Below, in pieces: positions 1 to 64,000 of a stretch of DNA of 64,000 bases. Location: NCBI GenBank assembly GCA_028818755.1, contig JAPPNF010000086.1:1-64000 (forward strand). Direction: 5' to 3'. The position numbers and the translations under genes were made by a program. The notes below the pieces were generated by a model. That model saw only the letters and a program-made list of their open reading frames with translations, did no database searches and was not told the origin of the DNA. This DNA comes from Deltaproteobacteria bacterium (GTDB taxonomy: Bacteria; Desulfobacterota; Binatia; UBA9968; JAJDTQ01). Each line of letters starts with the position of its first letter. Position 1 is the stretch's first letter.

Positions 1-56
1 CCGACGACAAAAAATCCTGCGCAACTTATGCCAGGAAATTACGGGACACGACACTA
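1..56. repeat. right-end relic of MITE-like repeat
   Basis: The bases ATCCTGCGCA followed by a tail ending GGGACACGACACTAG match the right end of the complete element at 26791-26954, which has ATCCTGCGCA and then GGGACAGGACGCTAG. The left part lies outside the window or is lost. The repeat end abuts the GTG start proposed for atpZ, so the upstream signals of the ATP synthase operon would lie in or before this element. Confidence 0.55.
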
Positions 57-308
57 GTGAGCAACGGAACCGAGGGCGGAGACGGGGCGTCCCCAAAGAG
101 TCCTTTACTCTTTCGCGCCGCCAAGTACACGGCGGTGGGCTTTGAATTCCCTTCGACGGTCTTGGCCGGTCTGGTCCTGGGTTACTTCGCGGACCAGTAC
201 CTCGACACCTCGCCGTGGATGGTTCTGGTGCTGGGCCTGCTGGGCCTGGTGCTCGCCTTCTACCGGCTGGTGCTGCTGTTGCGTCACTTCTCGGCGGAGC
301 GGAAATGA
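57..308 (+). CDS. atpZ: AtpZ/AtpI-family F0F1 assembly protein
   Basis: Small membrane protein of 83 residues with two predicted transmembrane helices (about 32-48 and 53-75) and a basic tail. It carries the family-typical stretch FRAAKYTAVGFEF followed by GYFADQYLDTSPWMVL. AtpZ-type proteins sit ahead of the a and c subunit genes and are thought to help assemble the ATP synthase or handle ions beside it. It overlaps the next gene by four bases (ATGA), so translation is probably coupled. The GTG start lies at the end of a repeat with no clear Shine-Dalgarno, so the true start could differ. The function rests on family resemblance and gene order. Confidence 0.75.
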   Translation: MSNGTEGGDGASPKSPLLFRAAKYTAVGFEFPSTVLAGLVLGYFADQYLDTSPWMVLVLGLLGLVLAFYRLVLLLRHFSAERK

Positions 309-682
309 GCTGGGAAGCTCAAGGCCTGCCGGTGTTCCGGGTGGAGCTCTGGCACGGGCTCCTGGTGCTGGCGTGCCTGGCGCTGGCGCCGCTGGATTGG
401 GTCGAGCCGGGCGGCCTCTTGCTGGGCGGCCTGTTCATGGGCGTCAACTTCCTGCTTCTGGCGGTGGGCGTCCGCTGGGTCATCACCCCGTTCGCGAGCA
501 AGGGAAGGGTCCGGGCAGGGGTCGCGTTGCTGATCCTGAAGTTCTGCTTCCTGCTCGGGGCGTCGTGGGTGCTTTTGACCCGCATCGCGCCGGACGCCCT
601 GTCGTTCGCGGTGGGTGTTAACTGCCTGATCCTGGCGATTTTGTGGGATCGGCTCTACGATACGAAGTTGAGCAAGAGTTGA
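305..682 (+). CDS. atpI: ATP synthase subunit I (AtpI)
   Basis: A 125-residue protein with four hydrophobic segments, typical of the ATP-synt_I family (c-ring assembly factor). The ATG inside the stop of atpZ is chosen because the protein then begins MSWEAQGLPVFRVELW with a normal length. Longer in-frame extensions would overlap atpZ with non-family sequence. It lies directly between atpZ and atpB, the usual place for this gene. AtpI is known to aid c-ring oligomerisation but is often dispensable. Confidence 0.75.
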   Translation: MSWEAQGLPVFRVELWHGLLVLACLALAPLDWVEPGGLLLGGLFMGVNFLLLAVGVRWVITPFASKGRVRAGVALLILKFCFLLGASWVLLTRIAPDALSFAVGVNCLILAILWDRLYDTKLSKS

Positions 683-691
683 GCAAGTAAG

Positions 692-1390
692 ATGGGACAT
701 CATTTTACCTGGTACGACCTGTTGCCCGCGGCATTGCAGGGCGTGCTGCCGCTGCAGATCTTCTTCTCGGTGGTGAGCATGGTGCTGCTGGTGTGTCTGG
801 CGCTGGGTGTGAGGCGCCGGCTCCTGGACACTCACAACGCGGTGATCCCCAGCGACCGCATCACCCTCGTGAACGTCTTCGAGCTGCTGATCGAGTTCGT
901 GATGGGCCTCAGCGACAGCATCATCGGCCACAAGGGGCGGAAGTACCTTCCGCTTTACGGCACCTTCTTCATCTTCATCCTGTTCTCCAACTTCATCGGC
1001 CTGGTGCCCGGGTTCTCGCCCCCCACCAGCAATCTCAACATCACCCTGGGGATGGGCCTGATATCCTTCGGCGCGTACCATTACTTCGGCGTGCGGGAGC
1101 ACGGCGGCGGCTACATCAAGCAGTTCCTGGGACCGTTCCTGCTGATCGCGCCGCTGTTCTTCCTGATCGAGGTGTTCTCCCACATGTTCCGGCCGCTCAC
1201 CCTGGGTCTCCGGCTGGCCTTCAACATGTTCGCCGACCACCTGGTGGTGGGGATCTTCACCGAACTCACCTACGTGGTGATCCCGGTGCTGTTCTACCTG
1301 TTGGGAGCCCTGGTCTCCGTGATCCAGGCTTTCGTATTTACCCTGTTGAGCATGATCTATGCGTCCCTGGCTCTGAGCCACGATCATTGA
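692..1390 (+). CDS. atpB: F0F1 ATP synthase subunit a
   Basis: Subunit a, the stator half-channel for protons. The 232 residues include the conserved helix with the essential Arg (MFRPLTLGLRLAFNMFADH) and the final helix VIQAFVFTLLSMIYASLAL, both signatures of AtpB. Five or six membrane helices are expected. It lies nine bases after atpI and 74 bases before atpE. The subunit b, delta, alpha, gamma, beta and epsilon genes do not follow. This split between an atpZ-I-B-E cluster and the rest is known in several deltaproteobacteria-like groups. Confidence 0.95.
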   Translation: MGHHFTWYDLLPAALQGVLPLQIFFSVVSMVLLVCLALGVRRRLLDTHNAVIPSDRITLVNVFELLIEFVMGLSDSIIGHKGRKYLPLYGTFFIFILFSNFIGLVPGFSPPTSNLNITLGMGLISFGAYHYFGVREHGGGYIKQFLGPFLLIAPLFFLIEVFSHMFRPLTLGLRLAFNMFADHLVVGIFTELTYVVIPVLFYLLGALVSVIQAFVFTLLSMIYASLALSHDH

Positions 1391-1464
1391 GCGCCCGGCG
1401 GCACCCGGAGAGGATGATGAGGAGAGGCGGGCCCAAGTCCGCGGCGCCGGAAAGGAGGAAACAG

Positions 1465-1791
1465 ATGAAGCAACTCACAGCCTTTGTACTGACGGGACTG
1501 TTCGTGCTGATCCTGTCGGGCGTGGCCGCGGCGGCGGAAGCCGCGGGCGGCGGTTCGGCGGGCCTGGTCCCGGGCATCGTCGCATTGGGCGCCGGCCTCG
1601 GCATCGCCATCGCCGCGTTCGGGTGCGCGCTCGCGCAAGGCCGGGTGGGCGGCGCCGCCATGGAAAGCATCGGCCGCAACCCCAACTCCGCGGACAAGAT
1701 CTTCACGCCGTTGATCCTGTCCCTGGCACTCATCGAAGCGCTGGGCATTTACGCCCTGATCATCGCCTTCCTGCTCGCGGGCAAGGTCTAG
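1465..1791 (+). CDS. atpE: F0F1 ATP synthase subunit c
   Basis: The ring-forming proteolipid, 108 residues. After a hydrophobic leader-like segment (residues 1-25) come the two helices of the hairpin: a Gly/Ala-rich first helix with GLGIAIAAFGCALAQG, the polar loop with ESIGRNP, and a second helix with the ion-binding Glu in ALIEALGIYALII. The Glu is followed by Ala-Leu rather than the Ser-Thr/Thr-Thr of Na+-type rings, so proton coupling is likely (inference). AGGAGG lies six bases before the ATG. The leader makes it longer than the usual 70-80 residues, as in some other bacteria with a cleavable or extended N-terminus. Confidence 0.95.
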   Translation: MKQLTAFVLTGLFVLILSGVAAAAEAAGGGSAGLVPGIVALGAGLGIAIAAFGCALAQGRVGGAAMESIGRNPNSADKIFTPLILSLALIEALGIYALIIAFLLAGKV

Positions 1792-1833
1792 GCAAGAAGT
1801 CCGCGCGGCCGCACGGCGGCGCGCGATCCTGGA

Positions 1834-1872
1834 AAAGGCAGGGGCCGCCACCGGCAGCCCCTGCCTTTCTTT
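1834..1872. terminator. bidirectional Rho-independent terminator
   Basis: A perfect 12-base stem (AAAGGCAGGGGC with GCCCCTGCCTTT) encloses an 11-base loop. It is flanked by A-rich sequence on the left and CTTT on the right. It separates the convergent atpE and dCMP deaminase genes and can serve both. Confidence 0.85.
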
Positions 1873-1874
1873 GC

Positions 1875-2339
1875 TCAGGGCATGCTTACCGCGTGCAGCC
1901 CGACGCCCGTGTGCTCCAGGATGTCCGACACGGTGTCGAGCTTGTAGGGCTTCTCGTAGAAGATGTCGCGGATGCCGGTGTTCACCAGCACCTTGAGGCA
2001 GTGGATGCAAGGGGTGTGGGTGATGTAGATGGAGGCGTCCTTGATGCTGGCGCCGTTCTTCGCGGCCTGGGCGATGGCGTTGATCTCCGCGTGGATGGTG
2101 CGAAAGCAGTTCTGCTCGATCTCGCCGTCGGGGTTCCTGGATTCATAGACGAGACAGCCCACCTCCGTGCAGTGGGGCATCCCCGCGGGCGAGCCGTTGT
2201 AGCCCGTGGCCAGGATGCTCCGCTCACGGACGATCACCGCGCCCACCTTCGCCCGGGTGCAGGTGGAGCGCTCCGCCACCTGCCGGGTGATGGTCATGAA
2301 GTACTGATCCCAGCTTAGCCTCTCGTCTTCCGTGCTCAC
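1875..2339 (-). CDS. dCMP deaminase (ComEB-like)
   Basis: Zinc-dependent deoxycytidylate deaminase of 154 residues, which converts dCMP to dUMP for thymidylate synthesis. The zinc site is clear: the catalytic HAE at about residues 83-85 ([11 protein letters not shown]) and PCxxC at 110-114 (TPCIHC). Further family features are KVGAVIV near residue 31 and the second-metal Cys/His segment (MPHCTEVGC). Translation starts at GTG. It is convergent with atpE, and the shared terminator ends it. Confidence 0.9.
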
Positions 2340-2428
2340 CGCGGCGACCTTCCCTTCAGCCCCATCAGTTTCGAAGGGGCACTATACCATGTACCATGCA
2401 GCCTCTTGGGTTCGCAGCGCCCCCGCGC

Positions 2429-2480
2429 CGTCATTCCCTCGAAACCTTGCCCCCGACCCTGACCGGGGGCGGGGATCCAG
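2429..2480. repeat. degenerate dispersed palindrome
   Basis: CGTCATTCCCTCGAAACC, followed by a C-rich/G-rich hairpin (CCCCCGA...GGGGGCGGGGATCCAG), is a diverged copy of the GTCATTCCCGCGAAAGCGGGAATCC repeat seen elsewhere in the window. The C-terminus of the overlapping SAM hydrolase gene is read through it. Confidence 0.5.
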
Positions 2481-3273
2481 TGGAGGAGGGAGGCGCAAGC
2501 AGCACGCGAGTGCCGGTACCGGCGCCCAAGCCGGCTTGGGCGCTGCCGTTGCACCGGGATACCTCCAGCAGCCCCCAGCTATTGACGAGGGCCAGGTAGT
2601 TGCCGGTTCCGGCCGATGCGTAGTTGGCTGAAATGCCGCGGATCTCCCTGTCGCCGATCCGTACCGCAATGCTCTCCGGGTCGAACCGTTCCAGGTCCTC
2701 GCCGCGGATGTTGGTGGTCAGGTTTCCGAAACCGTCGACGTAGATCACCTCGCCCGCGATGCGCCCGCCGTCGGGCGTTTCCGGCGCCGGTATGTTCAGG
2801 GTTTCGAAGGCCTCGACGGTCTCGCCCAGCTTCTCCGGCGGAACGCCCGCCGAGACGTGGGCGGCCGCGGGCGCGAAGATGTCCCGGCCGTGGAACGTGG
2901 TGCTGGTGGGCGACAGGTGGTAGTCGGGATTCGAGAGGTGGACGACACGGATCAGCCGCTGCCGGCCCGCCGCCAGGCTCAGCAGACCGTTGTCGGGGCC
3001 GATGTAGCAGGCACGGTCGGTCTCGACGAGGATGGGCCGCCGTTCGCCGCCGACGCCGGGATCCACCACCGCCGCGTGGATCGTCCCCGCCGGAAAGAAG
3101 TCCACCGTCGCCGCAAGCGCCAGCGCGCCGCCGGTGACGTCCTGTGGCGCCACGCCGTGGGTCAGGTCGACGATCGTGGCCTCCGGGTCGATGGCGCAGA
3201 CGACGCCCTTCATGATGCCGACGAAGGGGTCCTGGTAGCCGAAGTCGGTGGTCAGCGTGATGATTCTCGACAC
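2431..3273 (-). CDS. SAM hydroxide adenosyltransferase (DUF62 family)
   Basis: S-adenosyl-L-methionine hydrolase (adenosine-forming) of the chlorinase/fluorinase superfamily, splitting SAM to adenosine and methionine. Visible family motifs are TLTTDFGYQDPFVG at the N-terminus, DLTHGVAPQDV, VVDPGVGG, FHGRDIFAPAAAHV and, in the C-terminal domain, IYVDGFGNLTTNI. The 280 residues are slightly long. About the last 35 (from AQAGLGAGTGTRV) are encoded partly by a dispersed repeat and look like acquired sequence. It starts at GTG with only a weak ribosome-binding site. No halogenase-specific loop can be asserted, so the hydrolase call is preferred. Confidence 0.85.
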   Translation of the reverse strand: MSRIITLTTDFGYQDPFVGIMKGVVCAIDPEATIVDLTHGVAPQDVTGGALALAATVDFFPAGTIHAAVVDPGVGGERRPILVETDRACYIGPDNGLLSLAAGRQRLIRVVHLSNPDYHLSPTSTTFHGRDIFAPAAAHVSAGVPPEKLGETVEAFETLNIPAPETPDGGRIAGEVIYVDGFGNLTTNIRGEDLERFDPESIAVRIGDREIRGISANYASAGTGNYLALVNSWGLLEVSRCNGSAQAGLGAGTGTRVLLAPPSSTGSPPPVRVGGKVSRE

Positions 3274-3390
3274 GAGAGCGGACCCTAACCGAAAACCTCC
3301 ATCCGGTAAAGGTCTCCGTGGCCGCCTTGCGGAGCGGGTCGGGATGCGGCTAGCCTATGCCGACATCCACCATCTTCCAGGAGGACCGCC

Positions 3391-4077
3391 ATGATCGAGC
3401 TTTACACCAGCGCCACCCCAAATGGACAGAAGATACACATCATGCTGGAGGAGACGGGCCTCCCTTACCGGCTTCACTGGGTCGATCTGAGGAAGGGGGA
3501 GCAGTTCGACCCGGAGTTCCTCAAGATCAGCCCCAACAACAAGATTCCGGTCATCCTGGACCGGGACGGTCCCGGCGGGGAGCCCTTCTCCGTGTTCGAA
3601 TCCGGCGCGATCCTGATCTATCTGGCCGAGAAGACCGGGAAGTTCCTGCCGGCGGAGCCCCGGGCCCGCACCCGGGTGCTGGAATGGCTGATGTTCCAGG
3701 TGGGAAGCGTGGGGCCCATGCTCGGACAGGCGCACCACTTCCGCGCCTACGCCCGCGAGAAGATTCCCTACGCCATCGAGCGCTACACCAACGAGGGCGC
3801 TCGCATCTACCGGGTGCTGGACAAGCGCCTTTCCGAGCAGGAATACGTGGCCGGCGACTACTCCATCGCCGACATGGCGGTGTTCCCGTGGATACGGCTG
3901 CACGAGCGCCAGGGACAGGACATGGCCGACCATCCCCATCTGAGCCGCTGGTTCGACGCCATTGCCGCGCGGCCGGCGGTGGCCAGGGACATGGACAGAA
4001 CCCGGGACGTGGTGGGCACCATCACCGACGAGATGTGGGACAATCTCTGGGGAAAGAAGCAGTTCGAACGGCGGTGA
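3391..4077 (+). CDS. glutathione S-transferase (YfcG/YghU-like)
   Basis: Soluble protein of 228 residues with an N-terminal thioredoxin-like GST fold and a C-terminal helical domain. The start (MIELYTSATPNGQKIHIMLEE) has the Thr/Asn arrangement of Nu-class disulfide-bond oxidoreductase GSTs. The cis-Pro (NNKIPVI) and glutathione-binding ES (VFESGAILIYLAEKTG) are present. The C-terminal helix motif YSIADMAVFPWI is typical. AGGAGG lies upstream of the ATG. YfcG-type enzymes act as disulfide reductases using glutathione, which would fit the redox genes that follow on the other strand. The substrate is unknown. Confidence 0.88.
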   Translation: MIELYTSATPNGQKIHIMLEETGLPYRLHWVDLRKGEQFDPEFLKISPNNKIPVILDRDGPGGEPFSVFESGAILIYLAEKTGKFLPAEPRARTRVLEWLMFQVGSVGPMLGQAHHFRAYAREKIPYAIERYTNEGARIYRVLDKRLSEQEYVAGDYSIADMAVFPWIRLHERQGQDMADHPHLSRWFDAIAARPAVARDMDRTRDVVGTITDEMWDNLWGKKQFERR

Positions 4078-4093
4078 GCGCCCGGGCGCCGGC

Positions 4094-4546
4094 CTACGAG
4101 CCGCTGACCGTGGGGCTGCTGTCCATGGGGTAGCCCTTCTCGGTCCAACCGGGCATCCCCTCGTACAGCACTTTCATGTTGCGGTGCCCCTGCTTGTGGA
4201 GAATCTGGAAAGCCAACCTGGACAGGTGGCGGGGGCACTGTCAATAGAGGACGACGAGGCCCTCCTTCGGGACCAGGTCGGAGCCCCGGTAAAAGGCGCC
4301 GAGCGGTATGGAGACGGCCCCCTTGATGTGTTCCTCGGCGTAGCTGCGCGGCTGCCTGACGTCCACGATGAGCAAGGGCTTGCGGTCAAGGACGTGCTGG
4401 ACCAACTCCTCGACGTGGATGTACCGGATCTCGATGTCCTTGGACGGCTTCACCTTGGCGTATTCCGGGTACTTCCCGGGGTCGCTCCAGGCCGGCGCCG
4501 CCGCCGCCAGGAGCAGGGCCGTCAGCACGGTCGCGAAGCGAAGCAT
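4094..4546 (-). CDS. periplasmic rhodanese-like selenoprotein (in-frame UGA = Sec102)
   Basis: Read through one UGA (4243-4241), this gives a complete 150-residue exported rhodanese. It has a signal peptide (about 1-20), the N-terminal half of the fold (LLIVDVRQPRSYAEEHIKGA, then VSIPLGAF), the active-site strand LVVLY-U-QCPRH, and the closing GMPGWTEKGYPM. UGA falls exactly at the catalytic Cys, with a Cys two residues later (U-Q-C). Without readthrough the protein would lose its active site and last third. A SECIS-like hairpin begins ten bases after UGA. The ATG overlaps the stop of the VKOR-thioredoxin gene (TGATG), so the two are co-translated. Rhodaneses move sulfane sulfur. A Sec version might act in thiol or selenium redox in the periplasm (inference). 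A decayed pseudogene is the alternative and less likely. Confidence 0.8.
4184..4238 (-). promoter_or_regulatory. candidate bacterial SECIS element
   Basis: In the mRNA, immediately after the UGA of the rhodanese gene, GCCACCT and AGGTTGGC (4230-4212) form a seven-pair stem with one bulged U and the tetraloop GUCC. A second seven-pair stem, GUGCCCC (4238-4232) with GGGGCAC (4190-4184), encloses it. Position (loop about 18 bases after UGA), loop beginning GU and bulged U resemble the E. coli fdhF SECIS recognised by SelB. In fdhF the bulge is on the 5' side; here it is on the 3' side. Confidence 0.65.
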
Positions 4547-5448
4547 CAGCCACCTTGCCTTTCCGGGGCCTTGACGCCGCCGTAGCCGGCGCGGTCCGCC
4601 AGCGAAGCGGGGGACAACACTCCGGTGTGACGCTGGCCCTTGATGACCCACGTGGGATAGGAGCGCACGCCCGCCGCCAGGCACTTGGAGGCAACCGGGG
4701 CGCTCCGGCCGCCCGGCGAGCATTCGACGTACGGGATGCGGTGGGCCGACGCCCCGAACAGCTCCTTCTGGCTGTCGCAGGCGGGACACCAGAACGCGCC
4801 GTACATCTTGGCGTCGATTTCCTCCAGGTGGACCGCCAGCCCCCTGATCCAGGGGTCCTCCTTGCCCGCGGCGATGCCGGGGCCGCCGGTATAGAAGACC
4901 AGGTGAAGCGCGACCACCGCCACTCCGGCCGCCAGCACGCTCGAGCCGATCCAGGGCTGCCATGCCACCCGCCGGCTGACCTGCGGTATCTGGAACAGGG
5001 TGACGGCGAAGATGGCCGCGAGAAGTGCCAGCGACGTCAGGCAGTACGGACAGGCGGCCTCCAGCCGGTACATGGAGATGACCGTGAGGTACACGCTGTA
5101 GGCCACGCCGAACAGCGATACCGCGGCCAGCAGCTTCCAGCGTTTGCTGCGGCGCTTCATGAACGCCCCGCCCGCCAGAATCGCGTAGACGAAAAAACCC
5201 CAGAGCGAGGTGGGAAGGCCGAGCAGCACCGACCAGCGGCTGTTGAGCACGATGTCGCAGTCCGCCCCGGCCTCGCAAAAAGCCGCCTTCTCTCCCATCC
5301 ACGCCGTGCCGGTCAGGTACCCCGCCAGTCCCAGCCCGATCACGGCCAGGGCCAGAACCGGCCAGTTGGGGCTCGCCGACGGCGGCGGCGCCTGTTGCCG
5401 GGGCTGCCGGGATCCCCGCGCCCCCCTTTTTCTCGATGCTTTGGCCAT
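4546..5448 (-). CDS. VKOR-thioredoxin fusion (disulfide-forming enzyme)
   Basis: Membrane protein of 300 residues. A vitamin K epoxide reductase domain (about 28-155, four to five helices) carries the loop cysteines C58 and C64 and the active-site CPYC at 133-136. A further helix (about 165-187) leads to a periplasmic thioredoxin-like domain with FWCPAC at 219-224 and the cis-Pro loop SYPTW near 263. Such fusions are known to make disulfides in exported proteins by passing electrons from the thioredoxin domain to quinone, doing the job of DsbA plus DsbB. GGAG precedes the ATG. Its stop overlaps the start of the Sec rhodanese, so the rhodanese probably works in the same periplasmic thiol pathway. 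Confidence 0.9.
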   Translation of the reverse strand: MAKASRKRGARGSRQPRQQAPPPSASPNWPVLALAVIGLGLAGYLTGTAWMGEKAAFCEAGADCDIVLNSRWSVLLGLPTSLWGFFVYAILAGGAFMKRRSKRWKLLAAVSLFGVAYSVYLTVISMYRLEAACPYCLTSLALLAAIFAVTLFQIPQVSRRVAWQPWIGSSVLAAGVAVVALHLVFYTGGPGIAAGKEDPWIRGLAVHLEEIDAKMYGAFWCPACDSQKELFGASAHRIPYVECSPGGRSAPVASKCLAAGVRSYPTWVIKGQRHTGVLSPASLADRAGYGGVKAPERQGG

Positions 5449-5522
5449 GATTTCTCTCCGGTCCCTGCGGCCCTGTGGAATCTAGCAGACGGGGCGCTTC
5501 CAAGACAAGAAACGGGCGTCCG

Positions 5523-6164
5523 CTACGCCTTCCCCGCCAGCAGGCTCCGGGCGTTTTTGCGCAGGCGCTTCAGTGCCTGCGGGTCGTTGCTGTCGTAGTA
5601 GCCGCGGATCTCGCCGTCGCGGTCCACCAGCACGAAGCGGGCGCTGTGGAAGATCACCGGGTCGGCGGTCTGGCCGTCCACCGGCGCGGCGCTCAGGCGG
5701 AAACCGTCCTGCACGATGCGCCGGATCTGCTGCAGCTCGCCGGTGAGGAACAGCCAGCGTTCCGGGTCCGCCCCGTAGCGGTCCGCATATTGCGACAGCA
5801 GCGCGGGGGTGTCCGTCAGCGGATCCACGGTGATGGAGACCGAGCGAACTTCTCCGTGGGCCTTCAGGTCGGACTGCAGCGCGGCCATGGCGCGGCTTTG
5901 AAGCGGACAGGTGTCTTGGCACTTGGTGTAGATGAAGTCCGCGATCCAGATTTGGCCCCGGAGGTCACGGGCGGACACCGCCCTGCCGCTTCGCTCGACC
6001 AGCGAGAAGTCCGGCGCCGGGCCGTAGCGCGCCAGTCGCTCCAGGGCCGGTTGGCGCGGAGGTACCGCGGCAGGCGTCCGGAGCTGGTGGATGACCAGCG
6101 CGACCAGGACGGTGAACAGCACGCTCCCCACCGTCACCTGCAGTGCGAAGTGCCGTTGCGTCAT
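5523..6164 (-). CDS. SCO1/SenC family copper chaperone
   Basis: Membrane-anchored protein of 213 residues: one helix (about 10-26), then a thioredoxin-like periplasmic domain. It has the copper-binding CxxxC (KCQDTC, Cys82 and Cys86) and the distal His (FHSARF, His173) that define SCO proteins. SCO1 delivers copper to, or reduces, the CuA site of cytochrome c oxidase. It lies 60 bases after the Cox11-like gene and upstream of the VKOR-thioredoxin gene, on the same strand. GGGAG lies upstream of the ATG. A second SCO protein is encoded at 22066. Confidence 0.92.
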   Translation of the reverse strand: MTQRHFALQVTVGSVLFTVLVALVIHQLRTPAAVPPRQPALERLARYGPAPDFSLVERSGRAVSARDLRGQIWIADFIYTKCQDTCPLQSRAMAALQSDLKAHGEVRSVSITVDPLTDTPALLSQYADRYGADPERWLFLTGELQQIRRIVQDGFRLSAAPVDGQTADPVIFHSARFVLVDRDGEIRGYYDSNDPQALKRLRKNARSLLAGKA

Positions 6165-6224
6165 GTTCCGCTCCCCGCGCCGGCCCGGTCGCCGGAGCTC
6201 CCGGCGCGCGCGGCGCCGGCCGGC

Positions 6225-7661
6225 CTATCCGGGTGGAATCTTCCGCAGCACCCTGTCATTTTCGTAAAGCTCATAACCCTTGATCAGCAGCTCGTAGCCC
6301 CGGCCGGGGTGATCGCTCAAGTCGAGCAGCTCCAGGTCCAGGATCACCACCGTGGTGGCGGCCGGCTTGATCTCGAAACCGAGGCGGATGGGACCAACCG
6401 CGTTCTTGACCTTGTCCGGGACGCCGGTCTTCCGGAGGATTCCGCGAATACCCGTCACCTGCAGGTCCACCGCCGCGAAGCGCCCCGGCGGCAGCGTGCC
6501 GCGGTACACGGTGGCTGCCGCCGACCCGTCCTTGTACCGCGTCAGGTCCATCCGGTCGAGCTGTGGCGTCAGCTCCAGCCACCCGGGATCGGTGGATTTC
6601 ATTCGCGCGTTGGGCGCCAGCCGTAGCCTTCCGAATCTCAGTTCGACGCTCTGGAAGTCGTCGATGGCGTCACGGTGGTCCTTGACCCGCACCTCCAGCG
6701 TGCCGTCCGCTCGAGCCAGGGTCCGATCCGCGGCGTCGGGGAACCTGTCGCTGGGGTAGAACTGGTAGGTCACGTGGAACTCGCGGGTCTCCCGGGGGAC
6801 GTCCCAGCCCACTCGGAACACCAGCGGCAGCTCCTTTTCCTGGCCGGGCTTCAGGGTCTCCTGGAGGAAGCAGAAGCACTGGATGATGCTGAGGTGCTCT
6901 TCGGCCGCCTCCTTCGGCGTATCCACGTGGCGCGCCTTGCCCGTGACCGCGCGGCCCGAGAGGTTCCGGGCGCGGTAGGAGGCGTGCAGGGTTTCTCCCG
7001 GCGGCGCCAGCACCATCTCCTGGAGCGGCTCGAACGCCCAGGGCAACCCCTCCTTGACCTCGGCGTGGAAGAACACCTTCACCGCCTCGGCCCAGTTCTC
7101 GAAGATCGCCCATCGGCCGTTTTCCCTGAGAAGCTCAAGCGATTCTTCGCCCTTGACGGTCGGCAGGCGTCCGGTGCGGCCCATCTCGTCCAGGGAAGTG
7201 AGGATGTTCCGGCGCTTTTCCGGCGTGAGGCGGTTCAGCACGTCGGGATCAAAGCCCGCGAAGAGATCCTGCAACTCGGCCGAGTTGGCGTCGGGGAGGC
7301 TGATGGGGAAACGAATCGAGGCGCTGTCGCCGCGGACCTCGGCGGATACCGGGCCGACCTCGATGCGGTCGGCCAGCCGCCGCGTCAGCTCGGCGGCGGT
7401 GCCGGTGAAGGAAGGGTTCTCCTTGAGATACGCCGCTTCGCTCTTGGCTTCGCGGTCCTTTTGGGAGATGTACCGATAGGCCTCGGCGTAGTCCTGCGCA
7501 TAGACGGCCTTGAGGTAGCGCGAAACCAGATCGCGGAGCGGCGCCGTGTCTTCCTCGGCGCGAGCCCCGGAAACACCGGCCCAGAGCGCGCAGACGAGCG
7601 CGGCAGCCGTCACCCAACCCGCCCGGCCGCGGAGTCTCTTCCTGCCATCCGATAGCTTCAT
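6225..7661 (-). CDS. exported Cox11/CtaG-like three-domain fusion
   Basis: Precursor of 478 residues with a signal peptide (about 1-35, ending SGARA). Residues 36-195 resemble an NTF2-like/DUF4878-type fold (VSRYLKAVYAQDYAEAYRYIS). Residues about 195-305 are a recognisable Cox11 domain: FFHAEVKEGLPWAFEPLQ, PPGETLHASYRARNLSG and the copper motif IQCFCF (262-265), then VTYQFYP. The last 170 residues are a beta-rich domain reminiscent of DUF4382-type lipoproteins. Cox11 inserts copper into the CuB site of cytochrome oxidase. Ordinary Cox11 is about 180-200 residues with a membrane anchor, so this secreted architecture is unusual. An in-frame ATG at 7691 would lengthen it by ten residues. Neither start has a strong ribosome-binding site. 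Confidence 0.75.
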   Translation of the reverse strand: MKLSDGRKRLRGRAGWVTAAALVCALWAGVSGARAEEDTAPLRDLVSRYLKAVYAQDYAEAYRYISQKDREAKSEAAYLKENPSFTGTAAELTRRLADRIEVGPVSAEVRGDSASIRFPISLPDANSAELQDLFAGFDPDVLNRLTPEKRRNILTSLDEMGRTGRLPTVKGEESLELLRENGRWAIFENWAEAVKVFFHAEVKEGLPWAFEPLQEMVLAPPGETLHASYRARNLSGRAVTGKARHVDTPKEAAEEHLSIIQCFCFLQETLKPGQEKELPLVFRVGWDVPRETREFHVTYQFYPSDRFPDAADRTLARADGTLEVRVKDHRDAIDDFQSVELRFGRLRLAPNARMKSTDPGWLELTPQLDRMDLTRYKDGSAAATVYRGTLPPGRFAAVDLQVTGIRGILRKTGVPDKVKNAVGPIRLGFEIKPAATTVVILDLELLDLSDHPGRGYELLIKGYELYENDRVLRKIPPG

Positions 7662-7739
7662 GGTCGGCCCGTCGTGCGGAACAACCTTCATTAAAGCACG
7701 ATCAAACGCCGAACGCAGGCGCGGCCATCTCTTGAGTCG

Positions 7740-7861
7740 GCGCCCTTCGACTTCGCTTCGCTACGCTCAGGGCGAACGGTTGTAGGGGCCACAGTTGTGG
7801 GAACCATTTCCGTTCGTCCTGAGCGTAGCGCCGCGCCAGCGGCGCGAAGTCGAAGGGCGCC
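7740..7861. repeat. inverted pair of the TTCGTCCTGAGCGTAGC repeat
   Basis: Two copies face each other. 7740-7780 is in minus orientation (GGCGCCCTTCGACTTCGC...). 7811-7861 is in plus orientation and has an inserted internal palindrome (CGCGCCAGCGGCGCG). The 30 bases between them hold no gene. Members of the same family occur at 11997, 40218, 49922, 57933, 58001 and 60187. Confidence 0.85.
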
Positions 7862-7960
7862 AGAGTCGAAGGGCGCCAGAGTCGAAGGGCGCCAGAGTCG
7901 AAAGGCGCCAGAGTCGAAAGGCGCCAGAGTCGAAAGGCGCCAGAGTCGAAAGGCGCCAGA
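7851..7960. repeat. 16-base tandem array, about seven units
   Basis: CGAAGGGCGCCAGAGT repeats every 16 bases from 7851. The first three units read CGAAGGG and the last four CGAAAGG. It is a tandem growth of the 3' end of the adjoining dispersed repeat, downstream of the metal permease gene. Each unit contains the palindrome GGCGCC. There are no unique spacers, so this is not a CRISPR. Confidence 0.9.
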
Positions 7961-7979
7961 CGGAGTTTTCAACAACCTG

Positions 7980-8798
7980 CTACCGGCTGCCCCGCAGCCA
8001 CCGGCGGCCGCCCACGGCGAAGAACACCAGCGCGAAGGTCAGCACGATCATGGCTCCGGAGGAGAGGTCGAGGAAGTAGCTGGCGTACATTCCGGCCGCC
8101 GCGCACAGGGCGCCGATGATCGGCGTGATGATCAGCAGCGTCTGAAACCGTTGCGTCAGATAACGGCCGATGACGGGCGGGATGACCACGGCCGCGGACA
8201 CCAGGGTGACCCCGAGGATGCGGGTGGAAGCCACGATGGTGACCGCCAGCAACAGGACGAAAACCAGCTCGGTGCGGCTGGTGGAGATGCCGTACACCGG
8301 CGCCACCTCCGGGTCGAAGGTGGAGAACAGGAGCTGGCGGCGGATGATGATCATGGCGACGGCGACCGCGGCGGCAGTGACCGCGATGACCCAGAGGTCC
8401 ACCGGCGTGATGCCGAGCAGGTTGCCGAACAGCGCGGCCTCGAAATCCAGGGTGAACTTGCGGTAGGTGGAGACCACCGCCACGCCCAGGGCGAAGCTCG
8501 TCGTCGTCACCACCCCGATGGCGGCGTCGGCGCCCACCAGGCGTCGGTGGCTGATCAAGTGGATCACCACCGCGTTCACCAGCGCCCAGACGCCGGCGCC
8601 GATGAAGAAGTTGAGGCCGATGATGGAGCTCAGCACCGCGCCCCCGAAAAGCGCGTGGGCGAGCCCGTGGCCGATGTAGCTCATGCGCCGGAGCACCACG
8701 TAGACCCCGACGTAGCCGCAGATCGCGCCGACGATGACCGCGGCGATCATGCCGTTGCGGAAGAACTCGTAGTTGAAGGGTTCGAGCAGTCCGGTCAC
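7980..8798 (-). CDS. metal ABC transporter permease (ZnuB/MntB family)
   Basis: Inner-membrane subunit of 272 residues with about eight helices, from the ABC-3 family that imports Zn, Mn or Fe. Typical stretches are VGVYVVLRRMSYIGHGLAHALFG at the N-terminal half and STRILGVTLVSAAVVIPP near the C-terminal half. It starts at GTG seven bases after the ATPase gene, so the two are one transcript. The binding protein is probably the one encoded at 12039. The metal cannot be told from the sequence. Confidence 0.9.
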   Translation of the reverse strand: MTGLLEPFNYEFFRNGMIAAVIVGAICGYVGVYVVLRRMSYIGHGLAHALFGGAVLSSIIGLNFFIGAGVWALVNAVVIHLISHRRLVGADAAIGVVTTTSFALGVAVVSTYRKFTLDFEAALFGNLLGITPVDLWVIAVTAAAVAVAMIIIRRQLLFSTFDPEVAPVYGISTSRTELVFVLLLAVTIVASTRILGVTLVSAAVVIPPVIGRYLTQRFQTLLIITPIIGALCAAAGMYASYFLDLSSGAMIVLTFALVFFAVGGRRWLRGSR

Positions 8799-8805
8799 GC
8801 AGGCA

Positions 8806-9678
8806 TCATCCGCCGTTGGGAGAGTGCGGCCGTTCGCCTACCATGATCATGTCGCCGTGCTGGAACACCACCATCTCCCCCTTGTAGGTCTCGCCCAGCA
8901 CCTCGGCGGTGAAGATCTCCTGGGGCTCGCCTTCGGCGATGACGTGCCGGTTGAGGCACACCACCCATGGAAGGTGCGCGGCCACCCAGTTGAGGTCGTG
9001 GCTGGTGATGAGGATGGCGACCCCCAAGTGGTTGATCTCGTGGAGGAAATGGACCACCTCGTCGCGGGAGCGGATGTCGAGGCCTGAGGTGGGTTCGTCC
9101 AGCAGGATCAGCTCGGGCTCCCCCAGCAGCGCCCGAGCGATGAACGCGGCCTGCTGCTGCCCGCCGGACAACTCCCGGATCTGGCGATCCCCGAGCTCCA
9201 GCAGGTTGAGCCTGTCCATGATCTCGTGGGCGCGGTCGCGGTCTTCCGGTGCGGTGCGCCGGAACCACCGGTGGTGCCGGGAGAGGCCCAGCAACACCAC
9301 TTCCTCAACCGTGATGGGAAAGCTCAGGTCGATCTGCTCGAGTTGCGGCACGTAGCCGACCGCTCCGAGAGACGAGCCGCCGGCCGGCGATCCGTGCACC
9401 GTGACCTCGCCCTCCCTGGGCCGGATGTGCCCCAGGATGGTGCGGAGCAGCGTGGTCTTGCCGCCGCCGTTGGGTCCCACCACGGCGAGGAACTGCGCCG
9501 GCCAGAGCTTCAGGTTCACGCCGGCGATGCCCAGGGTCTGCCGGTAGCCGCTGGACACGTCCGCCAGCTCCACGATGGGGCGCCCCTGCTCGCTCCACTC
9601 GCGCCCGCCGGCGTGGCGGTGCCCGTGCAGCCTGCCGTGCACATGGTGGACCCTGTCGGTGTGTTTTTCGGAAGTCAC
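8806..9678 (-). CDS. metal ABC transporter ATPase with His-rich N-terminus
   Basis: ATP-binding subunit of 290 residues for the ABC-3 importer. It has Walker A GPNGGGKTTL, Q-loop YVPQLEQID, signature LSGGQQQ, Walker B LILLDEPTSGLD and the switch His (ITSHDLNW). The GTG start was chosen because the preceding codons have no family resemblance and run into the promoter region of the divergent toxin-antitoxin pair. Residues 8-22 are rich in His (HHVHGRLHGHRH), a likely cytosolic metal-binding or sensing tail that most ZnuC proteins lack. Start choice is moderately uncertain. Confidence 0.85.
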   Translation of the reverse strand: MTSEKHTDRVHHVHGRLHGHRHAGGREWSEQGRPIVELADVSSGYRQTLGIAGVNLKLWPAQFLAVVGPNGGGKTTLLRTILGHIRPREGEVTVHGSPAGGSSLGAVGYVPQLEQIDLSFPITVEEVVLLGLSRHHRWFRRTAPEDRDRAHEIMDRLNLLELGDRQIRELSGGQQQAAFIARALLGEPELILLDEPTSGLDIRSRDEVVHFLHEINHLGVAILITSHDLNWVAAHLPWVVCLNRHVIAEGEPQEIFTAEVLGETYKGEMVVFQHGDMIMVGERPHSPNGG

Positions 9679-9799
9679 GGTATCGTTATGGGAGCGCCCC
9701 GTGTGCCGTACCGGACGCGGCGTCCCCCTTCCATTTGTTCGGACCCTGGACATCCGTGTAACACCTGACCATTGCATGGACAATCCCCATACAAGAAAC

Positions 9800-9829
9800 T
9801 TGACATTTGCTGCATATATTGCATTTAAT
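9800..9829 (+). promoter_or_regulatory. promoter with palindromic operator for the PIN pair
   Basis: TTGACA (9800-9805) and TTTAAT (9824-9829) are separated by 18 bases, an almost ideal sigma-70 promoter 40 bases before the antitoxin gene. The spacer contains a palindrome, TGCA-N5-TGCA (9811-9823), well placed for the antitoxin to repress its own promoter. The A/T-rich stretch contrasts with its surroundings. Confidence 0.65.
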
Positions 9830-9869
9830 TTAGTGGGAACCGCGAGGGAGCGTTCTTCATGGAGGCACG

Positions 9870-10334
9870 ATGAACACCACAACCCACCGCCAGCTTTCTC
9901 CCACGCCAAGGGATGCCGCCATCGCGCGTAGTTCCGGTCAAGTTCTCGCCCACTACGCCCGGAGGCAACGTCCGCTGACGCTTCGCGTCCGGGATCACAG
10001 GCAGGAGAAACCCATCGAGCTTCCGGCGGGTGCAGTTAAGCTGCTTCTGGGAGTGCTGGAAGCCATGGCCGACGGGCGAGGCGTAACCGTCATCCCCGAA
10101 GGCGCGGAACTGACCACGGTGCAAGCCGCCGAAGTGTTGAACGTCTCGCGGCCGTTCTTGATCAAGCTTCTGGAAGAAAACGCCATTCCCCACCGGAAGG
10201 TTGGCAAGCACCGCCGTGTTCGCATGGAGGACGTCATTGCATACAAGGAGGCGATAGACCGGGAACGCGAACAGGTTCTCGACCAGTTGACGCGCGATGC
10301 CCAGGAGCAGGGCCTCGGGTATCGTGTTCCGTGA
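9870..10334 (+). CDS. antitoxin with excisionase-type DNA-binding domain
   Basis: Protein of 154 residues. The N-terminal 75 residues are unassigned and may bind the toxin or dimerise. Residues about 80-135 form an excisionase/MerR-like winged helix (LTTVQAAEVLNVSRPFLIKLL, then IPHRKVGKHRRVRMEDVIAY). Such proteins pair with PIN-domain toxins and repress their shared operon. Its stop overlaps the toxin start by four bases (GTGA). It is divergent from the metal ATPase gene and appears inserted within the metal-uptake locus. Confidence 0.8.
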   Translation: MNTTTHRQLSPTPRDAAIARSSGQVLAHYARRQRPLTLRVRDHRQEKPIELPAGAVKLLLGVLEAMADGRGVTVIPEGAELTTVQAAEVLNVSRPFLIKLLEENAIPHRKVGKHRRVRMEDVIAYKEAIDREREQVLDQLTRDAQEQGLGYRVP

Positions 10335-10900
10335 CGCGTTACACGGCTCTTCTCGACGCCAACGTCCTCTATTCCGCGCCCATACGAGACCTTTTCCTGC
10401 AGTTGGCAGTGAGCGACGTCTTCCGGGTGAAATGGACGGCAGATATCCATCGTGAGTGGATCGAAGCATTGTTGCGCAACGAACCCCATCTGCATCGCGC
10501 CGCCCTTGAACGCACCCGCTCTCTCGTGGATCGCGCGACGCGCGATTGCCTCGTTACGGGATATGAGGAGCTCGTCCCAGCCCTCGACCTGCCCGACCCC
10601 GACGACCGCCACGTTCTCGCGGCAGCGATCGCCGGTGGCTGCGATGCGATCGTCACAAAGAACCTTCAGGACTTCCCGAAGATCACGGTGAATCCTTTCG
10701 GCATCGAGGTCCAGCACCCCGATGAATTTCTCTCCAACCACGTCAAGTTGACGCCGGGGATATTCTGCGAGTCGGTCCGAAAGGTACGTGCGCGATTGAA
10801 AGCGCCGCCTTTGAGCGTACGAGAGTATCTTGTCAACCTGTCCGATCAGGGCCTTGTCGTGACGGCCGCTCAGCTCGAGCCGTTTGCGACGTTTCTCTGA
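10331..10900 (+). CDS. PIN-domain toxin (predicted RNase)
   Basis: Protein of 189 residues, starting at GTG inside the antitoxin stop codon. PIN nucleases use a cluster of acidic residues to bind Mg2+ and cut RNA. Here the first Asp is in ALLDANVLYS, a central Glu in HREWIEALL, and Asp residues in LDLPDPDDRHVLAAAI, followed by CDAIVTKNLQDFP. The C-terminal 60 residues (from EFLSNHVKL) go beyond the core PIN fold. The target RNA is unknown. Tight overlap with the antitoxin gene supports a type II toxin-antitoxin pair. Confidence 0.85.
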   Translation: MTRYTALLDANVLYSAPIRDLFLQLAVSDVFRVKWTADIHREWIEALLRNEPHLHRAALERTRSLVDRATRDCLVTGYEELVPALDLPDPDDRHVLAAAIAGGCDAIVTKNLQDFPKITVNPFGIEVQHPDEFLSNHVKLTPGIFCESVRKVRARLKAPPLSVREYLVNLSDQGLVVTAAQLEPFATFL

Positions 10901-10925
10901 CACTTCGGCGGTTGGAAGGTGCCTT

Positions 10926-11957
10926 CTAGATCCTGTACAGCCGCTTGGGGTTCTCCGACAGGATCTTGCGCTTGGAGTCGGCCGAGACGTCCTCGCGCGC
11001 GAAGAATTCCGGCAGGTCGGAGAAGAATTCCGCCCGCGCCCGCTCGTGGGGATAGTCCGACGGCCACACCAGCTTCTCGTCGCCGAGAAGCTGGATGAAG
11101 AACGGCAAGGTCCGCTCCTCTATCTCGAAGGAAAAGTAGACGTTGGGGTCCATGAGGTACTCGCTGGGCTTGCGCTTGAGGTCGCCCGCGCCCTTGCGCT
11201 CGAACTGCTCGTCGAGCACGTCCATCAGGTACGGCACCCAACCGCAGCCCGCCTCCAGGTAGGCCACCCGCAGGTTCGGGTAGCGGTCGAAGACCCCTTG
11301 GGAGATCATGCTGGTGGCGTGGCTCATGAGCGGGATCACGTGCTTGAGGGCGCGGACCTCCCGGTAGGTGCGCAGCGGGTCGGCGAAGTTGTGCGCCCCC
11401 ACGAAACCGCCGTGGACCGCGATCATGGTGTCGAGTTCGTTGGCGGTGGCGTAGATCGGGTCGAACTCCGGGTTGCCGTAGGCCATAAGGGGCGACGAGA
11501 TGGACGGCAGGATGGCGCCGACGAAGCCCAGCTCGCCCACACAGCGGCGCAACTCGGTGACACAGGCGCCGACGTCGTGCACCGGCAGCAACGCCACCCC
11601 GAGCAGGCGTTCGCTCTGGCGCAGGAACTTGTCATGCAGCCAGTCGTTGTACGCCCGTGCCAGGTCCACGGACCACTCCACCCGGCGCACCATGCCCACG
11701 GCCGCGGCGTTGCTCGGGTAGAGCACGGTGGCGCTGATGCCCGCCTCGTCCAGGAAGCTCAGCCACATGGCCGCGTCCGGCACGTCCTGCTTGTGTGGGT
11801 CCACCACCCCGAACGCCCAGGCGTCCTGCGGAAATAGCGAGTACTCGCGATTGCCGGGGATGCGCCGGAACCGCTCCGGCAGGTACTCCGCCATTTCATT
11901 GTCCGGCTCCACCACGTGCCCGTCACCGTCGATAATGGGATAGTCCACGTTTAACAT
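10926..11957 (-). CDS. amidohydrolase 2 family protein
   Basis: A 343-residue TIM-barrel metal-dependent hydrolase or decarboxylase of the Amidohydro_2 (ACMSD-like) group. The metal motif at the start is IIDGDGHVVEP, further metal ligands lie around HGGFVGAH and HATSMI, and the C-terminal Asp is in WPSDYPHER. Members cleave or decarboxylate cyclic and aromatic compounds. The substrate cannot be named here. AAGGAA precedes the ATG. It lies between the PIN toxin and the zinc-binding protein gene, unrelated in function to either. A relative is encoded at the right end of the window. Confidence 0.85.
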   Translation of the reverse strand: MLNVDYPIIDGDGHVVEPDNEMAEYLPERFRRIPGNREYSLFPQDAWAFGVVDPHKQDVPDAAMWLSFLDEAGISATVLYPSNAAAVGMVRRVEWSVDLARAYNDWLHDKFLRQSERLLGVALLPVHDVGACVTELRRCVGELGFVGAILPSISSPLMAYGNPEFDPIYATANELDTMIAVHGGFVGAHNFADPLRTYREVRALKHVIPLMSHATSMISQGVFDRYPNLRVAYLEAGCGWVPYLMDVLDEQFERKGAGDLKRKPSEYLMDPNVYFSFEIEERTLPFFIQLLGDEKLVWPSDYPHERARAEFFSDLPEFFAREDVSADSKRKILSENPKRLYRI

Positions 11958-11996
11958 CGCATTCCTTCCTTTCCGGTTCGATCATAGCATGATCCC

Positions 11997-12036
11997 CGTT
12001 CGTCCCGAGCGTAGCGCAGCGAAGTCGAAGGACGCC
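11997..12036. repeat. TTCGTCCTGAGCGTAGC-family repeat
   Basis: One copy (CGTTCGTCCCGAGCGTAGC, then GAAGTCGAAGGACGCC) fills the short gap between the binding-protein stop and the amidohydrolase promoter region. It is palindromic and could act as a hairpin in either transcript. Confidence 0.85.
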
Positions 12037-12038
12037 AA

Positions 12039-13046
12039 CTACCGGTAGCGCGCGTGGTGCCCCGCCACCGGCGCGTGGTCCACCGCCTTCAGCGCGTCCG
12101 CCGAGCCGCCCAGTGCCGTAACGATGGTGCGGATGTTCTCGAGCATCATGCCGGTGTACGAGTGGACCGGGTCGCCGGTCTCGCCGGGCAGGTCGTCGTC
12201 CCTCAGGCTGTCGATGAACCGCGTCTCCGCTTCCCGCGCGATCTGCGCCAGCACCGGGCTGGGGAACACCTCGGAGCCGAAAACCGCCGGCACCTTCTCC
12301 CGTTTCAGTTGGTCGATGAGCCGGGCCACCTCCCGCGGGCTCGGCTCCGCGAAGCTGGAGGGTTGCACCGCGCCGATGACGGTGAAGCCGTAACGCTTGG
12401 CGAAGTAGGGCCACGAGTCGTGGTAGGTGAGGAGCCGCCGGTTCCCCGGCGGCACCGTGGCCACGGCCGCGGCGATGGCCTCGTGCAGCGCGGCAAGCTG
12501 CTTCAGGTAAAGCTCCGTGTTGGCGTGGTACGCCGTCCGGCCTCCGGGGTCCGCCGCTGTCAGCGCGTCACGCACCAGGCGGGCGTAGTTCATCACGAGC
12601 ACCGGGTCGGGCCACAGGTGCGGGTTGGGATGTCCCTGATCTTGGGGATAGCTGAAGTCGAAGACGTAGTCCGCTTCGCCGAGGGTGCGGTCGGCCAGCA
12701 GCAGGATCGGCTTGTCCGGCCGCTTGTTGGCCTCGGCCAGCTTCAGCGTCGGGATCTCCAGGTAGAGGCCGTTCATGATGATGAGGTCGGCCCGCGCCAT
12801 GGTCCTGGCGTCCGACGGAACCGGCCGGAAAGTATGGGAATTCACCCCTTCCGGCACGATGCCGGTCACCCGCGCCCGGTCACCCGCCACGTTCTCCACG
12901 ATACTCGTGATCGGCGCCACGGTGGTGACCACCCGCAGGGAGGCTGCGGCAAGCTGGATGGGGAGCACCAGCAGCATGCCGAGCAGCAGGAGGGCTGTGA
13001 GAGGGACCCGACAAAGCGTTCTGTAATCGTGCCTCAAGGAATGCAT
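12039..13046 (-). CDS. metal ABC transporter substrate-binding protein (ZnuA-like)
   Basis: Exported binding protein of 335 residues, cluster A-I family. After a signal peptide (about 1-35) come VVTTVAPITSIVENVAG, the first metal His in NSHTFRPVPSD, a second in HPNPHLWPDP, a third in TYHDSWPYFAKRYG, and a C-terminal acidic ligand region (SEVFPSP). The His-rich loop found in many ZnuA proteins is short here (QDQGHPNPH), so Mn or Zn are both possible. GGAGG lies seven bases before the ATG, and only one base separates it from the stop of the preceding exporter gene, so both are on one transcript. It may serve the permease and ATPase encoded at 7980-9678. Confidence 0.88.
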   Translation of the reverse strand: MHSLRHDYRTLCRVPLTALLLLGMLLVLPIQLAAASLRVVTTVAPITSIVENVAGDRARVTGIVPEGVNSHTFRPVPSDARTMARADLIIMNGLYLEIPTLKLAEANKRPDKPILLLADRTLGEADYVFDFSYPQDQGHPNPHLWPDPVLVMNYARLVRDALTAADPGGRTAYHANTELYLKQLAALHEAIAAAVATVPPGNRRLLTYHDSWPYFAKRYGFTVIGAVQPSSFAEPSPREVARLIDQLKREKVPAVFGSEVFPSPVLAQIAREAETRFIDSLRDDDLPGETGDPVHSYTGMMLENIRTIVTALGGSADALKAVDHAPVAGHHARYR

Positions 13047-13047
13047 C

Positions 13048-16000
13048 CTATACCTCCGTTGTCCGCGCCGGCTCCGCCGCGCCGACGAGCTGGGTCATGA
13101 CCAGGTTGGCGTAGAGGCCGTTGGCCCGGAGCAGGTCGTCGTGGGTGCCCTGCTCGGCGATGGCGCCGGAGTCCAGCACCACGATCCGGTCGGCGTCGCG
13201 GATGGTAGAGAGCCGATGGGCGATGACCAGGGTTGTGCGGCCCTGCACCAGCCGCGCCACCGCCTGGTGGATCAGCTCCTCGTTGATGGCGTCGAGGTGC
13301 GAAGTGGCCTCGTCGAGGATCAGCACGGGCGCGTCCTTGAGCAGCGCCCGGGCAATGGCGATGCGTTGCCGCTGGCCGCCGGAGAGCTGCACGCCGCGCT
13401 CGCCCACGACCGTGTCGTAGCCCGCGGGCAGGCGGCTGATGAACCGGTGGATGTGGGCCAGGCCGGCGGCTTCTTCCACCTCCTCCTGGGAGGCGTCGGG
13501 ACGGCCCAGGCGGATGTTGTCGCGCAACGTGTTGTTGAACAGGTAGGTGTCCTGGGACACCAGCGAGACCTGCCCGCGCAGGTGGTCCAGGGCGAAGTCC
13601 CGGAGGTCCCGGTCCGCCAGCGTGACCGCGCCGGCCGCGGGATCCCAGAAGCGCAGCAGCAAGTGGGCGCAGGTGGTCTTGCCCGCGCCCGAGGGGCCCA
13701 CCAGCGCCATGGTTTGGCCCGGCTCCACGTCGAGGCACACGTCCCGCAGCGCGAGGCCGATGCCGGTATCGTAGCCGAAGCTCACGTGGTCGAAGCGGAT
13801 TCCCGGCGGCGCGCCGCCGTTGGCGGCAAGCGCCTGCGTACCGGCCTCGTCCCGCGCTCGCCCGCCGTCGCCTTCCCGCTCTGACGCGCCGTCCCGATCC
13901 CGCGGCGACACGCTGCTCTGATCCCGGGGCGCCACGCCGTCCCGGTCCGGCGGAGCCACTCCGGTCCGATCCAGCGCCGGCACGCCAGGTCCGTCCCGCA
14001 CCGGCACGGGCTCGTCCTTGACTTCGAACACGCGGCGGCCGGACTCCAGCGTCTCCATCAGCTCCTTGACCGTGCGGGCGACGTCGGTCACCGGCCCGAA
14101 CGCCAGCAGCGCCAGCACGGTGGCCAGGGGCAGCAGCGCCCGGTCCATCTCGGCCAGGCCCACGAGCCACACGCCGGTGGCCAGCACCGCCAGCGCGCCG
14201 ATGCCGGTCACCGCCTCGTTGAGGCTGGCCTGGAGCGCCTGGTCCTTGTGGAACGCGAGCTGCGCCCTGGCGAGCCGCAGGCTGTTGGCCAGCACCGAGG
14301 CGGTCTGGTGCTTCTCGTGGCCGAAGGACGCCACCTCGCGCATGCCCTGGATGCTGTCCACCAGGTGCGCGTTGAGATGTCCCAGTTCCCGGCGCACGGC
14401 GCCGCCCAGGCGGTCCGAGCGCTTCTGCGCCATGAACGGCGACGCCGCCAGCAGCACCAGGAAGGGGGCCAGCGCCAGCATCAGCGGCCAGCCCACGAAG
14501 CCCAGCACCGTCAATATCCCGACGGGGACCACCACGGCGATGAACGCCGGCGTGATGGTGTGGGCGAAGAACAGCTCTACCGTCTCCACGTCGGCGCTGG
14601 CGATGCTCACCAGGTCGCCGGAGCGGCGCCGGGTGAGATAGGCCGGCGCCAGCGGGTCCAGGGTGTCGTAGATGTCGATGCGCATCTCCGCCAGGAGCTG
14701 GTAGGCGAGGTCGTGGGGCAGCCAGCAGTCGGCCCAGGCAAGCACCGAGGCGAGCGCCACCATCGACCCCAGCAGGACCAGGTTGAAGGTGATGTCCCCG
14801 CCGCGGATCAACTGGCCCACCAGGAGTGCGCCGGCCGCGCCGACTCCCACCACGGAAGCCTGGAACAGCACCCCGGCCGAGAACGACACCACGAGCTTGC
14901 GGAGGAACGGCCGCACCAGCGCGCCCAGCCGCCGCAGGACCGTGAAGGCCGGCAGCGGCGCCGCCGCGCGCACGGTTCCCGCCACCGGCGCCTCCGCGAC
15001 TTCCCCCGGCTCGGTTTCGGCGGACGCGGCTGGCGCCTCGCGCTCGGCCAGCGCCTCGGCGTCGCCCGCCTGGGCCTGGGCGGCCATCAGCCGGGAATAG
15101 GTGCCGCCGCTTTCCAGCAGCGTCCCGTGGCTGCCGGTCTCCACCACCCGGCCGCGTTCCAGCACCACGATCCGGTCGGCGTGGATCACGCTCGACAGCC
15201 GGTGTGCGATGATCATGGTGGTGCGCCCCTCCATGAGCTTGCGCAGCGCCTCGTTGATTACCGCCTCGCTCTGGGCGTCCACGCTCGACAGCGCCTCGTC
15301 CAGCACCAGAATCGGCGCGTCCTTGAGGATCGCCCGGGCGATGGCGATTCGCTGGCGCTCGCCGCCCGAGAGGCGCACGCCGCGCTCGCCCACCACGGTG
15401 TCGTAGCCCTCCGGCAGTCCGGCGATGAACTCGTGGATGTTGGCCGCCCGCGCCGCCTGCTCCAGCTCGCCGGCGGTGGCCTCGGGCCTGGCCATGCGCA
15501 GGTTGTCGGCGATGGTGCCGTAGAAGAGGTACATGTCCTGGGCCACCACCGCGATGTGCCGGCGCAGCACGTGGAGCGGAATGGTGCGGATGTCCCGGCC
15601 TCCCAGCAGGACGCGGCCCTGCTGGGGATCGGCGAAGCGCAGCATCAGCGACACCAGGGTGGACTTGCCGGCGCCGCTGGGGCCCACCACGCCGAGCTTC
15701 TCGCCCGGGCGCAGCTCCAGGGACACCTCCCGGAGCGCGGGCCGGCTGCCCTCGCGGTAGGCGAAACTCACGTCCTCGTAGCGGACGGCGGGCTCGAAGG
15801 ATGCCTCGCCGGTGGTCTCGTCCCCGGCCGGGTCGCGCACGGTCACGGGCGTCTCCAGCAGCGCGAAGATCCCTTCGGCCGAGGCCATGGCGTTGATGCC
15901 CTGGTGATACAGGACCATCAGCTCCCGCGTGGGGCGGAAGATCTCCGCGCCCATGATCAGGATCACGATCAGCGAGCGGATCTCCAGGTCGCCGGCGCTC

Positions 16001-16794
16001 ACCTTGAGGGCGCCCCAGGCCAGCGCGCAGGCGGTGCCCCCCAGGATGCCGAAGGTGGTGACGCCGACCGAGACCATGTTGACCGCCAGCACGCCCATGG
16101 TGGTGCGGTAAAGATGGCGCGCCCGGGCCGCGAGGGCCGCCCCCTGGCTGCGGGTCCGCCCAAAGATCTTGAGGGTGGCGATGCCCTGGATGCTGTCCAG
16201 GAAGTCGGCGCCGAAGGCGCCGTAGGAGGCGCGGCGGCGCCGGCTGCTCTCCTCGGTGAACATCAGGAACAGCGGCGTCTCGAGCAGCGTCAGCAGGGCG
16301 AAGACGACGAAGATGAGCCCGATGACGACGTCGAAGGACGCCATCAGGAAGAAGATCAGTATGGGCGCCACCCCGGCCACCACCATCTGCGGCAGGAACT
16401 GGCCGTAGAAGGTCTGGAGCTGCTCCACCCCTTCGCCCAGGGACAGCAGCACGTCGCCGGTGCGTTTCTGGTCGAAGTGCCCGGGGCCCAGGTCCAGGGC
16501 GTGGCGGTAGAGCTTGTCATGGAGCCCTTCCTTGACCCGTGCGGCGGTCTCCTGGCTGACCATGTCGCGCAGGTACTGGAACACCGCCCTCAGCGCGATG
16601 AAGCCGGCCACGGCCGCAAGGTATGGAGTCAGCGACGAGAAGGCGGCGCCGGTAAGGACGCCGGCGATGATGAGCCCGGAAAAGGCCAGCCGCGAGATGC
16701 CCGCGGCCACGGCGAGCAGGCCGAGCAGGGCGGCGGCGGCGATGCGCATGCGCACGCCGCGGGTATGGGTGAGCAGTCGTCGGTCCAGGTACAT
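13048..16794 (-). CDS. fused double ABC exporter (CydDC-like architecture)
   Basis: A 1248-residue protein holding two complete exporter halves in one chain. Half 1 has six helices (about 17-300), then an NBD with Walker [30 protein letters not shown] and [12 protein letters not shown]. Half 2 has helices from about residue 620, then an NBD with [29 protein letters not shown] and [10 protein letters not shown]. Both NBDs keep catalytic Glu and look active. CydDC, the thiol exporter needed for cytochrome assembly, has this order but as two proteins. A lipid or drug exporter is possible too. A repetitive hydrophilic linker interrupts half 2 between its membrane and ATPase parts. It is transcribed ahead of the ZnuA-like gene. 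Confidence 0.8.
13880..13996 (-). repeat. 24-base coding repeat in exporter linker
   Basis: Inside the exporter, five imperfect eight-residue units follow each other (for example [32 protein letters not shown]). They make a charged, Pro/Gly-rich linker between the second membrane domain and its ATPase. Recent tandem duplication of 24 bases is the likely cause. Confidence 0.7.
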
Positions 16795-16985
16795 GAAGCC
16801 ACCAACTCCAGTTTCAGGAAATTAGAAGGTCACCGGCCCGAATACAAGGCTGCCGTGGGCGTCATGGATATCCTGGAGGCCGTTCTAGGCAAAAGAGAAA
16901 ATTTGGTCAAGCTAACTTTAGGTATTGCACTCCAAAGAAGTTTGAAGTATGGATGCCGGAAATATCCTGTGAAGGGGGCCATACA

Positions 16986-18020
16986 ATGTCGGGAAAAGCA
17001 TTAGGGACAAAGCTGGTGGTGGCCATCGTGGCGGTCGTCGGCCTGTCCATGGGGATGGCGGGCAACGCCCTCGCGAACGGTGAAGTCAACATCTATTCCT
17101 ACCGGCAGCCGTTCCTCATCAAGCCGATGCTGAGCGCCTTCACGCACCAGACCGGGATCAAGACCAACGTGGTATTCGCGCCCAAGGGAATGATCACGCG
17201 GCTTCAGAAGGAGGGAAAGAACAGCCCGGCCGACGTGATCCTGACGGTAGACATCGGGCGGATCAACGACGCCGTGGAGGCAGGCGTACTGCAACCGGTG
17301 AAGACAAAGAAGCTCACCGTGAACATTCCCTCGCATGACCGGGACCCATCGGGTCTCTGGTACGCGCTCACGAGACGCGCGCGCGTCGTCTACGCCTCCA
17401 GGGAGAGGGTGAAGCCGGAGGACCTCACCACCTACGAGGCCCTGGTTGATCCCAAGTGGAAGGGCCGCATCTGCATCCGCTCGTCGAAGAACGCCTACAA
17501 CGTGGCGCTGCTCGCTTCGCTCGTGGCCCATCACGGCGAGAAGAAGGCCGAGGAGTGGGCCAGGGGCCTGAGGGCCAACCTGGCGCGCAAGCCTCAGGGC
17601 AACGACCGGGCGCAGGTCAAGGCCATCTTCGCGGGCGAGTGCGACATCTCTCTCGGAAACTCCTACTACATGGGCAAGATGCTCACCAACGAGAAGCAGA
17701 TCGCGTGGGCGGAGTCCGTGTTCCTTTTCTTCCCCAACCAGAAGGGCCGCGGCGCCCACATGAACATCAGCGGCGCCGGCGTGACGAAGCACGCGGGGCG
17801 GAAGGACAACGCCGTCAAGCTCCTGGAGTTCCTGAGCGATGACCTGGCGCAAAAGATGTACGCTGAGCAGAACTTCGAATACCCCGTTAAGCCGGGCGTT
17901 CCCTGGTCCGGCCTGGTCGAGTCCTGGGGCAAGTTCAAAGCCGACGAAGTCGACATGGTCAAGGTCGCCGGGAACCGGACGACGGCCATCAGGATTTTCG
18001 ACCGCGTCGGCATCCCGTAG
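16986..18020 (+). CDS. Fe(III) ABC transporter substrate-binding protein (FutA/FbpA-like)
   Basis: Periplasmic iron-binding protein of 344 residues, start chosen at the ATG after AAGGGGG. The signal peptide ends near NALA. Family features are VNIYSYRQPFLIKPML at the mature N-terminus, FAPKGMITRLQKEG, and the iron ligand Tyr pair in LGNSYYMGKM. Proteins of this type hold ferric iron, often with carbonate or directly by Tyr residues, and hand it to an FbpB/FbpC importer. No permease or ATPase gene is nearby. The neighbours are bacterioferritin and a DtxR-type regulator, making an iron cluster. A weak promoter (TTGCAC, 17 bases, TATGGA) precedes it. Confidence 0.9.
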   Translation: MSGKALGTKLVVAIVAVVGLSMGMAGNALANGEVNIYSYRQPFLIKPMLSAFTHQTGIKTNVVFAPKGMITRLQKEGKNSPADVILTVDIGRINDAVEAGVLQPVKTKKLTVNIPSHDRDPSGLWYALTRRARVVYASRERVKPEDLTTYEALVDPKWKGRICIRSSKNAYNVALLASLVAHHGEKKAEEWARGLRANLARKPQGNDRAQVKAIFAGECDISLGNSYYMGKMLTNEKQIAWAESVFLFFPNQKGRGAHMNISGAGVTKHAGRKDNAVKLLEFLSDDLAQKMYAEQNFEYPVKPGVPWSGLVESWGKFKADEVDMVKVAGNRTTAIRIFDRVGIP

Positions 18021-18141
18021 GGTCCCTGCGCAACCTGGACAACCCCGCACGTCTTCTTTCAAAAGACCCCGTATTCGACTATGCTCCCACACACCGGAAC
18101 CCTCGGTTCGCAGGGGGGCCGTGGACGGAGGAGGTGTAACC

Positions 18142-18639
18142 ATGAAAGGCGATCCGAGGGCGCTCAAGGCGCTCAACGACGTGCTGCGGAAAGAGCTGAC
18201 GGGAATCAATCAATACTTCATGCACTCGCGGATGTGCCGCAACTGGGGCTACCAGGTCCTGGACCAGTTCATCTGGAAGGAGTCCATCGAGGAGATGCAG
18301 CACGCGGACGAGGTCATCAACCGCATCCTGCTGCTGGACGGCGTGCCCAACGTCGCCGGTTACGACAAGATCATGGTGGGCAAGACCGTCAAGGAGCAGT
18401 TGGAGAACGACCTCGGCTTGGAGGACGCCGCCATCAAGGTGCTGCACGCCAGCATCGCCACGTGCAACGAAGCGGGAGACCACGTGAGCCGCGAGCTGCT
18501 GGAACGGATCCTGGCGGACGAGGAGAACCACGTGGACTGGATCGAGGCGCAGCTCCACCTGATCCAGGAGGTCGGCATGGAGAACTACCTGGCGCAGCAG
18601 ATCCATGCCGCGGGCGGCGGCGAAGCAGGCGGAGCTTGA
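18142..18639 (+). CDS. bfr: bacterioferritin
   Basis: Iron-storage ferritin of 165 residues, four-helix bundle. All ferroxidase ligands sit at the classical positions: Glu18, Glu51, His54, Glu94, Glu127 and His130. The heme-ligand Met52 (IEEMQHADEVINRIL) is present too, so a 24-mer with heme at subunit interfaces is expected. GGAGGAGG precedes the ATG. The C-terminal tail is Gly/Ala-rich and slightly longer than in E. coli. It stores iron in the cytoplasm and is placed between an iron-binding protein and a metal-responsive regulator. Confidence 0.95.
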   Translation: MKGDPRALKALNDVLRKELTGINQYFMHSRMCRNWGYQVLDQFIWKESIEEMQHADEVINRILLLDGVPNVAGYDKIMVGKTVKEQLENDLGLEDAAIKVLHASIATCNEAGDHVSRELLERILADEENHVDWIEAQLHLIQEVGMENYLAQQIHAAGGGEAGGA

Positions 18640-18673
18640 GGACGGCAGCCGTCGCCGACAGGGTGAAACCGAC

Positions 18674-19348
18674 GTGGTCGTAAAGCGATCGGAAGTCTCT
18701 TCCGCCACGGAAGACTATCTCAAGGCCATCTACAGCCTGGCCGAGGAGAACGACCAGGTGATCGCGGCGCGAGTGGCGGAGGACATCGGCGTGACGCCCT
18801 CCACCATGTTCAGCGCGCTCCGCCGGCTCGAGAAGGAAGAGTTCGTGCGGGTGGAGCGCCGCAAGAACATCTACCTGACGCCCAAAGGCCGGGAGGTGGC
18901 GGAGGCCATCCTGCGCCGGCACTTTCTCACCGAGCGGCTGCTGACGGACCTGCTGGGGCTCGACTGGGTTACCGCCCACCAGGAGGCTCACCACCTGGAG
19001 CACGCCATATCGCCGGTGGTGGAGGAGCGGCTGGCCGCGATCCTCGACAACCCGTCCACTTGCCCCCACGGGAACCCCATTCCGGTAAAGGGAGAGCCGT
19101 CACCGCGCCGCGAGTGGAAGCCCCTGAACACCGCGGAAGCGGGCACCGAGGTCATCTTCCGCTGCATCACCGAGACCGGCGAGCGCGACGCGGTGCTGCT
19201 TTCGTTCCTCTATGACCACGAGGTCCGTCCCGGCACCGGGATCGACATTCTCGACGTCGCGCCGTCCCTCGGCACCATCAGCCTCAAGGTGGGAGTGAAC
19301 GAGGTCGTCCTCGGCCTGGAGGCCGCCAAGAAGATCTACGTGCAGTGA
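18674..19348 (+). CDS. DtxR/MntR-family metal-dependent regulator
   Basis: Regulator of 224 residues when read from GTG at 18674, where the family alignment begins (SSATEDYLKAIYSLAEE). An upstream ATG at 18605 would overlap bfr and add non-family residues. It has a winged helix (VIAARVAEDIGVTPSTMFSALRRLEKE), a dimerisation/metal domain with EAHHLEHAISPVVEERL and CPHGNPIP, and a C-terminal SH3-like (FeoA) domain ending EAAKKIYVQ. DtxR-type proteins repress iron uptake genes when loaded with Fe(II) or Mn(II). The linked FutA and bfr genes are natural targets (inference). It starts 35 bases after bfr. Confidence 0.88.
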   Translation: MVVKRSEVSSATEDYLKAIYSLAEENDQVIAARVAEDIGVTPSTMFSALRRLEKEEFVRVERRKNIYLTPKGREVAEAILRRHFLTERLLTDLLGLDWVTAHQEAHHLEHAISPVVEERLAAILDNPSTCPHGNPIPVKGEPSPRREWKPLNTAEAGTEVIFRCITETGERDAVLLSFLYDHEVRPGTGIDILDVAPSLGTISLKVGVNEVVLGLEAAKKIYVQ

Positions 19349-19381
19349 CCCCGGCAGGACCCGTCAAGGGGTCGCGAATGT

Positions 19382-20245
19382 CTACACCAGCGCCGCCACG
19401 GCCACGCCCGCAGCGACCACGCCCATCCAGCACAGCCGCCTGAACCCGATCCGGTCCCCCAGCCAGATCCGCGCGGTGACCGCGGTGACGGCGGCGAAGC
19501 ACGAAAAACCGATGGCCGCGCCGACCCGACCGCCGCCGGCTGAGCCGGTCAGGAACAAGCCCAAGGCTCCCGTTTCCAGAAACGCCTGCAGGAGCACCAG
19601 CGGCCACGTCGTGCCGCGCGGCCAGACCAGCGGCCTGCGCTGCCGTTCGAGCGCCATGAAGCCCAGCGCGCCGGCCAGAGCGAAGGCGCGGTTCAGATAC
19701 ACCGCCGGAACCGTGCCGAGCGCGGCGCCGGCCTCCTGCGCAAGGAACATGCGCAGCGCCACCGAGACCGCGGCGCCGAGCCCCAGAAGCGCGGTCACGC
19801 GCAACCAAGCGCGGTCGTAGCGCTCCTTCCCCGGCCGCTCGGGCTGGGCGAGCATCGCCACGCCGCCGAAGACCGTCAACGCCGCGACCCCGTGGAGCCA
19901 GTGATAGGGATGGCCGGCCAGCACGTTCAGCCCCACGAGCATCACCGTGAAGCTCGACGTGGCCGGAGACGCCACCGTCACCGGCCCCCGCACCAGCGCA
20001 CGGAAGAGCAGGGCCAGCACCACGACGTTCAGCAGGCCGGACGCGGTCGAGGCGCCCCAGCCCCACGCGTTCCATGCCGGCCAACCGCCGCTCGCCGCGA
20101 ACCAGACCGTCATGACGGCGAACGGAGGGATCATGATGAGCGCGATGAGCACGGACAGGGAGATGCGGCTCGCCGTCACCCGTGCCACGCAGTCGGACAC
20201 GCCGATCAGCCCGGCGCCGCACAACCCCCAGATCACTCCGCCCAT
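19382..20245 (-). CDS. EamA/DMT-family transporter
   Basis: Membrane protein of 287 residues with about ten helices in two EamA repeats. The N-terminus MGGVIWGLCGAGLIGVSD and the second-repeat end WLGDRIGFRRLCWMGVV are typical of drug/metabolite transporters. The ATG was chosen because GGAG lies seven bases before it and the preceding in-frame stretch is hydrophilic and unrelated. The substrate is unknown. It is convergent with the DtxR-type gene and divergent from ubiD, with a gap of about 225 bases to the latter. Confidence 0.82.
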   Translation of the reverse strand: MGGVIWGLCGAGLIGVSDCVARVTASRISLSVLIALIMIPPFAVMTVWFAASGGWPAWNAWGWGASTASGLLNVVVLALLFRALVRGPVTVASPATSSFTVMLVGLNVLAGHPYHWLHGVAALTVFGGVAMLAQPERPGKERYDRAWLRVTALLGLGAAVSVALRMFLAQEAGAALGTVPAVYLNRAFALAGALGFMALERQRRPLVWPRGTTWPLVLLQAFLETGALGLFLTGSAGGGRVGAAIGFSCFAAVTAVTARIWLGDRIGFRRLCWMGVVAAGVAVAALV

Positions 20246-20471
20246 GATATTCTCCGGCTCCCGGCCTCCATGCCTTGCCCGGTCCTTTCGATTTCCCTTC
20301 AGACCTTTCAGACTCTCCAGCCGGTCGCAACCGCGGACTCGAAATGTCCCCGAGACTGTGGTACGGCTCAAACAGGAAGTGCCCGTCCCGCAATGGGCTA
20401 CCCCAGGCTTGGAATGGGCACCGGGACAGGCCTCTTGAAGCGGGCGATAACGAGCGAGAAGGGAGAACTGG

Positions 20472-21905
20472 ATGCAACCGGTAACCGACATGCGAAGCTA
20501 CATCGAGCGGCTGGACGCCATGGGCGAGATCAAGCGCATCGAGGGAGCGGATCTGGACACGGAGGTGGGGGCGCTCACCGAGCACATGGGCGACATCGAG
20601 TCGCAGGCGCTGCTGTTCGACGGGTTCGCGGGGTTTCCCAAGGGCTTTCGCATCATCTCCAACCTGTTCCGCACCTGCCCGCGCTCGGCGGTGGCCATGG
20701 GCCTGCCGACGGACGTCAAGGGGGTGGACTTCCTCCACGCCTGGCGCCAGCGCAGCCTGGAATTTCAGCCGATGCCCTACGAGCAGGTGGAAGGCGGGCC
20801 GGTGTTCGACAACCAGATGGAAGAGGACGACGTGGACCTGACCCGGTTCCCCACTCCCATGTGGCACGACCTCGACGGCGGCCGCTACATCGGCACCGGG
20901 TGCGGCGTCATCACCAAGGACCCGGAGTCGGGCGGCATCAACATCGGCACCTACCGGGTGATGATCCAGGAAAAGAACAAGGTCTCGGTCAAGATGAACA
21001 AGGGCAAGCACGGGCGCCTGGCCATGGAGCGCGCCCACGCCCGCGGCGAGTCGCTGCCCGTGGCCATCACCCTCGGGCAGGAGCCCAGCGTGATGCTGTC
21101 GTCGCAGATGCCGCTGCCGCCGTCGGTGAACGAGTACGAGTTCGCCGGCTGGATGCAGGGCAGCCCCATCCCGGTGGTGCGGGGCGCCGTCACCGGCCTC
21201 CCCATCCCCGCCAACGGCGAGGTGGTGCTGGAAGGCGAGATCCCGCCGCTGCCGCCGGAGGAGTTGCCCAAGGAGGGCCCCTTCGGCGAGTGGCCGGGCT
21301 ACTACACCGAGGCCACCGAGGGCGACGTGCCGCTCATGACCGTCAAGCGGGTCTACTACCGGAACGACCCCATCATCCTGGGCGCGCCGCCGGTGCGGCC
21401 GCCCAACAGCTATCTGCCGATTCCGCTGGGCGCCATCACCCTCTGGGAACAGCTCGAGAAGGCCGGCATCCCCGACGTGAAGGGGGTCTGGGGCTTCGTC
21501 TACGGCGGGCAGCCGGGACCGTTCACGGTCATCTCCATCAAGCAGCGCTACACCGGCCACGCCAAGCAGGCGCTGCTGGTGGCCGCCGGCGCGCGCGCCG
21601 GCGCCTACGGCGGCAAGATGGTGGTGGTGGTGGACGACGACGTGGACATCACCAACCCCGGCGAGGTCATCTGGGCCCTTTCCACCCGCTGCGACCCGCG
21701 CGAGGGCATCGACATCGTCAAGAACGTGTGGGCCTCGGTGTGCGAGCCCGTGATCTCCCCCATGGACCGGGACACCAAGGGCTACGTCACCGACCGCGTG
21801 CTCATCGACGCCTGCCGGCCGTACCAGTGGATCGACCGCTTCCCGCCGGTGAACGCGTTCGAGCCCAAGTACAAGCAGGACGTCGCGAAAAAATGGGGCG
21901 TTTAG
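20472..21905 (+). CDS. UbiD-family decarboxylase
   Basis: A 477-residue member of the UbiD family, prenylated-FMN-dependent (de)carboxylases of aromatic or unsaturated acids. Recognisable stretches are MRSYIERLDAMGEIKRIEG at the start, GGRYIGTGCGVITKDPESG, NIGTYRVMI, EGEIPP with the conserved acidic residues, and GGYYTEATEGD-like GYYTEATEGDVPLMTV. GGGAG precedes the ATG. No UbiX gene (the cofactor maker) is nearby, so cofactor would come from elsewhere. The substrate is unknown; ubiquinone synthesis is less likely than aromatic catabolism given the surrounding accessory genes. Confidence 0.88.
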   Translation: MQPVTDMRSYIERLDAMGEIKRIEGADLDTEVGALTEHMGDIESQALLFDGFAGFPKGFRIISNLFRTCPRSAVAMGLPTDVKGVDFLHAWRQRSLEFQPMPYEQVEGGPVFDNQMEEDDVDLTRFPTPMWHDLDGGRYIGTGCGVITKDPESGGINIGTYRVMIQEKNKVSVKMNKGKHGRLAMERAHARGESLPVAITLGQEPSVMLSSQMPLPPSVNEYEFAGWMQGSPIPVVRGAVTGLPIPANGEVVLEGEIPPLPPEELPKEGPFGEWPGYYTEATEGDVPLMTVKRVYYRNDPIILGAPPVRPPNSYLPIPLGAITLWEQLEKAGIPDVKGVWGFVYGGQPGPFTVISIKQRYTGHAKQALLVAAGARAGAYGGKMVVVVDDDVDITNPGEVIWALSTRCDPREGIDIVKNVWASVCEPVISPMDRDTKGYVTDRVLIDACRPYQWIDRFPPVNAFEPKYKQDVAKKWGV

Positions 21906-21954
21906 GAGCCTGCATCGTGGGGACCGGCCTCCAGGGGCGCCGACGCTCCGCATT

Positions 21955-22055
21955 CGTCATTACCGCGAAAGCGGGAATCCAGGGGTGGGGAGGGGCGAAA
22001 CGGAGGTGATTCCCCACCTCACCCCTCCTGGATTCCCGCTTTCGCGGGAATGACG
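21955..22055. repeat. inverted pair of GTCATTCCCGCGAAAGCGGGAATCC repeats
   Basis: Two facing copies (CGTCATTACCGCGAAAGCG... and ...CTTTCGCGGGAATGACGG) separated by about 35 bases. Each is itself a hairpin and together they can form a long cruciform. They fill the gap between ubiD and the SCO gene and may end the ubiD transcript. Confidence 0.9.
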
Positions 22056-22065
22056 GAGAGAAGGG

Positions 22066-22698
22066 ATGGAGCGAATGAAGGCGGTTCTTTGCAGGATGTT
22101 GACGGCCGCTGCGCTGGCCCTGTCGGTCGTGCTGGCGCCCGGTACGGAAGCGTCCGCCCACAAGTCCATCCTCAAGGTCGAGTTCGCCGAACGGCGCGAG
22201 CTCAACGTCCTCATCGACAACTTCGCTCTCACCGACCAGAACGGCGGGCGCGTGGAGTTCCGCAAGCTCCGGGGCAAGCCGTTGGTCATCAACTTCATGT
22301 ACACGTCGTGCCCGGACGTCTGTCCGCTGTTGACGGCGAGCCTCAAGATCCTCCGGGACCACATGAAGCCGGCGGAAGCCAGGGACATCCGCTTCCTGTC
22401 CATCACCACGGACCCGGAGATCGATTCGCCGAAGGTGCTCAAGGCCTACAGCAAGCGGCATGAGGCCGACGCCCCCAACTGGTGGTGGCTCACCGGAGAG
22501 GCCCGGGAGCTGGCGCCGGTCTGGCAGGGCTTCGGTGTCAGTGTGAAGCGGCTCGCCAAGGGTCTCATCGAGCACACCACCCTCACCGTGGTGGCGGACG
22601 CTCAGGGATTCATGCGCTTCGCCTACTTCGGGTCCGCACCGGACCCGGACGTCCTCCTGAAGGACCTGAGAGCGCTCGAGAAGGAGGCCGCCACCTGA
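22066..22698 (+). CDS. SCO1/SenC family protein
   Basis: Exported thioredoxin-fold copper chaperone of 210 residues. A signal peptide or anchor (about 5-30) is followed by the CxxxC copper site (YTSCPDVC, Cys82 and Cys86) and the distal His in IEHTTLTVVAD (His170). It differs clearly from the SCO protein encoded at 5523. It stands 26 bases before a Cu/Zn-efflux-type permease-SPFH fusion, suggesting shared copper handling in the envelope. An alternative ATG lies three codons downstream (22075) behind GGATGGAG. Confidence 0.9.
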   Translation: MERMKAVLCRMLTAAALALSVVLAPGTEASAHKSILKVEFAERRELNVLIDNFALTDQNGGRVEFRKLRGKPLVINFMYTSCPDVCPLLTASLKILRDHMKPAEARDIRFLSITTDPEIDSPKVLKAYSKRHEADAPNWWWLTGEARELAPVWQGFGVSVKRLAKGLIEHTTLTVVADAQGFMRFAYFGSAPDPDVLLKDLRALEKEAAT

Positions 22699-22724
22699 AC
22701 GACGGCCATCCTGAAGGTTGAGCC

Positions 22725-24818
22725 GTGGAATCGCTGCTGAGCGATATCTTTTGGGAGACCGTCTGGGTCTTTTACGAGGCCTCGATCTACCTCCTCGTCG
22801 GCTTCTTCGTCGCCGGACTCCTTCACGTCTACCTGCCGGCGGATCTCATCGCGCGGCACTTGGGCCGAAACGACGCCCGCTCGGTGGGTCTGGCCGCGCT
22901 CTTCGGCGCGCCGATCCCCCTGTGCTCGTGCGGCGTCCTGCCGGCGGCGGCGTCCCTGAAACGGCAAGGGGCCGGCCGGGCGCCGCTGGTCTCGTTCCTG
23001 ATCTCCACCCCCGAGACCGGGGTGGATTCCGTGGCGCTGACCTACGGGCTCATGGGCCCGGTCATGGCGGTGGTCCGTCCCGTGGTGGCGGTGGTGACCG
23101 CGCTGATCGCCGGCATCGCCTCCATGGGGGTCAAGGAGGATCCCGAAGGTGTGCCGCCGGTCGACGTAGCATGTGACGACGCGTGCGCGGAGAGCGGAGC
23201 GCACGTGGATGCGTGCGATGACGGCGGCGCGGCGCCAGGCGGGGCCCGCCGTTTCCTCCATTCCCTGGAGTACGGCTTCAGCTCGGTGCTGGACGACATC
23301 GCGCTGTCGCTCCTCATCGGCCTGGTGCTGACCGGCATCCTGGCCGGCCTTCTGCCCGACGGCTTCTTCACCGACGTGCTCGGGTGGGGCTCCGGGCTCA
23401 TGCCGATGCTGGCCATGATCGTGGTGGGCCTGCCGCTTTACCTCTGCGCCAGCGCCTCCACCCCCATCGCCGCCGCGCTCATGGCCAAGGGCCTTTCCCC
23501 GGGCGCGGCGCTGGTCTTCCTGCTGGTGGGGCCGGCCACCAACCTGGCCACCATGACCGTGGTCGGGCAGCTCCTGGGCCGCCGTCATCTCGGCGTCTAT
23601 CTCGGCGCCATCGTGCTGGTGAGCCTCGCCGCGGGCCTGCTGGTGGACGCGACCCTGGCGGACTTCATCCAGGTGGCTCCCTTCGGCGACCCGGGGCAGG
23701 ACGGTGACATCCTGTTCGCGCTCAAGGCTCTGTCGGCGGTGGGGCTGGCGCTGCTGCTGCTGCGGAGCTTCCGGCGCAAGGGCTTGGGCGCCACCTGGCG
23801 GGAGGCCGCGACACAGCTCCGCCAGACCGGCCAGGCTCTCAGGGCCCTGCGCCCCGGCAACCTCCTCCGGGGACCGGTGCTCGCGGCCGCGCTTGTGATC
23901 GCACTGCTCGCCGCCATCCCGGCCCTGACGCTCATCGTCGGGCCCGGCCAGCGCGGCGTCATCCAGCGGTACGGGCGGGTCGTGGCCGCCGATCTCGAAC
24001 CGGGCCTGTACTTTCATCTCCCGCCGCCTTTCGGCAACGGAACCGCGGTGGACGTGGCGCTGATCCGCCAGGTGACGGTGGGTTTCCGGGGCGGCGTCAA
24101 CGGCGCCCGGCCGGCCCTCGACGAGCAGGCGTTCTACCTGACCGCCGATGGCAACATCATCGACATGCGGGCCGTGGTCCAGTACCGCGTCACCGACCCG
24201 GCGGTGTACGCCCTGGGCGTCGAGGAGACCCCGGCGGTGGTGCTCGGGCTGGCCCGCCGCGAGCTGGTCAGCCTGCTGAGCCGCAAGCCCATCGACAGGA
24301 TCTACACCGTGGACCGCAGGCCCACGGAACGGGCGCTGCGGGACCGTTTGGCGAGGCGCCTGGCGGTCCTGGGCATCGGCAGCGAGATCCTGGACGTGCG
24401 GCTGCTGGACGTGCACGCGCCCGGACGGGTCCACGACGCCTTCCGCGACGTCGCCAGCTCGCTGGAGGACCGCCAGCGCGACATCCACGTGGCCACCGGG
24501 GCGGCGAAGCAGTCCACCGCGGCGGCCGTAGGCGAGGCGGCGCGCATCACCGAGCGCGCCGAGGGACGCGCGGTGCGCGAGGTCAAGCGGGCCGAGGGAC
24601 GGGCAGCCGCCTTCCGCGCAACCGCGGCGGCGCACGCCGGCAGCCCGGCGGTCACCGAGACCCGTCTGTACCTGGAAACCCTGGAGGATTCCCTGGAGCT
24701 GCCGCGGAAATACATCTACATGCCGGGGACGGGCGGCGGCGACGTGGACCTCTGGGTGGGCAGCCCATCGGTGGATTTCCTGAACCTCGGGGCTCCCGAG
24801 CCCGGGAGGAGTCGCTAA
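22725..24818 (+). CDS. Cu/Zn-efflux permease (SO_0444/DUF318 type) fused to SPFH domain
   Basis: A 697-residue two-part membrane protein. Residues 1-350 are a predicted permease with about eight helices, the paired motifs PIPLCSCGVLPAA (CSC at 67-69) and YLCASASTPIAAALMAKG (241-255), and a loop rich in Cys, Asp and His (CDDACAESGAHVDACDD, 150-166). After a linker comes a single helix (383-405) and then an SPFH/band-7 domain of HflK type (GPGQRGVIQRYGRVVAADLE, about 406-600) with a coiled-coil (575-640) and a C-terminal tail. The permease family is linked to Cu/Zn efflux, while SPFH proteins oligomerise into membrane scaffolds and regulate FtsH. Joining them in one chain is unusual. It starts at GTG. 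Two further SPFH genes follow, and the same fusion recurs at 36242. Confidence 0.85.
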   Translation: MESLLSDIFWETVWVFYEASIYLLVGFFVAGLLHVYLPADLIARHLGRNDARSVGLAALFGAPIPLCSCGVLPAAASLKRQGAGRAPLVSFLISTPETGVDSVALTYGLMGPVMAVVRPVVAVVTALIAGIASMGVKEDPEGVPPVDVACDDACAESGAHVDACDDGGAAPGGARRFLHSLEYGFSSVLDDIALSLLIGLVLTGILAGLLPDGFFTDVLGWGSGLMPMLAMIVVGLPLYLCASASTPIAAALMAKGLSPGAALVFLLVGPATNLATMTVVGQLLGRRHLGVYLGAIVLVSLAAGLLVDATLADFIQVAPFGDPGQDGDILFALKALSAVGLALLLLRSFRRKGLGATWREAATQLRQTGQALRALRPGNLLRGPVLAAALVIALLAAIPALTLIVGPGQRGVIQRYGRVVAADLEPGLYFHLPPPFGNGTAVDVALIRQVTVGFRGGVNGARPALDEQAFYLTADGNIIDMRAVVQYRVTDPAVYALGVEETPAVVLGLARRELVSLLSRKPIDRIYTVDRRPTERALRDRLARRLAVLGIGSEILDVRLLDVHAPGRVHDAFRDVASSLEDRQRDIHVATGAAKQSTAAAVGEAARITERAEGRAVREVKRAEGRAAAFRATAAAHAGSPAVTETRLYLETLEDSLELPRKYIYMPGTGGGDVDLWVGSPSVDFLNLGAPEPGRSR

Positions 24819-24892
24819 TGTCCTGTCCGATAGTCAAATACAACCCCTCTCCCTCTGGGAGAGGGTGGCCGAAGGCCGGGTGAGGGACTAGC
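24816..24892. repeat. dispersed repeat with strong hairpin
   Basis: It begins TAATGTCCTGTCC, like the left end of the MITE-like family. It then contains CCCTCTCCC-TCT-GGGAGAGGG, a perfect nine-pair hairpin, and GGCCGAAGGCC, and ends GGGACTAG. The TAA stop of the fusion gene is the first base triplet of the repeat. It sits inside an operon and could attenuate the next gene. Confidence 0.65.
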
Positions 24893-25891
24893 ATGGCCAA
24901 ACGCATTGCCTCTGTCCTGTTGCTGGCGCTGGCGGTGGTCGGCGCCGTCACCTCCTTCGTCGTGGTGGACGAGAGGAGCCACGCGGTCATCACCCAGTTC
25001 GGCAGGCCGGTTTCGGTGCTGAGCGACGCCGGCTTCTATCTCAAGCTGCCGGTGCCCTTCCAGCGCGCGAGCCTCCTCGACAAGAGCATCCTGATCACCA
25101 ACACCCGCGAGACCGAGCTTTTGACCGCGGACAAGAAGAACGTGCTGGTCTCCACCTACATCTCCTGGAAGATCGCCGACCCGGTGCGGTACCTGGCGGC
25201 GCTCCGCACCCGGGAGTTCGCGGAGAACCGCCTGGCCGCGCTGGTCCAGTCCGAGCTCGGCAGCGCCTTGGGGGACCGGCCCTTCGGCACGATCCTGGGG
25301 GCCGCCGGCAACGGCGCCAGCCTTGCCGAGCTGGAAGGATCGGTGGAGGAAGCCGTGGCCAAGGTGGCGGGGGAGGACCTGGGGATCGAGGTGGTGAGCC
25401 TGGGCGTGACCCGCCTCATCTTCCCGCAGCAGAACCTCGACAGCGTGTTCGCGCGCATGCGCGCCGAACGCGCGCGCATCGCCCGGGGCCATCGTTCCGA
25501 GGGGCGCGCCGAGGCCCAGAAGATCGCCGCACGGGCGGAGCGGGAACGGGCGCGGATCATCGCCGACGCCGAGGCCGAGGCCGCCATGCTGCGGGGCAGG
25601 GGGGAGGCGGAGGCGGCGCGCATCTACGCGGGGGCCTATGAGGGGCACGGCGAGTTCTACCGCTTCCTGCGCACGCTGGAGGCCTACAAGAAGGTCCTGA
25701 ACGAGAAGACCACGCTGGTGCTGCCGGCGGATTCGCCGTTCCTCGATCTGCTGACGTCGCGCATTCCGAGCGCCGGAGCGGGACCGGGGCGGGACGGCAA
25801 GGCCGCGGAACGGAAACCGGAGGCCCCGGAGCGGGCCGGCGCCGGCCGCGGCGCAGCGCCCGGCGAGAGCGGGCGCGATACCGGCTCATGA
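24893..25891 (+). CDS. HflC-like SPFH-domain protein
   Basis: Protein of 332 residues with one N-terminal membrane helix (about 5-26), then an SPFH domain (VDERSHAVITQFGRPVSVL to about residue 190) with the HflC-like segment LLTADKKNVLVSTYISWKIADPVRYL. A long Ala/Glu/Arg coiled coil follows (about 190-250), then a Pro/Gly-rich charged tail. HflC and HflK form cage-like rings around the FtsH protease in the inner membrane. Here the gene is second in a permease-SPFH module, so it may instead scaffold the metal permease. It overlaps the next SPFH gene by four bases (ATGA). Confidence 0.85.
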   Translation: MAKRIASVLLLALAVVGAVTSFVVVDERSHAVITQFGRPVSVLSDAGFYLKLPVPFQRASLLDKSILITNTRETELLTADKKNVLVSTYISWKIADPVRYLAALRTREFAENRLAALVQSELGSALGDRPFGTILGAAGNGASLAELEGSVEEAVAKVAGEDLGIEVVSLGVTRLIFPQQNLDSVFARMRAERARIARGHRSEGRAEAQKIAARAERERARIIADAEAEAAMLRGRGEAEAARIYAGAYEGHGEFYRFLRTLEAYKKVLNEKTTLVLPADSPFLDLLTSRIPSAGAGPGRDGKAAERKPEAPERAGAGRGAAPGESGRDTGS

Positions 25892-26784
25892 GCGGACGGA
25901 CACGATACTGGACGCTCCTCTCGGGCGCCGTCCTGCTGGCAGGCTACCTGGCGCTCGGGGTCTATAACGTCGAATCCGACGAGAGCGCGGTGGCGTACGT
26001 GCTCGGCCGGGCGGTGGGCCGGGACGTGCTCCCGGGAATACACTGGAACCCGCCGTGGCCGTGGGGCCGGGTGGCGGTCGCCAGGACCGCGACGAACTTC
26101 ATCATGCCGGTGGAGCACTCCGATCCCGGAGGAACCGAGGAATCCCTCTGGCTGCTGGGCGACACCAACGTCATCGTCGGCAGGCTGGGCATCCAGTACA
26201 GCATCCGCAGCCTGACCCGGTTCGAGGTCTCGCACGAGGACCCGCGCGAGTTGCTGCGCCGGGCGGGCCGCCGGATCGTCACGCGGTTCCTGGCCGGCGA
26301 GAACGTGGACGCCGCCCTCACCAGCCGCAGGAGCGACCTGCTGACCGCCGTGCAGCGGCAGGTCCAGTCGATACTCGACGATCACGGCGCGGGCATCGAG
26401 ATCCAGTCGGTGAACATCCAGGCGCTGGCGCCGCCCGAGCAGGGCGGCGTGCGACAGGCGTTCCAGGAGGTCCAGAGCGCCCTGGCGGACCGGGAGCGGG
26501 TGGTGGACGAGGCCCGCGCCGACCGCGCCCAGATCCTCGCGGAGGCCGAAGGGGAGGCGGAGCACCGCGTGGCCCAGGCCCAGGCGGCGCGCCACCGGCG
26601 CGTGGAGATCGCCAAGGGCGAAGGCGAGCGCTTCCGCCGCCTGGCGCTGGAGCACCGCAGGACCCCCAAGCTCACCGAAGAACGGCTCTACCTCGAAGCC
26701 CTCGAAGAGATCCTGCCGCACATGGACACCTACGTCGTCCAGTCGGGCCCGGACGGCAAGGTCAACCTGCGCGTGGTCCGGTGA
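25888..26784 (+). CDS. HflK-like SPFH-domain protein
   Basis: A 298-residue protein with one membrane helix (about 8-26) and an SPFH domain beginning VESDESAVAYVLGRAVGRDV. The sequence WNPPWPWGRV and the block LLGDTNVIVGRLGIQYSI match HflK, which pairs with HflC. A coiled coil covers about residues 190-250 (RERVVDEARADRAQILAEAEGEAE). HflK usually has a Gly-rich cytoplasmic leader, missing here. It is the third SPFH protein of the first module and probably assembles with the two products encoded before it. Confidence 0.85.
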   Translation: MSGRTRYWTLLSGAVLLAGYLALGVYNVESDESAVAYVLGRAVGRDVLPGIHWNPPWPWGRVAVARTATNFIMPVEHSDPGGTEESLWLLGDTNVIVGRLGIQYSIRSLTRFEVSHEDPRELLRRAGRRIVTRFLAGENVDAALTSRRSDLLTAVQRQVQSILDDHGAGIEIQSVNIQALAPPEQGGVRQAFQEVQSALADRERVVDEARADRAQILAEAEGEAEHRVAQAQAARHRRVEIAKGEGERFRRLALEHRRTPKLTEERLYLEALEEILPHMDTYVVQSGPDGKVNLRVVR

Positions 26785-26790
26785 TGTGTC

Positions 26791-26954
26791 TAGTGTCCTG
26801 TCCCCACATAGTTCTTTACCGATCTGCTGGTCTTTCTCGTCGTCGGCTGCGTTGCTCTTCCTCGCGTGGTGCCCGCCACTGCTCGTCATCGCGCCTTGCC
26901 GACAACAAGAAATCCTGCGCAGCTCGGTAAAGAACTATGTGGGACAGGACGCTA
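26791..26954. mobile_element. MITE-like element with about 31-base inverted ends
   Basis: A 164-base non-coding element. The ends TAGTGTCCTGTCCCCACATA and the complement of TATGTGGGACAGGACGCTA continue inward through TTCTTTACCGA, differing by one substitution and one extra C over about 31 bases. Both ends carry TA, which would suit insertion at TA by an IS630/Tc1-type transposase supplied elsewhere (inference). The interior (26823-26923) holds no gene. It lies between the HflK-like gene and znuA. Related ends occur at 1-56, 24816, 32366 and 52329. Confidence 0.8.
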
Positions 26955-26975
26955 GGCCACCGTTCGACAGCCCTC

Positions 26976-27007
26976 TTGACAGCGAGCCTATTTGAGAATA
27001 GCTTCTC
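26976..27007 (+). promoter_or_regulatory. possible promoter and operator of the zinc-uptake operon
   Basis: TTGACA (26976-26981) is followed by a weak, poorly spaced -10 region. An imperfect palindrome GAGAA-N4-TTCTC (26994-27007) lies 33 bases before the start of znuA. It does not clearly match the Zur or Fur consensus. Zinc-dependent repression would be expected for this operon but is not shown by the sequence. Confidence 0.3.
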
Positions 27008-27040
27008 GACACGCATTCTCTCTGGCAGGAGGACCGGAAA

Positions 27041-28162
27041 TTGAAAAGACTGGCGACTGCGTTGTTGATAGGTGCCGCAGGCTTTTGGATGACCGCTCAC
27101 TCGGCTCTGGGGAGCGGGAAGCCGATAGGCGTGGTGACCAGCGTCATTCCCGTAGCCTACGTCGTGGAAGAGCTTGGGGGCGAGCGCGTCGAGGTGAAGG
27201 CCCTGGTACCGCCGGGCGCCAGCCCTCACACGTTCGAGCCGGTGCCGAGCGATATGAGGAGGATTGCCGGGGCACGGCTCTTTTTCGTGATAGGCGGGGG
27301 CTTCGATGCCTGGTCCGACAAGCTCCTGGGCGCGGCTCCCGCCGGTCTGGAAACCGTCCACCTGATCGAGGCGCGGAATCTGAATCCTCTTGAAGGGGAG
27401 GACGACCATCACGGCGAGGAGCACGGTGAAGAGAAGGCCGGCGCCAAGGAGGAAGACCATCACGGCGAGAAGAAGGCCGTAGCCAAGAAGGAGGAGCACC
27501 ACGACGAGGAGAAGGCCGCGGCCAAGAAGGAGGACCACCACGGCGAGGAGAAGGTCGCAGCCAAGGAGGAGGACCATCACGGTGAGGAGAAAGCCACGGC
27601 CAAGAAGGAAGAGGATCATGGCGAGGAGGGCGAAGAATTCAACCCGCATTTCTGGCTGGATCCGATACGGATAAGGGACGTGGTCGTTCCGGTCATTGTC
27701 GAACACCTCATCGAAGCGGACCCGGCCGGGAAGGCGTACTATCAGAAGCGCCGGGAAGATTTTCACCGCAGGTTGACGGCGTTGGACCAGGAGATCAGAG
27801 GGGAGCTCGACAAGGCGAAGTCGCGCAAGTACATCGCCTTTCACGCGGCCTGGCCCTACTTCGCCGAACGCTACGGTCTGGAGAAGGTCGCGGTGGTTCA
27901 GGAATTCGGCGGCGAGGAGCCGACACCCAGGGAAGTCGCCAATCTCGTGCGAGACGCCCGCGCCGCGGGGGTCGGGGCCATCCTGGTGGAGCCGCAACTG
28001 AATCCGCGGGTGGCGCAGACCATCGCCGCGGAGTTCGGCGCGGGAACGGTGGTGGTGGATCCGGTGGGCGACCCCGGCGATCCGGCGCGTTCGAGCTACG
28101 AAAAACTGATGCGTTTCAACACGCGCGCTTTCGGCAACGCGCTGGGGAGCAAACGGAATTGA
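27041..28162 (+). CDS. znuA: zinc ABC transporter binding protein ZnuA with long His-rich loop
   Basis: Exported zinc-binding protein of 373 residues, starting at TTG eight bases after AGGAGG. The signal peptide is at about 1-24. Zinc ligands are expected at the His in ASPHTFEPVPSD (63), NPHFWLDP (203) and AFHAAWPYFAERYG, plus the acidic end of the domain. Between the first two lies an unusually long charged loop (121-199) built from 13-residue repeats such as KEEDHHGEEKATA, with many His-His pairs. Such loops collect or sense zinc in ZnuA. The stop overlaps the start of znuC by four bases. Confidence 0.93.
   Translation: MKRLATALLIGAAGFWMTAHSALGSGKPIGVVTSVIPVAYVVEELGGERVEVKALVPPGASPHTFEPVPSDMRRIAGARLFFVIGGGFDAWSDKLLGAAPAGLETVHLIEARNLNPLEGEDDHHGEEHGEEKAGAKEEDHHGEKKAVAKKEEHHDEEKAAAKKEDHHGEEKVAAKEEDHHGEEKATAKKEEDHGEEGEEFNPHFWLDPIRIRDVVVPVIVEHLIEADPAGKAYYQKRREDFHRRLTALDQEIRGELDKAKSRKYIAFHAAWPYFAERYGLEKVAVVQEFGGEEPTPREVANLVRDARAAGVGAILVEPQLNPRVAQTIAAEFGAGTVVVDPVGDPGDPARSSYEKLMRFNTRAFGNALGSKRN
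27446..27637 (+). repeat. 39-base coding tandem repeat (His/Glu/Lys loop of ZnuA)
   Basis: Four full 13-residue units (start residues 136, 149, 162 and 175) and a partial fifth, each of the type KKEDHHGEEKVAA, encode the metal-binding loop. The units differ at several codons, so the array is not very recent, but its length may vary between strains. Confidence 0.85.
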
Positions 28163-28950
28163 CCGGAGATAACCGGAACGTGGTCGTGGGCGTGAGCGGT
28201 GTGACGGTGGAGCTGGACGGCCACTGCGTGTTGCACGACATCAACTTCAATGTTCACGAAGGCGGGTTCGTGGGGATCATCGGACCCAACGGAGCCGGCA
28301 AGACGACGCTCATGCGCACGATCATGGGCCTCATGCCGGTGGTGAGCGGCCGGGTGGAGGTGTTCGGCTCCCCGCCCGGCGGGAAGGGCTCCGACGCCAT
28401 CGGTTACGTGCCGCAACGCCAGAGCATCTCTCCCGAGTTTCCGGCCACCGTTGGCGACGTGGTGATGATGGGGAGGCTGCGGCAACTCGGCGCATTCGGA
28501 TTCCCGGGCAAGGAAGACTGGGAGCGGGTGGACCGAAGCCTCGAGCTCGTGGGCATGCAGGACCGCAGGGACCGTCCCGTGGGGCGGATGTCCGGAGGCG
28601 AGCAGCGCCGGGTCATGCTGGCCCAGGCATTGTGCGCCAGCACGCGGTTGCTGGTGCTCGACGAGCCCACGGTGGGACTCGATCTTCCCGCCGAGCATGA
28701 GTTCTATGGGCTGCTCCGAAGACTCATACGGGATTTGACCCTGACCATCGTGGCGGTGTCCCATGACCTCGTGGCCATGGCCGGCCAGTCCGATGAGCTG
28801 ATCTGCATCAATCAACGCATGCACATTCACGGGAACGCCGAGGAGGTGATCCACAGCCACGCCATCCGCGAGGCCTACCGCTGCGAGTTCGACTTCCTGG
28901 GCGGCGAGCTTGCCCATCACGAGACGCCCGGCCATCAACACAACGGGTGA
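28159..28950 (+). CDS. znuC: zinc ABC transporter ATPase
   Basis: ATP-binding subunit of 263 residues: Walker A GPNGAGKTTLMRT, Q-loop YVPQRQSIS, signature MSGGEQRRVMLAQAL, Walker B LVLDEPTVGLDLP, switch His in VSHDLVAM. It starts at TTG inside the znuA stop (TTGA); a GTG seven codons later (28180) with GGAG upstream is an alternative. The C-terminus has several His residues (ELAHHETPGHQHNG) that may bind metal. It powers the importer formed with the next gene. Confidence 0.92.
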   Translation: MTGDNRNVVVGVSGVTVELDGHCVLHDINFNVHEGGFVGIIGPNGAGKTTLMRTIMGLMPVVSGRVEVFGSPPGGKGSDAIGYVPQRQSISPEFPATVGDVVMMGRLRQLGAFGFPGKEDWERVDRSLELVGMQDRRDRPVGRMSGGEQRRVMLAQALCASTRLLVLDEPTVGLDLPAEHEFYGLLRRLIRDLTLTIVAVSHDLVAMAGQSDELICINQRMHIHGNAEEVIHSHAIREAYRCEFDFLGGELAHHETPGHQHNG

Positions 28951-28983
28951 CACGCCGGCCGCGCCCATACGGAAACTTTTCTG

Positions 28984-29817
28984 ATGTTCGATTTCGCCTT
29001 CATGCAGCGCGCACTGGCGGCGGCGATCCTGGTGGGGCTGCTATGCGGGATCCTGGGCTTTTTCGTGGTGCTGCGGCGCCTGGCCTTCATCGGCGTCGGG
29101 ATCTCCCATTCGGCCATCGGGGGTGTTGCCATCGGCATCCTGGCGGGATGGAATCCGCTCGTGACCGGCGCCGTGTTCGCCATCGCCGTGGCGCTGGGAA
29201 TTGCCCTCGTGAGCCGGAGCGACAACATCAGCGAGGACACGGTCATCGGCGTGTTCTTCTCCGGGTCCATGGCCTTGGGCGTCGTGCTCTTCAGCATGAA
29301 GAGCGGCTACCAGCAGGATCTCTTCAGCTACCTCTTCGGTAACGTGCTGGCCATCTCCACCGTCGAGCTCGTGGCCCTCGCCTGCGCGAGCGCGGTGATC
29401 ATGGCGATCATGCTGTTGACGTTCAAGGAGCACATGCTGATCTCGTTCGACGAAGAGGTAGCGGCAGCCTACGGCCACAAGGTCCTGGCGATGAACGTGC
29501 TGCTGCTGGTGTTGCTGGCCCTTACCGTCGTCATCGGCGTAAGGCTGGTGGGTCTGTTGCTGATCCAGGCCCTGCTGGTGGTGCCCGCCGCGATCGCGGC
29601 CCTGTGGGCGTTGAATTTCCGGTGGCAGGTGCTGCTGGCGGCCTCGATCGGAGCGCTTTCAGGCGTGGTGGGGCTCGTGCTGGCGTATCATCTGGACGTC
29701 GCCGCCGGAGGGTCCATCGTGATGGTGGCGGTGGCGCTCTTCTTCGTGACCCTGCTGGCGCACTTCATCCGCCGTCAGTTCCGGACTCCGCCGCCTGTCT
29801 CCCTGGATGAACCGTAG
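28984..29817 (+). CDS. znuB: zinc ABC transporter permease
   Basis: ABC-3 family membrane subunit of 277 residues with about eight helices. Typical stretches are FFVVLRRLAFIGVGISHSAIGGVA, DLFSYLFGNVLAIS and RLVGLLLIQALLVVPAAIA. It lies 33 bases after znuC with GGAAAC before the ATG. It forms the channel for the metal delivered by one or both neighbouring ZnuA proteins. The first ZnuA gene is upstream and another follows directly. Confidence 0.93.
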   Translation: MFDFAFMQRALAAAILVGLLCGILGFFVVLRRLAFIGVGISHSAIGGVAIGILAGWNPLVTGAVFAIAVALGIALVSRSDNISEDTVIGVFFSGSMALGVVLFSMKSGYQQDLFSYLFGNVLAISTVELVALACASAVIMAIMLLTFKEHMLISFDEEVAAAYGHKVLAMNVLLLVLLALTVVIGVRLVGLLLIQALLVVPAAIAALWALNFRWQVLLAASIGALSGVVGLVLAYHLDVAAGGSIVMVAVALFFVTLLAHFIRRQFRTPPPVSLDEP

Positions 29818-29866
29818 GAACCGAGGAAAACACTCAGCCCCATTGCGGTCGAGCATGGGGGTGATC

Positions 29867-30814
29867 ATGAATCGAACCATAGTCGCGGCGGTTCTTCTTG
29901 CCTGTTCGTTCATCTTACCGTCGCAGGCGCGCGCCGCGGATCGGGTCGTGGCGACATTCAAGCCGGTGCACTCACTGGTGAGCGCGGTGATGGCCGGGGT
30001 GGGTGAACCTTACCTGCTCATGCGCGGTTCCGAGTCGCCGCACACCTACCGCATGCGCCCGTCCGACGCCGGTGTCCTCGGCAAGGCCCGCGTCATCTTC
30101 ATGATCGGTGAGCTCACCGAGACGACGCTGGTGGGCCCCATCCGCAAGCTCGGCCGCAAGGTCCGGGTGGTGGAGCTGGCCGAAGCGCCCGCGCTGGTTC
30201 GCAGGCCGCCGCGCATGGGCGGCGCTTTCGAAGACGACGGTCACGGGCATTCCCATGGGCACGGTCATGGTCACGGCAGCGGGCTTGGAAAGGACGACGC
30301 GTTCGACATGCACGTCTGGCTGGACCCGATAAACGCCGGGTGGATGACGCTGGCGATCGCCCGGGCCCTGTCCGAGACCGATCCGGCCAACGCCGCGAAG
30401 TACGACGCCAACGCGGATGCGCTGATCACCCGGCTGGAGGCCTTCCGGGCGGAGCTGGACGCGGAGCTGGCGCCGGTGCGCAGGAAGCCCTTCATCGTGT
30501 TCCACGACGCTTATCAGTATTTCGAGAAGCGCTTCGGGCTGACCGCCGTGGGCTCGGCCATGGTCCCCGCCGGCCGGGCGTCCGGCGTCCGGCGCGTCCG
30601 TGAGCTGCGCCGCAAGGTGCGCGAGCTGGGCCTGGTATGCGTGCTCGCCGAGCCTCGCTACGATCCCCGTTTCGTCAAGCTCATCACCGAGGGAACGGAT
30701 GCGCGCGCCGGCACCATCGACCCCGCCGGCACCACCATCAAGCCCGGCCCCGAGATGTATTTCAGCCTGCTGCGGAACATGGCCGCGTCTTTCAAGGCCT
30801 GCCTTGCGGGTTAG
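29867..30814 (+). CDS. second zinc-binding protein of the Znu operon
   Basis: Exported ZnuA-like protein of 315 residues. The ATG behind GGGGGTG gives a normal signal peptide (MNRTIVAAVLLACSFILPSQ). It has FKPVHSLVSAVMAGVGEPYLL, the first His in SPHTYRMRPSD, a His-rich loop (GHGHSHGHGHGHG, about 125-140), MHVWLDPINAG and VFHDAYQYFEKRFG. It resembles the ZnuA group of alphaproteobacteria more than the His/Glu-rich protein upstream, so the operon has two unlike receptors for one permease. Its stop overlaps the stop of the convergent carboxyltransferase gene. Confidence 0.9.
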   Translation: MNRTIVAAVLLACSFILPSQARAADRVVATFKPVHSLVSAVMAGVGEPYLLMRGSESPHTYRMRPSDAGVLGKARVIFMIGELTETTLVGPIRKLGRKVRVVELAEAPALVRRPPRMGGAFEDDGHGHSHGHGHGHGSGLGKDDAFDMHVWLDPINAGWMTLAIARALSETDPANAAKYDANADALITRLEAFRAELDAELAPVRRKPFIVFHDAYQYFEKRFGLTAVGSAMVPAGRASGVRRVRELRRKVRELGLVCVLAEPRYDPRFVKLITEGTDARAGTIDPAGTTIKPGPEMYFSLLRNMAASFKACLAG

Positions 30815-32277
30815 GTCTGGGAGGCTCTCCGCGACAGATCGAGGGAGAACCCTTCGTTGCGCACGCGTATGTGCGCGTAGTCCCCGCGCTGGGTGAAGCC
30901 CTCCACCAGCCGGGTCACCGGTTCGGCGTCGAAGGGGTAGTCGCGCGGCGGGCCGGCGGCGCGCATAGTGTCGATCTCCTGCCGGGTCAGGAAATAGCGC
31001 AGCAGCAGCTCCTCGTCCGACACGCCGGGGCCGCCGTACCGGGCGCGCAGCTCCTGGATGGTGGGCTCCGGCGGCTCCCACGCCGCCAGCTCCCTGGCGC
31101 GCGGGCACGCTAGGATGCGGTCCTTGACGTCGGGGTCCATGGAGTCGCTGCCTTCCCGGCCCCAGCGCCCCAGGGCGTAAAGGATCACCTGGTCGGTGAT
31201 CTCCTTGTAGCGCTCGCCCACGATGATGTTGATGGCCGCCTGGCTGCCCACGAACTGGGACAGGGGCGTCACCATGATGGGATAGCCCAGTTCTTCCCGC
31301 ACCCGCACCACCTCCTCCAAGGCCCGTTCCATGTGATCCCCGAGCCCTACCCGCGCTAGCTGGTGGCGCAGGTTGGAGATCATGCCCCCCGGCACCTGGT
31401 GCAGGTACTGGCTGTAGTCGTACTCAACCGGCGCGCCGATGGGCAGCCCCTCCCGCCGAGCGGTCTCGTAAAAGTACGCGGACACCGGCCGCAGCACCTC
31501 CTCGTCCACCGCGGTCCCGTAGCCCAGGCTGCGGGCGTTGGCGGCGACGTTGAACAGTGACGGGTTGGACGAGCCGTTGGCCAGGGGCGGCAGCGCGGTG
31601 TTGATGATGCGCACCCCCTGCCTGATGGCCTCCAGGGCGCACAGAGGGCCGAGGCCGGTGGTGCAGTGGGTGTGGAACTCCAGCGGGATGTCGCCGATGT
31701 TCGCCTTGATGAGCGGCACCAGCGCGCGGGTGCGGTCCGGCGTGAGGAGCCCTCCCGGGTCCTTGAAGCAGATCCGCGCCACCGGCACCGTCGCCGCCTG
31801 CCGCGCGCGCTCGGCGAAGTACGCGTCGGTGTGCTTGGGCGACACCGAGTAAATGATGTTCAGGATCGGCTCGAGCCCCGCCTCCGTGGCGATGCGCACC
31901 GTCTTGCGCCACCCGGCGACGTCGTTCCACTCGTCGGAGATGCGCCCCTGGCGGACGCCGTTGGCCGCCATGCGCTCCAGGAAGATGCGCTGGATGACCT
32001 CCGGCGTCAGCTCGAAACCGTTGCGGCTGCCGATGATGACCCGCAGCGGCGTCTCCCGGATGACCCCGGCCACCAGCCGGATCCGCTCCCAAGGGTCCTC
32101 GTGCAGCTCGCGCACGCACTTCTTGATGTGCGAGCTGGACATCAGCTCCATGCCCCTGAAGCCCGCCCGGTCCATGCGCTCGCCCACCGCCAGCATCATG
32201 CCCGTGCGCATGGACTCCGCCCACAGGCTCTGGTGCCCGTCGCGCAGCGTCGTGTCGACGAATTCAATGGGTTCCAT
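30811..32277 (-). CDS. pyruvate/oxaloacetate carboxyltransferase (PycB/OadA-like)
   Basis: TIM-barrel carboxyltransferase of 488 residues (HMGL-like domain plus C-terminal conserved domain). It has the substrate/metal motif FVDTTLRDGHQSLWA, the carboxylated-Lys region ICFKDPGGLLTP and the metal motif FHTHCTTGLGP. The start at the ATG after AAGGAAAC begins right at the domain. A biotin carrier domain (MKM) is missing, and no biotin carboxylase or biotin carrier gene is close, so partner proteins are encoded elsewhere or the enzyme works as a biotin-free lyase. It is convergent with the znu operon. Confidence 0.85.
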   Translation of the reverse strand: MEPIEFVDTTLRDGHQSLWAESMRTGMMLAVGERMDRAGFRGMELMSSSHIKKCVRELHEDPWERIRLVAGVIRETPLRVIIGSRNGFELTPEVIQRIFLERMAANGVRQGRISDEWNDVAGWRKTVRIATEAGLEPILNIIYSVSPKHTDAYFAERARQAATVPVARICFKDPGGLLTPDRTRALVPLIKANIGDIPLEFHTHCTTGLGPLCALEAIRQGVRIINTALPPLANGSSNPSLFNVAANARSLGYGTAVDEEVLRPVSAYFYETARREGLPIGAPVEYDYSQYLHQVPGGMISNLRHQLARVGLGDHMERALEEVVRVREELGYPIMVTPLSQFVGSQAAINIIVGERYKEITDQVILYALGRWGREGSDSMDPDVKDRILACPRARELAAWEPPEPTIQELRARYGGPGVSDEELLLRYFLTRQEIDTMRAAGPPRDYPFDAEPVTRLVEGFTQRGDYAHIRVRNEGFSLDLSRRASQT

Positions 32278-32370
32278 GGGTGTTTCCTTCTCACGTCCGT
32301 CGCACTGGCACAACCCCGCGATCGGGCGTTTCCTCCACTTGAGAGGCGGCGAGGACTAACGAAGGGGACA

Positions 32371-32859
32371 CTAGAAGAACACGACCAGCAGGATCAGGCT
32401 GATCAGGCCGCCGAGCATGAAACACGCGGCGCTGACGGTGCCGGCCAACGTGGTGTAGTCCGCGAGGCGGAAGGTCTCGCTTTCGACCGCGAAGAGGACA
32501 TTCGTGCGATCCAGGTTGCCGTCGACGAACTGTTTCAGGCCGTTTTCCGCCCCCTGCGCCTCTTTCACGGAGACCATGGTCACTAGGATCAGGGTCAGCG
32601 CCGACATGAGGATTCCGGTTCCGAACACGATCAGGGCCAGCAGGAGAGACCAGTGGTAGAACGCGCTTTCGGTCCTTGCCGCATTGCTCATGAACCCGAT
32701 GATCAGGGCGCTGCCGCCGGCGTTCCCGTACAGCAGCATGCGCCCCGATTCGGTGATGAGCCGGAACATGGTGCCGCGTCGCAGCGCAATGACCTTGTAC
32801 AGCTCGCGCAGCCACTCCTCGCCGACTTCTTCGGTGGAAAACTCGTCGATCCTTTTCAA
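32371..32859 (-). CDS. three-helix membrane protein of unknown function
   Basis: I do not recognise a family. The 162-residue product has an N-terminal amphipathic stretch (EEWLRELYKVIALRRGTMFRL) and three hydrophobic segments (about 45-60, 68-95 and 137-161), ending in LILLVVFF. It is the last gene of the second permease-SPFH operon, overlapping the binding-protein gene by four bases, so it probably acts with that system. The TAG stop is contributed by a small relic of the MITE-like repeat (GGGGACACTAG), so the original C-terminus may have been altered. Confidence 0.7.
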   Translation of the reverse strand: MKRIDEFSTEEVGEEWLRELYKVIALRRGTMFRLITESGRMLLYGNAGGSALIIGFMSNAARTESAFYHWSLLLALIVFGTGILMSALTLILVTMVSVKEAQGAENGLKQFVDGNLDRTNVLFAVESETFRLADYTTLAGTVSAACFMLGGLISLILLVVFF

Positions 32860-34043
32860 GGCCGCCCTCTCCCCCCGTCGATTCGCTGCCCCAAGTCGGT
32901 CAGCCTGACGAATTTCGCCCCGACGTTCGTTCCGGGCTGGAACTCGACCGCCCAGTCATCGATGAGCACGACGCCGGACGCCAAAGCCTGCTGCAGGAAA
33001 CGCTCCCGCGTCCACTCGTCGCCCAGGCGCTCCAGCACCGTGATGACGAAGCGGCCGAGAATGTAGCCCTCCAGGGACAGTTCGTTGAACATGGGTGGAG
33101 CCGACCCCGCCTCCCGTTCGCTCGCCGCTCGAAGGGCGCGCTGATAGCTGCGGACGATCCGCCTCTTCGTGTCCGTCGGGTTCGGCATCACCTCGGTCAC
33201 CAGGATCCTGTCGCTCGGCGCCTCGATTCTCTTCCGCAGCTCGGAGGACAGGACAAAGGACAGGTTGCCGATGATGTAGTCGTGCCCCAAGCCGTTGGCC
33301 AGGTTGATGATCTCGGCGTTGGCCGCGTAAGGCCCGACGATCAGAATCGCGTCGAGATCGGCCTTCGCCAGGATGAAGAGGCCCGCGTGGACGGCATGCG
33401 TATTGCGCGAGAAGGCCGATTTCGCGAGGATGTGAAGTCCGTGTTCCCTGAGCACGGTCTGGTAGTTTTTCAGGACCGAGCGCCCGAAGGCGTCGTCCTG
33501 GTAGAGGATGCCGAAGCGCTTCTTGCCGCGCTTGCGAACGACGTGGTCCACCATCGCGCGGAGTTCCTGGAGGTAGCTCGCCCTCAGATTGACCACGTGC
33601 GGATTCCGCTTGAAGTCCCCCAGGAAGTCGGCCCCCGTGATGTGGCCCACGAAGGGGATGCCGGCCGCTCGCAGCACCGGCACGATGCGCTTCGCCGTCG
33701 GCGTCCCCACCCCGCCGATGACCGCGAGCACATCGTCCTTGGAGGCGAATCTCTCCGCATTCGCCGCCGCCATCTTCGGCTCATAGCCGTCATCGAGCGA
33801 GATCAGCTCCAGGGACCTCCCGTTGACTCCTCCTTTGGCGTTGCGTTCCGCGAACGCCGCGAGGAGGCCCGCGCGATAGTGGATTCCCAACTGCCTGTTG
33901 GGCCCGGAGAAACAGGCGCTTTGCCCGAAAACGACCGCTTTCGCGTGGACTCCGGGGGCGGCCGCCGAGACGCCCGGAGCCAGCAGGCATCCGAACACCA
34001 GCAGCGACAACCATAGAACCCGGCGGGACGTCCGCTCAGTCAT
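32856..34043 (-). CDS. periplasmic ligand-binding protein (Peripla_BP_6, LivK-like)
   Basis: Exported type I periplasmic binding protein of 395 residues. A signal peptide (about 1-28) is followed by AVVFGQSACFSGPNRQLGIHYRAGLLAAFAERNAKGGVNG, typical of branched-chain amino acid-type receptors, then GVGTPTAKRIVPVLRAAGIPFVGH and FGILYQDDAFGRS. No permease or ATPase of the Liv type is present. The gene sits between an HflK-like gene and a small membrane protein gene in one operon. It may be a sensor or ligand-binding partner of the permease-SPFH complex, and not part of an importer (inference). The ligand is unknown. Confidence 0.85.
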   Translation of the reverse strand: MTERTSRRVLWLSLLVFGCLLAPGVSAAAPGVHAKAVVFGQSACFSGPNRQLGIHYRAGLLAAFAERNAKGGVNGRSLELISLDDGYEPKMAAANAERFASKDDVLAVIGGVGTPTAKRIVPVLRAAGIPFVGHITGADFLGDFKRNPHVVNLRASYLQELRAMVDHVVRKRGKKRFGILYQDDAFGRSVLKNYQTVLREHGLHILAKSAFSRNTHAVHAGLFILAKADLDAILIVGPYAANAEIINLANGLGHDYIIGNLSFVLSSELRKRIEAPSDRILVTEVMPNPTDTKRRIVRSYQRALRAASEREAGSAPPMFNELSLEGYILGRFVITVLERLGDEWTRERFLQQALASGVVLIDDWAVEFQPGTNVGAKFVRLTDLGQRIDGGRGRP

Positions 34044-34047
34044 GGCT

Positions 34048-35337
34048 TCAGTTCCCTCCGTGTTGCCCGCGGCCCGCGCCTTCGTTGAGCGTCTTCTCCA
34101 CCATCGACCTCAGAGTCGCCTGCTGGGTGGCGCCGCCGCGGCGGGAACCGCCGTGACGATGGGAAAAGATCGAGGGCGTGTCGAATATAAGCGAACGGGG
34201 ATTGGCTTCCCTCGCGTGGTCACGCTCCGCTTGCGGGCGGTGGAACCGGCCCTCGACCAACGGCTTGTCGGCCGTGACGCTCTCCAGGGCGTGCACGTTC
34301 AGCGGCATGGTCGATCTCGACAGCCGCTCGCCGGGAGCGGCGGGCGACGGCGGCGTGTGCGCCGCGACCGCCGTCGGGGGGACTCCCGGGGCGCCGTCGA
34401 TCATGTTGATGTCGATGTTCGACGCCTCGCCCGGGTTGACGACCGACAGGCTCGCCTCGGCGAAGATCGTGCGCATCCGTTGCCAGTAGCGGGTGATGGC
34501 AACCTGGTTCGGGTTTTTCCTGTATTCAGCCAGCAGGTCAGTGAAGACCTTCGCGCTGCTGCGTGCCTGGACGAGCCGTGTCCGGGCACTCGCCCTGGCG
34601 TCCGTCACCAGCGCTTCGGCCTGGCCCTTGCTGCGCGCAAGCAGTTGCTCTCTCTTGCGATTCGCCACGCTCACGACTTCTTCCCGCTCCGCGATGGCGT
34701 CGTTGACGTCCCGGAACGCCTGCAGCGTCTCCTGGATCGGGCGCACGTCGACGATGTTGAGCGAGACGATCTCGAGACCGAAGTCCAGCGCTTCGAGGCG
34801 CTTGACCACGTCTTCGAGCAGATGTTGTTGAATGATGTCGCGATTGGAGGTGAAGATCAGGTCGATGAAGTTCTGCCCGAGGAGATTGATCAGTTCCTCG
34901 CGAACGAACGCGGTGAGCAGCGCGACGTGGTCGGCGGACGCGAACAGGTACGCCCTCAGGTTGTCGATCTTGTACTGGATGACGACGTCGGCCTCGATGA
35001 GGTTGGTGTCTCCGGTCAGGATGGTGAAGTTCGCCTGATTGCCTTTCGTGCTCGACACTTCGTGGCCGAGAATCCGTTTGACCTTTCGAATATGCATCCG
35101 CTCGACGAGCGGAACGGCGTAGCCCAGCCCCGGACCGACCTGCGCATCGACCACTTTCCCGAAACGGGTGCGTACGCCCTGTTCCTCTTTCTTGACGACG
35201 TAGAAGCCGGTGAGCAGGAAGCCGACGACGGCGATGGCGACAAGGATCCAGAGGATCTTCGTGTAGCGCCCCTCAAGGAAGTCGAAGGCGGCGTAAATGG
35301 CCCGCGTGCTCGGAGGCAGGGACTGTGGTTCGCTCAT
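34048..35337 (-). CDS. HflK-like SPFH-domain protein, second module
   Basis: A 429-residue membrane-anchored SPFH protein: short cytoplasmic leader, helix at about 28-48, SPFH domain from KKEEQGVRTRFGKVVDAQVGPGLGYAVPL to about 235, with the HflK-like block LTGDTNLIEADVVIQYKI and RPIQETLQAFRDVNDAI. A coiled coil (about 215-290) is followed by a long, low-complexity C-terminal tail (about 320-429) with Pro, Ser, Arg and a HRHGGSRRGG stretch. It is longer than the 298-residue HflK-like protein of the first module. It follows the HflC-like gene by 14 bases. Confidence 0.85.
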   Translation of the reverse strand: MSEPQSLPPSTRAIYAAFDFLEGRYTKILWILVAIAVVGFLLTGFYVVKKEEQGVRTRFGKVVDAQVGPGLGYAVPLVERMHIRKVKRILGHEVSSTKGNQANFTILTGDTNLIEADVVIQYKIDNLRAYLFASADHVALLTAFVREELINLLGQNFIDLIFTSNRDIIQQHLLEDVVKRLEALDFGLEIVSLNIVDVRPIQETLQAFRDVNDAIAEREEVVSVANRKREQLLARSKGQAEALVTDARASARTRLVQARSSAKVFTDLLAEYRKNPNQVAITRYWQRMRTIFAEASLSVVNPGEASNIDINMIDGAPGVPPTAVAAHTPPSPAAPGERLSRSTMPLNVHALESVTADKPLVEGRFHRPQAERDHAREANPRSLIFDTPSIFSHRHGGSRRGGATQQATLRSMVEKTLNEGAGRGQHGGN

Positions 35338-35351
35338 CGGATGAATCCGCC

Positions 35352-36245
35352 CTACCGAGGTATTTCCTTGCTGTCGAGATACTTGAACAGCTCGTTGTCC
35401 GCGGGCAGCATGAGGGTCGTGTTCCCGTCGATGATCCGGTCATAGCTGTCGAGCGCGCGGAGGAACTTGTAGAACTCCGGGTCCTCCTCGTAGGCCTTGC
35501 CGAGCAGCGCCATCGCCTCGGCTTCCGCCTTTCCGAGAATGGCGGTGGCCTCGGCGTGGGCTTCGGCGATGATCTTCTCGTGCTCGTTGATGGCCCGGGC
35601 CTCGATGCGGATCGCCATCTCCTCCCCCTCGCTGCGATAGCGCGCGGCGATGCGGGCGCGTTCGGAGATCATCCGTTGGATCACGCTCGGCCGGTTCGAC
35701 ACCGGCAAGGTGTACTCGACGATTCCCGTCCGCAGCACGTCGATGCCGTAGTCCTTCTTCGCGACCGGCGCGATGAGCGACTGGATCCTGTTGGCGGCCG
35801 CGGTCAGATTTTCGTGCTCCAACCCCAGGCTGATGAAGGCGTCCTGGGCCTCGTTGCTGATGACGATGCCGCTGCTCGACATGTAGAGGTCCTTGAGTCG
35901 CTGGATGGCGTTCTGGCCGGTCCGGATCGCCTCGACATAGAGGATCGGGTCACGGACGCGCCACAGCAGATATCCGTCGACATGAACGCTCTTCTGGTCC
36001 TCCGTGATCAGTTCCTGTGTCAGCCCGGTCATGGCGTGAATGCGCCGATCCACCTTGTATATCCTGGATATCGGCCGGGGCCATTTCAGGTGGAGTCCGG
36101 GTTGCCTGACGGGAGGCGATATCTTCCCGAAGTGGGTCAACACGCCCTGCTGCGTCTCGTCGACGATGTAGAAGGAATCGTACGCTATGACGAGCAGGAC
36201 GATCGCGGCAATGGATGCGGCGATTTTCCTTGATCTCGAGGTCAT
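35352..36245 (-). CDS. HflC-like SPFH-domain protein, second module
   Basis: A 297-residue SPFH protein with one N-terminal helix (about 7-26) and the HflC pattern: VDETQQGVLTHFGKISPPVRQPGLHLKWPRP, LITEDQKSVHVDGYLLWRV, then GIVEYTLPVSNRPSVIQRM and a coiled coil (AINEHEKIIAEAHAEATAIL). The end LMLPADNELFKYL is typical of HflC. It overlaps the permease-SPFH fusion gene by four bases and so is the second gene of the module, as its counterpart is at 24893. Confidence 0.88.
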   Translation of the reverse strand: MTSRSRKIAASIAAIVLLVIAYDSFYIVDETQQGVLTHFGKISPPVRQPGLHLKWPRPISRIYKVDRRIHAMTGLTQELITEDQKSVHVDGYLLWRVRDPILYVEAIRTGQNAIQRLKDLYMSSSGIVISNEAQDAFISLGLEHENLTAAANRIQSLIAPVAKKDYGIDVLRTGIVEYTLPVSNRPSVIQRMISERARIAARYRSEGEEMAIRIEARAINEHEKIIAEAHAEATAILGKAEAEAMALLGKAYEEDPEFYKFLRALDSYDRIIDGNTTLMLPADNELFKYLDSKEIPR

Positions 36246-38770
36246 TTCGCTTCTCCCCCCGATTTCTCCGACTTCTCAGGCTTGGCGTTCCCCTTGTCTT
36301 GGGCGCTGGCGAGTTTTCGGGACTTTTCCGGCTCTCCCTTGGCCCCGCTCTGTTCACCATGGTTCCGGGGGCCGGTCGAGCCTTTCTGCTTGTCCTTCTC
36401 GCCGGGGGTCACGCTCTTGGCGGATTCTTCGGGTCTTTTCTCCCCGGCAGCCCCGTTGCGATGGTCCATGCCGCCGGCCGGTCCGTTCTTCCCGTGCGCC
36501 GGACGCATGTGTCCGTCACCCGCCGACGATTTCCTCTTCCACAGCGCGACCTTTCCCAGACTGTCCTGGTTGGGAACGATGATCTTCGGATTGTGGGAAA
36601 GCGCGATTTCCAGCTTCTCGCGCCACAGCATGTTCCGAAGCACGTCCGGCGAGACTTGCATGGCCTTCGCCACCCTCCGGATCGCGTCGGCTTCCGCGCC
36701 CGATGTCGCCACCCGCGAATACGCCCGGCCGTCGGCTTGCTTCACCTCGTAGTCGGCATTGCCGTGCGCCTGGGGAATCATCGACACCAGGAGCCGCTGC
36801 GCGTTGACGATGATCCTCTCCTTGTCCTCCTGCGCGGTGGACACCTCCCGGAATGCGCTTGTGGTCTCGGCCACGGGGCGGATCTCCGACAGGCTCACCT
36901 TGACCAGCTCGACACTCTCGAACACCGAGGGTCCCGCGTCCTGTCCCGAATCCTTCCCCGTGAACAGGGCGCCGACGTGCCCTTCGAGGGTTCCGCGATG
37001 GACGGTGAGCAACTGCTCCAGGGGTCTGGCGGATACGAAGGAACGCACCTGGTCCCGGACCGCGTCCCGGATGAGGCTTGGCGCGTCGATGATCCGGTAG
37101 TGGTAGGCATACGGGTCTTTCACTCGATATTGGACGTTGACGGTGAGGGAAACGAGGTTCAGGTCGCCGGCCACGAATTCGCGTGATTCCCCGCCCATCA
37201 TGGACTTCACTTCCCGGACCGGCCATTTGTCGATCCGGGCGAAGGGCGGGGGAGCGAGGTAGTGCAGCCCCGGCTGCAGGTCCTTCCAATAGACCTTGCC
37301 GAAAAGGCGGCCGTAGCCGACCGAGCCCGGGGGCACGACCGCGAAACCGTTGGCCAGGTAGACGGCGACGATCAGGGCGAGGACCATCATGCCCAGAGGC
37401 GTCTTGGGGGAGATGGCGCCCAGCGCGGGGCGGCCCCGGCTCAGTCGCGTCCACGTCCTTGTCAGGGGTTCGGACATGTTGCGGAGGTTCTTCGTCAAAT
37501 CCGACCAGCCGGTTCGCAGGGCGCCGGCGCGGAACCGCCAGACGACCAGGGCGATGAAGGCGAAGGTGCTCACGTACTGGAAGAACAGGATGTTCGGCGA
37601 GGTCGAGGCGCTCAGGTTCAAGGGCAGCGTCAGGGCGGCGGCGGCCAGGAGGATGTCCACGAGGATGGCCACGAGGACGGTCACCACGATGACCACGGTG
37701 ACGTAGATGGACGCGAAGCGCGTGCCGAACTGGTGCATGATGACCGCGATGGTTCCCGAGTTCGTGGCGGGGCCCGTCATGAGAAAGATCAGCGCCGCTC
37801 CCGGACTGAAGCCCTTGGCCACCAGCGCGGCGGCGATGGGCGTGCTTGCGGAGGCGCAGATGTAAAGCGGGACGCCGATCAGGACCATGATCGGGTAGGC
37901 CGCCCACTGGGCGTATTCGTTGTCCATCAGGGTGTCGGGAATCGCCAGATAGAGCAGGCCTCCCACGGCGACGCCGAAGAGCAGCGAGAACAGGATGTCG
38001 TCGGCGATTTCCACGAAACCGTAGTGAAAGATATGCCTGACGATGGTCTTGAAGCTGGGCAGGTTGTACCCCGCGGGCAGTTCGACGTCCGGAGTGTCGA
38101 GCGGCTCATCCTCGGCCGCCATCTCCTCGCGATAGAACTCCGGCTTGACCCAGAACGTGATCCTCCGGTTGGCGACCTTCGCCAGGAGCGTCCTGAAGCC
38201 GTACCCCATGGCGATCTTCAGTTGTGAGGGGCTGATGCAGCAGTCGTCTTCGCTTGGAATGAGATGTTCGTGCGGGCCGTGATCGTGGTCATGGTCGTGA
38301 TCGTGGCTGCCGTCGTGCTCTTCCTTCAGGGTACCGCCGTCGCCTCTGATGAGACCGATGCAGAAAATGCCGGCCACGACCGCGGTGATGAAGCTGATGA
38401 CGGGCCGGACAACCGCCGCCACCCATCCGAAGAAGGCGTTGGTGACGAGAATCGAATCCGCTCCGGTTTCGGGGGCGGTGATCAGGAAAGACATGCAGGA
38501 GGAGCGGGAGGCTCCCTTCCGCCGCATCTCGGTGACCACCGGCACCACCGAGCAACTGCAAAGCGGCACGGGCACGCCGACGGCCGCGCTGGCGCTGACC
38601 GACTTCAGACTGTCGTCACGGAGCCACCGGAACACCGCCTGGCGGGAGATGAAGACGTGGAACAGTCCCGAGAGGAACAGCCCGAGCAGGAGCATGGGCG
38701 ACAACAGAAGCAGCGACATCCACAGGAAGTGGAAGAAGTCGACCAGCAAGCTCCACAATTGAACAGACAT
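36242..38770 (-). CDS. Cu/Zn-efflux permease fused to SPFH domain, second copy
   Basis: An 842-residue relative of the 697-residue fusion, strongly diverged. Permease part, residues 1-415: VPVPLCSCSVVPV (CSC at 71-73), a metal-binding loop with a HDHDHDHDHGPHEHL-type run (about 156-169) followed by DDCC, and YICASASTPIAAALVAKG (303-320). A helix at about 458-475 leads to the SPFH domain (FAVVPPGSVGYGRLFGKVYW, to about 690). The last 100 residues are Lys/Glu/Ser/Gly-rich and probably disordered. It opens a minus-strand operon with HflC-like, HflK-like, binding-protein and small membrane protein genes. Expected location is the inner membrane, with efflux of Zn or Cu as the likely role from the permease family. 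Confidence 0.85.
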   Translation of the reverse strand: MSVQLWSLLVDFFHFLWMSLLLLSPMLLLGLFLSGLFHVFISRQAVFRWLRDDSLKSVSASAAVGVPVPLCSCSVVPVVTEMRRKGASRSSCMSFLITAPETGADSILVTNAFFGWVAAVVRPVISFITAVVAGIFCIGLIRGDGGTLKEEHDGSHDHDHDHDHGPHEHLIPSEDDCCISPSQLKIAMGYGFRTLLAKVANRRITFWVKPEFYREEMAAEDEPLDTPDVELPAGYNLPSFKTIVRHIFHYGFVEIADDILFSLLFGVAVGGLLYLAIPDTLMDNEYAQWAAYPIMVLIGVPLYICASASTPIAAALVAKGFSPGAALIFLMTGPATNSGTIAVIMHQFGTRFASIYVTVVIVVTVLVAILVDILLAAAALTLPLNLSASTSPNILFFQYVSTFAFIALVVWRFRAGALRTGWSDLTKNLRNMSEPLTRTWTRLSRGRPALGAISPKTPLGMMVLALIVAVYLANGFAVVPPGSVGYGRLFGKVYWKDLQPGLHYLAPPPFARIDKWPVREVKSMMGGESREFVAGDLNLVSLTVNVQYRVKDPYAYHYRIIDAPSLIRDAVRDQVRSFVSARPLEQLLTVHRGTLEGHVGALFTGKDSGQDAGPSVFESVELVKVSLSEIRPVAETTSAFREVSTAQEDKERIIVNAQRLLVSMIPQAHGNADYEVKQADGRAYSRVATSGAEADAIRRVAKAMQVSPDVLRNMLWREKLEIALSHNPKIIVPNQDSLGKVALWKRKSSAGDGHMRPAHGKNGPAGGMDHRNGAAGEKRPEESAKSVTPGEKDKQKGSTGPRNHGEQSGAKGEPEKSRKLASAQDKGNAKPEKSEKSGGEAK

Positions 38771-38839
38771 GCTGAATTACCAGTCCTTATTCGACGAACG
38801 GAGAACCCCGGCACCCTCGATAGACAAGGCTATTCCGAA

Positions 38840-38945
38840 TACATAGCAGATAATGATGAACCCAATATTGATATTGAAAAATCGATATACATTATGTTCT
38901 TTTTCAGGTTATTATGGGAAAATACATTAAGTTCTTTTAAGTTTT
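38840..38945. promoter_or_regulatory. A/T-rich divergent promoter region with imperfect palindrome
   Basis: This stretch is far richer in A/T than its surroundings and separates the second permease-SPFH operon (minus) from the Na/Pi symporter gene (plus). It contains GATATTGA-AAAA-TCGATATA (38870-38889), a palindrome matching at six of eight positions, overlapping a possible plus-strand promoter TTGATA (38868-38873) with ATTATG 17 bases on. A metal-responsive ArsR- or MerR-type operator is conceivable; none is encoded close by. Confidence 0.45.
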
Positions 38946-39019
38946 GTGGCAAGCAGTATTCATCGCTTTGAGGAGAACGTTTCAACGGTACAGCAACGGT
39001 ACAGGTCGGGGGAAATCGT

Positions 39020-40189
39020 ATGAACGGCAAGCGAGCGAGCCAGGAGGGCGCCGAATCATCCGAAGCGCGGACTCCCCTTGTCGCCTGGTGCGTCGTCGCC
39101 GTGATGGTCTACCTTCTGCTGCTGGCCGTCGATCTGATCAACCATGGCTTCAAGCAGGCGACCGGCGGCGCCGAGAGCGCGCAGGCGCTGTTCGCCTTCG
39201 CCACCAACCCGTTCATGGGCGTCCTGCTGGGCGGCCTGGTCACGGCGCTCGTACAATCATCGAGCACCGTCACCTCGATCATCGTCGGAATGGTGGCGGG
39301 AGGGCTACCCGTCTCGGTGGCCATCCCCATGGTGATGGGCGCGAACCTCGGCACGACGATCACCAACACCCTGGTCAGCTTTGGTCACGTCGGCAACCGT
39401 GAGGAGTTCCGACGTGCGTTCGCGGCGGCCACCGTGCACGATGGGTTCAATCTCCTGAGCATTCTCATTTTCCTGCCGCTTGAGATGGCGTTCGGCGTTC
39501 TGGAACGCCTGAGCGGCGCCCTTGTAGGTTTGGCGAAGCAGTTTGGCTCCCACAATCTGGAGGGGCTGGACTTCGTGGAAGCCGTGGTGGAGCCGGTAAG
39601 CGACCTCATCGAGCTTCTTGTGTCTCCCCTTCCGGGGCCCTGGGCCGGCGTCGCGTTGATCGTCCTGGGCGTGGCTCTCATTCTGGTGGCGATCATCCGG
39701 CTAAGCGTCGCGCTCAGGACGGTCATGGTCGGAAAGGCGAATCAACTCCTGCACACGGCGGTGGGGCGGGGGCCCATCTCGGGTATCGTGTCCGGGACGG
39801 TTGTGACCGTAGTGGTGCAATCCTCCTCGACGACCACCAGCCTGATGGTGCCCCTGGCCGGTAGCGGCGTGTTTCGATTGGATGAAGTGTATCCGTTCAC
39901 CCTCGGCGCCAACATCGGCACCACGATCACGGCGCTGCTGGCCGCGACGGTGACCGCGAGCGGCAGCCTCGAGACCGCCCTTCAAATCGCGCTGGCGCAC
40001 TTTCTCTACAACCTGTTGGGTGTCGTGGTGATCTACGGGTTACCCTGGCTGCGGACGCTGCCGATGCTGGGGGCGGAGTGGCTCGCCCGCGTCGGGAGCG
40101 AGCGCAAGGGATTGGCGATCGCCTATACCCTCGGGATGTTTTTCGTCGCTCCGGGCGTTCTCGCCTTTGTCGGCACGCGGTTGTTCTGA
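39020..40189 (+). CDS. Na+/phosphate symporter (NptA/PNaS family)
   Basis: Inner-membrane symporter of 389 residues, about nine helices in two inverted halves. Each half carries the signature QSSST (LVTALVQSSSTVTSIIVG and VVTVVVQSSSTTTSLMVP), and each is followed by the MGANLGTTIT / LGANIGTTIT motif. It lacks the C-terminal PhoU-like domain found in many bacterial homologues. GGGGGAAA lies upstream of the ATG. Divergent from the metal-efflux operon, sharing its A/T-rich promoter region. Phosphate uptake is the expected role. Confidence 0.92.
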   Translation: MNGKRASQEGAESSEARTPLVAWCVVAVMVYLLLLAVDLINHGFKQATGGAESAQALFAFATNPFMGVLLGGLVTALVQSSSTVTSIIVGMVAGGLPVSVAIPMVMGANLGTTITNTLVSFGHVGNREEFRRAFAAATVHDGFNLLSILIFLPLEMAFGVLERLSGALVGLAKQFGSHNLEGLDFVEAVVEPVSDLIELLVSPLPGPWAGVALIVLGVALILVAIIRLSVALRTVMVGKANQLLHTAVGRGPISGIVSGTVVTVVVQSSSTTTSLMVPLAGSGVFRLDEVYPFTLGANIGTTITALLAATVTASGSLETALQIALAHFLYNLLGVVVIYGLPWLRTLPMLGAEWLARVGSERKGLAIAYTLGMFFVAPGVLAFVGTRLF

Positions 40190-40217
40190 GAAACCGATTC
40201 AGGCTCCTTGAATTAGC

Positions 40218-40257
40218 CGTTCGCCCTGAGCGTAGCGAAGCGAAGTCGAAGGGCGCC
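40218..40257. repeat. TTCGTCCTGAGCGTAGC-family repeat
   Basis: A well-conserved copy (CGTTCGCCCTGAGCGTAGCG, then AAGCGAAGTCGAAGGGCGCC) between the convergent symporter and FAD-oxidoreductase genes, in a position where it could serve as a transcript end. Confidence 0.88.
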
Positions 40258-40289
40258 ATTTTGCCCGGCGGCAATTGAACGGAGCTGCC

Positions 40290-41747
40290 TTAATCCTCCT
40301 TCGCCGCGTTGCGGCCGGCGATGCGGCCGAAGGCCAGCACCTCGGTCAGGTTGCCGGCGCCGGGGTAGTTCTGCGACCACATCGAGCCCAACTCGCCGGC
40401 GCTGTACAGTCCCCTGATGGGATGGCCCCAGGCGTTCAGCACCTGGGCGCGGGCGTTGCGCCGGGGGCCGCCCTGGGTGTTGAACAGGCTCGGCCATAGC
40501 GCGGCGCCGTAGAACGGGGGGTGTTCCAGCGGTTGCAGCGTGTCGGCCGATCGTCCGAACGCTTCGTCCCGCCCCTCGGCGCACGCCTTGTTGTATTCAC
40601 CCACGGTCCGTTCCAGCTCGGCGGGGTCGAGGCCGAGGGCGGCGGCCAGCGCGGCCGGGGTGGCGCCCGTCTTGATCCAGCCCTTGGCCACTTCCGCGGC
40701 GTTGTCGTCGCTCCACCGATAATGTTCGGCCACCGCACCCCGCCCGGTGTTGGCCACCGGCCCGGCTGTGCGGGTCCACTCGTCGAAGACCACGAAGCAG
40801 GGCACCCGCGGGCGCTCCATGGTCTCCAGGTCCAGCTCCGTCACCAGCGACCCCACGGCGTGGGCGTCCATGGCGGTCTCGTCCACGAAGCGACGCGCGT
40901 GCCGGTCCACGTAGATGAAGCCGTGGCCGGGCATGGCGTGGATGACGGCGCCGTCGAACCCGTCCACGCGGTAGCCGAAGCCCGCGGCCACGGCGTTCAT
41001 GTGCCACAGGGACGCGCCCACGTCCGCGGCCATGCGGATGCCGTCGCCGGTGTGGCCGGATGCGCCCAGGGACCAGAAGCGTTGCCCCAGGAACTGGAGC
41101 TGCATGTCGGAGTCCCATTCGTAGCCGCCGCAGGCGAGGATAACCGCCTTGCGGGCGTGGACGGCGATCTCCTCGCCGCCGCGGCGCGCCGTGAGCCCGG
41201 TGACCGCGCCGTCGCCGTCCCGCAAGAGCCGCACGGCGGGGCACTCCAGGAGCACCGGGATGCAGCGCTCGTCGACGTTCCGGTGCAGCAGCTCCCACAG
41301 GTCGCGGCCGTTGGCGGTGGTCTCGCCCTTGACCCGGAGCCTGGGCCCGACGCCGTCCGCGCCGGGCTGCTCGGGCGAGGCGGCGCCGGTGGGATAGACG
41401 GGATAGCTCGCGGGAACGGCCTGGATCGGGTCGACGGCCACTTCGCCGCCCAAGGAGCGCAGCCACGATTCGTTGTCGTGGCTCTCGCGCACCAGGGTCT
41501 CGATGACCTCCGGGTCGGTGGCGCCGCCGCACAAGAAGGTGATGTGCTCCACCGCGCGGTCGAGGGCGCCGAAGATGCGCACCGAGCCGGCGGAAAGCCG
41601 GGTGTTGCCGCCGCCGGAGGCCGCTTTCTCCACGATCACGACCTTGGCGCCGAGGTCGGCGGCGGTGATGGCCGCGACGGCGCCCGCGCCGCCGTAGCCC
41701 ACCACGGCCACGTCGGTCTCGCGCGAGGAGACGATGGCCTTGCTCAT
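40290..41747 (-). CDS. FAD-dependent oxidoreductase (FAD_binding_2 family)
   Basis: Flavoprotein of 485 residues of the fumarate reductase/tricarballylate dehydrogenase-like group. The N-terminal dinucleotide-binding motif VVGYGGAGAVAAITAADLGAKVVIVEKA and SGGGNTRLSAG are clear. A capping domain and the C-terminal FAD-contact region (AGELGSMWSQNYPGAGNLTEVLAFGRIAG) are typical of 3-ketosteroid dehydrogenase/TcuA relatives. The substrate is unknown. It precedes no electron-carrier gene. The next genes on the strand (nitrilase-type hydrolase, deacetylase-like) suggest a catabolic set. Confidence 0.85.
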   Translation of the reverse strand: MSKAIVSSRETDVAVVGYGGAGAVAAITAADLGAKVVIVEKAASGGGNTRLSAGSVRIFGALDRAVEHITFLCGGATDPEVIETLVRESHDNESWLRSLGGEVAVDPIQAVPASYPVYPTGAASPEQPGADGVGPRLRVKGETTANGRDLWELLHRNVDERCIPVLLECPAVRLLRDGDGAVTGLTARRGGEEIAVHARKAVILACGGYEWDSDMQLQFLGQRFWSLGASGHTGDGIRMAADVGASLWHMNAVAAGFGYRVDGFDGAVIHAMPGHGFIYVDRHARRFVDETAMDAHAVGSLVTELDLETMERPRVPCFVVFDEWTRTAGPVANTGRGAVAEHYRWSDDNAAEVAKGWIKTGATPAALAAALGLDPAELERTVGEYNKACAEGRDEAFGRSADTLQPLEHPPFYGAALWPSLFNTQGGPRRNARAQVLNAWGHPIRGLYSAGELGSMWSQNYPGAGNLTEVLAFGRIAGRNAAKED

Positions 41748-41810
41748 TCCGGCGTCACCCTCGCTGCCGCGTTGTCCGCATGCCGGCCTGACCCTCTTCC
41801 GAGGTCCCCC

Positions 41811-42863
41811 TCATGATTCCGGCTTCACCAGCCGCCCCTCCCCGACCAGCCGCTCGATGATCTTGCGGGCCTCGGCGCGGGTTTCCACCGTGTCCTGCAG
41901 CTTGCGGTCGCGCCAGCCGTCGTTGGGCCAGCGCTTGGCCTTGGCGTAGACCGGGGCGTACATGTCGCTGCGCAGCTCGATGAGGAAGTTCCACACGTGG
42001 CCCGAATCGGCCATGCGCGTGCGCTCCCAGCGCAGGTTGTCGATGTCCACCATGCCGGTGACCACGGCCTCGCCGGGCGCGGTGGCCGCCGACTGCACGT
42101 GGCCCATGTAGTCGATGAGCTGGGTCATGCCGCGGTAGCCGCCGGTGGGGCGGTTGGAGCCCACGAAGGCGCCGCAGTTGACCGACAGGAAGTAGCACAG
42201 GTTCTCGTAGGCGCGGGCGCGCCGGAGCACGTCCCAGGCCTCGCCCTCGGGCGCATAGGGCTCGGCGGTGGGATGGATCAGCAGCTCGGCGCCGCGCAGC
42301 GCCAGGCAGCGGGCCATCTCCGGGAACACCACGTCGGTACAGGTGAGGCACGCCAGCCGGCCGATCTCGGTGTCCGCCACCGGGAACATGGCGTCCTCGC
42401 CGTAGCGTTCCGTGTACTCGGTGTAGACGTCGCCGGGCCCCGTGTAGGTGGTGTTGAGATTGTTGGGGCCGTTGTTCTTCCGGTACTTGAGGATGATGTC
42501 GCCGTCCGGGTCGATGATGAAGCTCGTGTTGAAGAGGCGGCCGGGCCAGTCGTCGTCGCGTTCGTAGAGGTTGCCGACGATGTGGCAGCCGCGCTCCCGG
42601 GCCTTGCGCCCGATCTGCTCGGTGACGTCGCCCGGGATGGTCTCGGCCAGCGCGAGCCACTCGTCCACCGAGCGCGGCCGGTACTGGCCGATGATGCCGT
42701 ACTCCGAGAACACCGCCAGCTTCACGTCGCCCAGACGCAACGCGGTCCAGTCCAGCAGCTCGAAGATGCGCCCGAGGTTCTCGTCGATGATCGCGTTGCG
42801 CTCCCCGGGCTCGACGATGACGCGTGTCTGTTGCTGAATCAACGCCACTCGATAGGGTTTCAT
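41811..42863 (-). CDS. carbon-nitrogen hydrolase (nitrilase superfamily)
   Basis: A 350-residue nitrilase-fold amidase. The Glu-Lys-Cys triad is likely Glu54 (VFSEYG), Lys in KYRKNN (126-129) and Cys175 (ACLTCTDVVFPE). Long C-terminal extension and the GDVYTEYTERYGEDAMFPV insert resemble the aliphatic amidase/formamidase branch more than true nitrilases. GGGGAGG before the ATG lies at the edge of a dispersed repeat. It would hydrolyse an amide or carbamoyl compound. The substrate is not evident. Confidence 0.85.
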   Translation of the reverse strand: MKPYRVALIQQQTRVIVEPGERNAIIDENLGRIFELLDWTALRLGDVKLAVFSEYGIIGQYRPRSVDEWLALAETIPGDVTEQIGRKARERGCHIVGNLYERDDDWPGRLFNTSFIIDPDGDIILKYRKNNGPNNLNTTYTGPGDVYTEYTERYGEDAMFPVADTEIGRLACLTCTDVVFPEMARCLALRGAELLIHPTAEPYAPEGEAWDVLRRARAYENLCYFLSVNCGAFVGSNRPTGGYRGMTQLIDYMGHVQSAATAPGEAVVTGMVDIDNLRWERTRMADSGHVWNFLIELRSDMYAPVYAKAKRWPNDGWRDRKLQDTVETRAEARKIIERLVGEGRLVKPES

Positions 42864-42872
42864 GATGCCTCC

Positions 42873-42906
42873 CCACCCCTGGATTCCCGCTTCCGCGGGA
42901 ATGACG
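42873..42906. repeat. GTCATTCCCGCGAAAGCGGGAATCC-family repeat
   Basis: A single minus-oriented copy (CCTGGATTCCCGCTTCCGCG, then GGAATGACG) between the nitrilase and deacetylase-like genes. The hairpin lies just upstream of the nitrilase start. Confidence 0.85.
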
Positions 42907-42939
42907 ACTCGGAGCGTCAGCAGTGTCTTGGTTTGAGCA

Positions 42940-43836
42940 CTATCTCTTGTTCACCGTTCCCAGGAACCACTCCGCCATCTCTTCGCGCTTGGGATACCAC
43001 ACCCCGTCGAAGGTTTTAACGTAGTCCACGAACTCGCGCAGGGCGCGGATGGCGTAGGCCTGGCCCATGACGTGGGGGTGCATGCCGACGTTCATGATGC
43101 GGCCGCTGGTGGCTCCTTCCAGGTAGAGCTGGTCGAACTGCTCCCTGAACAGCTCCAGGGCCTGGGAGGTGGTGCGGCCGCCGCGGGAGAAGACCGCGAA
43201 GTCGTTGACGTCGTTGGAGTAGGGAATGCACACCAGCGGGCCGTGGCGGGTGTTGAGCAGATAGGGCTGGTCGTCGTTGAGATAGTCCGCCTGGAACAGC
43301 AGTCCCAGCTCCTTCAGGATGTGGGGCGTCTCGTGGGTGCTGCGGAGCGACGACGACAGCCACCCCCGCGCCGGCCGTCCCACCGCCCCGGCGTAGGCGT
43401 CCAGGGTGCGGCGGATCACCTCGCGCTCCCTGTCCGGCTGGTTCGCGTAGTAGGTGAGCACGTCGTTCTGGGCGTAGTTGTGGGCCAGGATCTCCCAGCC
43501 GCGCTCGTTGGCGGCGTCGATGATGCGGCGTCGCTCGATGCCGGTGAGCGCATTCATGGTGCAGGTGGCGGGCACGCCGGCCCGGTCGAACACGTCGATG
43601 ATGCGCCACACGCCCACGCGCTGGCCGTACTCACGCCAGGTCCAGTTGGCGTAGTCGGGGACGTTGCCGGGCAGCATGTGCGGGATGGTGGCCGGCCCGC
43701 CGGGGTAGAGGGGCTCGGCGCTGTCTCGGGTCATCTCCCAGTATTCGATGTTGATGGTGAAGATCAGCGCCACCCGCGCGCCTTGCGGCCAGCGGAGCGG
43801 CGGGCGGTCGGGTAGTGCGACGTAGTCGTACAGCAT
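42940..43836 (-). CDS. polysaccharide deacetylase-family (PuuE-like) hydrolase
   Basis: NodB-fold protein of 298 residues read from the ATG with AGGTG six bases upstream; a GTG three codons earlier is the alternative. Family landmarks are VALIFTINIEYWE near the start (acidic metal/base position), ATCTMNALTGIERR, EILAHNYAQNDVL, RPARGWLSSSLRSTHETPHIL and NVGMHPHVMGQ with the second-half His. Relatives without the full sugar-deacetylase triad act on small cyclic amides such as allantoin, and the neighbouring amidase supports that kind of job (inference). No signal peptide, so it is cytoplasmic. Confidence 0.8.
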   Translation of the reverse strand: MLYDYVALPDRPPLRWPQGARVALIFTINIEYWEMTRDSAEPLYPGGPATIPHMLPGNVPDYANWTWREYGQRVGVWRIIDVFDRAGVPATCTMNALTGIERRRIIDAANERGWEILAHNYAQNDVLTYYANQPDREREVIRRTLDAYAGAVGRPARGWLSSSLRSTHETPHILKELGLLFQADYLNDDQPYLLNTRHGPLVCIPYSNDVNDFAVFSRGGRTTSQALELFREQFDQLYLEGATSGRIMNVGMHPHVMGQAYAIRALREFVDYVKTFDGVWYPKREEMAEWFLGTVNKR

Positions 43837-43905
43837 GCAGGACACCTAACACCCATTGCCCCCGTCCGGCAACGCGGGCATAATGAATCGGGAGGGATGA
43901 ATCAC

Positions 43906-44436
43906 ATGAAGCAGTTCAAGTGGCGGGCGCTCGCGTTCGCGATCCTCGTGGGTCTGGCGGTCCTGTGGGCGTTCGGCAACGCCCCGGCTTCGCTGGTAGG
44001 CAAGCAGGCGCCGGAGTGGACCAACGATACCTGGATCAACACGGAAGGGGCGACGCTCAGGTTGAAGGACCTCAGGGGGAAGGTGGTCCTCATCGAGTTC
44101 TGGACCTACGGCTGATACAACTGTGTCAACACACTCCCATCGTTGGTGGGATGGCACAAGGAATACGGACCCCGGGGCCTCGTCGTGGTGGGAATCCACT
44201 CGCCCGAGTTCTCCCACGAGCACTCGCTGGAAAACGTCAAGAACGCCTGCAAGGAGCTGGGCATCGAGTTCCCGGTGGCCCAGGACAACGATTTCGCCAC
44301 CTGGAAACGCTACGGCACGCGCTACTGGCCGACGCTGCACATCATCGACAAGAAGGGCGTGATCCAGTACACGCGTTTCGGCGAGGGCGGCTACGACGAG
44401 ATGGAAGAAGTCATCCAGCGGCTGCTGGATGAATAG
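43906..44436 (+). CDS. TlpA-like thioredoxin selenoprotein (in-frame UGA = Sec70)
   Basis: Read through one UGA (44113-44115), this gives a 176-residue membrane-anchored thioredoxin. It has an N-terminal helix or signal (about 8-26), QAPEWTNDTWINTEGATLRL, GKVVLIEFWTYG-U-YNCVNTLP with the redox pair Sec70-x-x-Cys73, GIHSPEFSHEHSLENV and the cis-Pro loop RYWPTLHIIDKKG. Cys-containing relatives have WTYGCxNC at this place. GGAGGG lies nine bases before the ATG at 43906, favouring it over an ATG three codons earlier. A hairpin follows the UGA. Stopping at UGA would leave 69 residues with no active site. Expected role is periplasmic disulfide reduction or peroxide/thiol metabolism, fitting the neighbouring msrA. 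Confidence 0.82.
44122..44158 (+). promoter_or_regulatory. candidate bacterial SECIS element
   Basis: Nineteen bases after the UGA, UCCCAUC (44135-44141) and GGUGGGA (44145-44151) form a seven-pair stem (one U-G pair) with the loop GUU. UGUG (44122-44125) can pair with CACA (44155-44158) below it. The loop begins with G and lies about 27 bases after UGA, within the range accepted for bacterial SECIS elements. The stem is coding sequence, as expected in bacteria. Confidence 0.55.
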
Positions 44437-44442
44437 GGGGTA

Positions 44443-44463
44443 GGGGCGACCCGCGGTCGCCCC
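44443..44463. terminator. short hairpin repeat between convergent genes
   Basis: GGGGCGACC-CGC-GGTCGCCCC is a perfect nine-pair hairpin seven bases after the thioredoxin stop and before the msrA stop. A near-identical hairpin occurs at 49122-49140, so it is a small dispersed repeat, here probably used as a transcript end. No U-tract follows. Confidence 0.55.
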
Positions 44464-44478
44464 GTGGGTGCCCAGCCA

Positions 44479-45129
44479 TCAGCCCGCCGGGCAACTCACC
44501 CCGGTACCGCCAAGCCCGCAGTACCCCCACGGGTTCTTGGCGAGATACTGCTGGTGGTAGTCCTCGGCGAAGTAGAACTCGCCCGCTTCCACGATCTCGG
44601 TGGTGATGGGGCCGTAACCCGCCCTGGACATCTCTTCCTGATAGCGCTCGCGTGAAGCCTCGGCGGCCTTCTTCTGCTCGTCGCCGTAGGTGTAGATCCC
44701 CGACCGGTACTGCGTTCCCACGTCGTTCCCCTGGCGCATGCCCTGGGTCGGGTCATGGGCTTCCCAGAACACCTTCAGGATCTCGCCGTAGCTCACCACC
44801 TTGGGATCGAACACCACCAGCACCACCTCGTTGTGCCCGGTCCTGCCGGTGCACACCTCCTCGTAGGTGGGGTTCGGCGTATGGCCGCCGCCGTATCCCA
44901 CGGCCGTCGTGTAGACGCCGTCGAGTTGCCAGAAACAGCGCTCCGCCCCCCAGAAACACCCCAGGCCGAACACCGCCTTCTCCATGCCGTCCGGATAGGG
45001 CGGCTCCATTGGGTTGCCGTTCACGTGGTGCGCCGCCGGCACCGGCATCTTCTCCTGCCTGCCGGGCAGCGCGCTGGCCGCGTCCGGCATCTTCATCTTG
45101 CCCATCATGCCGATCAATCCCCAGAGCAT
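44479..45129 (-). CDS. msrA: peptide-methionine (S)-S-oxide reductase
   Basis: MsrA of 216 residues, which reduces methionine-S-sulfoxide. The catalytic motif is [13 protein letters not shown] (Cys58), followed by [26 protein letters not shown] and [23 protein letters not shown], with C-terminal Cys residues for resolving. AGGAG lies six bases before the ATG. About 40 extra N-terminal residues ([17 protein letters not shown]) precede the domain and are weakly hydrophobic, perhaps a poor signal. The active site uses Cys and not Sec. Convergent with the Sec-thioredoxin, which could supply its reducing power. Confidence 0.93.
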
Positions 45130-45246
45130 CGCTGTCTCCTTTCACTGGGAGCCGCGCCCGCACCGATTCTTCTCTCCCTTACCATGCCATGTCCGGGGAG
45201 GGTTGCAAGCCGGGGGCCGAATTAGCAAGGCCCCAGGCCCGGAGGT

Positions 45247-45308
45247 GTACCAAACGTCACCTCACTTGCGTTTGGTAGCACCAAATGCAAACGGACCTTG
45301 CATTTGGT
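45247..45308. promoter_or_regulatory. two adjacent related hairpins
   Basis: TACCAAACG (45248-45256) pairs with CGTTTGGTA (45269-45277), and ACCAAATGCAA (45280-45290) pairs with TTGCATTTGGT (45298-45308). Both share the ACCAAA core, giving four ordered half-sites upstream of the EamA gene and msrA. They may be a regulator's binding sites or transcript hairpins. The space from 45130 to 45396 otherwise holds only the operator listed next. Confidence 0.55.
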
Positions 45309-45368
45309 ACGGGGCACGGCGGCCTGTCAGGCCCGATGCCGCTGACAGAAAAGGCCGGCAGATGGACG

Positions 45369-45391
45369 GTGACTTGTATGATACAGGTCAC
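45369..45391 (+). promoter_or_regulatory. 23-base palindromic operator (GntR/FCD-like)
   Basis: GTGAC-T-TGTAT-G-ATACA-G-GTCAC is a palindrome with ten of eleven positions matching around a central G. Its core TTGTATGATACA resembles sites used by FadR/VanR-type GntR regulators. It ends five bases before the ATG of the EamA gene, covering the ribosome-binding region, so a bound protein would block transcription start or early elongation. No GntR gene is in the window. Confidence 0.6.
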
Positions 45392-45396
45392 TAATC

Positions 45397-46281
45397 ATGG
45401 AAACCGGCATCGCTTACGCGCTCGCGGCCGCGCTGTGCTGGGGCACCTCTCCGGTGCTGGTCAAGCGCGGGCTCCGGCATTCCAACATCAGCGCGGCGGT
45501 GCTGTTGCAGTCGGTGGGGTCAGTCCTGGTCCTGGTGCTGATCATCCCCTTCGGCGAGGTCGAACTCCTCATGCCCTGGACCGCGGCCGGGGTGTTCGTT
45601 TCCGTGGGCCTGGTGGGAAGCTTCCTGGGCCGCACCTTCGCGCTCAAGGGCATCGACGAGGTGGGCGCCTCCAGGGCCCAGTCCATCGTCAACTCCGCGC
45701 CGCTGCTCACCGCCGTCTACGCCATCATTCTGCTGGGAGAGACCGCGACCCCGCTCATCCTCATTGGCGTAGTCCTGATCGTCAGCGGGCTTCTTATCAT
45801 AACCCGCGGAAGTCCTGACGACGAGGACCGGCGTCCCTTCAGGCTGAAGGGGTTCCTCAATCCGCTGCTGGCCATCGTGTTCTTCGGTTTCGGCCCCATC
45901 CTCAAGAAGGTCGCGATCCTGGCCGGCGGAACGCCTGTTCCGGGATCCCTCATAACCCACGTCACCGGCCTCGCGCTCATCATGTTCTTCGGCCGGGTGT
46001 TGCGCATCGACTGGCGCCAAGGGATTTGGCTCACCGGGGATAGCTACTTCTTCCTTCTCCTGTCCGGTTTCTTCCAGGGAGTGGGGTCGATCTTCACCTA
46101 TCTGGCGGTGGCCCATGCCCCAACCATCATCGTCGCCCCCATCTGGAACGTGCAGCCGCTGATCACGTTCTCCTTGGCGCGGCTGCTGCTGCAGGGCGAC
46201 GAGACCCTTACCCTGAAGGACGGCTTGGCCGCGGTGCTGGTGGTGGCTGGCGTCTTCTTTCTATTTCAGTCACGGGGGTAG
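45397..46281 (+). CDS. EamA/DMT-family transporter
   Basis: Membrane protein of 294 residues with ten helices in two EamA repeats: YALAAALCWGTSPVLVKRGL at the start of the first and FFGFGPILKKVAIL of the second, ending LAAVLVVAGVFFLFQSRG. It differs from the EamA protein encoded at 19382. Directly downstream of a strong palindromic operator, so expression is probably regulated by a small molecule. The substrate is unknown; exporters of amino acids or metabolites are common in this family. Confidence 0.87.
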   Translation: METGIAYALAAALCWGTSPVLVKRGLRHSNISAAVLLQSVGSVLVLVLIIPFGEVELLMPWTAAGVFVSVGLVGSFLGRTFALKGIDEVGASRAQSIVNSAPLLTAVYAIILLGETATPLILIGVVLIVSGLLIITRGSPDDEDRRPFRLKGFLNPLLAIVFFGFGPILKKVAILAGGTPVPGSLITHVTGLALIMFFGRVLRIDWRQGIWLTGDSYFFLLLSGFFQGVGSIFTYLAVAHAPTIIVAPIWNVQPLITFSLARLLLQGDETLTLKDGLAAVLVVAGVFFLFQSRG

Positions 46282-46316
46282 TGGAAACCGTCATTGCCTC
46301 GACACAGCTGCCTCCC

Positions 46317-46344
46317 TTGACTTTCTCCAGAATTAGACTATTAT
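46317..46344 (+). promoter_or_regulatory. promoter of the Xre/RES toxin-antitoxin pair
   Basis: TTGACT (46317-46322) and TATTAT (46339-46344) are separated by 16 bases. The antitoxin ATG follows 23 bases later, behind GGAGG (46357-46361). The stretch from 46323 to 46356 is A/T-rich compared with its surroundings. Confidence 0.65.
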
Positions 46345-46366
46345 CAATCCAAATATGGAGGCTTAA

Positions 46367-46804
46367 ATGTCGCTCATACCCGCATATCCCGAGACCCGTC
46401 ATGAACCCCCCGAGGTCGTGGACCTGTCTGATCGCGCAGAGCGTTTGCGCCTCACTCCGGACGCCGTGCGTGCCTTCCTCAATATCATGGACCGCTGGAA
46501 GATCCGGGACGACGATGCCCGCCGTCTGCTCGGCGGCATCTCCAACGGCGCCTACTACGCATTGAAGAAGGGACCTCGCCGCCCGCTCGACGAGGACAGG
46601 CTGCGGCGGATTTCGTACCTTGTGGGGATCTTCAAGGCCCTGAATGTTCTCTACAGCGACGAATTGGCCGATCTGTGGATGCAACGTCCGAACCGGAACA
46701 GGATCTTCGGCGGGCTGACTCCGCACGAGTATCTCGCCCGAGGCGGCTTGCCGGCGTTCGCGACCGTGCGGAAGTTGCTGGATGCGCGGCGGAGCGGCCA
46801 TTGA
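46367..46804 (+). CDS. MbcA/ParS/Xre-type antitoxin
   Basis: Protein of 145 residues with an Xre-like helix-turn-helix N-terminal half (LTPDAVRAFLNIMDRWKIRDDDARRLLGGIS) and the C-terminal DUF2384 (MbcA_ParS) region (YLVGIFKALNVLYSDELADLWMQRPN, then GLTPHEYLARGGLPA). It neutralises the RES toxin encoded next and represses the pair. The stop overlaps the toxin's TTG start by four bases. Confidence 0.88.
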   Translation: MSLIPAYPETRHEPPEVVDLSDRAERLRLTPDAVRAFLNIMDRWKIRDDDARRLLGGISNGAYYALKKGPRRPLDEDRLRRISYLVGIFKALNVLYSDELADLWMQRPNRNRIFGGLTPHEYLARGGLPAFATVRKLLDARRSGH

Positions 46805-47493
46805 GGATTCCCGCTATTTCACGGATTCGACAAGCAGACACACACCGGCTGATTCCGTCGAAGTACAGCGAGAGTGGCGACAGTGTCCTCGCCCGGATCG
46901 CGGACAACGACGACCACCTTCGCCGGATACTGGAACTCGACCTCGCCACCGACGAGCGCCACGCGGCCGAAGCCGATCGAGTATTGGGCATCGGCATCGA
47001 CGAGCTCGTCTCCGGTATTCCCCATGCCGGCATCATCAATGCCGCCTTCGCCCACGCCCACCCCTTGGGCAGCCGTTTCAACGGCCCGGACCGTGGCGCC
47101 TGGTATGCGGGCGCCGAACTGGCCACGTCACAGGCCGAAGTGGCGTGGCACAAATGGATCGAGCTTGTAGAGGTCGACTGGCTGGAGGAGAGCGTCACCT
47201 ACGACGACTATCTCGCGGACTTCGCCGGCGAGTTCCACGACATCCGTGAAGATGGTGCCTTCGAAGGTTGCCTGGCTCCGGACAGTTACGTCGAATCCCA
47301 GTCGCTCGGCGAGTCCCTTCTCCAGCAGGGATCGTCCGGCATCATCTATCCCAGCGTGCGCCGCAAGGGCGGCCTCTGTATTGCCTGTTTCCGGCCCGCC
47401 CTGGTGGACAACGTCCGCACGGGTGCGCGGTACCGCTTTACCTGGAGCGGATCGCCGACACCGACGATACGCCTTGAGCAAACATTCCCGTGA
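46801..47493 (+). CDS. RES-domain toxin (predicted NAD+-degrading)
   Basis: Protein of 230 residues, starting at TTG inside the antitoxin stop. RES-family toxins such as MbcT destroy NAD+ by phosphorolysis or hydrolysis. Family residues are visible: the Arg in THRLIPSKYS, Arg and Tyr/Glu in SRFNGPDRGAWYAGAELATSQAEVAWH, and the Ser in SSGIIYPSVRRKGG that gives the domain its name. Length fits the family. Overlapping translation with an Xre/MbcA antitoxin makes the pair assignment firm. The exact chemistry is not shown by sequence. Confidence 0.88.
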   Translation: MRIPAISRIRQADTHRLIPSKYSESGDSVLARIADNDDHLRRILELDLATDERHAAEADRVLGIGIDELVSGIPHAGIINAAFAHAHPLGSRFNGPDRGAWYAGAELATSQAEVAWHKWIELVEVDWLEESVTYDDYLADFAGEFHDIREDGAFEGCLAPDSYVESQSLGESLLQQGSSGIIYPSVRRKGGLCIACFRPALVDNVRTGARYRFTWSGSPTPTIRLEQTFP

Positions 47494-47658
47494 GGCAGGC
47501 AAGACAAGGCGGCAATCCGTCGGGACTTCCGTATGCGCTGAGGTCAGCCGCACCTTCTGTTGGCGTATCAGTGCGGCGCGGCCAGGGACCTTCGGTGGTG
47601 GAAGGGATGGAGAGAGATGGCCAACGGGTCCACGGGGACCGCGGCGTCGGGCGGATGA

Positions 47659-47982
47659 CTAGCCCAGCTCCCCGAATACGGCGAGCCAGATGCACGGCGG
47701 CGTCCGGCTGGTGTAGTCGACGCGGTGGCGGCGGTGGGCGGGAATCAGCACGTGGTCTCCGGCGCCGAGGCGTAGCGTCTCTCCGTCGTCGTACTCCAGC
47801 ACGGCCTCGCCCTGTATCAGCACGACCCATTCGTCGCGATCCTGGTCGTACCACTCGCCGACGGGCGAGGTCTGGCCGCACGACACGATGCGCTCGATCT
47901 TCACGCCCCGCTCGGGGATGAGGTCGGTGAACTCCTCGGCGTCCGGGAGCGGGTCGGGCAGGTCGAACAGGTTAAGCGGCAT
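47659..47982 (-). CDS. small cupin protein
   Basis: Cupin-fold protein of 107 residues with motif 1-like SPVGEWYDQDRDEWVVLIQGEAVLEYDDG and motif 2-like LGAGDHVLIPAHRRHRVDY. The metal-binding positions are only partly His (GEWYDQDRDEW holds Asp/Glu), so metal binding is possible but unproved. Its start overlaps the end of the extradiol dioxygenase gene by 11 bases, so the two are co-translated and it may bind the ring-cleavage product or assist the enzyme. Confidence 0.8.
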   Translation of the reverse strand: MPLNLFDLPDPLPDAEEFTDLIPERGVKIERIVSCGQTSPVGEWYDQDRDEWVVLIQGEAVLEYDDGETLRLGAGDHVLIPAHRRHRVDYTSRTPPCIWLAVFGELG

Positions 47983-49039
47983 GCTCCGGCGGTCGGAAGA
48001 GCGCGAACACCTTGTCTGAGTTGGAGATCCACGACTCCAGGAACACGATGTCGTCGGGCTTGCGGCCGATCTCGGACATGGCGCCGGCCAGGGCGAACCA
48101 GTTGAGCAGCTCGTGGTGGCCGCGGTCCTCGGCCTCGGGCAGGCTGGTTTTGCGCCATGTTTCCCAGTCGCCGTCCCGGAGGGCCTGGAAATAGCGCTTG
48201 TCGGATTCCACGTCCGGGTACATGAACGAGTGCTTGGCGGTGAGGAACGAGTGGGACCAACTCGACGAGGCGATGAGGGCGACACGCCACGGGCTCTCCG
48301 CGAAGGCCCGGGCGGTGGCCGCGCCGATGTCGAAGCAGCGCCAGGGCTGCGGGCCGGGCGGGTCGAACTGGTCCTCGATGTCGCGGGCTGCCGACGGCGT
48401 CAGCGGCACGCCTTGGCTGCCCACCAGCTTGCGGCCGTAGCTGTTCACCGTGAACGGTACTACCGGGTAGGGAAACCCGCGGCGGTCCCAGTCGAGGTAC
48501 AGGATCGAGTTCACGAAGGCGTGACCCAGCCCGCGGTGGAGCGGCTTGTATGAGTAGGCCACGTCGAAGCCGTTGTCCAGCAGGCTCGACGCCAAGTACT
48601 TGCCGGCTTCCTGATGGCCCTTGACGGTGAAGACCTTGTCGTCGGGCTCGTCCCACATGTTGGCGCCCCGGCGGGTGTGGGTCCACGGCTGCGAGTCCAC
48701 CGAGTCGTAGGCGAGGATCGAGAAGGCCGGTACGCAGTCCTCCTTGTAGTTCTCGTACTGGTCGTCGCCCCACAAAAGGCACAGGTCCGGCTGGAACTCG
48801 TCCAGGGCCTGGCGGGCGATGCGGAAACGGTCGACCAGGTCCTGGCGGTGCGCGTCGGAGTGGCTCTGGCCGTCGTCCGTGCCCCACTGCTCGCGCATGG
48901 GGGCCGGCCAGTTTGCCATGTCCCGCAGCCGTTCCGGCAGCGCCGGATCGTCCAGGCACATCTTGATGCGCCGGGTCATGTTCCCCTGGAAACCGAGTCC
49001 GGGGTAGTGCGTGATGCCCAAGCCGAGTATCTCTCCCAT
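47972..49039 (-). CDS. class III extradiol dioxygenase (LigB family)
   Basis: Protein of 355 residues from the ATG after AGGGGG. LigB-type enzymes use Fe(II) to open catechol rings. Features are GLGITHYPGLGF with the first His ligand, LLWGDDQYENYKEDCVPAF, VKGHQEAGKYLASSLLDNGF, GLGHAFVNSILYLD with another His, and SSSWSHSFLTAKHSF near the active site. Longer than the basic LigB domain. Paired with a cupin gene. The substrate is a dihydroxylated aromatic of unknown identity; the window also has a UbiD and a molybdenum hydroxylase that could feed aromatic catabolism. Confidence 0.82.
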   Translation of the reverse strand: MGEILGLGITHYPGLGFQGNMTRRIKMCLDDPALPERLRDMANWPAPMREQWGTDDGQSHSDAHRQDLVDRFRIARQALDEFQPDLCLLWGDDQYENYKEDCVPAFSILAYDSVDSQPWTHTRRGANMWDEPDDKVFTVKGHQEAGKYLASSLLDNGFDVAYSYKPLHRGLGHAFVNSILYLDWDRRGFPYPVVPFTVNSYGRKLVGSQGVPLTPSAARDIEDQFDPPGPQPWRCFDIGAATARAFAESPWRVALIASSSWSHSFLTAKHSFMYPDVESDKRYFQALRDGDWETWRKTSLPEAEDRGHHELLNWFALAGAMSEIGRKPDDIVFLESWISNSDKVFALFRPPEHAA

Positions 49040-49121
49040 GTCTTTCCCCCTTCCTCTGGTGTCCAGTCGCACGATAAGCTGCGCGGGATTCCTGTCGGCG
49101 TCAAGGCGCGATGACCTGTAA

Positions 49122-49140
49122 GGGCGACCAGCGGTCGCCC
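49122..49140. repeat. short hairpin repeat
   Basis: GGGCGACC-AGC-GGTCGCCC, an eight-pair stem, matches the hairpin at 44443-44463. It lies in the 140-base gap between the dioxygenase and racemase-like genes, near the end of the racemase transcript. Confidence 0.6.
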
Positions 49141-49180
49141 CCGTGGCGTGCCGATCCCGGTCGTTGATCACCGCCGCCCG

Positions 49181-49900
49181 TTATGGCAGCGTCCGCAGCA
49201 ATCGCCCAAACCCCTCCACGGGCTCCTGTATCCCGAGGCGTTTCCGGGTCGCCCATACCTCCGCGTTGAGATTGGTGATCACCGGCACCCCGAGCTCCTC
49301 CTCAAGGGATTCGATAACGGGCAGGCAGTCCCACCCCGCGCCCGGGAGACAGATTCCCTCGCCGCCGTGATCGCGGAAGGCCTTTTTGGCCCCGCCGTAG
49401 ATGTCCTCGGCCGGGATATCGCCGACATCCTCGAAGGCCACGCCCTCGAGTTCCGGGATACCGGTCACCGTGAATCCGGCCTGCTCGAAGAAATTGGCGA
49501 ACTTCGCGTTCATGGCGCCCTGGATGTAGGAGAGGATCACGAACCTTTCCACACCCAGCACGCGGAAGGCCTCTACCTGCACGGTGGTCGCGGTGAGGAT
49601 CGGCACGCCGTGCTGCCGGGTCAACCGCTCGGTCAGTTCGCCGTCGAAGCGGTAGCCCTTGAGCAGGATCGGCGGTGTCCCCTGGATCAGCACCAGGTCC
49701 ACCCCCAGCTCTACCAGCTCCGCCACCCTGGTTTCGGCCACGGCGATGGCTTCGTCGAACTCCGCCTCCGTGCCGGCGCGGACTCCGACGTAACGCGGCG
49801 CCACGCACACCCCCTCCGGAAGAAGCCTGATGTAGGTCTCCAGCGACCCGAGACGGAACGTCGGCTTCACCACGCCCACGGTGCCGCGCGAGCAATACAT
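49181..49900 (-). CDS. Asp/Glu racemase superfamily (maleate isomerase/arylmalonate decarboxylase-like)
   Basis: Cytoplasmic protein of 239 residues with AGGAGG before the ATG. The fold is suggested by GTVGVVKPTFRLGSLETYIRLLPEGV at the start, LVLIQGTPPILLKGYRFD and GVPILTATTVQVEAFRVLGVERFVILSY in the centre, and GAGWDCLPVIESLEEELGVPVITNLNAEVWATRKRLG at the end, a typical maleate isomerase pattern. The first catalytic Cys of the superfamily appears replaced (GTPPI), while the second may be Cys in GEGICLPGAGWDC. So the reaction could be decarboxylation or something else, and is unassigned. Confidence 0.78.
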   Translation of the reverse strand: MYCSRGTVGVVKPTFRLGSLETYIRLLPEGVCVAPRYVGVRAGTEAEFDEAIAVAETRVAELVELGVDLVLIQGTPPILLKGYRFDGELTERLTRQHGVPILTATTVQVEAFRVLGVERFVILSYIQGAMNAKFANFFEQAGFTVTGIPELEGVAFEDVGDIPAEDIYGGAKKAFRDHGGEGICLPGAGWDCLPVIESLEEELGVPVITNLNAEVWATRKRLGIQEPVEGFGRLLRTLP

Positions 49901-49921
49901 GGCCTATCCTCCTGAAAAAAC

Positions 49922-49958
49922 GGCGTCCTTCGACTTCGCTACGCTACGCTCAGGACGC
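49922..49958. repeat. TTCGTCCTGAGCGTAGC-family repeat
   Basis: A minus-oriented copy (GGCGTCCTTCGACTTCGC, then TACGCTCAGGACG) between the racemase-like gene and the SDR gene stop. It fills the 64-base gap almost completely. Confidence 0.85.
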
Positions 49959-49964
49959 AAGTCC

Positions 49965-50789
49965 TCACACCGCGATGGTCTGGCCGCCGTCCACCACCAG
50001 GGCATGGCCCGTGACGAAGGAGGCCTCGTCGGACACCAGGAAGAGGACGCCGTAAGCCATCTCCTCCGGCCGCGCCATTCGCAGCAGCGCCTTGTTGCTC
50101 TTGGCCATGCGCGCCCGCTGCTCGGGGGTGGCGGCCTGCAGCGAAGGCACCGGCGGGTGCCCGCGGAAGCGCGGGGTCTCGGTGGCGCCGGGACAGATGC
50201 AGTTCACGCGGACGCCCTTGGGGCCGTAGTCCAGCGCCATCTGCCGGGTCAGGCTGATGACCGCTGCCTTGGTGGCGCAGTAGGCCGGATAGTTCTCGGA
50301 CGCCACCAGCCCGAAGGTCGACGCGGTGCTGACGATGTTGCCGCTGCCTTTCTCGAGCATGTGCGGGACCACCGCCCGGACGCTCCTCTGGATGGCGTTC
50401 AGGTTGAGGTCCATGATGAAGTTCCACTCCTCGTCGGTGTGCTCGTGAGCCTGCTTGCGTATGCCGCCGCCGGCGTTGTTGTAGAGGATGTCCGCGCCGC
50501 CGTACCGGTCCATGGCGGTCTTCATCATCTCCTCGGGACCGCCGTCCACGGTCACGTTCACGTTCAGGAAGGTGGCCTCGCCGCCCTCGTCGATGATGAG
50601 CTGGTCCACCCGCGGCGTCATGGTCTCCTGGATGTCGCAGCACACGACGTTGGCGCCTTCGCGCGCGAACAGCCGGGCGGTGGCCCGTCCGATGCCGCTG
50701 TTGGCCCCGGTGATGATGGCCACCTTGCCCCGCAGCCGCCCCAATCCTTCTCTCAGCATGGGATGTTCGTCGTTGTTGGCGTTCGCCAT
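49965..50789 (-). CDS. SDR-family oxidoreductase
   Basis: Classical short-chain dehydrogenase/reductase of 274 residues. NAD(P) motif GANSGIGRATA after KVAIITG, NNAGG, the catalytic Ser in STASTF, and YxxxK in YPAYCATKAAV followed by PGATETPRF. AAGGAGG lies upstream of the ATG. Asp (VVCCDIQE) after the second strand suggests NAD+ preference. Substrate unknown. It is on the same strand as, and upstream of, the racemase-like gene, with a repeat in between. Confidence 0.92.
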   Translation of the reverse strand: MANANNDEHPMLREGLGRLRGKVAIITGANSGIGRATARLFAREGANVVCCDIQETMTPRVDQLIIDEGGEATFLNVNVTVDGGPEEMMKTAMDRYGGADILYNNAGGGIRKQAHEHTDEEWNFIMDLNLNAIQRSVRAVVPHMLEKGSGNIVSTASTFGLVASENYPAYCATKAAVISLTRQMALDYGPKGVRVNCICPGATETPRFRGHPPVPSLQAATPEQRARMAKSNKALLRMARPEEMAYGVLFLVSDEASFVTGHALVVDGGQTIAV

Positions 50790-50886
50790 AGGTTTGCCTC
50801 CTTGAATAGTGCGCCTTTCGGCTCACTTTCCCTTATCCGATTGCCGGGGGATTGCCAAGCGTGCCCCGGGCAGGACGTTCCGCATC

Positions 50887-50921
50887 CGTCATTCCCGCGA
50901 AAGCGGGAATCCAGGGGTGGC
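50887..50921. repeat. GTCATTCCCGCGAAAGCGGGAATCC-family repeat
   Basis: A near-perfect plus-oriented copy (CGTCATTCCCGCGAAAGCG, then GGAATCCAGGGGTGG) in the gap between the divergent SDR and hydrolase genes. Confidence 0.88.
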
Positions 50922-50990
50922 TGGGGGTGATCCGCTTGGTTAACCTTGCCGGGACAATCCGCTACAGTGTCACCATCAAGGAGGATCGAC

Positions 50991-51872
50991 ATGGACCGGG
51001 CAGACGAAAAATACGTGGACGTCGACGGAATCCGCACCCGCTACTTCGAGAAGGGCAGCGGCGAGACGGTGGTGCTGTTCCACGGCGGCAACTTCGGCTC
51101 CAACGAAGCGGCCGATGGCAGCCCCGACTGGGGACTGAACTTCGACGCCCTGGCGCAGTGGTTCCACGTCGTCGCCGTGGACAAGCTCGGCCAGGGCATG
51201 ACCGACAATCCCAAGAGTGACGAGGACTACACCATGGCCGCGGTGGTGCGGCACGCGCTGGCCACGCTGGAGACCCTGAAGCTCGGCAACGTCCACCTGG
51301 TGGGGCATTCACGCGGCGCCTACCTGGTGGCGCGCATGACCCTGGAAAGGGCGGACCTGGTCAAGTCCGTGATCCCGGTGGACACCAACACCCTGGCGCC
51401 CGGAGTCGGAAGGAACGACGTCGTGCATGCCAACGCCCCGGAGCCCCGGCTGAGCCGGGAGAGCCAGCGCTGGGTGTTGGAGCGCTATTCCTACGGCTAC
51501 GACCACATCACCGACGACTGGCTCGACGCCTGCGTGGAGATCGCCCAACAGCCCAAGTACCTGGAGGCGGTGGAGAAGATGGAGACCCAGGGCCTCAAGG
51601 CCAATGTCTTCCTGGCCCGGCATGCGCGACAGAAGGAAGAGACCCTGGGCTGGATCCGGGACCGCGGCTTCCAACGGCCGACGCTGCTCGTGTGGGGCTA
51701 CAACGATCCCACCGCCACCCTCGACCAGGGCATGCGGCTGATGGAGCTCATGGCGGGAAGCGAGCGCCGCACCCAGATGCACATCATCAACGAGGCCGGC
51801 CACTTCTCGTACCGGGAGCATCCCGCGGAGTTCAACGAGGTGCTGAGGGCGTTCATCGCCGCGCAGCAATAG
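50991..51872 (+). CDS. alpha/beta-fold hydrolase
   Basis: Hydrolase of 293 residues read from the ATG six bases after AAGGAGG. It has the oxyanion region VVLFHGGNFGSNEAADG, nucleophile elbow GHSRGAYLV (Ser), an Asp/Glu region after LLVWGYNDPTATLDQG, and the catalytic His in INEAGHFSYREHP. Resembles the C-C bond hydrolases (MhpC/BphD type) that follow extradiol ring cleavage. It may therefore belong with the LigB dioxygenase gene, although it is on the other strand and separated by two genes. Confidence 0.88.
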   Translation: MDRADEKYVDVDGIRTRYFEKGSGETVVLFHGGNFGSNEAADGSPDWGLNFDALAQWFHVVAVDKLGQGMTDNPKSDEDYTMAAVVRHALATLETLKLGNVHLVGHSRGAYLVARMTLERADLVKSVIPVDTNTLAPGVGRNDVVHANAPEPRLSRESQRWVLERYSYGYDHITDDWLDACVEIAQQPKYLEAVEKMETQGLKANVFLARHARQKEETLGWIRDRGFQRPTLLVWGYNDPTATLDQGMRLMELMAGSERRTQMHIINEAGHFSYREHPAEFNEVLRAFIAAQQ

Positions 51873-51981
51873 GGGTAGAGGCGGGTCAGGCCTCGGCATC
51901 ATAGCGGGATGATCGTTTCCAACTTGAAAAAACATCGCACATCACCCATCATCCAAGACTACTACGTACGGAGGGAAACCC

Positions 51982-52323
51982 ATGGGTAAATACATGTTCC
52001 ACACGACGTACACCGCGAAAGGGCTTCCTGGGCTGCTCAAGGAGGGCGGCAGCCGGAGGCGGGCGGCGTTGACCCAGACCATCGAGGGGATGGGCGGCAG
52101 CGTGGAGGGGCTCTACTACGCCTTCGGCGACACGGACCTCTACATCATCGCCGATCTTCCCGACGACGCCACGGCGACGGCCGTCTCGCTCAACATCGCC
52201 GACGCCGGCGCCCTCAATATCAGGTGCACGGTATTGATCACGCCGGAGACGGTGGACGAGGCGGTCAAGAAGAAAGTGCCCTACCGGCCGCCCGGAGCAC
52301 GGGCCGCTCGCGGCCGCAAGTAG
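51982..52323 (+). CDS. GYD-domain protein
   Basis: Small protein of 113 residues of the GYD family (ferredoxin-like fold, function unknown). Features are KYMFHTTYTAKGLPGLLKEGGSRRR, IEGMGGSVEGLYYAFGDTDLYIIADLPD and ALNIRCTVLITPETVDEA. The family name motif is changed here to GDTD. GGAGGG lies upstream of the ATG. The C-terminus (GARAARGRK) is basic. No function can be assigned. Confidence 0.82.
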   Translation: MGKYMFHTTYTAKGLPGLLKEGGSRRRAALTQTIEGMGGSVEGLYYAFGDTDLYIIADLPDDATATAVSLNIADAGALNIRCTVLITPETVDEAVKKKVPYRPPGARAARGRK

Positions 52324-52328
52324 GACCT

Positions 52329-52382
52329 TAAGTGTGATGCCCCACGCATGTCTGTAGACGCTTGCGTGGGACACCGCACTAG
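52329..52382. mobile_element. short MITE-like palindromic element
   Basis: AGTGTGATGCCCCACGCA and the complement of TGCGTGGGACACCGCACT match at 15 of 18 positions around a 14-base centre, with TA near both ends. The order GTGT-N2-TG-YCCCAC is shared with the 164-base element at 26791. It lies between the GYD and ABC-F genes. Confidence 0.6.
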
Positions 52383-52426
52383 CGGCGGCACCGGCTTGAG
52401 CGGGCGCCGGTGTCCCTTTTTCCACC

Positions 52427-54334
52427 ATGCCCCTCGTAAGCTTCGAAGAGGTCTCGCTGGAGTTGGGCGACCAGCGCCTGCTTGCGCACGCCGAGTTCGC
52501 CATCGAGCCCGGGGAGCGGGTCTGCCTGATCGGCCGCAACGGCGCGGGCAAGACCTCCATGCTCGGGCTCATCACCGGCCGCCTCCAGCCCGACCACGGC
52601 GAGATCCACTACCAGAGCCGTATCCGCGTCAGTGAGCTGGAGCAGGCGCTGCCCGAGGAGCTCGGACAGACGGTGCGGGAGTACGTCACCACCGGGCTGG
52701 CCGACCTGCAGGACCTCATCGACCACTACCAGCAGCGCTCCCGCGAGGCCCTGGACCGCAAAGGCTTGCTGGAGCTGGAGGCGCTGCACCGGGAGATCGA
52801 CGCACACGGCGGCTGGCACGTGGACCAGCGGGTGGAGACGGTGCTGAGCGAGTTGGACCTGCCGGCGGACCGGCGGCTGGAGGAGCTGTCCGGTGGCTGG
52901 CAGCGGCGTGTCGGTCTCGCGCGCGCCATCGTCGGCAATGCCGAGCTGCTGCTCCTCGACGAGCCCACCAACCACCTTGACCTGAGCACCATCCAGTGGC
53001 TCGAGGACCGGGTCTACAACTACGCCGGCAGCGTCCTTTTCATCACCCACGACCGCGCCTTCCTCCGGCGGCTCGCCACCCGCATCGTGGAGCTGGACCG
53101 CACCCGCCTCACGAGCTGGCCCGGCACCTACGACAACTACCTGGAGCTCAAGGAGAAGGGCCTGGCGGAGGACGCCCGCCGCAACGCCCTGTTCGACAAG
53201 CGGCTGGCCCAGGAGGAGGAGTGGATCCGGCGCGGCATCAAGGCGCGGCGCACGCGCAACGAGGGCCGGGTGCGCGCCCTCATGGCCATGCGGGAGGAGG
53301 CCGCCCAGCGCCTCAAGCCCCTGAGCCAGGCGCGCATCCACGTGCAGCGCGGCGGTCAGTCCGGCCGCAAGGTGGTGGAGCTCCGCAACGTCACCCACGG
53401 CTACGGCGGCGAGCCGTTGATCCGGAACCTGTCGCTGCGCATCATGCGCGGCGACCGCATCGGCCTCATCGGCAACAACGGCGTGGGCAAGAGCACGCTC
53501 TTGCGCATCCTGGTGGGCGAGATCACGCCCGACTCCGGCACCGTGGAGCAGGGCGCCAACCTGGAGATCGGCTATTTCGATCAACTGCGCCGGGAGCTGG
53601 ACCCGGAGAAGACCGTGGCCGAGACCGTCGCGGACGGCCGCGACCACGTCTTCGTCAACGGCAGGCCGCGCCACGTGGTGGGGTATCTCAAGGGCTTCCT
53701 CTTCAGCCCCAAGCGGGCGCTCAGCCCGGTGGCGGCGCTGTCCGGCGGCGAGTGCAACCGCGTGATCCTGGCCCGGCTGCTGACTCAGCCGGCCAACCTG
53801 CTGGTGCTGGACGAGCCCACCAACGACCTCGACATCGAGACCCTGGAGGTGCTGGAGGAGCAGCTCGTGCGGTACCGCGGCACGCTGCTGGTGGTGAGCC
53901 ACGACCGCAGCTTTCTCGACAACTGCGTCACCAGCACCCTGGTCTTCGAGGACACCGGCCTGATCCAGCGCCACGCCGGCGGCTACAGCGACTGGCTCCG
54001 CCGCGGCAAGGCACTGGCCGTCACCGACGACCCCAACCGCAAGGGCGTTCCGGAGCCGCCCCCGGAACGGCGCGAGCGCTCCCGGCCGACCAAGCTCAGC
54101 TACCATCTGCAACGGGAGCTGGACGAGTTGCCCGACCGCATCGAAGCCATGGAACAGGCGGTGGCGGCGCTGGAGCAGCAGACCCAGCAGCCCGACTTCT
54201 ACGCGCGGCCCTTCGCCCAGGTCCAGCCCGTCCTGGACGAGCTCAAGACCGCGAAGGAGACCCTCGACCAGGCGCTGGAGCGCTGGACCGAGCTGGAGAC
54301 CCTGAAAGAAGAAGCCGAGCGGCGTTCGCCATAA
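52427..54334 (+). CDS. ABC-F family ATPase (Uup-like)
   Basis: Soluble protein of 635 residues with two ABC domains and no membrane part. NBD1: GRNGAGKTSMLGL, LSGGWQRRVGLARAI, LLLDEPTNHLDLSTIQWLE. The linker (about 240-300) is highly charged. NBD2: GNNGVGKSTLLRI, LSGGECNRVILARLL, LVLDEPTNDLDIETLEVLEE. A C-terminal coiled coil (about 555-625) follows, which is typical of Uup. ABC-F proteins act on ribosomes or, in Uup, affect transposon excision and ribosome assembly. No clear ribosome-binding site precedes the ATG. Confidence 0.9.
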   Translation: MPLVSFEEVSLELGDQRLLAHAEFAIEPGERVCLIGRNGAGKTSMLGLITGRLQPDHGEIHYQSRIRVSELEQALPEELGQTVREYVTTGLADLQDLIDHYQQRSREALDRKGLLELEALHREIDAHGGWHVDQRVETVLSELDLPADRRLEELSGGWQRRVGLARAIVGNAELLLLDEPTNHLDLSTIQWLEDRVYNYAGSVLFITHDRAFLRRLATRIVELDRTRLTSWPGTYDNYLELKEKGLAEDARRNALFDKRLAQEEEWIRRGIKARRTRNEGRVRALMAMREEAAQRLKPLSQARIHVQRGGQSGRKVVELRNVTHGYGGEPLIRNLSLRIMRGDRIGLIGNNGVGKSTLLRILVGEITPDSGTVEQGANLEIGYFDQLRRELDPEKTVAETVADGRDHVFVNGRPRHVVGYLKGFLFSPKRALSPVAALSGGECNRVILARLLTQPANLLVLDEPTNDLDIETLEVLEEQLVRYRGTLLVVSHDRSFLDNCVTSTLVFEDTGLIQRHAGGYSDWLRRGKALAVTDDPNRKGVPEPPPERRERSRPTKLSYHLQRELDELPDRIEAMEQAVAALEQQTQQPDFYARPFAQVQPVLDELKTAKETLDQALERWTELETLKEEAERRSP

Positions 54335-54485
54335 GACTGCGAATTCTGAACGAAGTGCTGTTCGCAAAGAGCGCGGGCCAGAGGCACTACGGCTCAACGG
54401 AACTGCATCGCGTTCGGGGGTTGTATCCAGGCCTTGACATTGCCTGCCCCCCTAACTTCCGATAAGAAGGGGGGCGGAGACACCC

Positions 54486-56783
54486 ATGAGAAAACAACGA
54501 CTGTCAGTGGCCGGGCGCAATTCGATGCGCGTCGACGCGGTGGAGAAGGTGTCCGGCAAGGCGTTCTACACCGGGGACATCGAGCTTCCGGGCATGGCGT
54601 ATGCGAAAATCCTGAGGAGCCCGCTGCCCCATGCGCGGATCCTCAACGTCGACGCCAGCGCGGCGAGGGCCCTGCCCGGGGTCATCGACGTCCTCACCCG
54701 GGACGAGATCACCGACCTCAACTACAAGTACGGCGCCACCTACAAGGACCAGTCGGTGGTGGCGACGGACAAGGTCCGCTATGTCGGCGACCCGGTGGCC
54801 GCCGTGCTGTCGGCGGACGAGCTGGTGGCGGAGGAGGCGCTGGCGCTCATCGACGTGGAGTACGAGGAGCTGCCGTTCGTGGACAACGTGGACGACGCCC
54901 TGGCGCCGGGGGCGCCGCAGGTGCACGAGGGCGACGTGGCCAGGGCCGAGCTGCGGGGCTCCAGCTACGGCGCCCCCGCCCGGTTCAAGGGCACCAACGT
55001 GTGCTACCACTTCGGCTACTCCCGGGGCGACGTGGATGACGGCTTCGCCAAGTCCGACCACATTTTCGAGGACGTCTTCCGCTTCTCCAAGGTGCAGCAC
55101 TACTCGCTGGAGCCACACATCTGCGTCGCACACTATGACGGCGAGCGCCTGACGGTGTGGAGCTCGTGCCAGGACCCGTTCACGCTGCGCGGCCACTTGG
55201 CGGGGATCTTCAAGCTGCCCCTCAACCGGGTGCGGGTGGTGGTGCCCTACGTCGGCGGCGGCTACGGCGGCAAGCTCTACGTCAAGGCCGATCCCATCGC
55301 CGCGGCGCTGTCGGTGCGGAACGGCCGCCCGGTCAAGCTGGCCATGAGCGTCAACGAAAGCTTCAAGACCGTCACGCGCCATCCCGCGCGCATCCGCATC
55401 AAGACCGGGGTCACGAAGAAGGGCGAAATGGTGGCGCGGGAGCTGGAAGTCTACATGGACACCGGCGCCTACGCCGACGCCGGTCCCCGGGTGACCCAGA
55501 AGGCCGGCTACCGCGCCGTGGGCCCCTACCGCGTGCCTCACGTGAAGATCGACGCCCACGGCGTCTACAGCAACACGGTGCCGGCCGGCGCCTTCCGCGG
55601 CTTCGGCGCGGTGCAGGTGGCCTGGGCCTACGAATCCCAGACGGACATGATCGCCAACCGTCTCGGCATGGACCCGCTGGAGTTCCGCCTGAAGAACCTG
55701 CTGGACAAGGGCGAGCCCTACACTCCCGGCGACACCCCGGTGGACTGCGACCTCAAGCAGGGGCTGCGCAAGGTGGCTCGGACGCTGGACTGGAAGAAGC
55801 CCTCCGGACCCAACGTGGGCAAGGGGCTGAGCGTGTGCCTGAAGGACGCCGGCGGCACCTACAAGGTGGCCGGCGCCACCGTGAAGATGTCGTCGGACGG
55901 CAGCGCCGTGCTGCTCACGGGTACCGTGGAGGTGGGACAGGGGTGCCGCACGGCGCTCAGCCAGGTGGTGGCAGAGGAGCTGGGCATCGAGCTGGAGCAG
56001 GTATCCGTGGCCCAGTTGGATACCGACGTCACCCCGTTCGACGTCTCCACCAGCGCCAGCAGCTCCATGACGGTCATGGGCCTGGCGACCCAGCGGGCGG
56101 CCCAGGACGTGAAGAAGCAGTTGCTCAAGGCCGCGGCCAAGGTCATGGGCGAGAAGGCCGCCGACCTTTCGCTCAAGGGCGGCCGGGTGCGCGGCGCCAA
56201 GGGGCGCGGGACGCCCTACAGCGACATCATCGCGGCGTACTACGGCAGCTCCGCCACCGAGATCGTCGGCCGCGGGGTCTACCAGGACAGGAAGAGCAAG
56301 ACCGCGGTACTGGGTTCCCCCACCACCTTCTGGGAGGTGGGCTGGGGCGGCGTCGAGCTGGAGGTGGACCCGGATACCGGCGTCGTCCGCATCCTCAAGT
56401 ACGTGTCCATGGCGGACGTGGGGCGCGCCATCAACCCGTTGCAGTGCGAGGGACAGGACGAAGGCGGCGTGGTCTTCGCCATCGGGCACACGTTGCTGGA
56501 AGACATGGTGTACGAGGACGGCCAGCTCCTGAACCCGAACCTCATCGACTACCGCGTGCCCAACTTCCACGACCTGCCCGAGAACTTCATCTCGGAGTTG
56601 GTGGAGAGCGGCAACGGCCCCGGGCCGTTCGGCGCCAAGGGCATGGGCGAGGGCGGCGTGCTGCCGGCCGCGTCGGCCATCGCCGCGGCGGTGGAGGACG
56701 CCGTGGGGCTCAGGATCTGCGACCTGCCGCTGTCGCCGCCCAAGGTGTGGCAGCGGCTGCAGGAGAGGGAGAGCGGGGACTAG
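54486..56783 (+). CDS. xanthine dehydrogenase-family molybdenum-binding subunit
   Basis: Large catalytic subunit of 765 residues of a molybdenum hydroxylase (CoxL/XdhB-like). Features are KVSGKAFYTGDIELPGMAYAK at the start, VVPYVGGGYGGKLYVKADP, GAFRGFGAVQVAWAYESQ, the ETVEVGQG-like GTVEVGQGCRTALSQVV and the catalytic Glu loop KGMGEGGVLPAASAIAAAVEDA. The FAD and 2Fe-2S subunits are not encoded beside it, so partners must be elsewhere. GGAG precedes the ATG. The AYRGFG motif is written AFRGFG, and no VAYRCSFR (CoxL signature) is seen, so CO oxidation is not claimed. Confidence 0.9.
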   Translation: MRKQRLSVAGRNSMRVDAVEKVSGKAFYTGDIELPGMAYAKILRSPLPHARILNVDASAARALPGVIDVLTRDEITDLNYKYGATYKDQSVVATDKVRYVGDPVAAVLSADELVAEEALALIDVEYEELPFVDNVDDALAPGAPQVHEGDVARAELRGSSYGAPARFKGTNVCYHFGYSRGDVDDGFAKSDHIFEDVFRFSKVQHYSLEPHICVAHYDGERLTVWSSCQDPFTLRGHLAGIFKLPLNRVRVVVPYVGGGYGGKLYVKADPIAAALSVRNGRPVKLAMSVNESFKTVTRHPARIRIKTGVTKKGEMVARELEVYMDTGAYADAGPRVTQKAGYRAVGPYRVPHVKIDAHGVYSNTVPAGAFRGFGAVQVAWAYESQTDMIANRLGMDPLEFRLKNLLDKGEPYTPGDTPVDCDLKQGLRKVARTLDWKKPSGPNVGKGLSVCLKDAGGTYKVAGATVKMSSDGSAVLLTGTVEVGQGCRTALSQVVAEELGIELEQVSVAQLDTDVTPFDVSTSASSSMTVMGLATQRAAQDVKKQLLKAAAKVMGEKAADLSLKGGRVRGAKGRGTPYSDIIAAYYGSSATEIVGRGVYQDRKSKTAVLGSPTTFWEVGWGGVELEVDPDTGVVRILKYVSMADVGRAINPLQCEGQDEGGVVFAIGHTLLEDMVYEDGQLLNPNLIDYRVPNFHDLPENFISELVESGNGPGPFGAKGMGEGGVLPAASAIAAAVEDAVGLRICDLPLSPPKVWQRLQERESGD

Positions 56784-56795
56784 AGCCCCTTGACC

Positions 56796-56897
56796 CGTCA
56801 TTCCCGCGCAAGCGGGAATCCAGGCGGGGCGCGGCGCGGGAACTCCGCCGTAGTACCCCACCGCCACACCTGGATTCCCGCTTGCGCGGGAATGACG
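56796..56897. repeat. inverted pair of GTCATTCCCGCGAAAGCGGGAATCC repeats
   Basis: Facing copies CGTCATTCCCGCGCAAGCG and CGCTTGCGCGGGAATGACG separated by about 55 bases, in the gap between the molybdenum hydroxylase and oxidoreductase genes. Together they can form a long stem, suitable as a transcript end for the upstream gene. Confidence 0.9.
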
Positions 56898-56920
56898 AAT
56901 ACGAACTTTAGGAGCTTGCC

Positions 56921-57925
56921 ATGTCAGATCCGACCCGTTTCCGAGCCATGGTCGTCAGCGAGAACGAGGACAAGACCTTCTCCCGCGCCATCACCGAGAG
57001 GACGGTGGACGACCTGCCGGAAGGCGACCTGCTCGTTTCGGTGGCCTATTCGTCCCTCAACTACAAGGACGCCCTGTCCGCCTCCGGCAACAAGGGCGTG
57101 ACCCGCAACTTCCCCCACACTCCAGGCATCGACGCCGCGGGCACGGTGGTGGAGAGCAGCTCCGCGGATTTCGCCAAGGGCGACGACGTCGTGCTCACCG
57201 GCTTCGACCTGGGCTCCAACACCGACGGCGGCTACGCCGAGTACGTGCGGGTGCCGGCCGGCTGGGCGGTGAAGCGTCCGGACGGGCTGAGCCCCAAGGA
57301 GAGCATGGTGTACGGCACCGCCGGCTTCACCGCGGCGCTGTCGGTGCTACGGCTCCAGGAGTCCGGGGTCACGCCCGAATCGGGCGACGTGCTTGTGACC
57401 GGCGCCACCGGCGGCGTCGGCTGCCTGGCCGTGGCCATCCTGGCCCAGGCCGGCTACCGGGTGGTGGCTTCCACGGGCAAGGAGTCGGAGAAGGACTTCC
57501 TGACGAGCCTGGGCGCGGCCGACGTGATCTCCCGCGAGGACGCGGACGACCAGTCCGGGAGGCCCCTGCTGAAGGGACTGTGGGCCGGAGTCGTGGACAC
57601 CGTCGGCGGCAACATCCTCGCTACCGCCATCAAGGCCTCGAAGTACGGCGGCGTGGTGACCTGCTGCGGCAACGTGGCCTCGATAGAGCTGAACACCACG
57701 GTCTTCCCCTTCATCCTTCGCGACGTGCGCCTCATCGGCGTGGCTACCCCCGACTGCCCCGCGGACATCCGCGCCACCCTGTGGCAGAAGATGGCCGGCG
57801 AGTGGAAGCTCCCCAACCTCGACGCCGTCACCATCGACTGCACGCTGGACGAGCTCGACGGCCACATCGAGAGCATCCTCAAGGGCGGGGTGCGCGGCCG
57901 CGTGGTGGTGGACCTGTCGCGCTGA
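56921..57925 (+). CDS. MDR-family oxidoreductase (acrylyl-CoA reductase AcuI/YhdH-like)
   Basis: Protein of 334 residues of the zinc-free medium-chain reductase branch. It has SSLNYKDALSASGNKGVTRNFPHTPGIDAAGTV near the N-terminus, NADPH motif GATGGVGCLAVAILAQAGY, STGKESEKDFL, and CCGNVASIELNTTVFPFILRDV. This pattern is typical of YhdH/AcuI proteins that reduce acryloyl-CoA with NADPH. AGGAG precedes the ATG. Metabolic context in the window does not identify the physiological substrate. Confidence 0.9.
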   Translation: MSDPTRFRAMVVSENEDKTFSRAITERTVDDLPEGDLLVSVAYSSLNYKDALSASGNKGVTRNFPHTPGIDAAGTVVESSSADFAKGDDVVLTGFDLGSNTDGGYAEYVRVPAGWAVKRPDGLSPKESMVYGTAGFTAALSVLRLQESGVTPESGDVLVTGATGGVGCLAVAILAQAGYRVVASTGKESEKDFLTSLGAADVISREDADDQSGRPLLKGLWAGVVDTVGGNILATAIKASKYGGVVTCCGNVASIELNTTVFPFILRDVRLIGVATPDCPADIRATLWQKMAGEWKLPNLDAVTIDCTLDELDGHIESILKGGVRGRVVVDLSR

Positions 57926-57932
57926 GGAAGAT

Positions 57933-58037
57933 GGCGTCCTTCGACTCCGCGCCGCTGACGCGGCGCTACGCTCAGGACGAACGGAGGGAAGCCCCGACAC
58001 CGTTCGTCCTGAGCGTAGCGTAGCGAAGTCGAAGGAC
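57933..58037. repeat. inverted pair of TTCGTCCTGAGCGTAGC repeats
   Basis: A minus copy (57933-57984, with an inserted palindrome GCGCCGCTGACGCGGCGC) faces a plus copy (58001-58037). The arrangement mirrors the pair at 7740-7861, including the inserted G/C palindrome. It occupies the gap before the hydantoinase A gene. Confidence 0.88.
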
Positions 58038-58078
58038 AGAGGGCGCAGGCCGGAAAGTAATTTCCCCGAGGGATCGTC

Positions 58079-60148
58079 ATGGCTTCGTGGATGGTCGGCA
58101 TCGATACCGGAGGCTCCTTCACCGATCTGATCGCGTTCGATCCCGGCACCGGGGAGCGGCGCATCGCCAAGGTGCCGTCGAGGCCGGACGATCCGTCGGC
58201 CGCGGTGATGGACGCCCTGGACGAGCTGTTCCGGTCCGGGGTCGATCCGACCGGGATCGAGTTCCTGGTCCACGGCACCACGGTGGCCACCAACGCCATT
58301 CTGGAAGGGAAGGGCGCGCGCACGGGTCTCTTGATCACCCGCGGGTTCCGGGCGGTTTACGAGGGGCGCGGCTGGTCCCAGCCACCCCCGGAGGACCTGG
58401 CGGATCCCTTCTACGTCAAGCCCACGCTCCTGGCGGCGCAGTCGTTGACGGAGGAGATCACCGAGCGCCTCGACTACCTCGGCAACGTGCAGACGCCCCT
58501 CGACGAGGACGACGTCCGTCGCGCGGTCGCGAGCCTGAAGGAGAAGGAAGTCGAGGCGGTGGCGGTCAACTATCTCTTCAGCTTCCGTAACTCTGGGCAC
58601 GAGGAGAGGACCGCCGCGATCATCGCGGAGATGGCCCCGGAATGGCGCGTGTCGGTATCGTCGCGCATTCTGCCCACCATCCGCGAGTATCCGCGCCTTT
58701 CCACCACCGTGATCGACGCCTTCGTGGGCAGGTCCATGGAAACCTACCTGCTACGGCTGGTGGAGAGGCTGCAGGCCGCCGGCATCGAGACGCCGCAGAT
58801 CTTCCTCATGCAGTCCAACGGCGGCCTGATGCGCATGAACGTCGGCGCTCGCTATCCCAACCAGACGCTGCTCTCGGGGCCGGCCGCCGGGGTGGTGTCC
58901 GGCATCGAGCTGGCCGCGCTGCTGGGTCGCAGGAACCTCGTCACCTTCGACATGGGCGGCACGTCCACCGATATCAGCGTGATCCGCGACGGTCGGTCGG
59001 AGGAGACCACCGCGGGCCGGATCGCGGGACAGGACCTCGCGACGCCGATGCTGGCCGTCCATACACTGGGCGCTGGCGGCGGCACCATCGCCTGGATCGG
59101 CAACGACGGCCTCATGAAGGTCGGGCCCCGGAGCGCCGGCGCCGACCCCGGGCCGGCCTGCTACGGCAGGGGCGGCGAGCTTCCGACGGTCACCGACGCC
59201 AACTTGCTGCTGGGGGCCCTGGGCGACAGCAGCGCCCTCGGCGGGCGGCTGCGGCTGGACCGTGCCCGCGCGGAGGCGGCCGTGCGCACGGGCTTGGCCG
59301 AACCGCTTGGCCTCGACGTGGTGGAGGCGGCGGCCGGCATTCTCAAGATCGTCAACAACAACATGGCGGTGGAGCTCCGGCTTGCGCTGCAGTACCGTGG
59401 CGTCGATCCGCGCGATTTCGTGCTGGTGGCCTTCGGCGGCGCCGGTCCACTGCACGCGGGCGTGCTGGCCGAGGAGCTGCAGATTCCCGCGGTGCTGGTG
59501 CCGCCGAACCCCGGCCTCAACAGCGCCCTGGGACTGCTCCAGACCCAGGTGCGGCATCTCTACCTGCTGTCGGATCTCGGCCTGGTGAGCGACTACGATC
59601 CCGCGCGCATGAACCGGCGCTTCGAGGAGCTGCGCCTGCGTGCCGTGGAGGACATCCGCGAAGAGAACTTCGAGCTTTCGGAGGCGAATTTCCGGCGCCA
59701 GGCCGACATGCGCTACCTGCATCAGGGTTACGAGCTTTCCGTGGACTGCCCGGACCGGGAAATCGTCGAAGCGGACAAAGCCGAGCTCAAGGCGGCCTTC
59801 GATGACCTCCACGGCAGAGTGTACGGGCTGAGCGCCAAGGACGAGGACGCCGAGATCGTGACGTTCCGGCTGCTGGCGGAGATCGCCGTGCCGCGGCTCC
59901 AGCCGCCGCCCCTGGAATCCGGGGATACGGGCGTCGAGCACGCCGTTATCGGGCGCAGGCCGCTCTTCGACCTGGAGCGCGGCGAATTCCTGGAGGCGGT
60001 GGTGCTGGACCGGGGCCGATTGCTGGCCGGCAACCGCATCGACGGGCCCGCCGTGATCGAGCAGTTGGACGCGACCACGGTGTTGTCCGAGTCGCAGCAT
60101 GCCACCGTCGATACGTTCGGGAACATCGTGATCGAGAAGGACGCGTGA
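58079..60148 (+). CDS. hydantoinase/5-oxoprolinase subunit A family
   Basis: ATP-binding subunit of 689 residues. It has an N-terminal MVGIDTGGSFTDLIAFD phosphate-binding motif, the HGTTVATNAILEGKGARTGLL region, central TFDMGGTSTDISVI, and GAGGGTIAWIG and GADPGPACYG, typical of HyuA/acetone-carboxylase beta-type proteins. With HyuB it opens cyclic amides (hydantoins, 5-oxoproline) using ATP or carboxylates ketones. The genuine substrate is not evident. The B-subunit gene follows, with a dispersed repeat between. Confidence 0.92.
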   Translation: MASWMVGIDTGGSFTDLIAFDPGTGERRIAKVPSRPDDPSAAVMDALDELFRSGVDPTGIEFLVHGTTVATNAILEGKGARTGLLITRGFRAVYEGRGWSQPPPEDLADPFYVKPTLLAAQSLTEEITERLDYLGNVQTPLDEDDVRRAVASLKEKEVEAVAVNYLFSFRNSGHEERTAAIIAEMAPEWRVSVSSRILPTIREYPRLSTTVIDAFVGRSMETYLLRLVERLQAAGIETPQIFLMQSNGGLMRMNVGARYPNQTLLSGPAAGVVSGIELAALLGRRNLVTFDMGGTSTDISVIRDGRSEETTAGRIAGQDLATPMLAVHTLGAGGGTIAWIGNDGLMKVGPRSAGADPGPACYGRGGELPTVTDANLLLGALGDSSALGGRLRLDRARAEAAVRTGLAEPLGLDVVEAAAGILKIVNNNMAVELRLALQYRGVDPRDFVLVAFGGAGPLHAGVLAEELQIPAVLVPPNPGLNSALGLLQTQVRHLYLLSDLGLVSDYDPARMNRRFEELRLRAVEDIREENFELSEANFRRQADMRYLHQGYELSVDCPDREIVEADKAELKAAFDDLHGRVYGLSAKDEDAEIVTFRLLAEIAVPRLQPPPLESGDTGVEHAVIGRRPLFDLERGEFLEAVVLDRGRLLAGNRIDGPAVIEQLDATTVLSESQHATVDTFGNIVIEKDA

Positions 60149-60186
60149 GTCTGATGTCCTGCGTCACAAAACCGCTTCTGAAGGTT

Positions 60187-60238
60187 GGCGTCCTTCTCCG
60201 TTCGTCCTGAGCGTAGCGAAGCGAAGTCGAAGGACACC
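60187..60238. repeat. TTCGTCCTGAGCGTAGC-family repeat
   Basis: A plus copy (CGTTCGTCCTGAGCGTAGCG, then AAGCGAAGTCGAAGGACACC) preceded by an extra GGCGTCCTT. It lies inside the hyuA-hyuB gap. An in-frame ATG at 60185 would translate the repeat, which is why the later start is preferred for the B subunit. Confidence 0.88.
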
Positions 60239-60256
60239 GGTTGCTGGGAGGACGCC

Positions 60257-61936
60257 ATGAGTCTTGACCCGATCACCAGCGAAGTCGTGCTGAGCCGGTT
60301 GCGGGAGGTCACCGCATCCATGGCCCACGCGCTGTTCCACAGCGGCTACTCGCCGATCCTGCGCGAGTCGCAGGACGGCACCGCCGGGCTGACCGACGGC
60401 ACGGGCCGCGTGATCATGGTGGGCGGCGGCCTGCAATATCACTCGCTCCTCTATTCGCAGGCGGTTGCCGGCGTTCTGGAACGTTACCCGGCGGACGAGA
60501 TGCGCGAGGGCGACTCTTTCGTCTCCAACGATCCCTACAAGGCGGGAAACAGCCACGTCCCCGACATGGTGGTGGCGACGCCCTCATTTCATGAAGGCAA
60601 GGTGGTCGCTTTCGGGGTCAGCGTCGCCCACAAGGCCGACGTCGGCGGCCTTGTGCCGGGGTCCAGCGGCGCGGCGTCGCGGGAGATCTTCCACGACGGG
60701 ATCGTGCTGCCGCCGGTGCGGTTCACCACCGCCGAGGGCGTCCTGCCGGAGGTGGAGGCGATCCTGCGCAACAACAGCCGCATTCCCGACGTGGTGCTGG
60801 GCGACCTGCGCGGACAGGTGGGCGCGACGAAACTCGGCGCGTTGCGGTTCCAGGAGCTGCTCCAGGAGTACGGCGCGGACACTCTGTTGGGCACCATCGA
60901 CGAGCTGATGACGCGGACCACCGCGCGGGTGCGGAAAGAGATCGCTTCGTGGCCGGACGGGGAGCACGAGGCGGAAGGGTTCCTCGATCACAACGGCGTG
61001 GACCGGTCGAGACCGGTGCGCATCCACGTCCGGGCCGTCAAGAAAGGGGAACGGCTGACGCTCGATTTCTCCGGCAGCGACCCCCAGACCCCCGGGCCCG
61101 TGAACACCACGCGGGTCACGGCCCGTGCGGTTTCCACCCAGGCGGTGCTGGCGGCATCGGATCCGAGCATCCCGATGAACGCGGGTGCGTTCGAGGCCAT
61201 CGACTTCAACTTGCCCCCGGGACGGGTGATGAGCCCGCAGTTCCCGGCCACCGTCAACCACTACTTCCCTACGTCTCACCTGGTCTACAACTGCGTTCTC
61301 GCCGCCATCGGAAAGTTCAACCCGCACCGGGCGGTGGCGCCCTCCGGCCTCGGCACCGGCGCCATCGCGGTGGGCTACAAGGAAAGCCGCTCGGCGGGCC
61401 GGCCGACGGTCCAGTACGAGATCATGATCACCTCGCTGGGCGGCACCAGCGACCATGACGGCGCGGCCATCGTCATGCCGGTCAACCATTTCGCCCCCGG
61501 CACCCCGGTGGAGATCCTCGAGACCGAATACCCCGTCGCCGTCCGCCGCTACGAGATCTGGCAGGACTCGGCCGGCGCCGGGCGCTGGCGCGGCGGCACG
61601 GGCTTCATCCGCGAGTACGAGTTCGAGACCGACTGCACGCTCACGATCCGCTCGGCGAACCACCAGCAGGCCTCATGGGGCCTGAACGGCGGCGCAAGCC
61701 CGCCCAACTCCAGGACCACCATCCAGAACCCGGGCGAGGACCCGGCCGAAGCCGACATGCTGGAAACCCGCCCGCTCAAGGCCGGCGCCAGGCTCGCCAT
61801 CTACCGCAGCGGAGGCGGCGGCTACGGCGACCCCCGGGAACGCCCCGCCGAACTGGTGCAACAGGACGTGGAGGACGGCTATGTGTCGCCGGAAAAGGCC
61901 CGGGAAGCGTACGGGTTGGCGGATGGGGAGAGTTGA
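60257..61936 (+). CDS. hydantoinase B/oxoprolinase family subunit
   Basis: Subunit of 559 residues read from the ATG behind GGGAGG. It has DPITSEVVLSRLREVTASMAHAL at the start, then ILRESQDGTAGLTD, GDSFVSNDPYKAGNSHVPDMVV, AFGVSVAHKADVGGLVPGSSG and, near the end, RWRGGTGFIREYEFETDCTL and GGGGYGDPRERP. HyuB is the hydrolytic partner of HyuA. The length is at the short end of the family. A longer N-terminus would consist of translated repeat. Confidence 0.92.
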   Translation: MSLDPITSEVVLSRLREVTASMAHALFHSGYSPILRESQDGTAGLTDGTGRVIMVGGGLQYHSLLYSQAVAGVLERYPADEMREGDSFVSNDPYKAGNSHVPDMVVATPSFHEGKVVAFGVSVAHKADVGGLVPGSSGAASREIFHDGIVLPPVRFTTAEGVLPEVEAILRNNSRIPDVVLGDLRGQVGATKLGALRFQELLQEYGADTLLGTIDELMTRTTARVRKEIASWPDGEHEAEGFLDHNGVDRSRPVRIHVRAVKKGERLTLDFSGSDPQTPGPVNTTRVTARAVSTQAVLAASDPSIPMNAGAFEAIDFNLPPGRVMSPQFPATVNHYFPTSHLVYNCVLAAIGKFNPHRAVAPSGLGTGAIAVGYKESRSAGRPTVQYEIMITSLGGTSDHDGAAIVMPVNHFAPGTPVEILETEYPVAVRRYEIWQDSAGAGRWRGGTGFIREYEFETDCTLTIRSANHQQASWGLNGGASPPNSRTTIQNPGEDPAEADMLETRPLKAGARLAIYRSGGGGYGDPRERPAELVQQDVEDGYVSPEKAREAYGLADGES

Positions 61937-61984
61937 GGCTAAGTTAAAGGACAATTCCCCTTGCGGTTTCGACCGCATGGTGCG

Positions 61985-62010
61985 GGGCCTCTTCGGAGGC
62001 CCTTGCTTTT
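61985..62010 (+). terminator. Rho-independent terminator with TTCG loop
   Basis: GGGCCTC-TTCG-GAGGCCC is a seven-pair stem with the very stable UUCG tetraloop, followed by TTGCTTTT. It ends the hydantoinase transcript, 48 bases after its stop, before the convergent gene. Confidence 0.85.
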
Positions 62011-62027
62011 GATGGCGCCTTGTCGGT

Positions 62028-63008
62028 CTAGGTGTCCCGCACGCTCGGGTGAAAGAGTTCTTCCACCGGATACGGCGCATCGATCAGTGTCTGGTCGGTC
62101 AGGTACTTCATGAAGCGTTCGAGGCAGGCGCGGTTGGCCGCGAGGCCCGACGGCCAGATGTCGGCGCCGAACAGGTCCCGTTCCTCCTCGAAATCATTGC
62201 GGGCGAACGCCAGTTCGGCATAGCCCGGGTCGTCATAGAATTCCGCCGCCTGGGACTTCGAATCCTCCCACATATCCATGAGCGCGCGCGGCAGGTCGGG
62301 GTGACGGTCGGCTATCTCCTGCTTGTAGACCAGCACGTGCATGATCGGATAGTCGCCGTTCTTCCTGAAATAGCGGGCGCATTCTTCCTTCGTGTCCGGG
62401 AACAGCCGGCGGACCGATCCTTCGCGCAGGCCCTCCAGCAGCCTGGGCGGCGGATGCGGGTGGATCATCATGGCAAGATCGCCCTCGATCAGCGCGTCGG
62501 GGGCGCTGGGCTCGTCTATCAGGGTCAGATCGGCTGCCTCACGGCCCGGCCAGTCGATGAGCTCGGAGCTCATGGTCTGCCAGTCCAGCTCCTGCCAGGG
62601 CACGCCGTACTCGAACGCGAGGTCGCCCTTGGCCAGTACCGACATGGTGGTCTGGAAACTGCGGCAGCAGACCTTCCGGCCGATCAGGTCCGCCGGCTTT
62701 TCGATCCCGGCCGCGGTGCTGACGAACATGTGGTTCTGGCTGAACAGGCGGCGCGGAAACACCGGCGTCGCGGTATAGCCAAGGCCGCGGCTCTTGGCGG
62801 TCAGATAGGACGAGAGCGACATCTCGCAGATGTCGAACTCTTCGTCGCGCATGAAGCGCCTGTGGCGGTTGACCCCGTCGCGCCGTGGCGGCGCCATGCC
62901 GACCTCGAGCACCTTGAGGTCGATGCCGGCCGGGGGCGACACCATCCCCATGAAGAACGGCACATGCCGGTCGTATCGCTCCAGCGCGATGGTCAATTCC
63001 GTCGCCAT
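62028..63008 (-). CDS. 4,5-dihydroxyphthalate decarboxylase-like/substrate-binding-fold protein
   Basis: Cytoplasmic (no signal peptide) type II binding-protein fold of 326 residues. Family landmarks are LTIALERYDRHVPFFMG, FMRDEEFDICEMSLSSYLTAKSRG, ATPVFPRRLFSQNHMFVSTAAGIEKPADLIGRKV and YPIMHVLVYKQEI. Relatives are annotated as 4,5-dihydroxyphthalate decarboxylase or as ABC substrate-binding proteins. It lies 15 bases after the amidohydrolase gene on the same strand, so an enzyme role in the same pathway is plausible (inference). Confidence 0.8.
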   Translation of the reverse strand: MATELTIALERYDRHVPFFMGMVSPPAGIDLKVLEVGMAPPRRDGVNRHRRFMRDEEFDICEMSLSSYLTAKSRGLGYTATPVFPRRLFSQNHMFVSTAAGIEKPADLIGRKVCCRSFQTTMSVLAKGDLAFEYGVPWQELDWQTMSSELIDWPGREAADLTLIDEPSAPDALIEGDLAMMIHPHPPPRLLEGLREGSVRRLFPDTKEECARYFRKNGDYPIMHVLVYKQEIADRHPDLPRALMDMWEDSKSQAAEFYDDPGYAELAFARNDFEEERDLFGADIWPSGLAANRACLERFMKYLTDQTLIDAPYPVEELFHPSVRDT

Positions 63009-63023
63009 ATCGCGTCCCCCGCC

Positions 63024-64000
63024 CTACGCGTCCAGCTTGAACAGCCGCTCGGCGTTGCCGTGGCGGATGAGCTCCTTGGTTTCGTCGGAGAGGTTCTGGT
63101 TGATGGCGAGGAGCTGGACGTCGCGGAACTTCATGCTGCCGCCCGGGTCGTCGTGGGGGTAGTCGGTGGCGAAGAGAAAGCGCTCCGCCCCCAGGAACTC
63201 GACGGCGTCGGGCAGCGCGGCTTCCTCGGTCTCGATGGTGAAGTAGAAGTTGTTGCGGAAGTAGTGGCTGGCCGGCTGCTTGTTCTTCTCCAGGAACACC
63301 TCGGGTCCGTAGAACGCCCGGTTGCGCCGCAGCTTGGCCTTCACCCCGCGCATGACGTCGGCATCGGCGTCCGCGTCGTAGTCGATGGGAGGGCCGTCGA
63401 AGGCCGCGTCAAGCCTTTCCACCAGGGGCCTGATGAAACCCGTGCCCGCCTCGGTGAAGATGAACTGGAGACCGGGGAAGTCGTCGAGCAGTCCGCTGGT
63501 GACCAGCGACACCAGGCTCACCTGCCCCTCCTGCGGCGCGAAGAGGTAGAGGCCATCCTTCTGGAAGTTGGGCAGGTTGCTGATGCGGTGGCCGTGCTGG
63601 ATGTTGTGGAGGAAGATGGGCATCTCCATCTCCTCGGCCCGGGCGAAGAACGGCCACAGCTCCTTGTGGCTGCCGAGGCTGTCGCCGTAGGGATGGTCCT
63701 GCACCGGGTAAACCTTGTCCAGCACCACCGCGCGGAACCCCTCTTTCTGCGCCCACTCCATCTCGCGGATGGCCGCGGGCACGTCCTGGAGCTGGACGAT
63801 GGCCACGCCGACGAGGCAGTCGTGGCGCTCCATCATGCGCAGGTTGGACAAGTTGTAGGAGCGGGCGATGGCGGAGGCAAGTGCGGGCTCGATCATGTAG
63901 GTCCACCAGCCGGAGAACTGCGGCAGCACGAACTGCCGGTCCACGCCGAGCACGGGCATCTCGTCGAGCCGCACCTGGAGATCCACCAGCCCCTTCATGC
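63024..64000 (-). CDS. amidohydrolase 2 family protein, 5' end outside window
   Basis: At least 324 residues of an ACMSD-like TIM-barrel amidohydrolase. The visible part has HGHRISN-type metal region (FLHNIQHGHRISNLPNF), FIFTEAGTGFIRPLVERLD, FYFTIETEE and the C-terminal Asp motif FATDYPHDDPGGSMKF. The expected first metal motif (IDADxHxxE) is missing, so the first in-window Met (63998) is internal and the gene continues past the right edge. It is the upstream partner of the dihydroxyphthalate decarboxylase-like gene. Confidence 0.85.
   Translation of the reverse strand, partial: MKGLVDLQVRLDEMPVLGVDRQFVLPQFSGWWTYMIEPALASAIARSYNLSNLRMMERHDCLVGVAIVQLQDVPAAIREMEWAQKEGFRAVVLDKVYPVQDHPYGDSLGSHKELWPFFARAEEMEMPIFLHNIQHGHRISNLPNFQKDGLYLFAPQEGQVSLVSLVTSGLLDDFPGLQFIFTEAGTGFIRPLVERLDAAFDGPPIDYDADADADVMRGVKAKLRRNRAFYGPEVFLEKNKQPASHYFRNNFYFTIETEEAALPDAVEFLGAERFLFATDYPHDDPGGSMKFRDVQLLAINQNLSDETKELIRHGNAERLFKLDA

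Follow-up and report, generated by a model that had tools for sequence, protein, structure and literature searches.

A three-gene cassette that begins with a metal permease fused to an SPFH scaffold protein is real and conserved, and it is most likely part of zinc homeostasis. A sequence-only reading of the window, which is the whole 64,000-nucleotide stretch of deltaproteobacterial DNA analyzed here, had proposed a permease-SPFH fusion of 697 aa with two partner SPFH genes and had held that no system with this fusion was described. The open reading frames at 22725-26784, Pfam and curated models bear out the first proposal, and we found no description of the fusion in the open literature searched.

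Organization of the fusion and its partner genes

The first gene of cassette A (22725..24818, plus strand) has a GTG start and encodes 697 aa in which an SO_0444-type permease is followed by an HflK-like unit of TM helix, SPFH domain and coiled coil, according to the ORF call, domain matches and AlphaFold2 (AF2). Gene 2 (24893..25891, plus strand) encodes an HflC-like SPFH protein of 332 aa that scores 182.4 bits against the hflC model TIGR01932, above its cut-off of 134.4 bits, and lies in the position-2 (p2) clade of the tree described below. Gene 3 (25888..26784, plus strand) encodes an HflK-like SPFH protein of 298 aa that lies in the position-3 (p3) group and scores 148.9 bits, short of the 159.4-bit cut-off of the hflK model TIGR01933. 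The four-base overlap reported earlier holds for genes 2 and 3, which share the bases ATGA, but not for the fusion and gene 2, which are separated by a 74-bp gap. A canonical HflK/HflC pair is also present in this genome, on a different contig. An Rfam search of window positions 16000-42000 gave no match.

Within fusion A, Pfam places ArsP_1 (PF03773) at residues 17-307 with 140 bits and Band_7 (PF01145) at residues 404-592 with 62 bits. The permease domain (residues 14-347; 22764..23765, plus strand) belongs to the SO_0444 family by model NF033936, against which the fusion scores 350.3 bits over a cut-off of 300, while its score of 140.6 bits against the hflK model is under the cut-off. The CSC and CASASTP motifs and the Cys/His loop noted earlier are all present, with CSC at residues 67-69, CASASTP at residues 241-247, and an acidic central permease loop that contains 3 Cys and 2 His. 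The residues C67, S68, C69, C241, S245-T-P247, P96-E97 and G269-P-A-T-N273 are invariant in 23 aligned fusions, and because the motif residues are kept across all of these proteins, the fused permease is probably active.

The permease is followed by a basic linker of 27 residues (350-376) with 7 K/R versus 1 D/E, and then by a TM helix (residues 383-401; 23871..23927, plus strand) that is helical in the AF2 model and homologous to the TM helix of E. coli HflK itself. Profile positions 381-676 of the fusion match residues 78-347 of E. coli HflK (E 8e-55), and since the match spans this range, HflK's own TM helix is retained in the fusion. By the positive-inside rule, the basic linker would place the permease C terminus in the cytoplasm and the SPFH domain in the periplasm, as in HflK. 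Residues 402-656 (23928..24692, plus strand) form the SPFH domain and a coiled-coil helix, as placed by Pfam, AF2 and Foldseek. The AF2 monomer model, made from the 23 fusions (mean pLDDT 79, pTM 0.57), consists of the permease helices, the TM helix at 383-401, an SPFH domain at 402-564 and a long coiled coil at 567-656, and the best Foldseek matches are the HflK structures 7vhq/9cz2. The SPFH part of the fusion thus resembles HflK in sequence and in predicted fold.

A second cassette in the same window

A second, divergent cassette of the same make, missed by the first reading, lies 9 kb from cassette A at 34048-38770 on the minus strand. Its first gene (36242..38770, minus strand) encodes a permease-SPFH fusion of 842 aa with a His-rich permease loop, which scores 305.5 bits against NF033936, also over the cut-off of 300 bits, and 120.6 bits against hflK. 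Gene 2 (35352..36245, minus strand) is HflC-like and passes the hflC cut-off of 134.4 bits with 166.7 bits, and gene 3 (34048..35337, minus strand), encoding 429 aa, is HflK-like with 146.7 bits, below the hflK cut-off. By equivalog score, then, the HflK-type members of both cassettes are HflK-like and not HflK. A fourth gene (32856..34043, minus strand) encodes a Peripla_BP_6-type periplasmic binding protein of the branched-chain amino acid/urea type. It is 64% and 46% identical to the product of the gene after cassette B in loci L179 and L100, respectively, with the family named from the L179 homologue, and a Peripla_BP_6 fourth gene is present in 3 of the 3 type B lineages examined.

Distribution and inheritance of the cassette

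Fusion A is found in six other species of its genus at 82-84% identity, with one copy on a 4.2-Mb contig, and for this reason it is not an assembly artefact. The fusions in distant phyla likewise rule this out. In a scan of 84,980 species genomes, we found at least 22 more full-length or near-full-length fusions, so that other proteins with both domains, which the sequence-only reading had suggested looking for, exist in no fewer than 22 unrelated genomes spread over about eight phyla. Groups among the scan matches listed are Myxococcota/delta, Acidobacteriota, Zixibacteria, Gemmatimonadota, Planctomycetota, Spirochaetota and Alphaproteobacteria, with Bradyrhizobium erythrophlei GAS478 and B. 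australiense as cultured carriers; a gammaproteobacterial (Pseudomonadales) B-type copy was found in a separate search. The fusion is nevertheless rare, though spread over distant phyla. Among 395 genomes of the window's own phylum, two besides the window's carry it (E<=1e-45), and 89 have a match to an SO_0444-like permease. In the phylum of G591, an Acidobacteriota MAG, 1 of 396 genomes has the fusion, which is the seed G591 itself, and a search of the Bradyrhizobium phylum with the B query, run with no positive control, gave 0 of 398 genomes. No plasmid-borne fusion covering 80% of the query was found in 72,556 plasmids.

In every locus read, the gene order is fusion, HflC type and HflK type on one strand, often with overlaps of 1-4 bp. 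A chance neighborhood of the SPFH trio was ruled out, as the trio is present in 24/24 fusion loci versus 0/58 stand-alone permease loci. In a tree of 94 SPFH proteins, positions 1, 2 and 3 sort as groups, with 5 label changes versus 48 when shuffled. Position 2 goes with canonical HflC, beside and not inside the sampled canonical proteins, and positions 1 and 3 go with canonical HflK. Because the three positions sort in this way, we read the cassette as one HflC-type and two HflK-type members that are inherited as a set. The permease tree requires 7 changes, with at least 2 forced by the starred branches, and taken by itself the permease neither demonstrates nor rules out that the fusion arose only once.

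One stand-alone permease, in L122, lies beside a ZIP gene and inside a clade of fused permeases, and its SPFH part may have been lost secondarily. Both Bradyrhizobium loci carry an extra HflC-like gene (L085, 5836-6744; L086, 5789-6700) upstream of the cassette, and the gene after this extra one looks like acetamidase/formamidase.

Zinc-uptake genes often adjoin the fusions

Downstream of cassette A on the plus strand are genes for a ZnuA-type metal-binding protein (27041..28162; Pfam ZnuA, 251 bits), a ZnuC-type ATPase (28159..28950; ABC_tran, 104 bits), a ZnuB-type permease (28984..29817; ABC-3, 232 bits) and a second ZnuA-type binding protein (29807..30814; ZnuA, 196 bits). The trio is followed by ZnuABC in the window, in relatives and in L077-L079, and in L077 the run fusion-HflC-HflK-ZnuA-ZnuC-ZnuB has 4-bp overlaps throughout. 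In L080, L082 and L088-L091 a ZIP gene immediately flanks the cassette on one side or the other, and one is also found near the B-type fusion of L179; in L184, a held-out locus, the ZIP gene overlaps the fusion by 1 bp. Within about 4.1 kb, ZIP or ZnuB is present in 11/24 fusion loci versus 1/58 stand-alone permease loci (Fisher p=1.8e-6, an optimistic value that overstates independence because importer-bearing loci are partly related, as in L077-L079, L088-L090 and L080/L082). The stand-alone permeases in this comparison came from the same scan and were searched with the same ZIP/ZnuB models, and L122 is their sole exception. Half of the fusion loci have no recognized zinc importer in the fetched flank.

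The sequence-only reading had assigned the permease to metal efflux, and this role is doubtful because zinc-uptake genes are so much commoner beside fusions than beside stand-alone SO_0444 permeases. It is possible, though we hold it to be less probable than a zinc-homeostasis role, that the permease exports Zn/Cu like Shewanella SO_0444, that the SPFH parts only cluster or stabilize it, and that the importers reflect general zinc control. Both copies do pass the SO_0444 equivalog cut-off, and SO_0444 itself is needed under ZnSO4 and CuCl2 stress and adjoins a ZntR-like regulator (PMC3219624). Consistent with export are also an SCO1/SenC-type copper chaperone gene just upstream of fusion A (22066..22698, plus strand; Pfam SCO1-SenC, 88.7 bits; same order in the genus) and, read by eye, CzcCBA-like genes near L179 and an RND gene near L070. 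Against it, importers are often beside fusions and in only 1/58 loci beside the stand-alone permease, and the related Pseudomonas layout is induced by zinc shortage, not by excess (PMC4542158).

The importers can also be accommodated if the SPFH ring, in the way that stomatins regulate channels, gates the permease shut or open, closing a possible leak when the importers run. Transporters are regulated and encapsulated by stomatin (PMC12407830), the AF2 model couples permease and ring directly by the TM linker, and importers adjoin the cassette. We found no coupling element and regard this explanation as very improbable.

Other metal genes are found nearby. Upstream of cassette A, at 16953-19348, are genes that by a look at the sequence resemble an iron-type periplasmic binding protein, bacterioferritin and a DtxR/MntR-type regulator, which suggests a metal-homeostasis island around the cassette. 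In L075 (G132), an LolD/LolE-like ABC transporter and a His-rich protein are encoded after the cassette at 10020-12669, and we take these genes to resemble the zinc-regulated PA4063-PA4066 system of P. aeruginosa.

Regulatory sites and repeats

The palindrome TTGAGAATAGCTTCTCGA lies over the znuA promoter (26992..27009, plus strand) and recurs upstream of znuA in the genus, with a matching copy in three other congeneric species and a divergent form in a fourth, making it a candidate operator for a metal regulator. Neither this palindrome upstream of the trio nor a Zur-like box near the trio or upstream of fusion A was found in the window. Zur co-regulation in the window is thus unsupported, as no consensus for Zur, Fur or DtxR turned up close to the trio and no znuA palindrome before it. 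The B-type fusion of L100 has an upstream Zur-like box with an 18/22 match (chance about 0.1 at the weaker threshold of 15/22), and L182 has a candidate Zur box upstream of its first gene.

Two repeats were noted near cassette A. The gap between the HflK-like gene and znuA holds a miniature element of 166 bp (26790-26955) that has terminal inverted repeats; this gap is correspondingly longer than in a relative, and the genome contains about 40 full or partial copies of the element. Between UbiD and SCO1, at 21906-22065, is an inverted repeat with arms near TCATTACCGCGAAAGCGGGAATCCAGG that looks like a repetitive element.

The cassette and FtsH

It had also been suggested that the permease is presented to FtsH for turnover. 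We found no gene with the FtsH AAA motif in the fusion loci, and the putative FtsH-contact Arg of HflK is missing in 28/28 third subunits, so this suggestion is not supported. The Arg is present in 4/4 canonical HflK proteins, 15/28 position-1 proteins and 0/28 position-3 proteins, but this is a weak test with uncertain numbering because the cited contact residue, 191, differs from residue 193 in the 419-residue chain. A quality-control role, in which an HflK/C variant delivers either the permease or neighboring zinc transporters to FtsH for turnover, would fit the relationship of the SPFH parts to HflK/C and the holding of FtsH by HflK/C cages (PMC12048511). With no ftsH-like gene in the fusion loci, a canonical HflK/HflC pair separately present in the genome, and the distribution of the putative contact Arg, we consider this role quite unlikely.

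Proposed mechanism

The reading that we favor, with about even confidence, is that of a self-contained zinc-homeostasis cassette with the permease built into an HflK/C-like periplasmic cage. The cytoplasmic C terminus of the SO_0444-type permease would run into a full HflK-like protein (TM, periplasmic SPFH and coiled coil), and genes 2 and 3 would supply the HflC-type and HflK-type subunits. Because HflK and HflC alternate in the known cage (PMC12048511) and positions 1 and 3 are HflK-derived, the two HflK-type members would share the HflK positions. The predicted cage would then have HflC-type subunits alternating with permease-bearing and permease-free HflK-type subunits, and the permeases would be held in a ring at the membrane base of the periplasmic dome. 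Such a dome would bring together, at a single patch of membrane, zinc transport by the permease and by a neighboring ZnuABC, ZIP or P-type ATPase, and would control what reaches this patch. We infer the cage assembly, its stoichiometry, the identity of the metal, the direction of transport and physical contact with the importers. The SCO1 gene upstream points to copper being involved as well. Since stand-alone SO_0444 protects against zinc/copper excess (PMC3219624), the fused permease may nevertheless work in export.

A further version of this mechanism, which we think unlikely, is a closed periplasmic zinc chamber in which the cytosol exchanges zinc with an enclosed periplasmic space through permeases set into the base of the SPFH dome, while the neighboring importer feeds or drains this space as well. 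If true, the cassette would encode a membrane compartment for a metal ion.

To our knowledge, most bacterial SPFH cages have no known client, and the purpose of these cages is an open question. Here the client is covalently part of an SPFH protein, the same three-gene set is present in distant phyla and the neighboring genes name a likely substrate, and therefore the idea that SPFH cages organize transporters becomes directly testable in a bacterium. The cassette suggests direct incorporation of a metal transporter into a membrane cage in some bacteria.

Comparison with known systems

The fusion is like the SO_0444 family in its model score, which is over the cut-off, and in its invariant CSC and CASASTP motifs. 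The stand-alone members, of which SO_0444 itself guards against zinc and copper excess in Shewanella (PMC3219624), differ in having no SPFH domain and in almost never adjoining zinc importers.

With HflK/HflC of the FtsH-HflKC complex, whose cage has 24 alternating subunits (PMC12048511), the cassette shares the fold, the TM-SPFH-coiled-coil layout and the encoding of HflK and HflC types together. It differs in having three subunits, two of them of HflK type, and in having a permease in place of HflK's cytoplasmic tail. In human red cells, a stomatin cage encapsulates AQP1 and UT-B (PMC12407830). Like the dome predicted for the cassette, this is an SPFH dome that organizes a transporter, but the stomatin association is non-covalent, with one SPFH type and unrelated transporters. 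Because the SPFH part matches HflK and transporter-enclosing SPFH cages are known (PMC12407830), a transporter organized or enclosed by its own cage, as the sequence-only reading predicted, is plausible.

The closest described relative is the Zur/zinc-depletion-regulated PA2439-PA2435 locus of P. aeruginosa, which we compared through the gene order of L182, a Pseudomonadales locus. In P. aeruginosa, PA2434-PA2439 comprise three SPFH genes and the P-type ATPase HmtA, and zinc depletion raises their expression (PMC4542158, PMC11761036). In the presence of zinc, Zur binds the promoter of PA2439, although zinc repression of hmtA itself was not seen in one study (PMC8531726), and a triple SPFH deletion had weak phenotypes in the conditions reported (PMC13086221). 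L182 encodes a TM module-SPFH protein, HflC, HflK, a small gene and a P-type ATPase, which is the PA2439-PA2435 order. Its first gene, of 653 aa, fuses to SPFH a polytopic membrane module that has no Pfam match and is unrelated to SO_0444, and its HflC-type member groups with cassette HflC in the SPFH tree with support 92. The PA2439-PA2435 locus (PaFlo5-7 and HmtA) is thus like the cassette in having three consecutive SPFH genes close to a metal transporter and, as read from the stand-in genome, in the order TM module-SPFH, HflC type and HflK type. It is unlike the cassette in that L182 fuses a module other than an SO_0444 permease and the transporter comes as a separate P-type ATPase. Published work shows zinc control of the P. 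aeruginosa locus, whereas in the window we found no Zur box upstream of cassette A. Judging from the L182 order, the unrelated fused membrane module and the shared HflC grouping, the combination of a membrane module-SPFH protein with HflC, HflK and a metal transporter seems to be more general, with the SO_0444 fusion as one version of it. The cassette also offers a possible function for PaFlo5-7, a set of zinc-regulated P. aeruginosa genes so far without an explanation.
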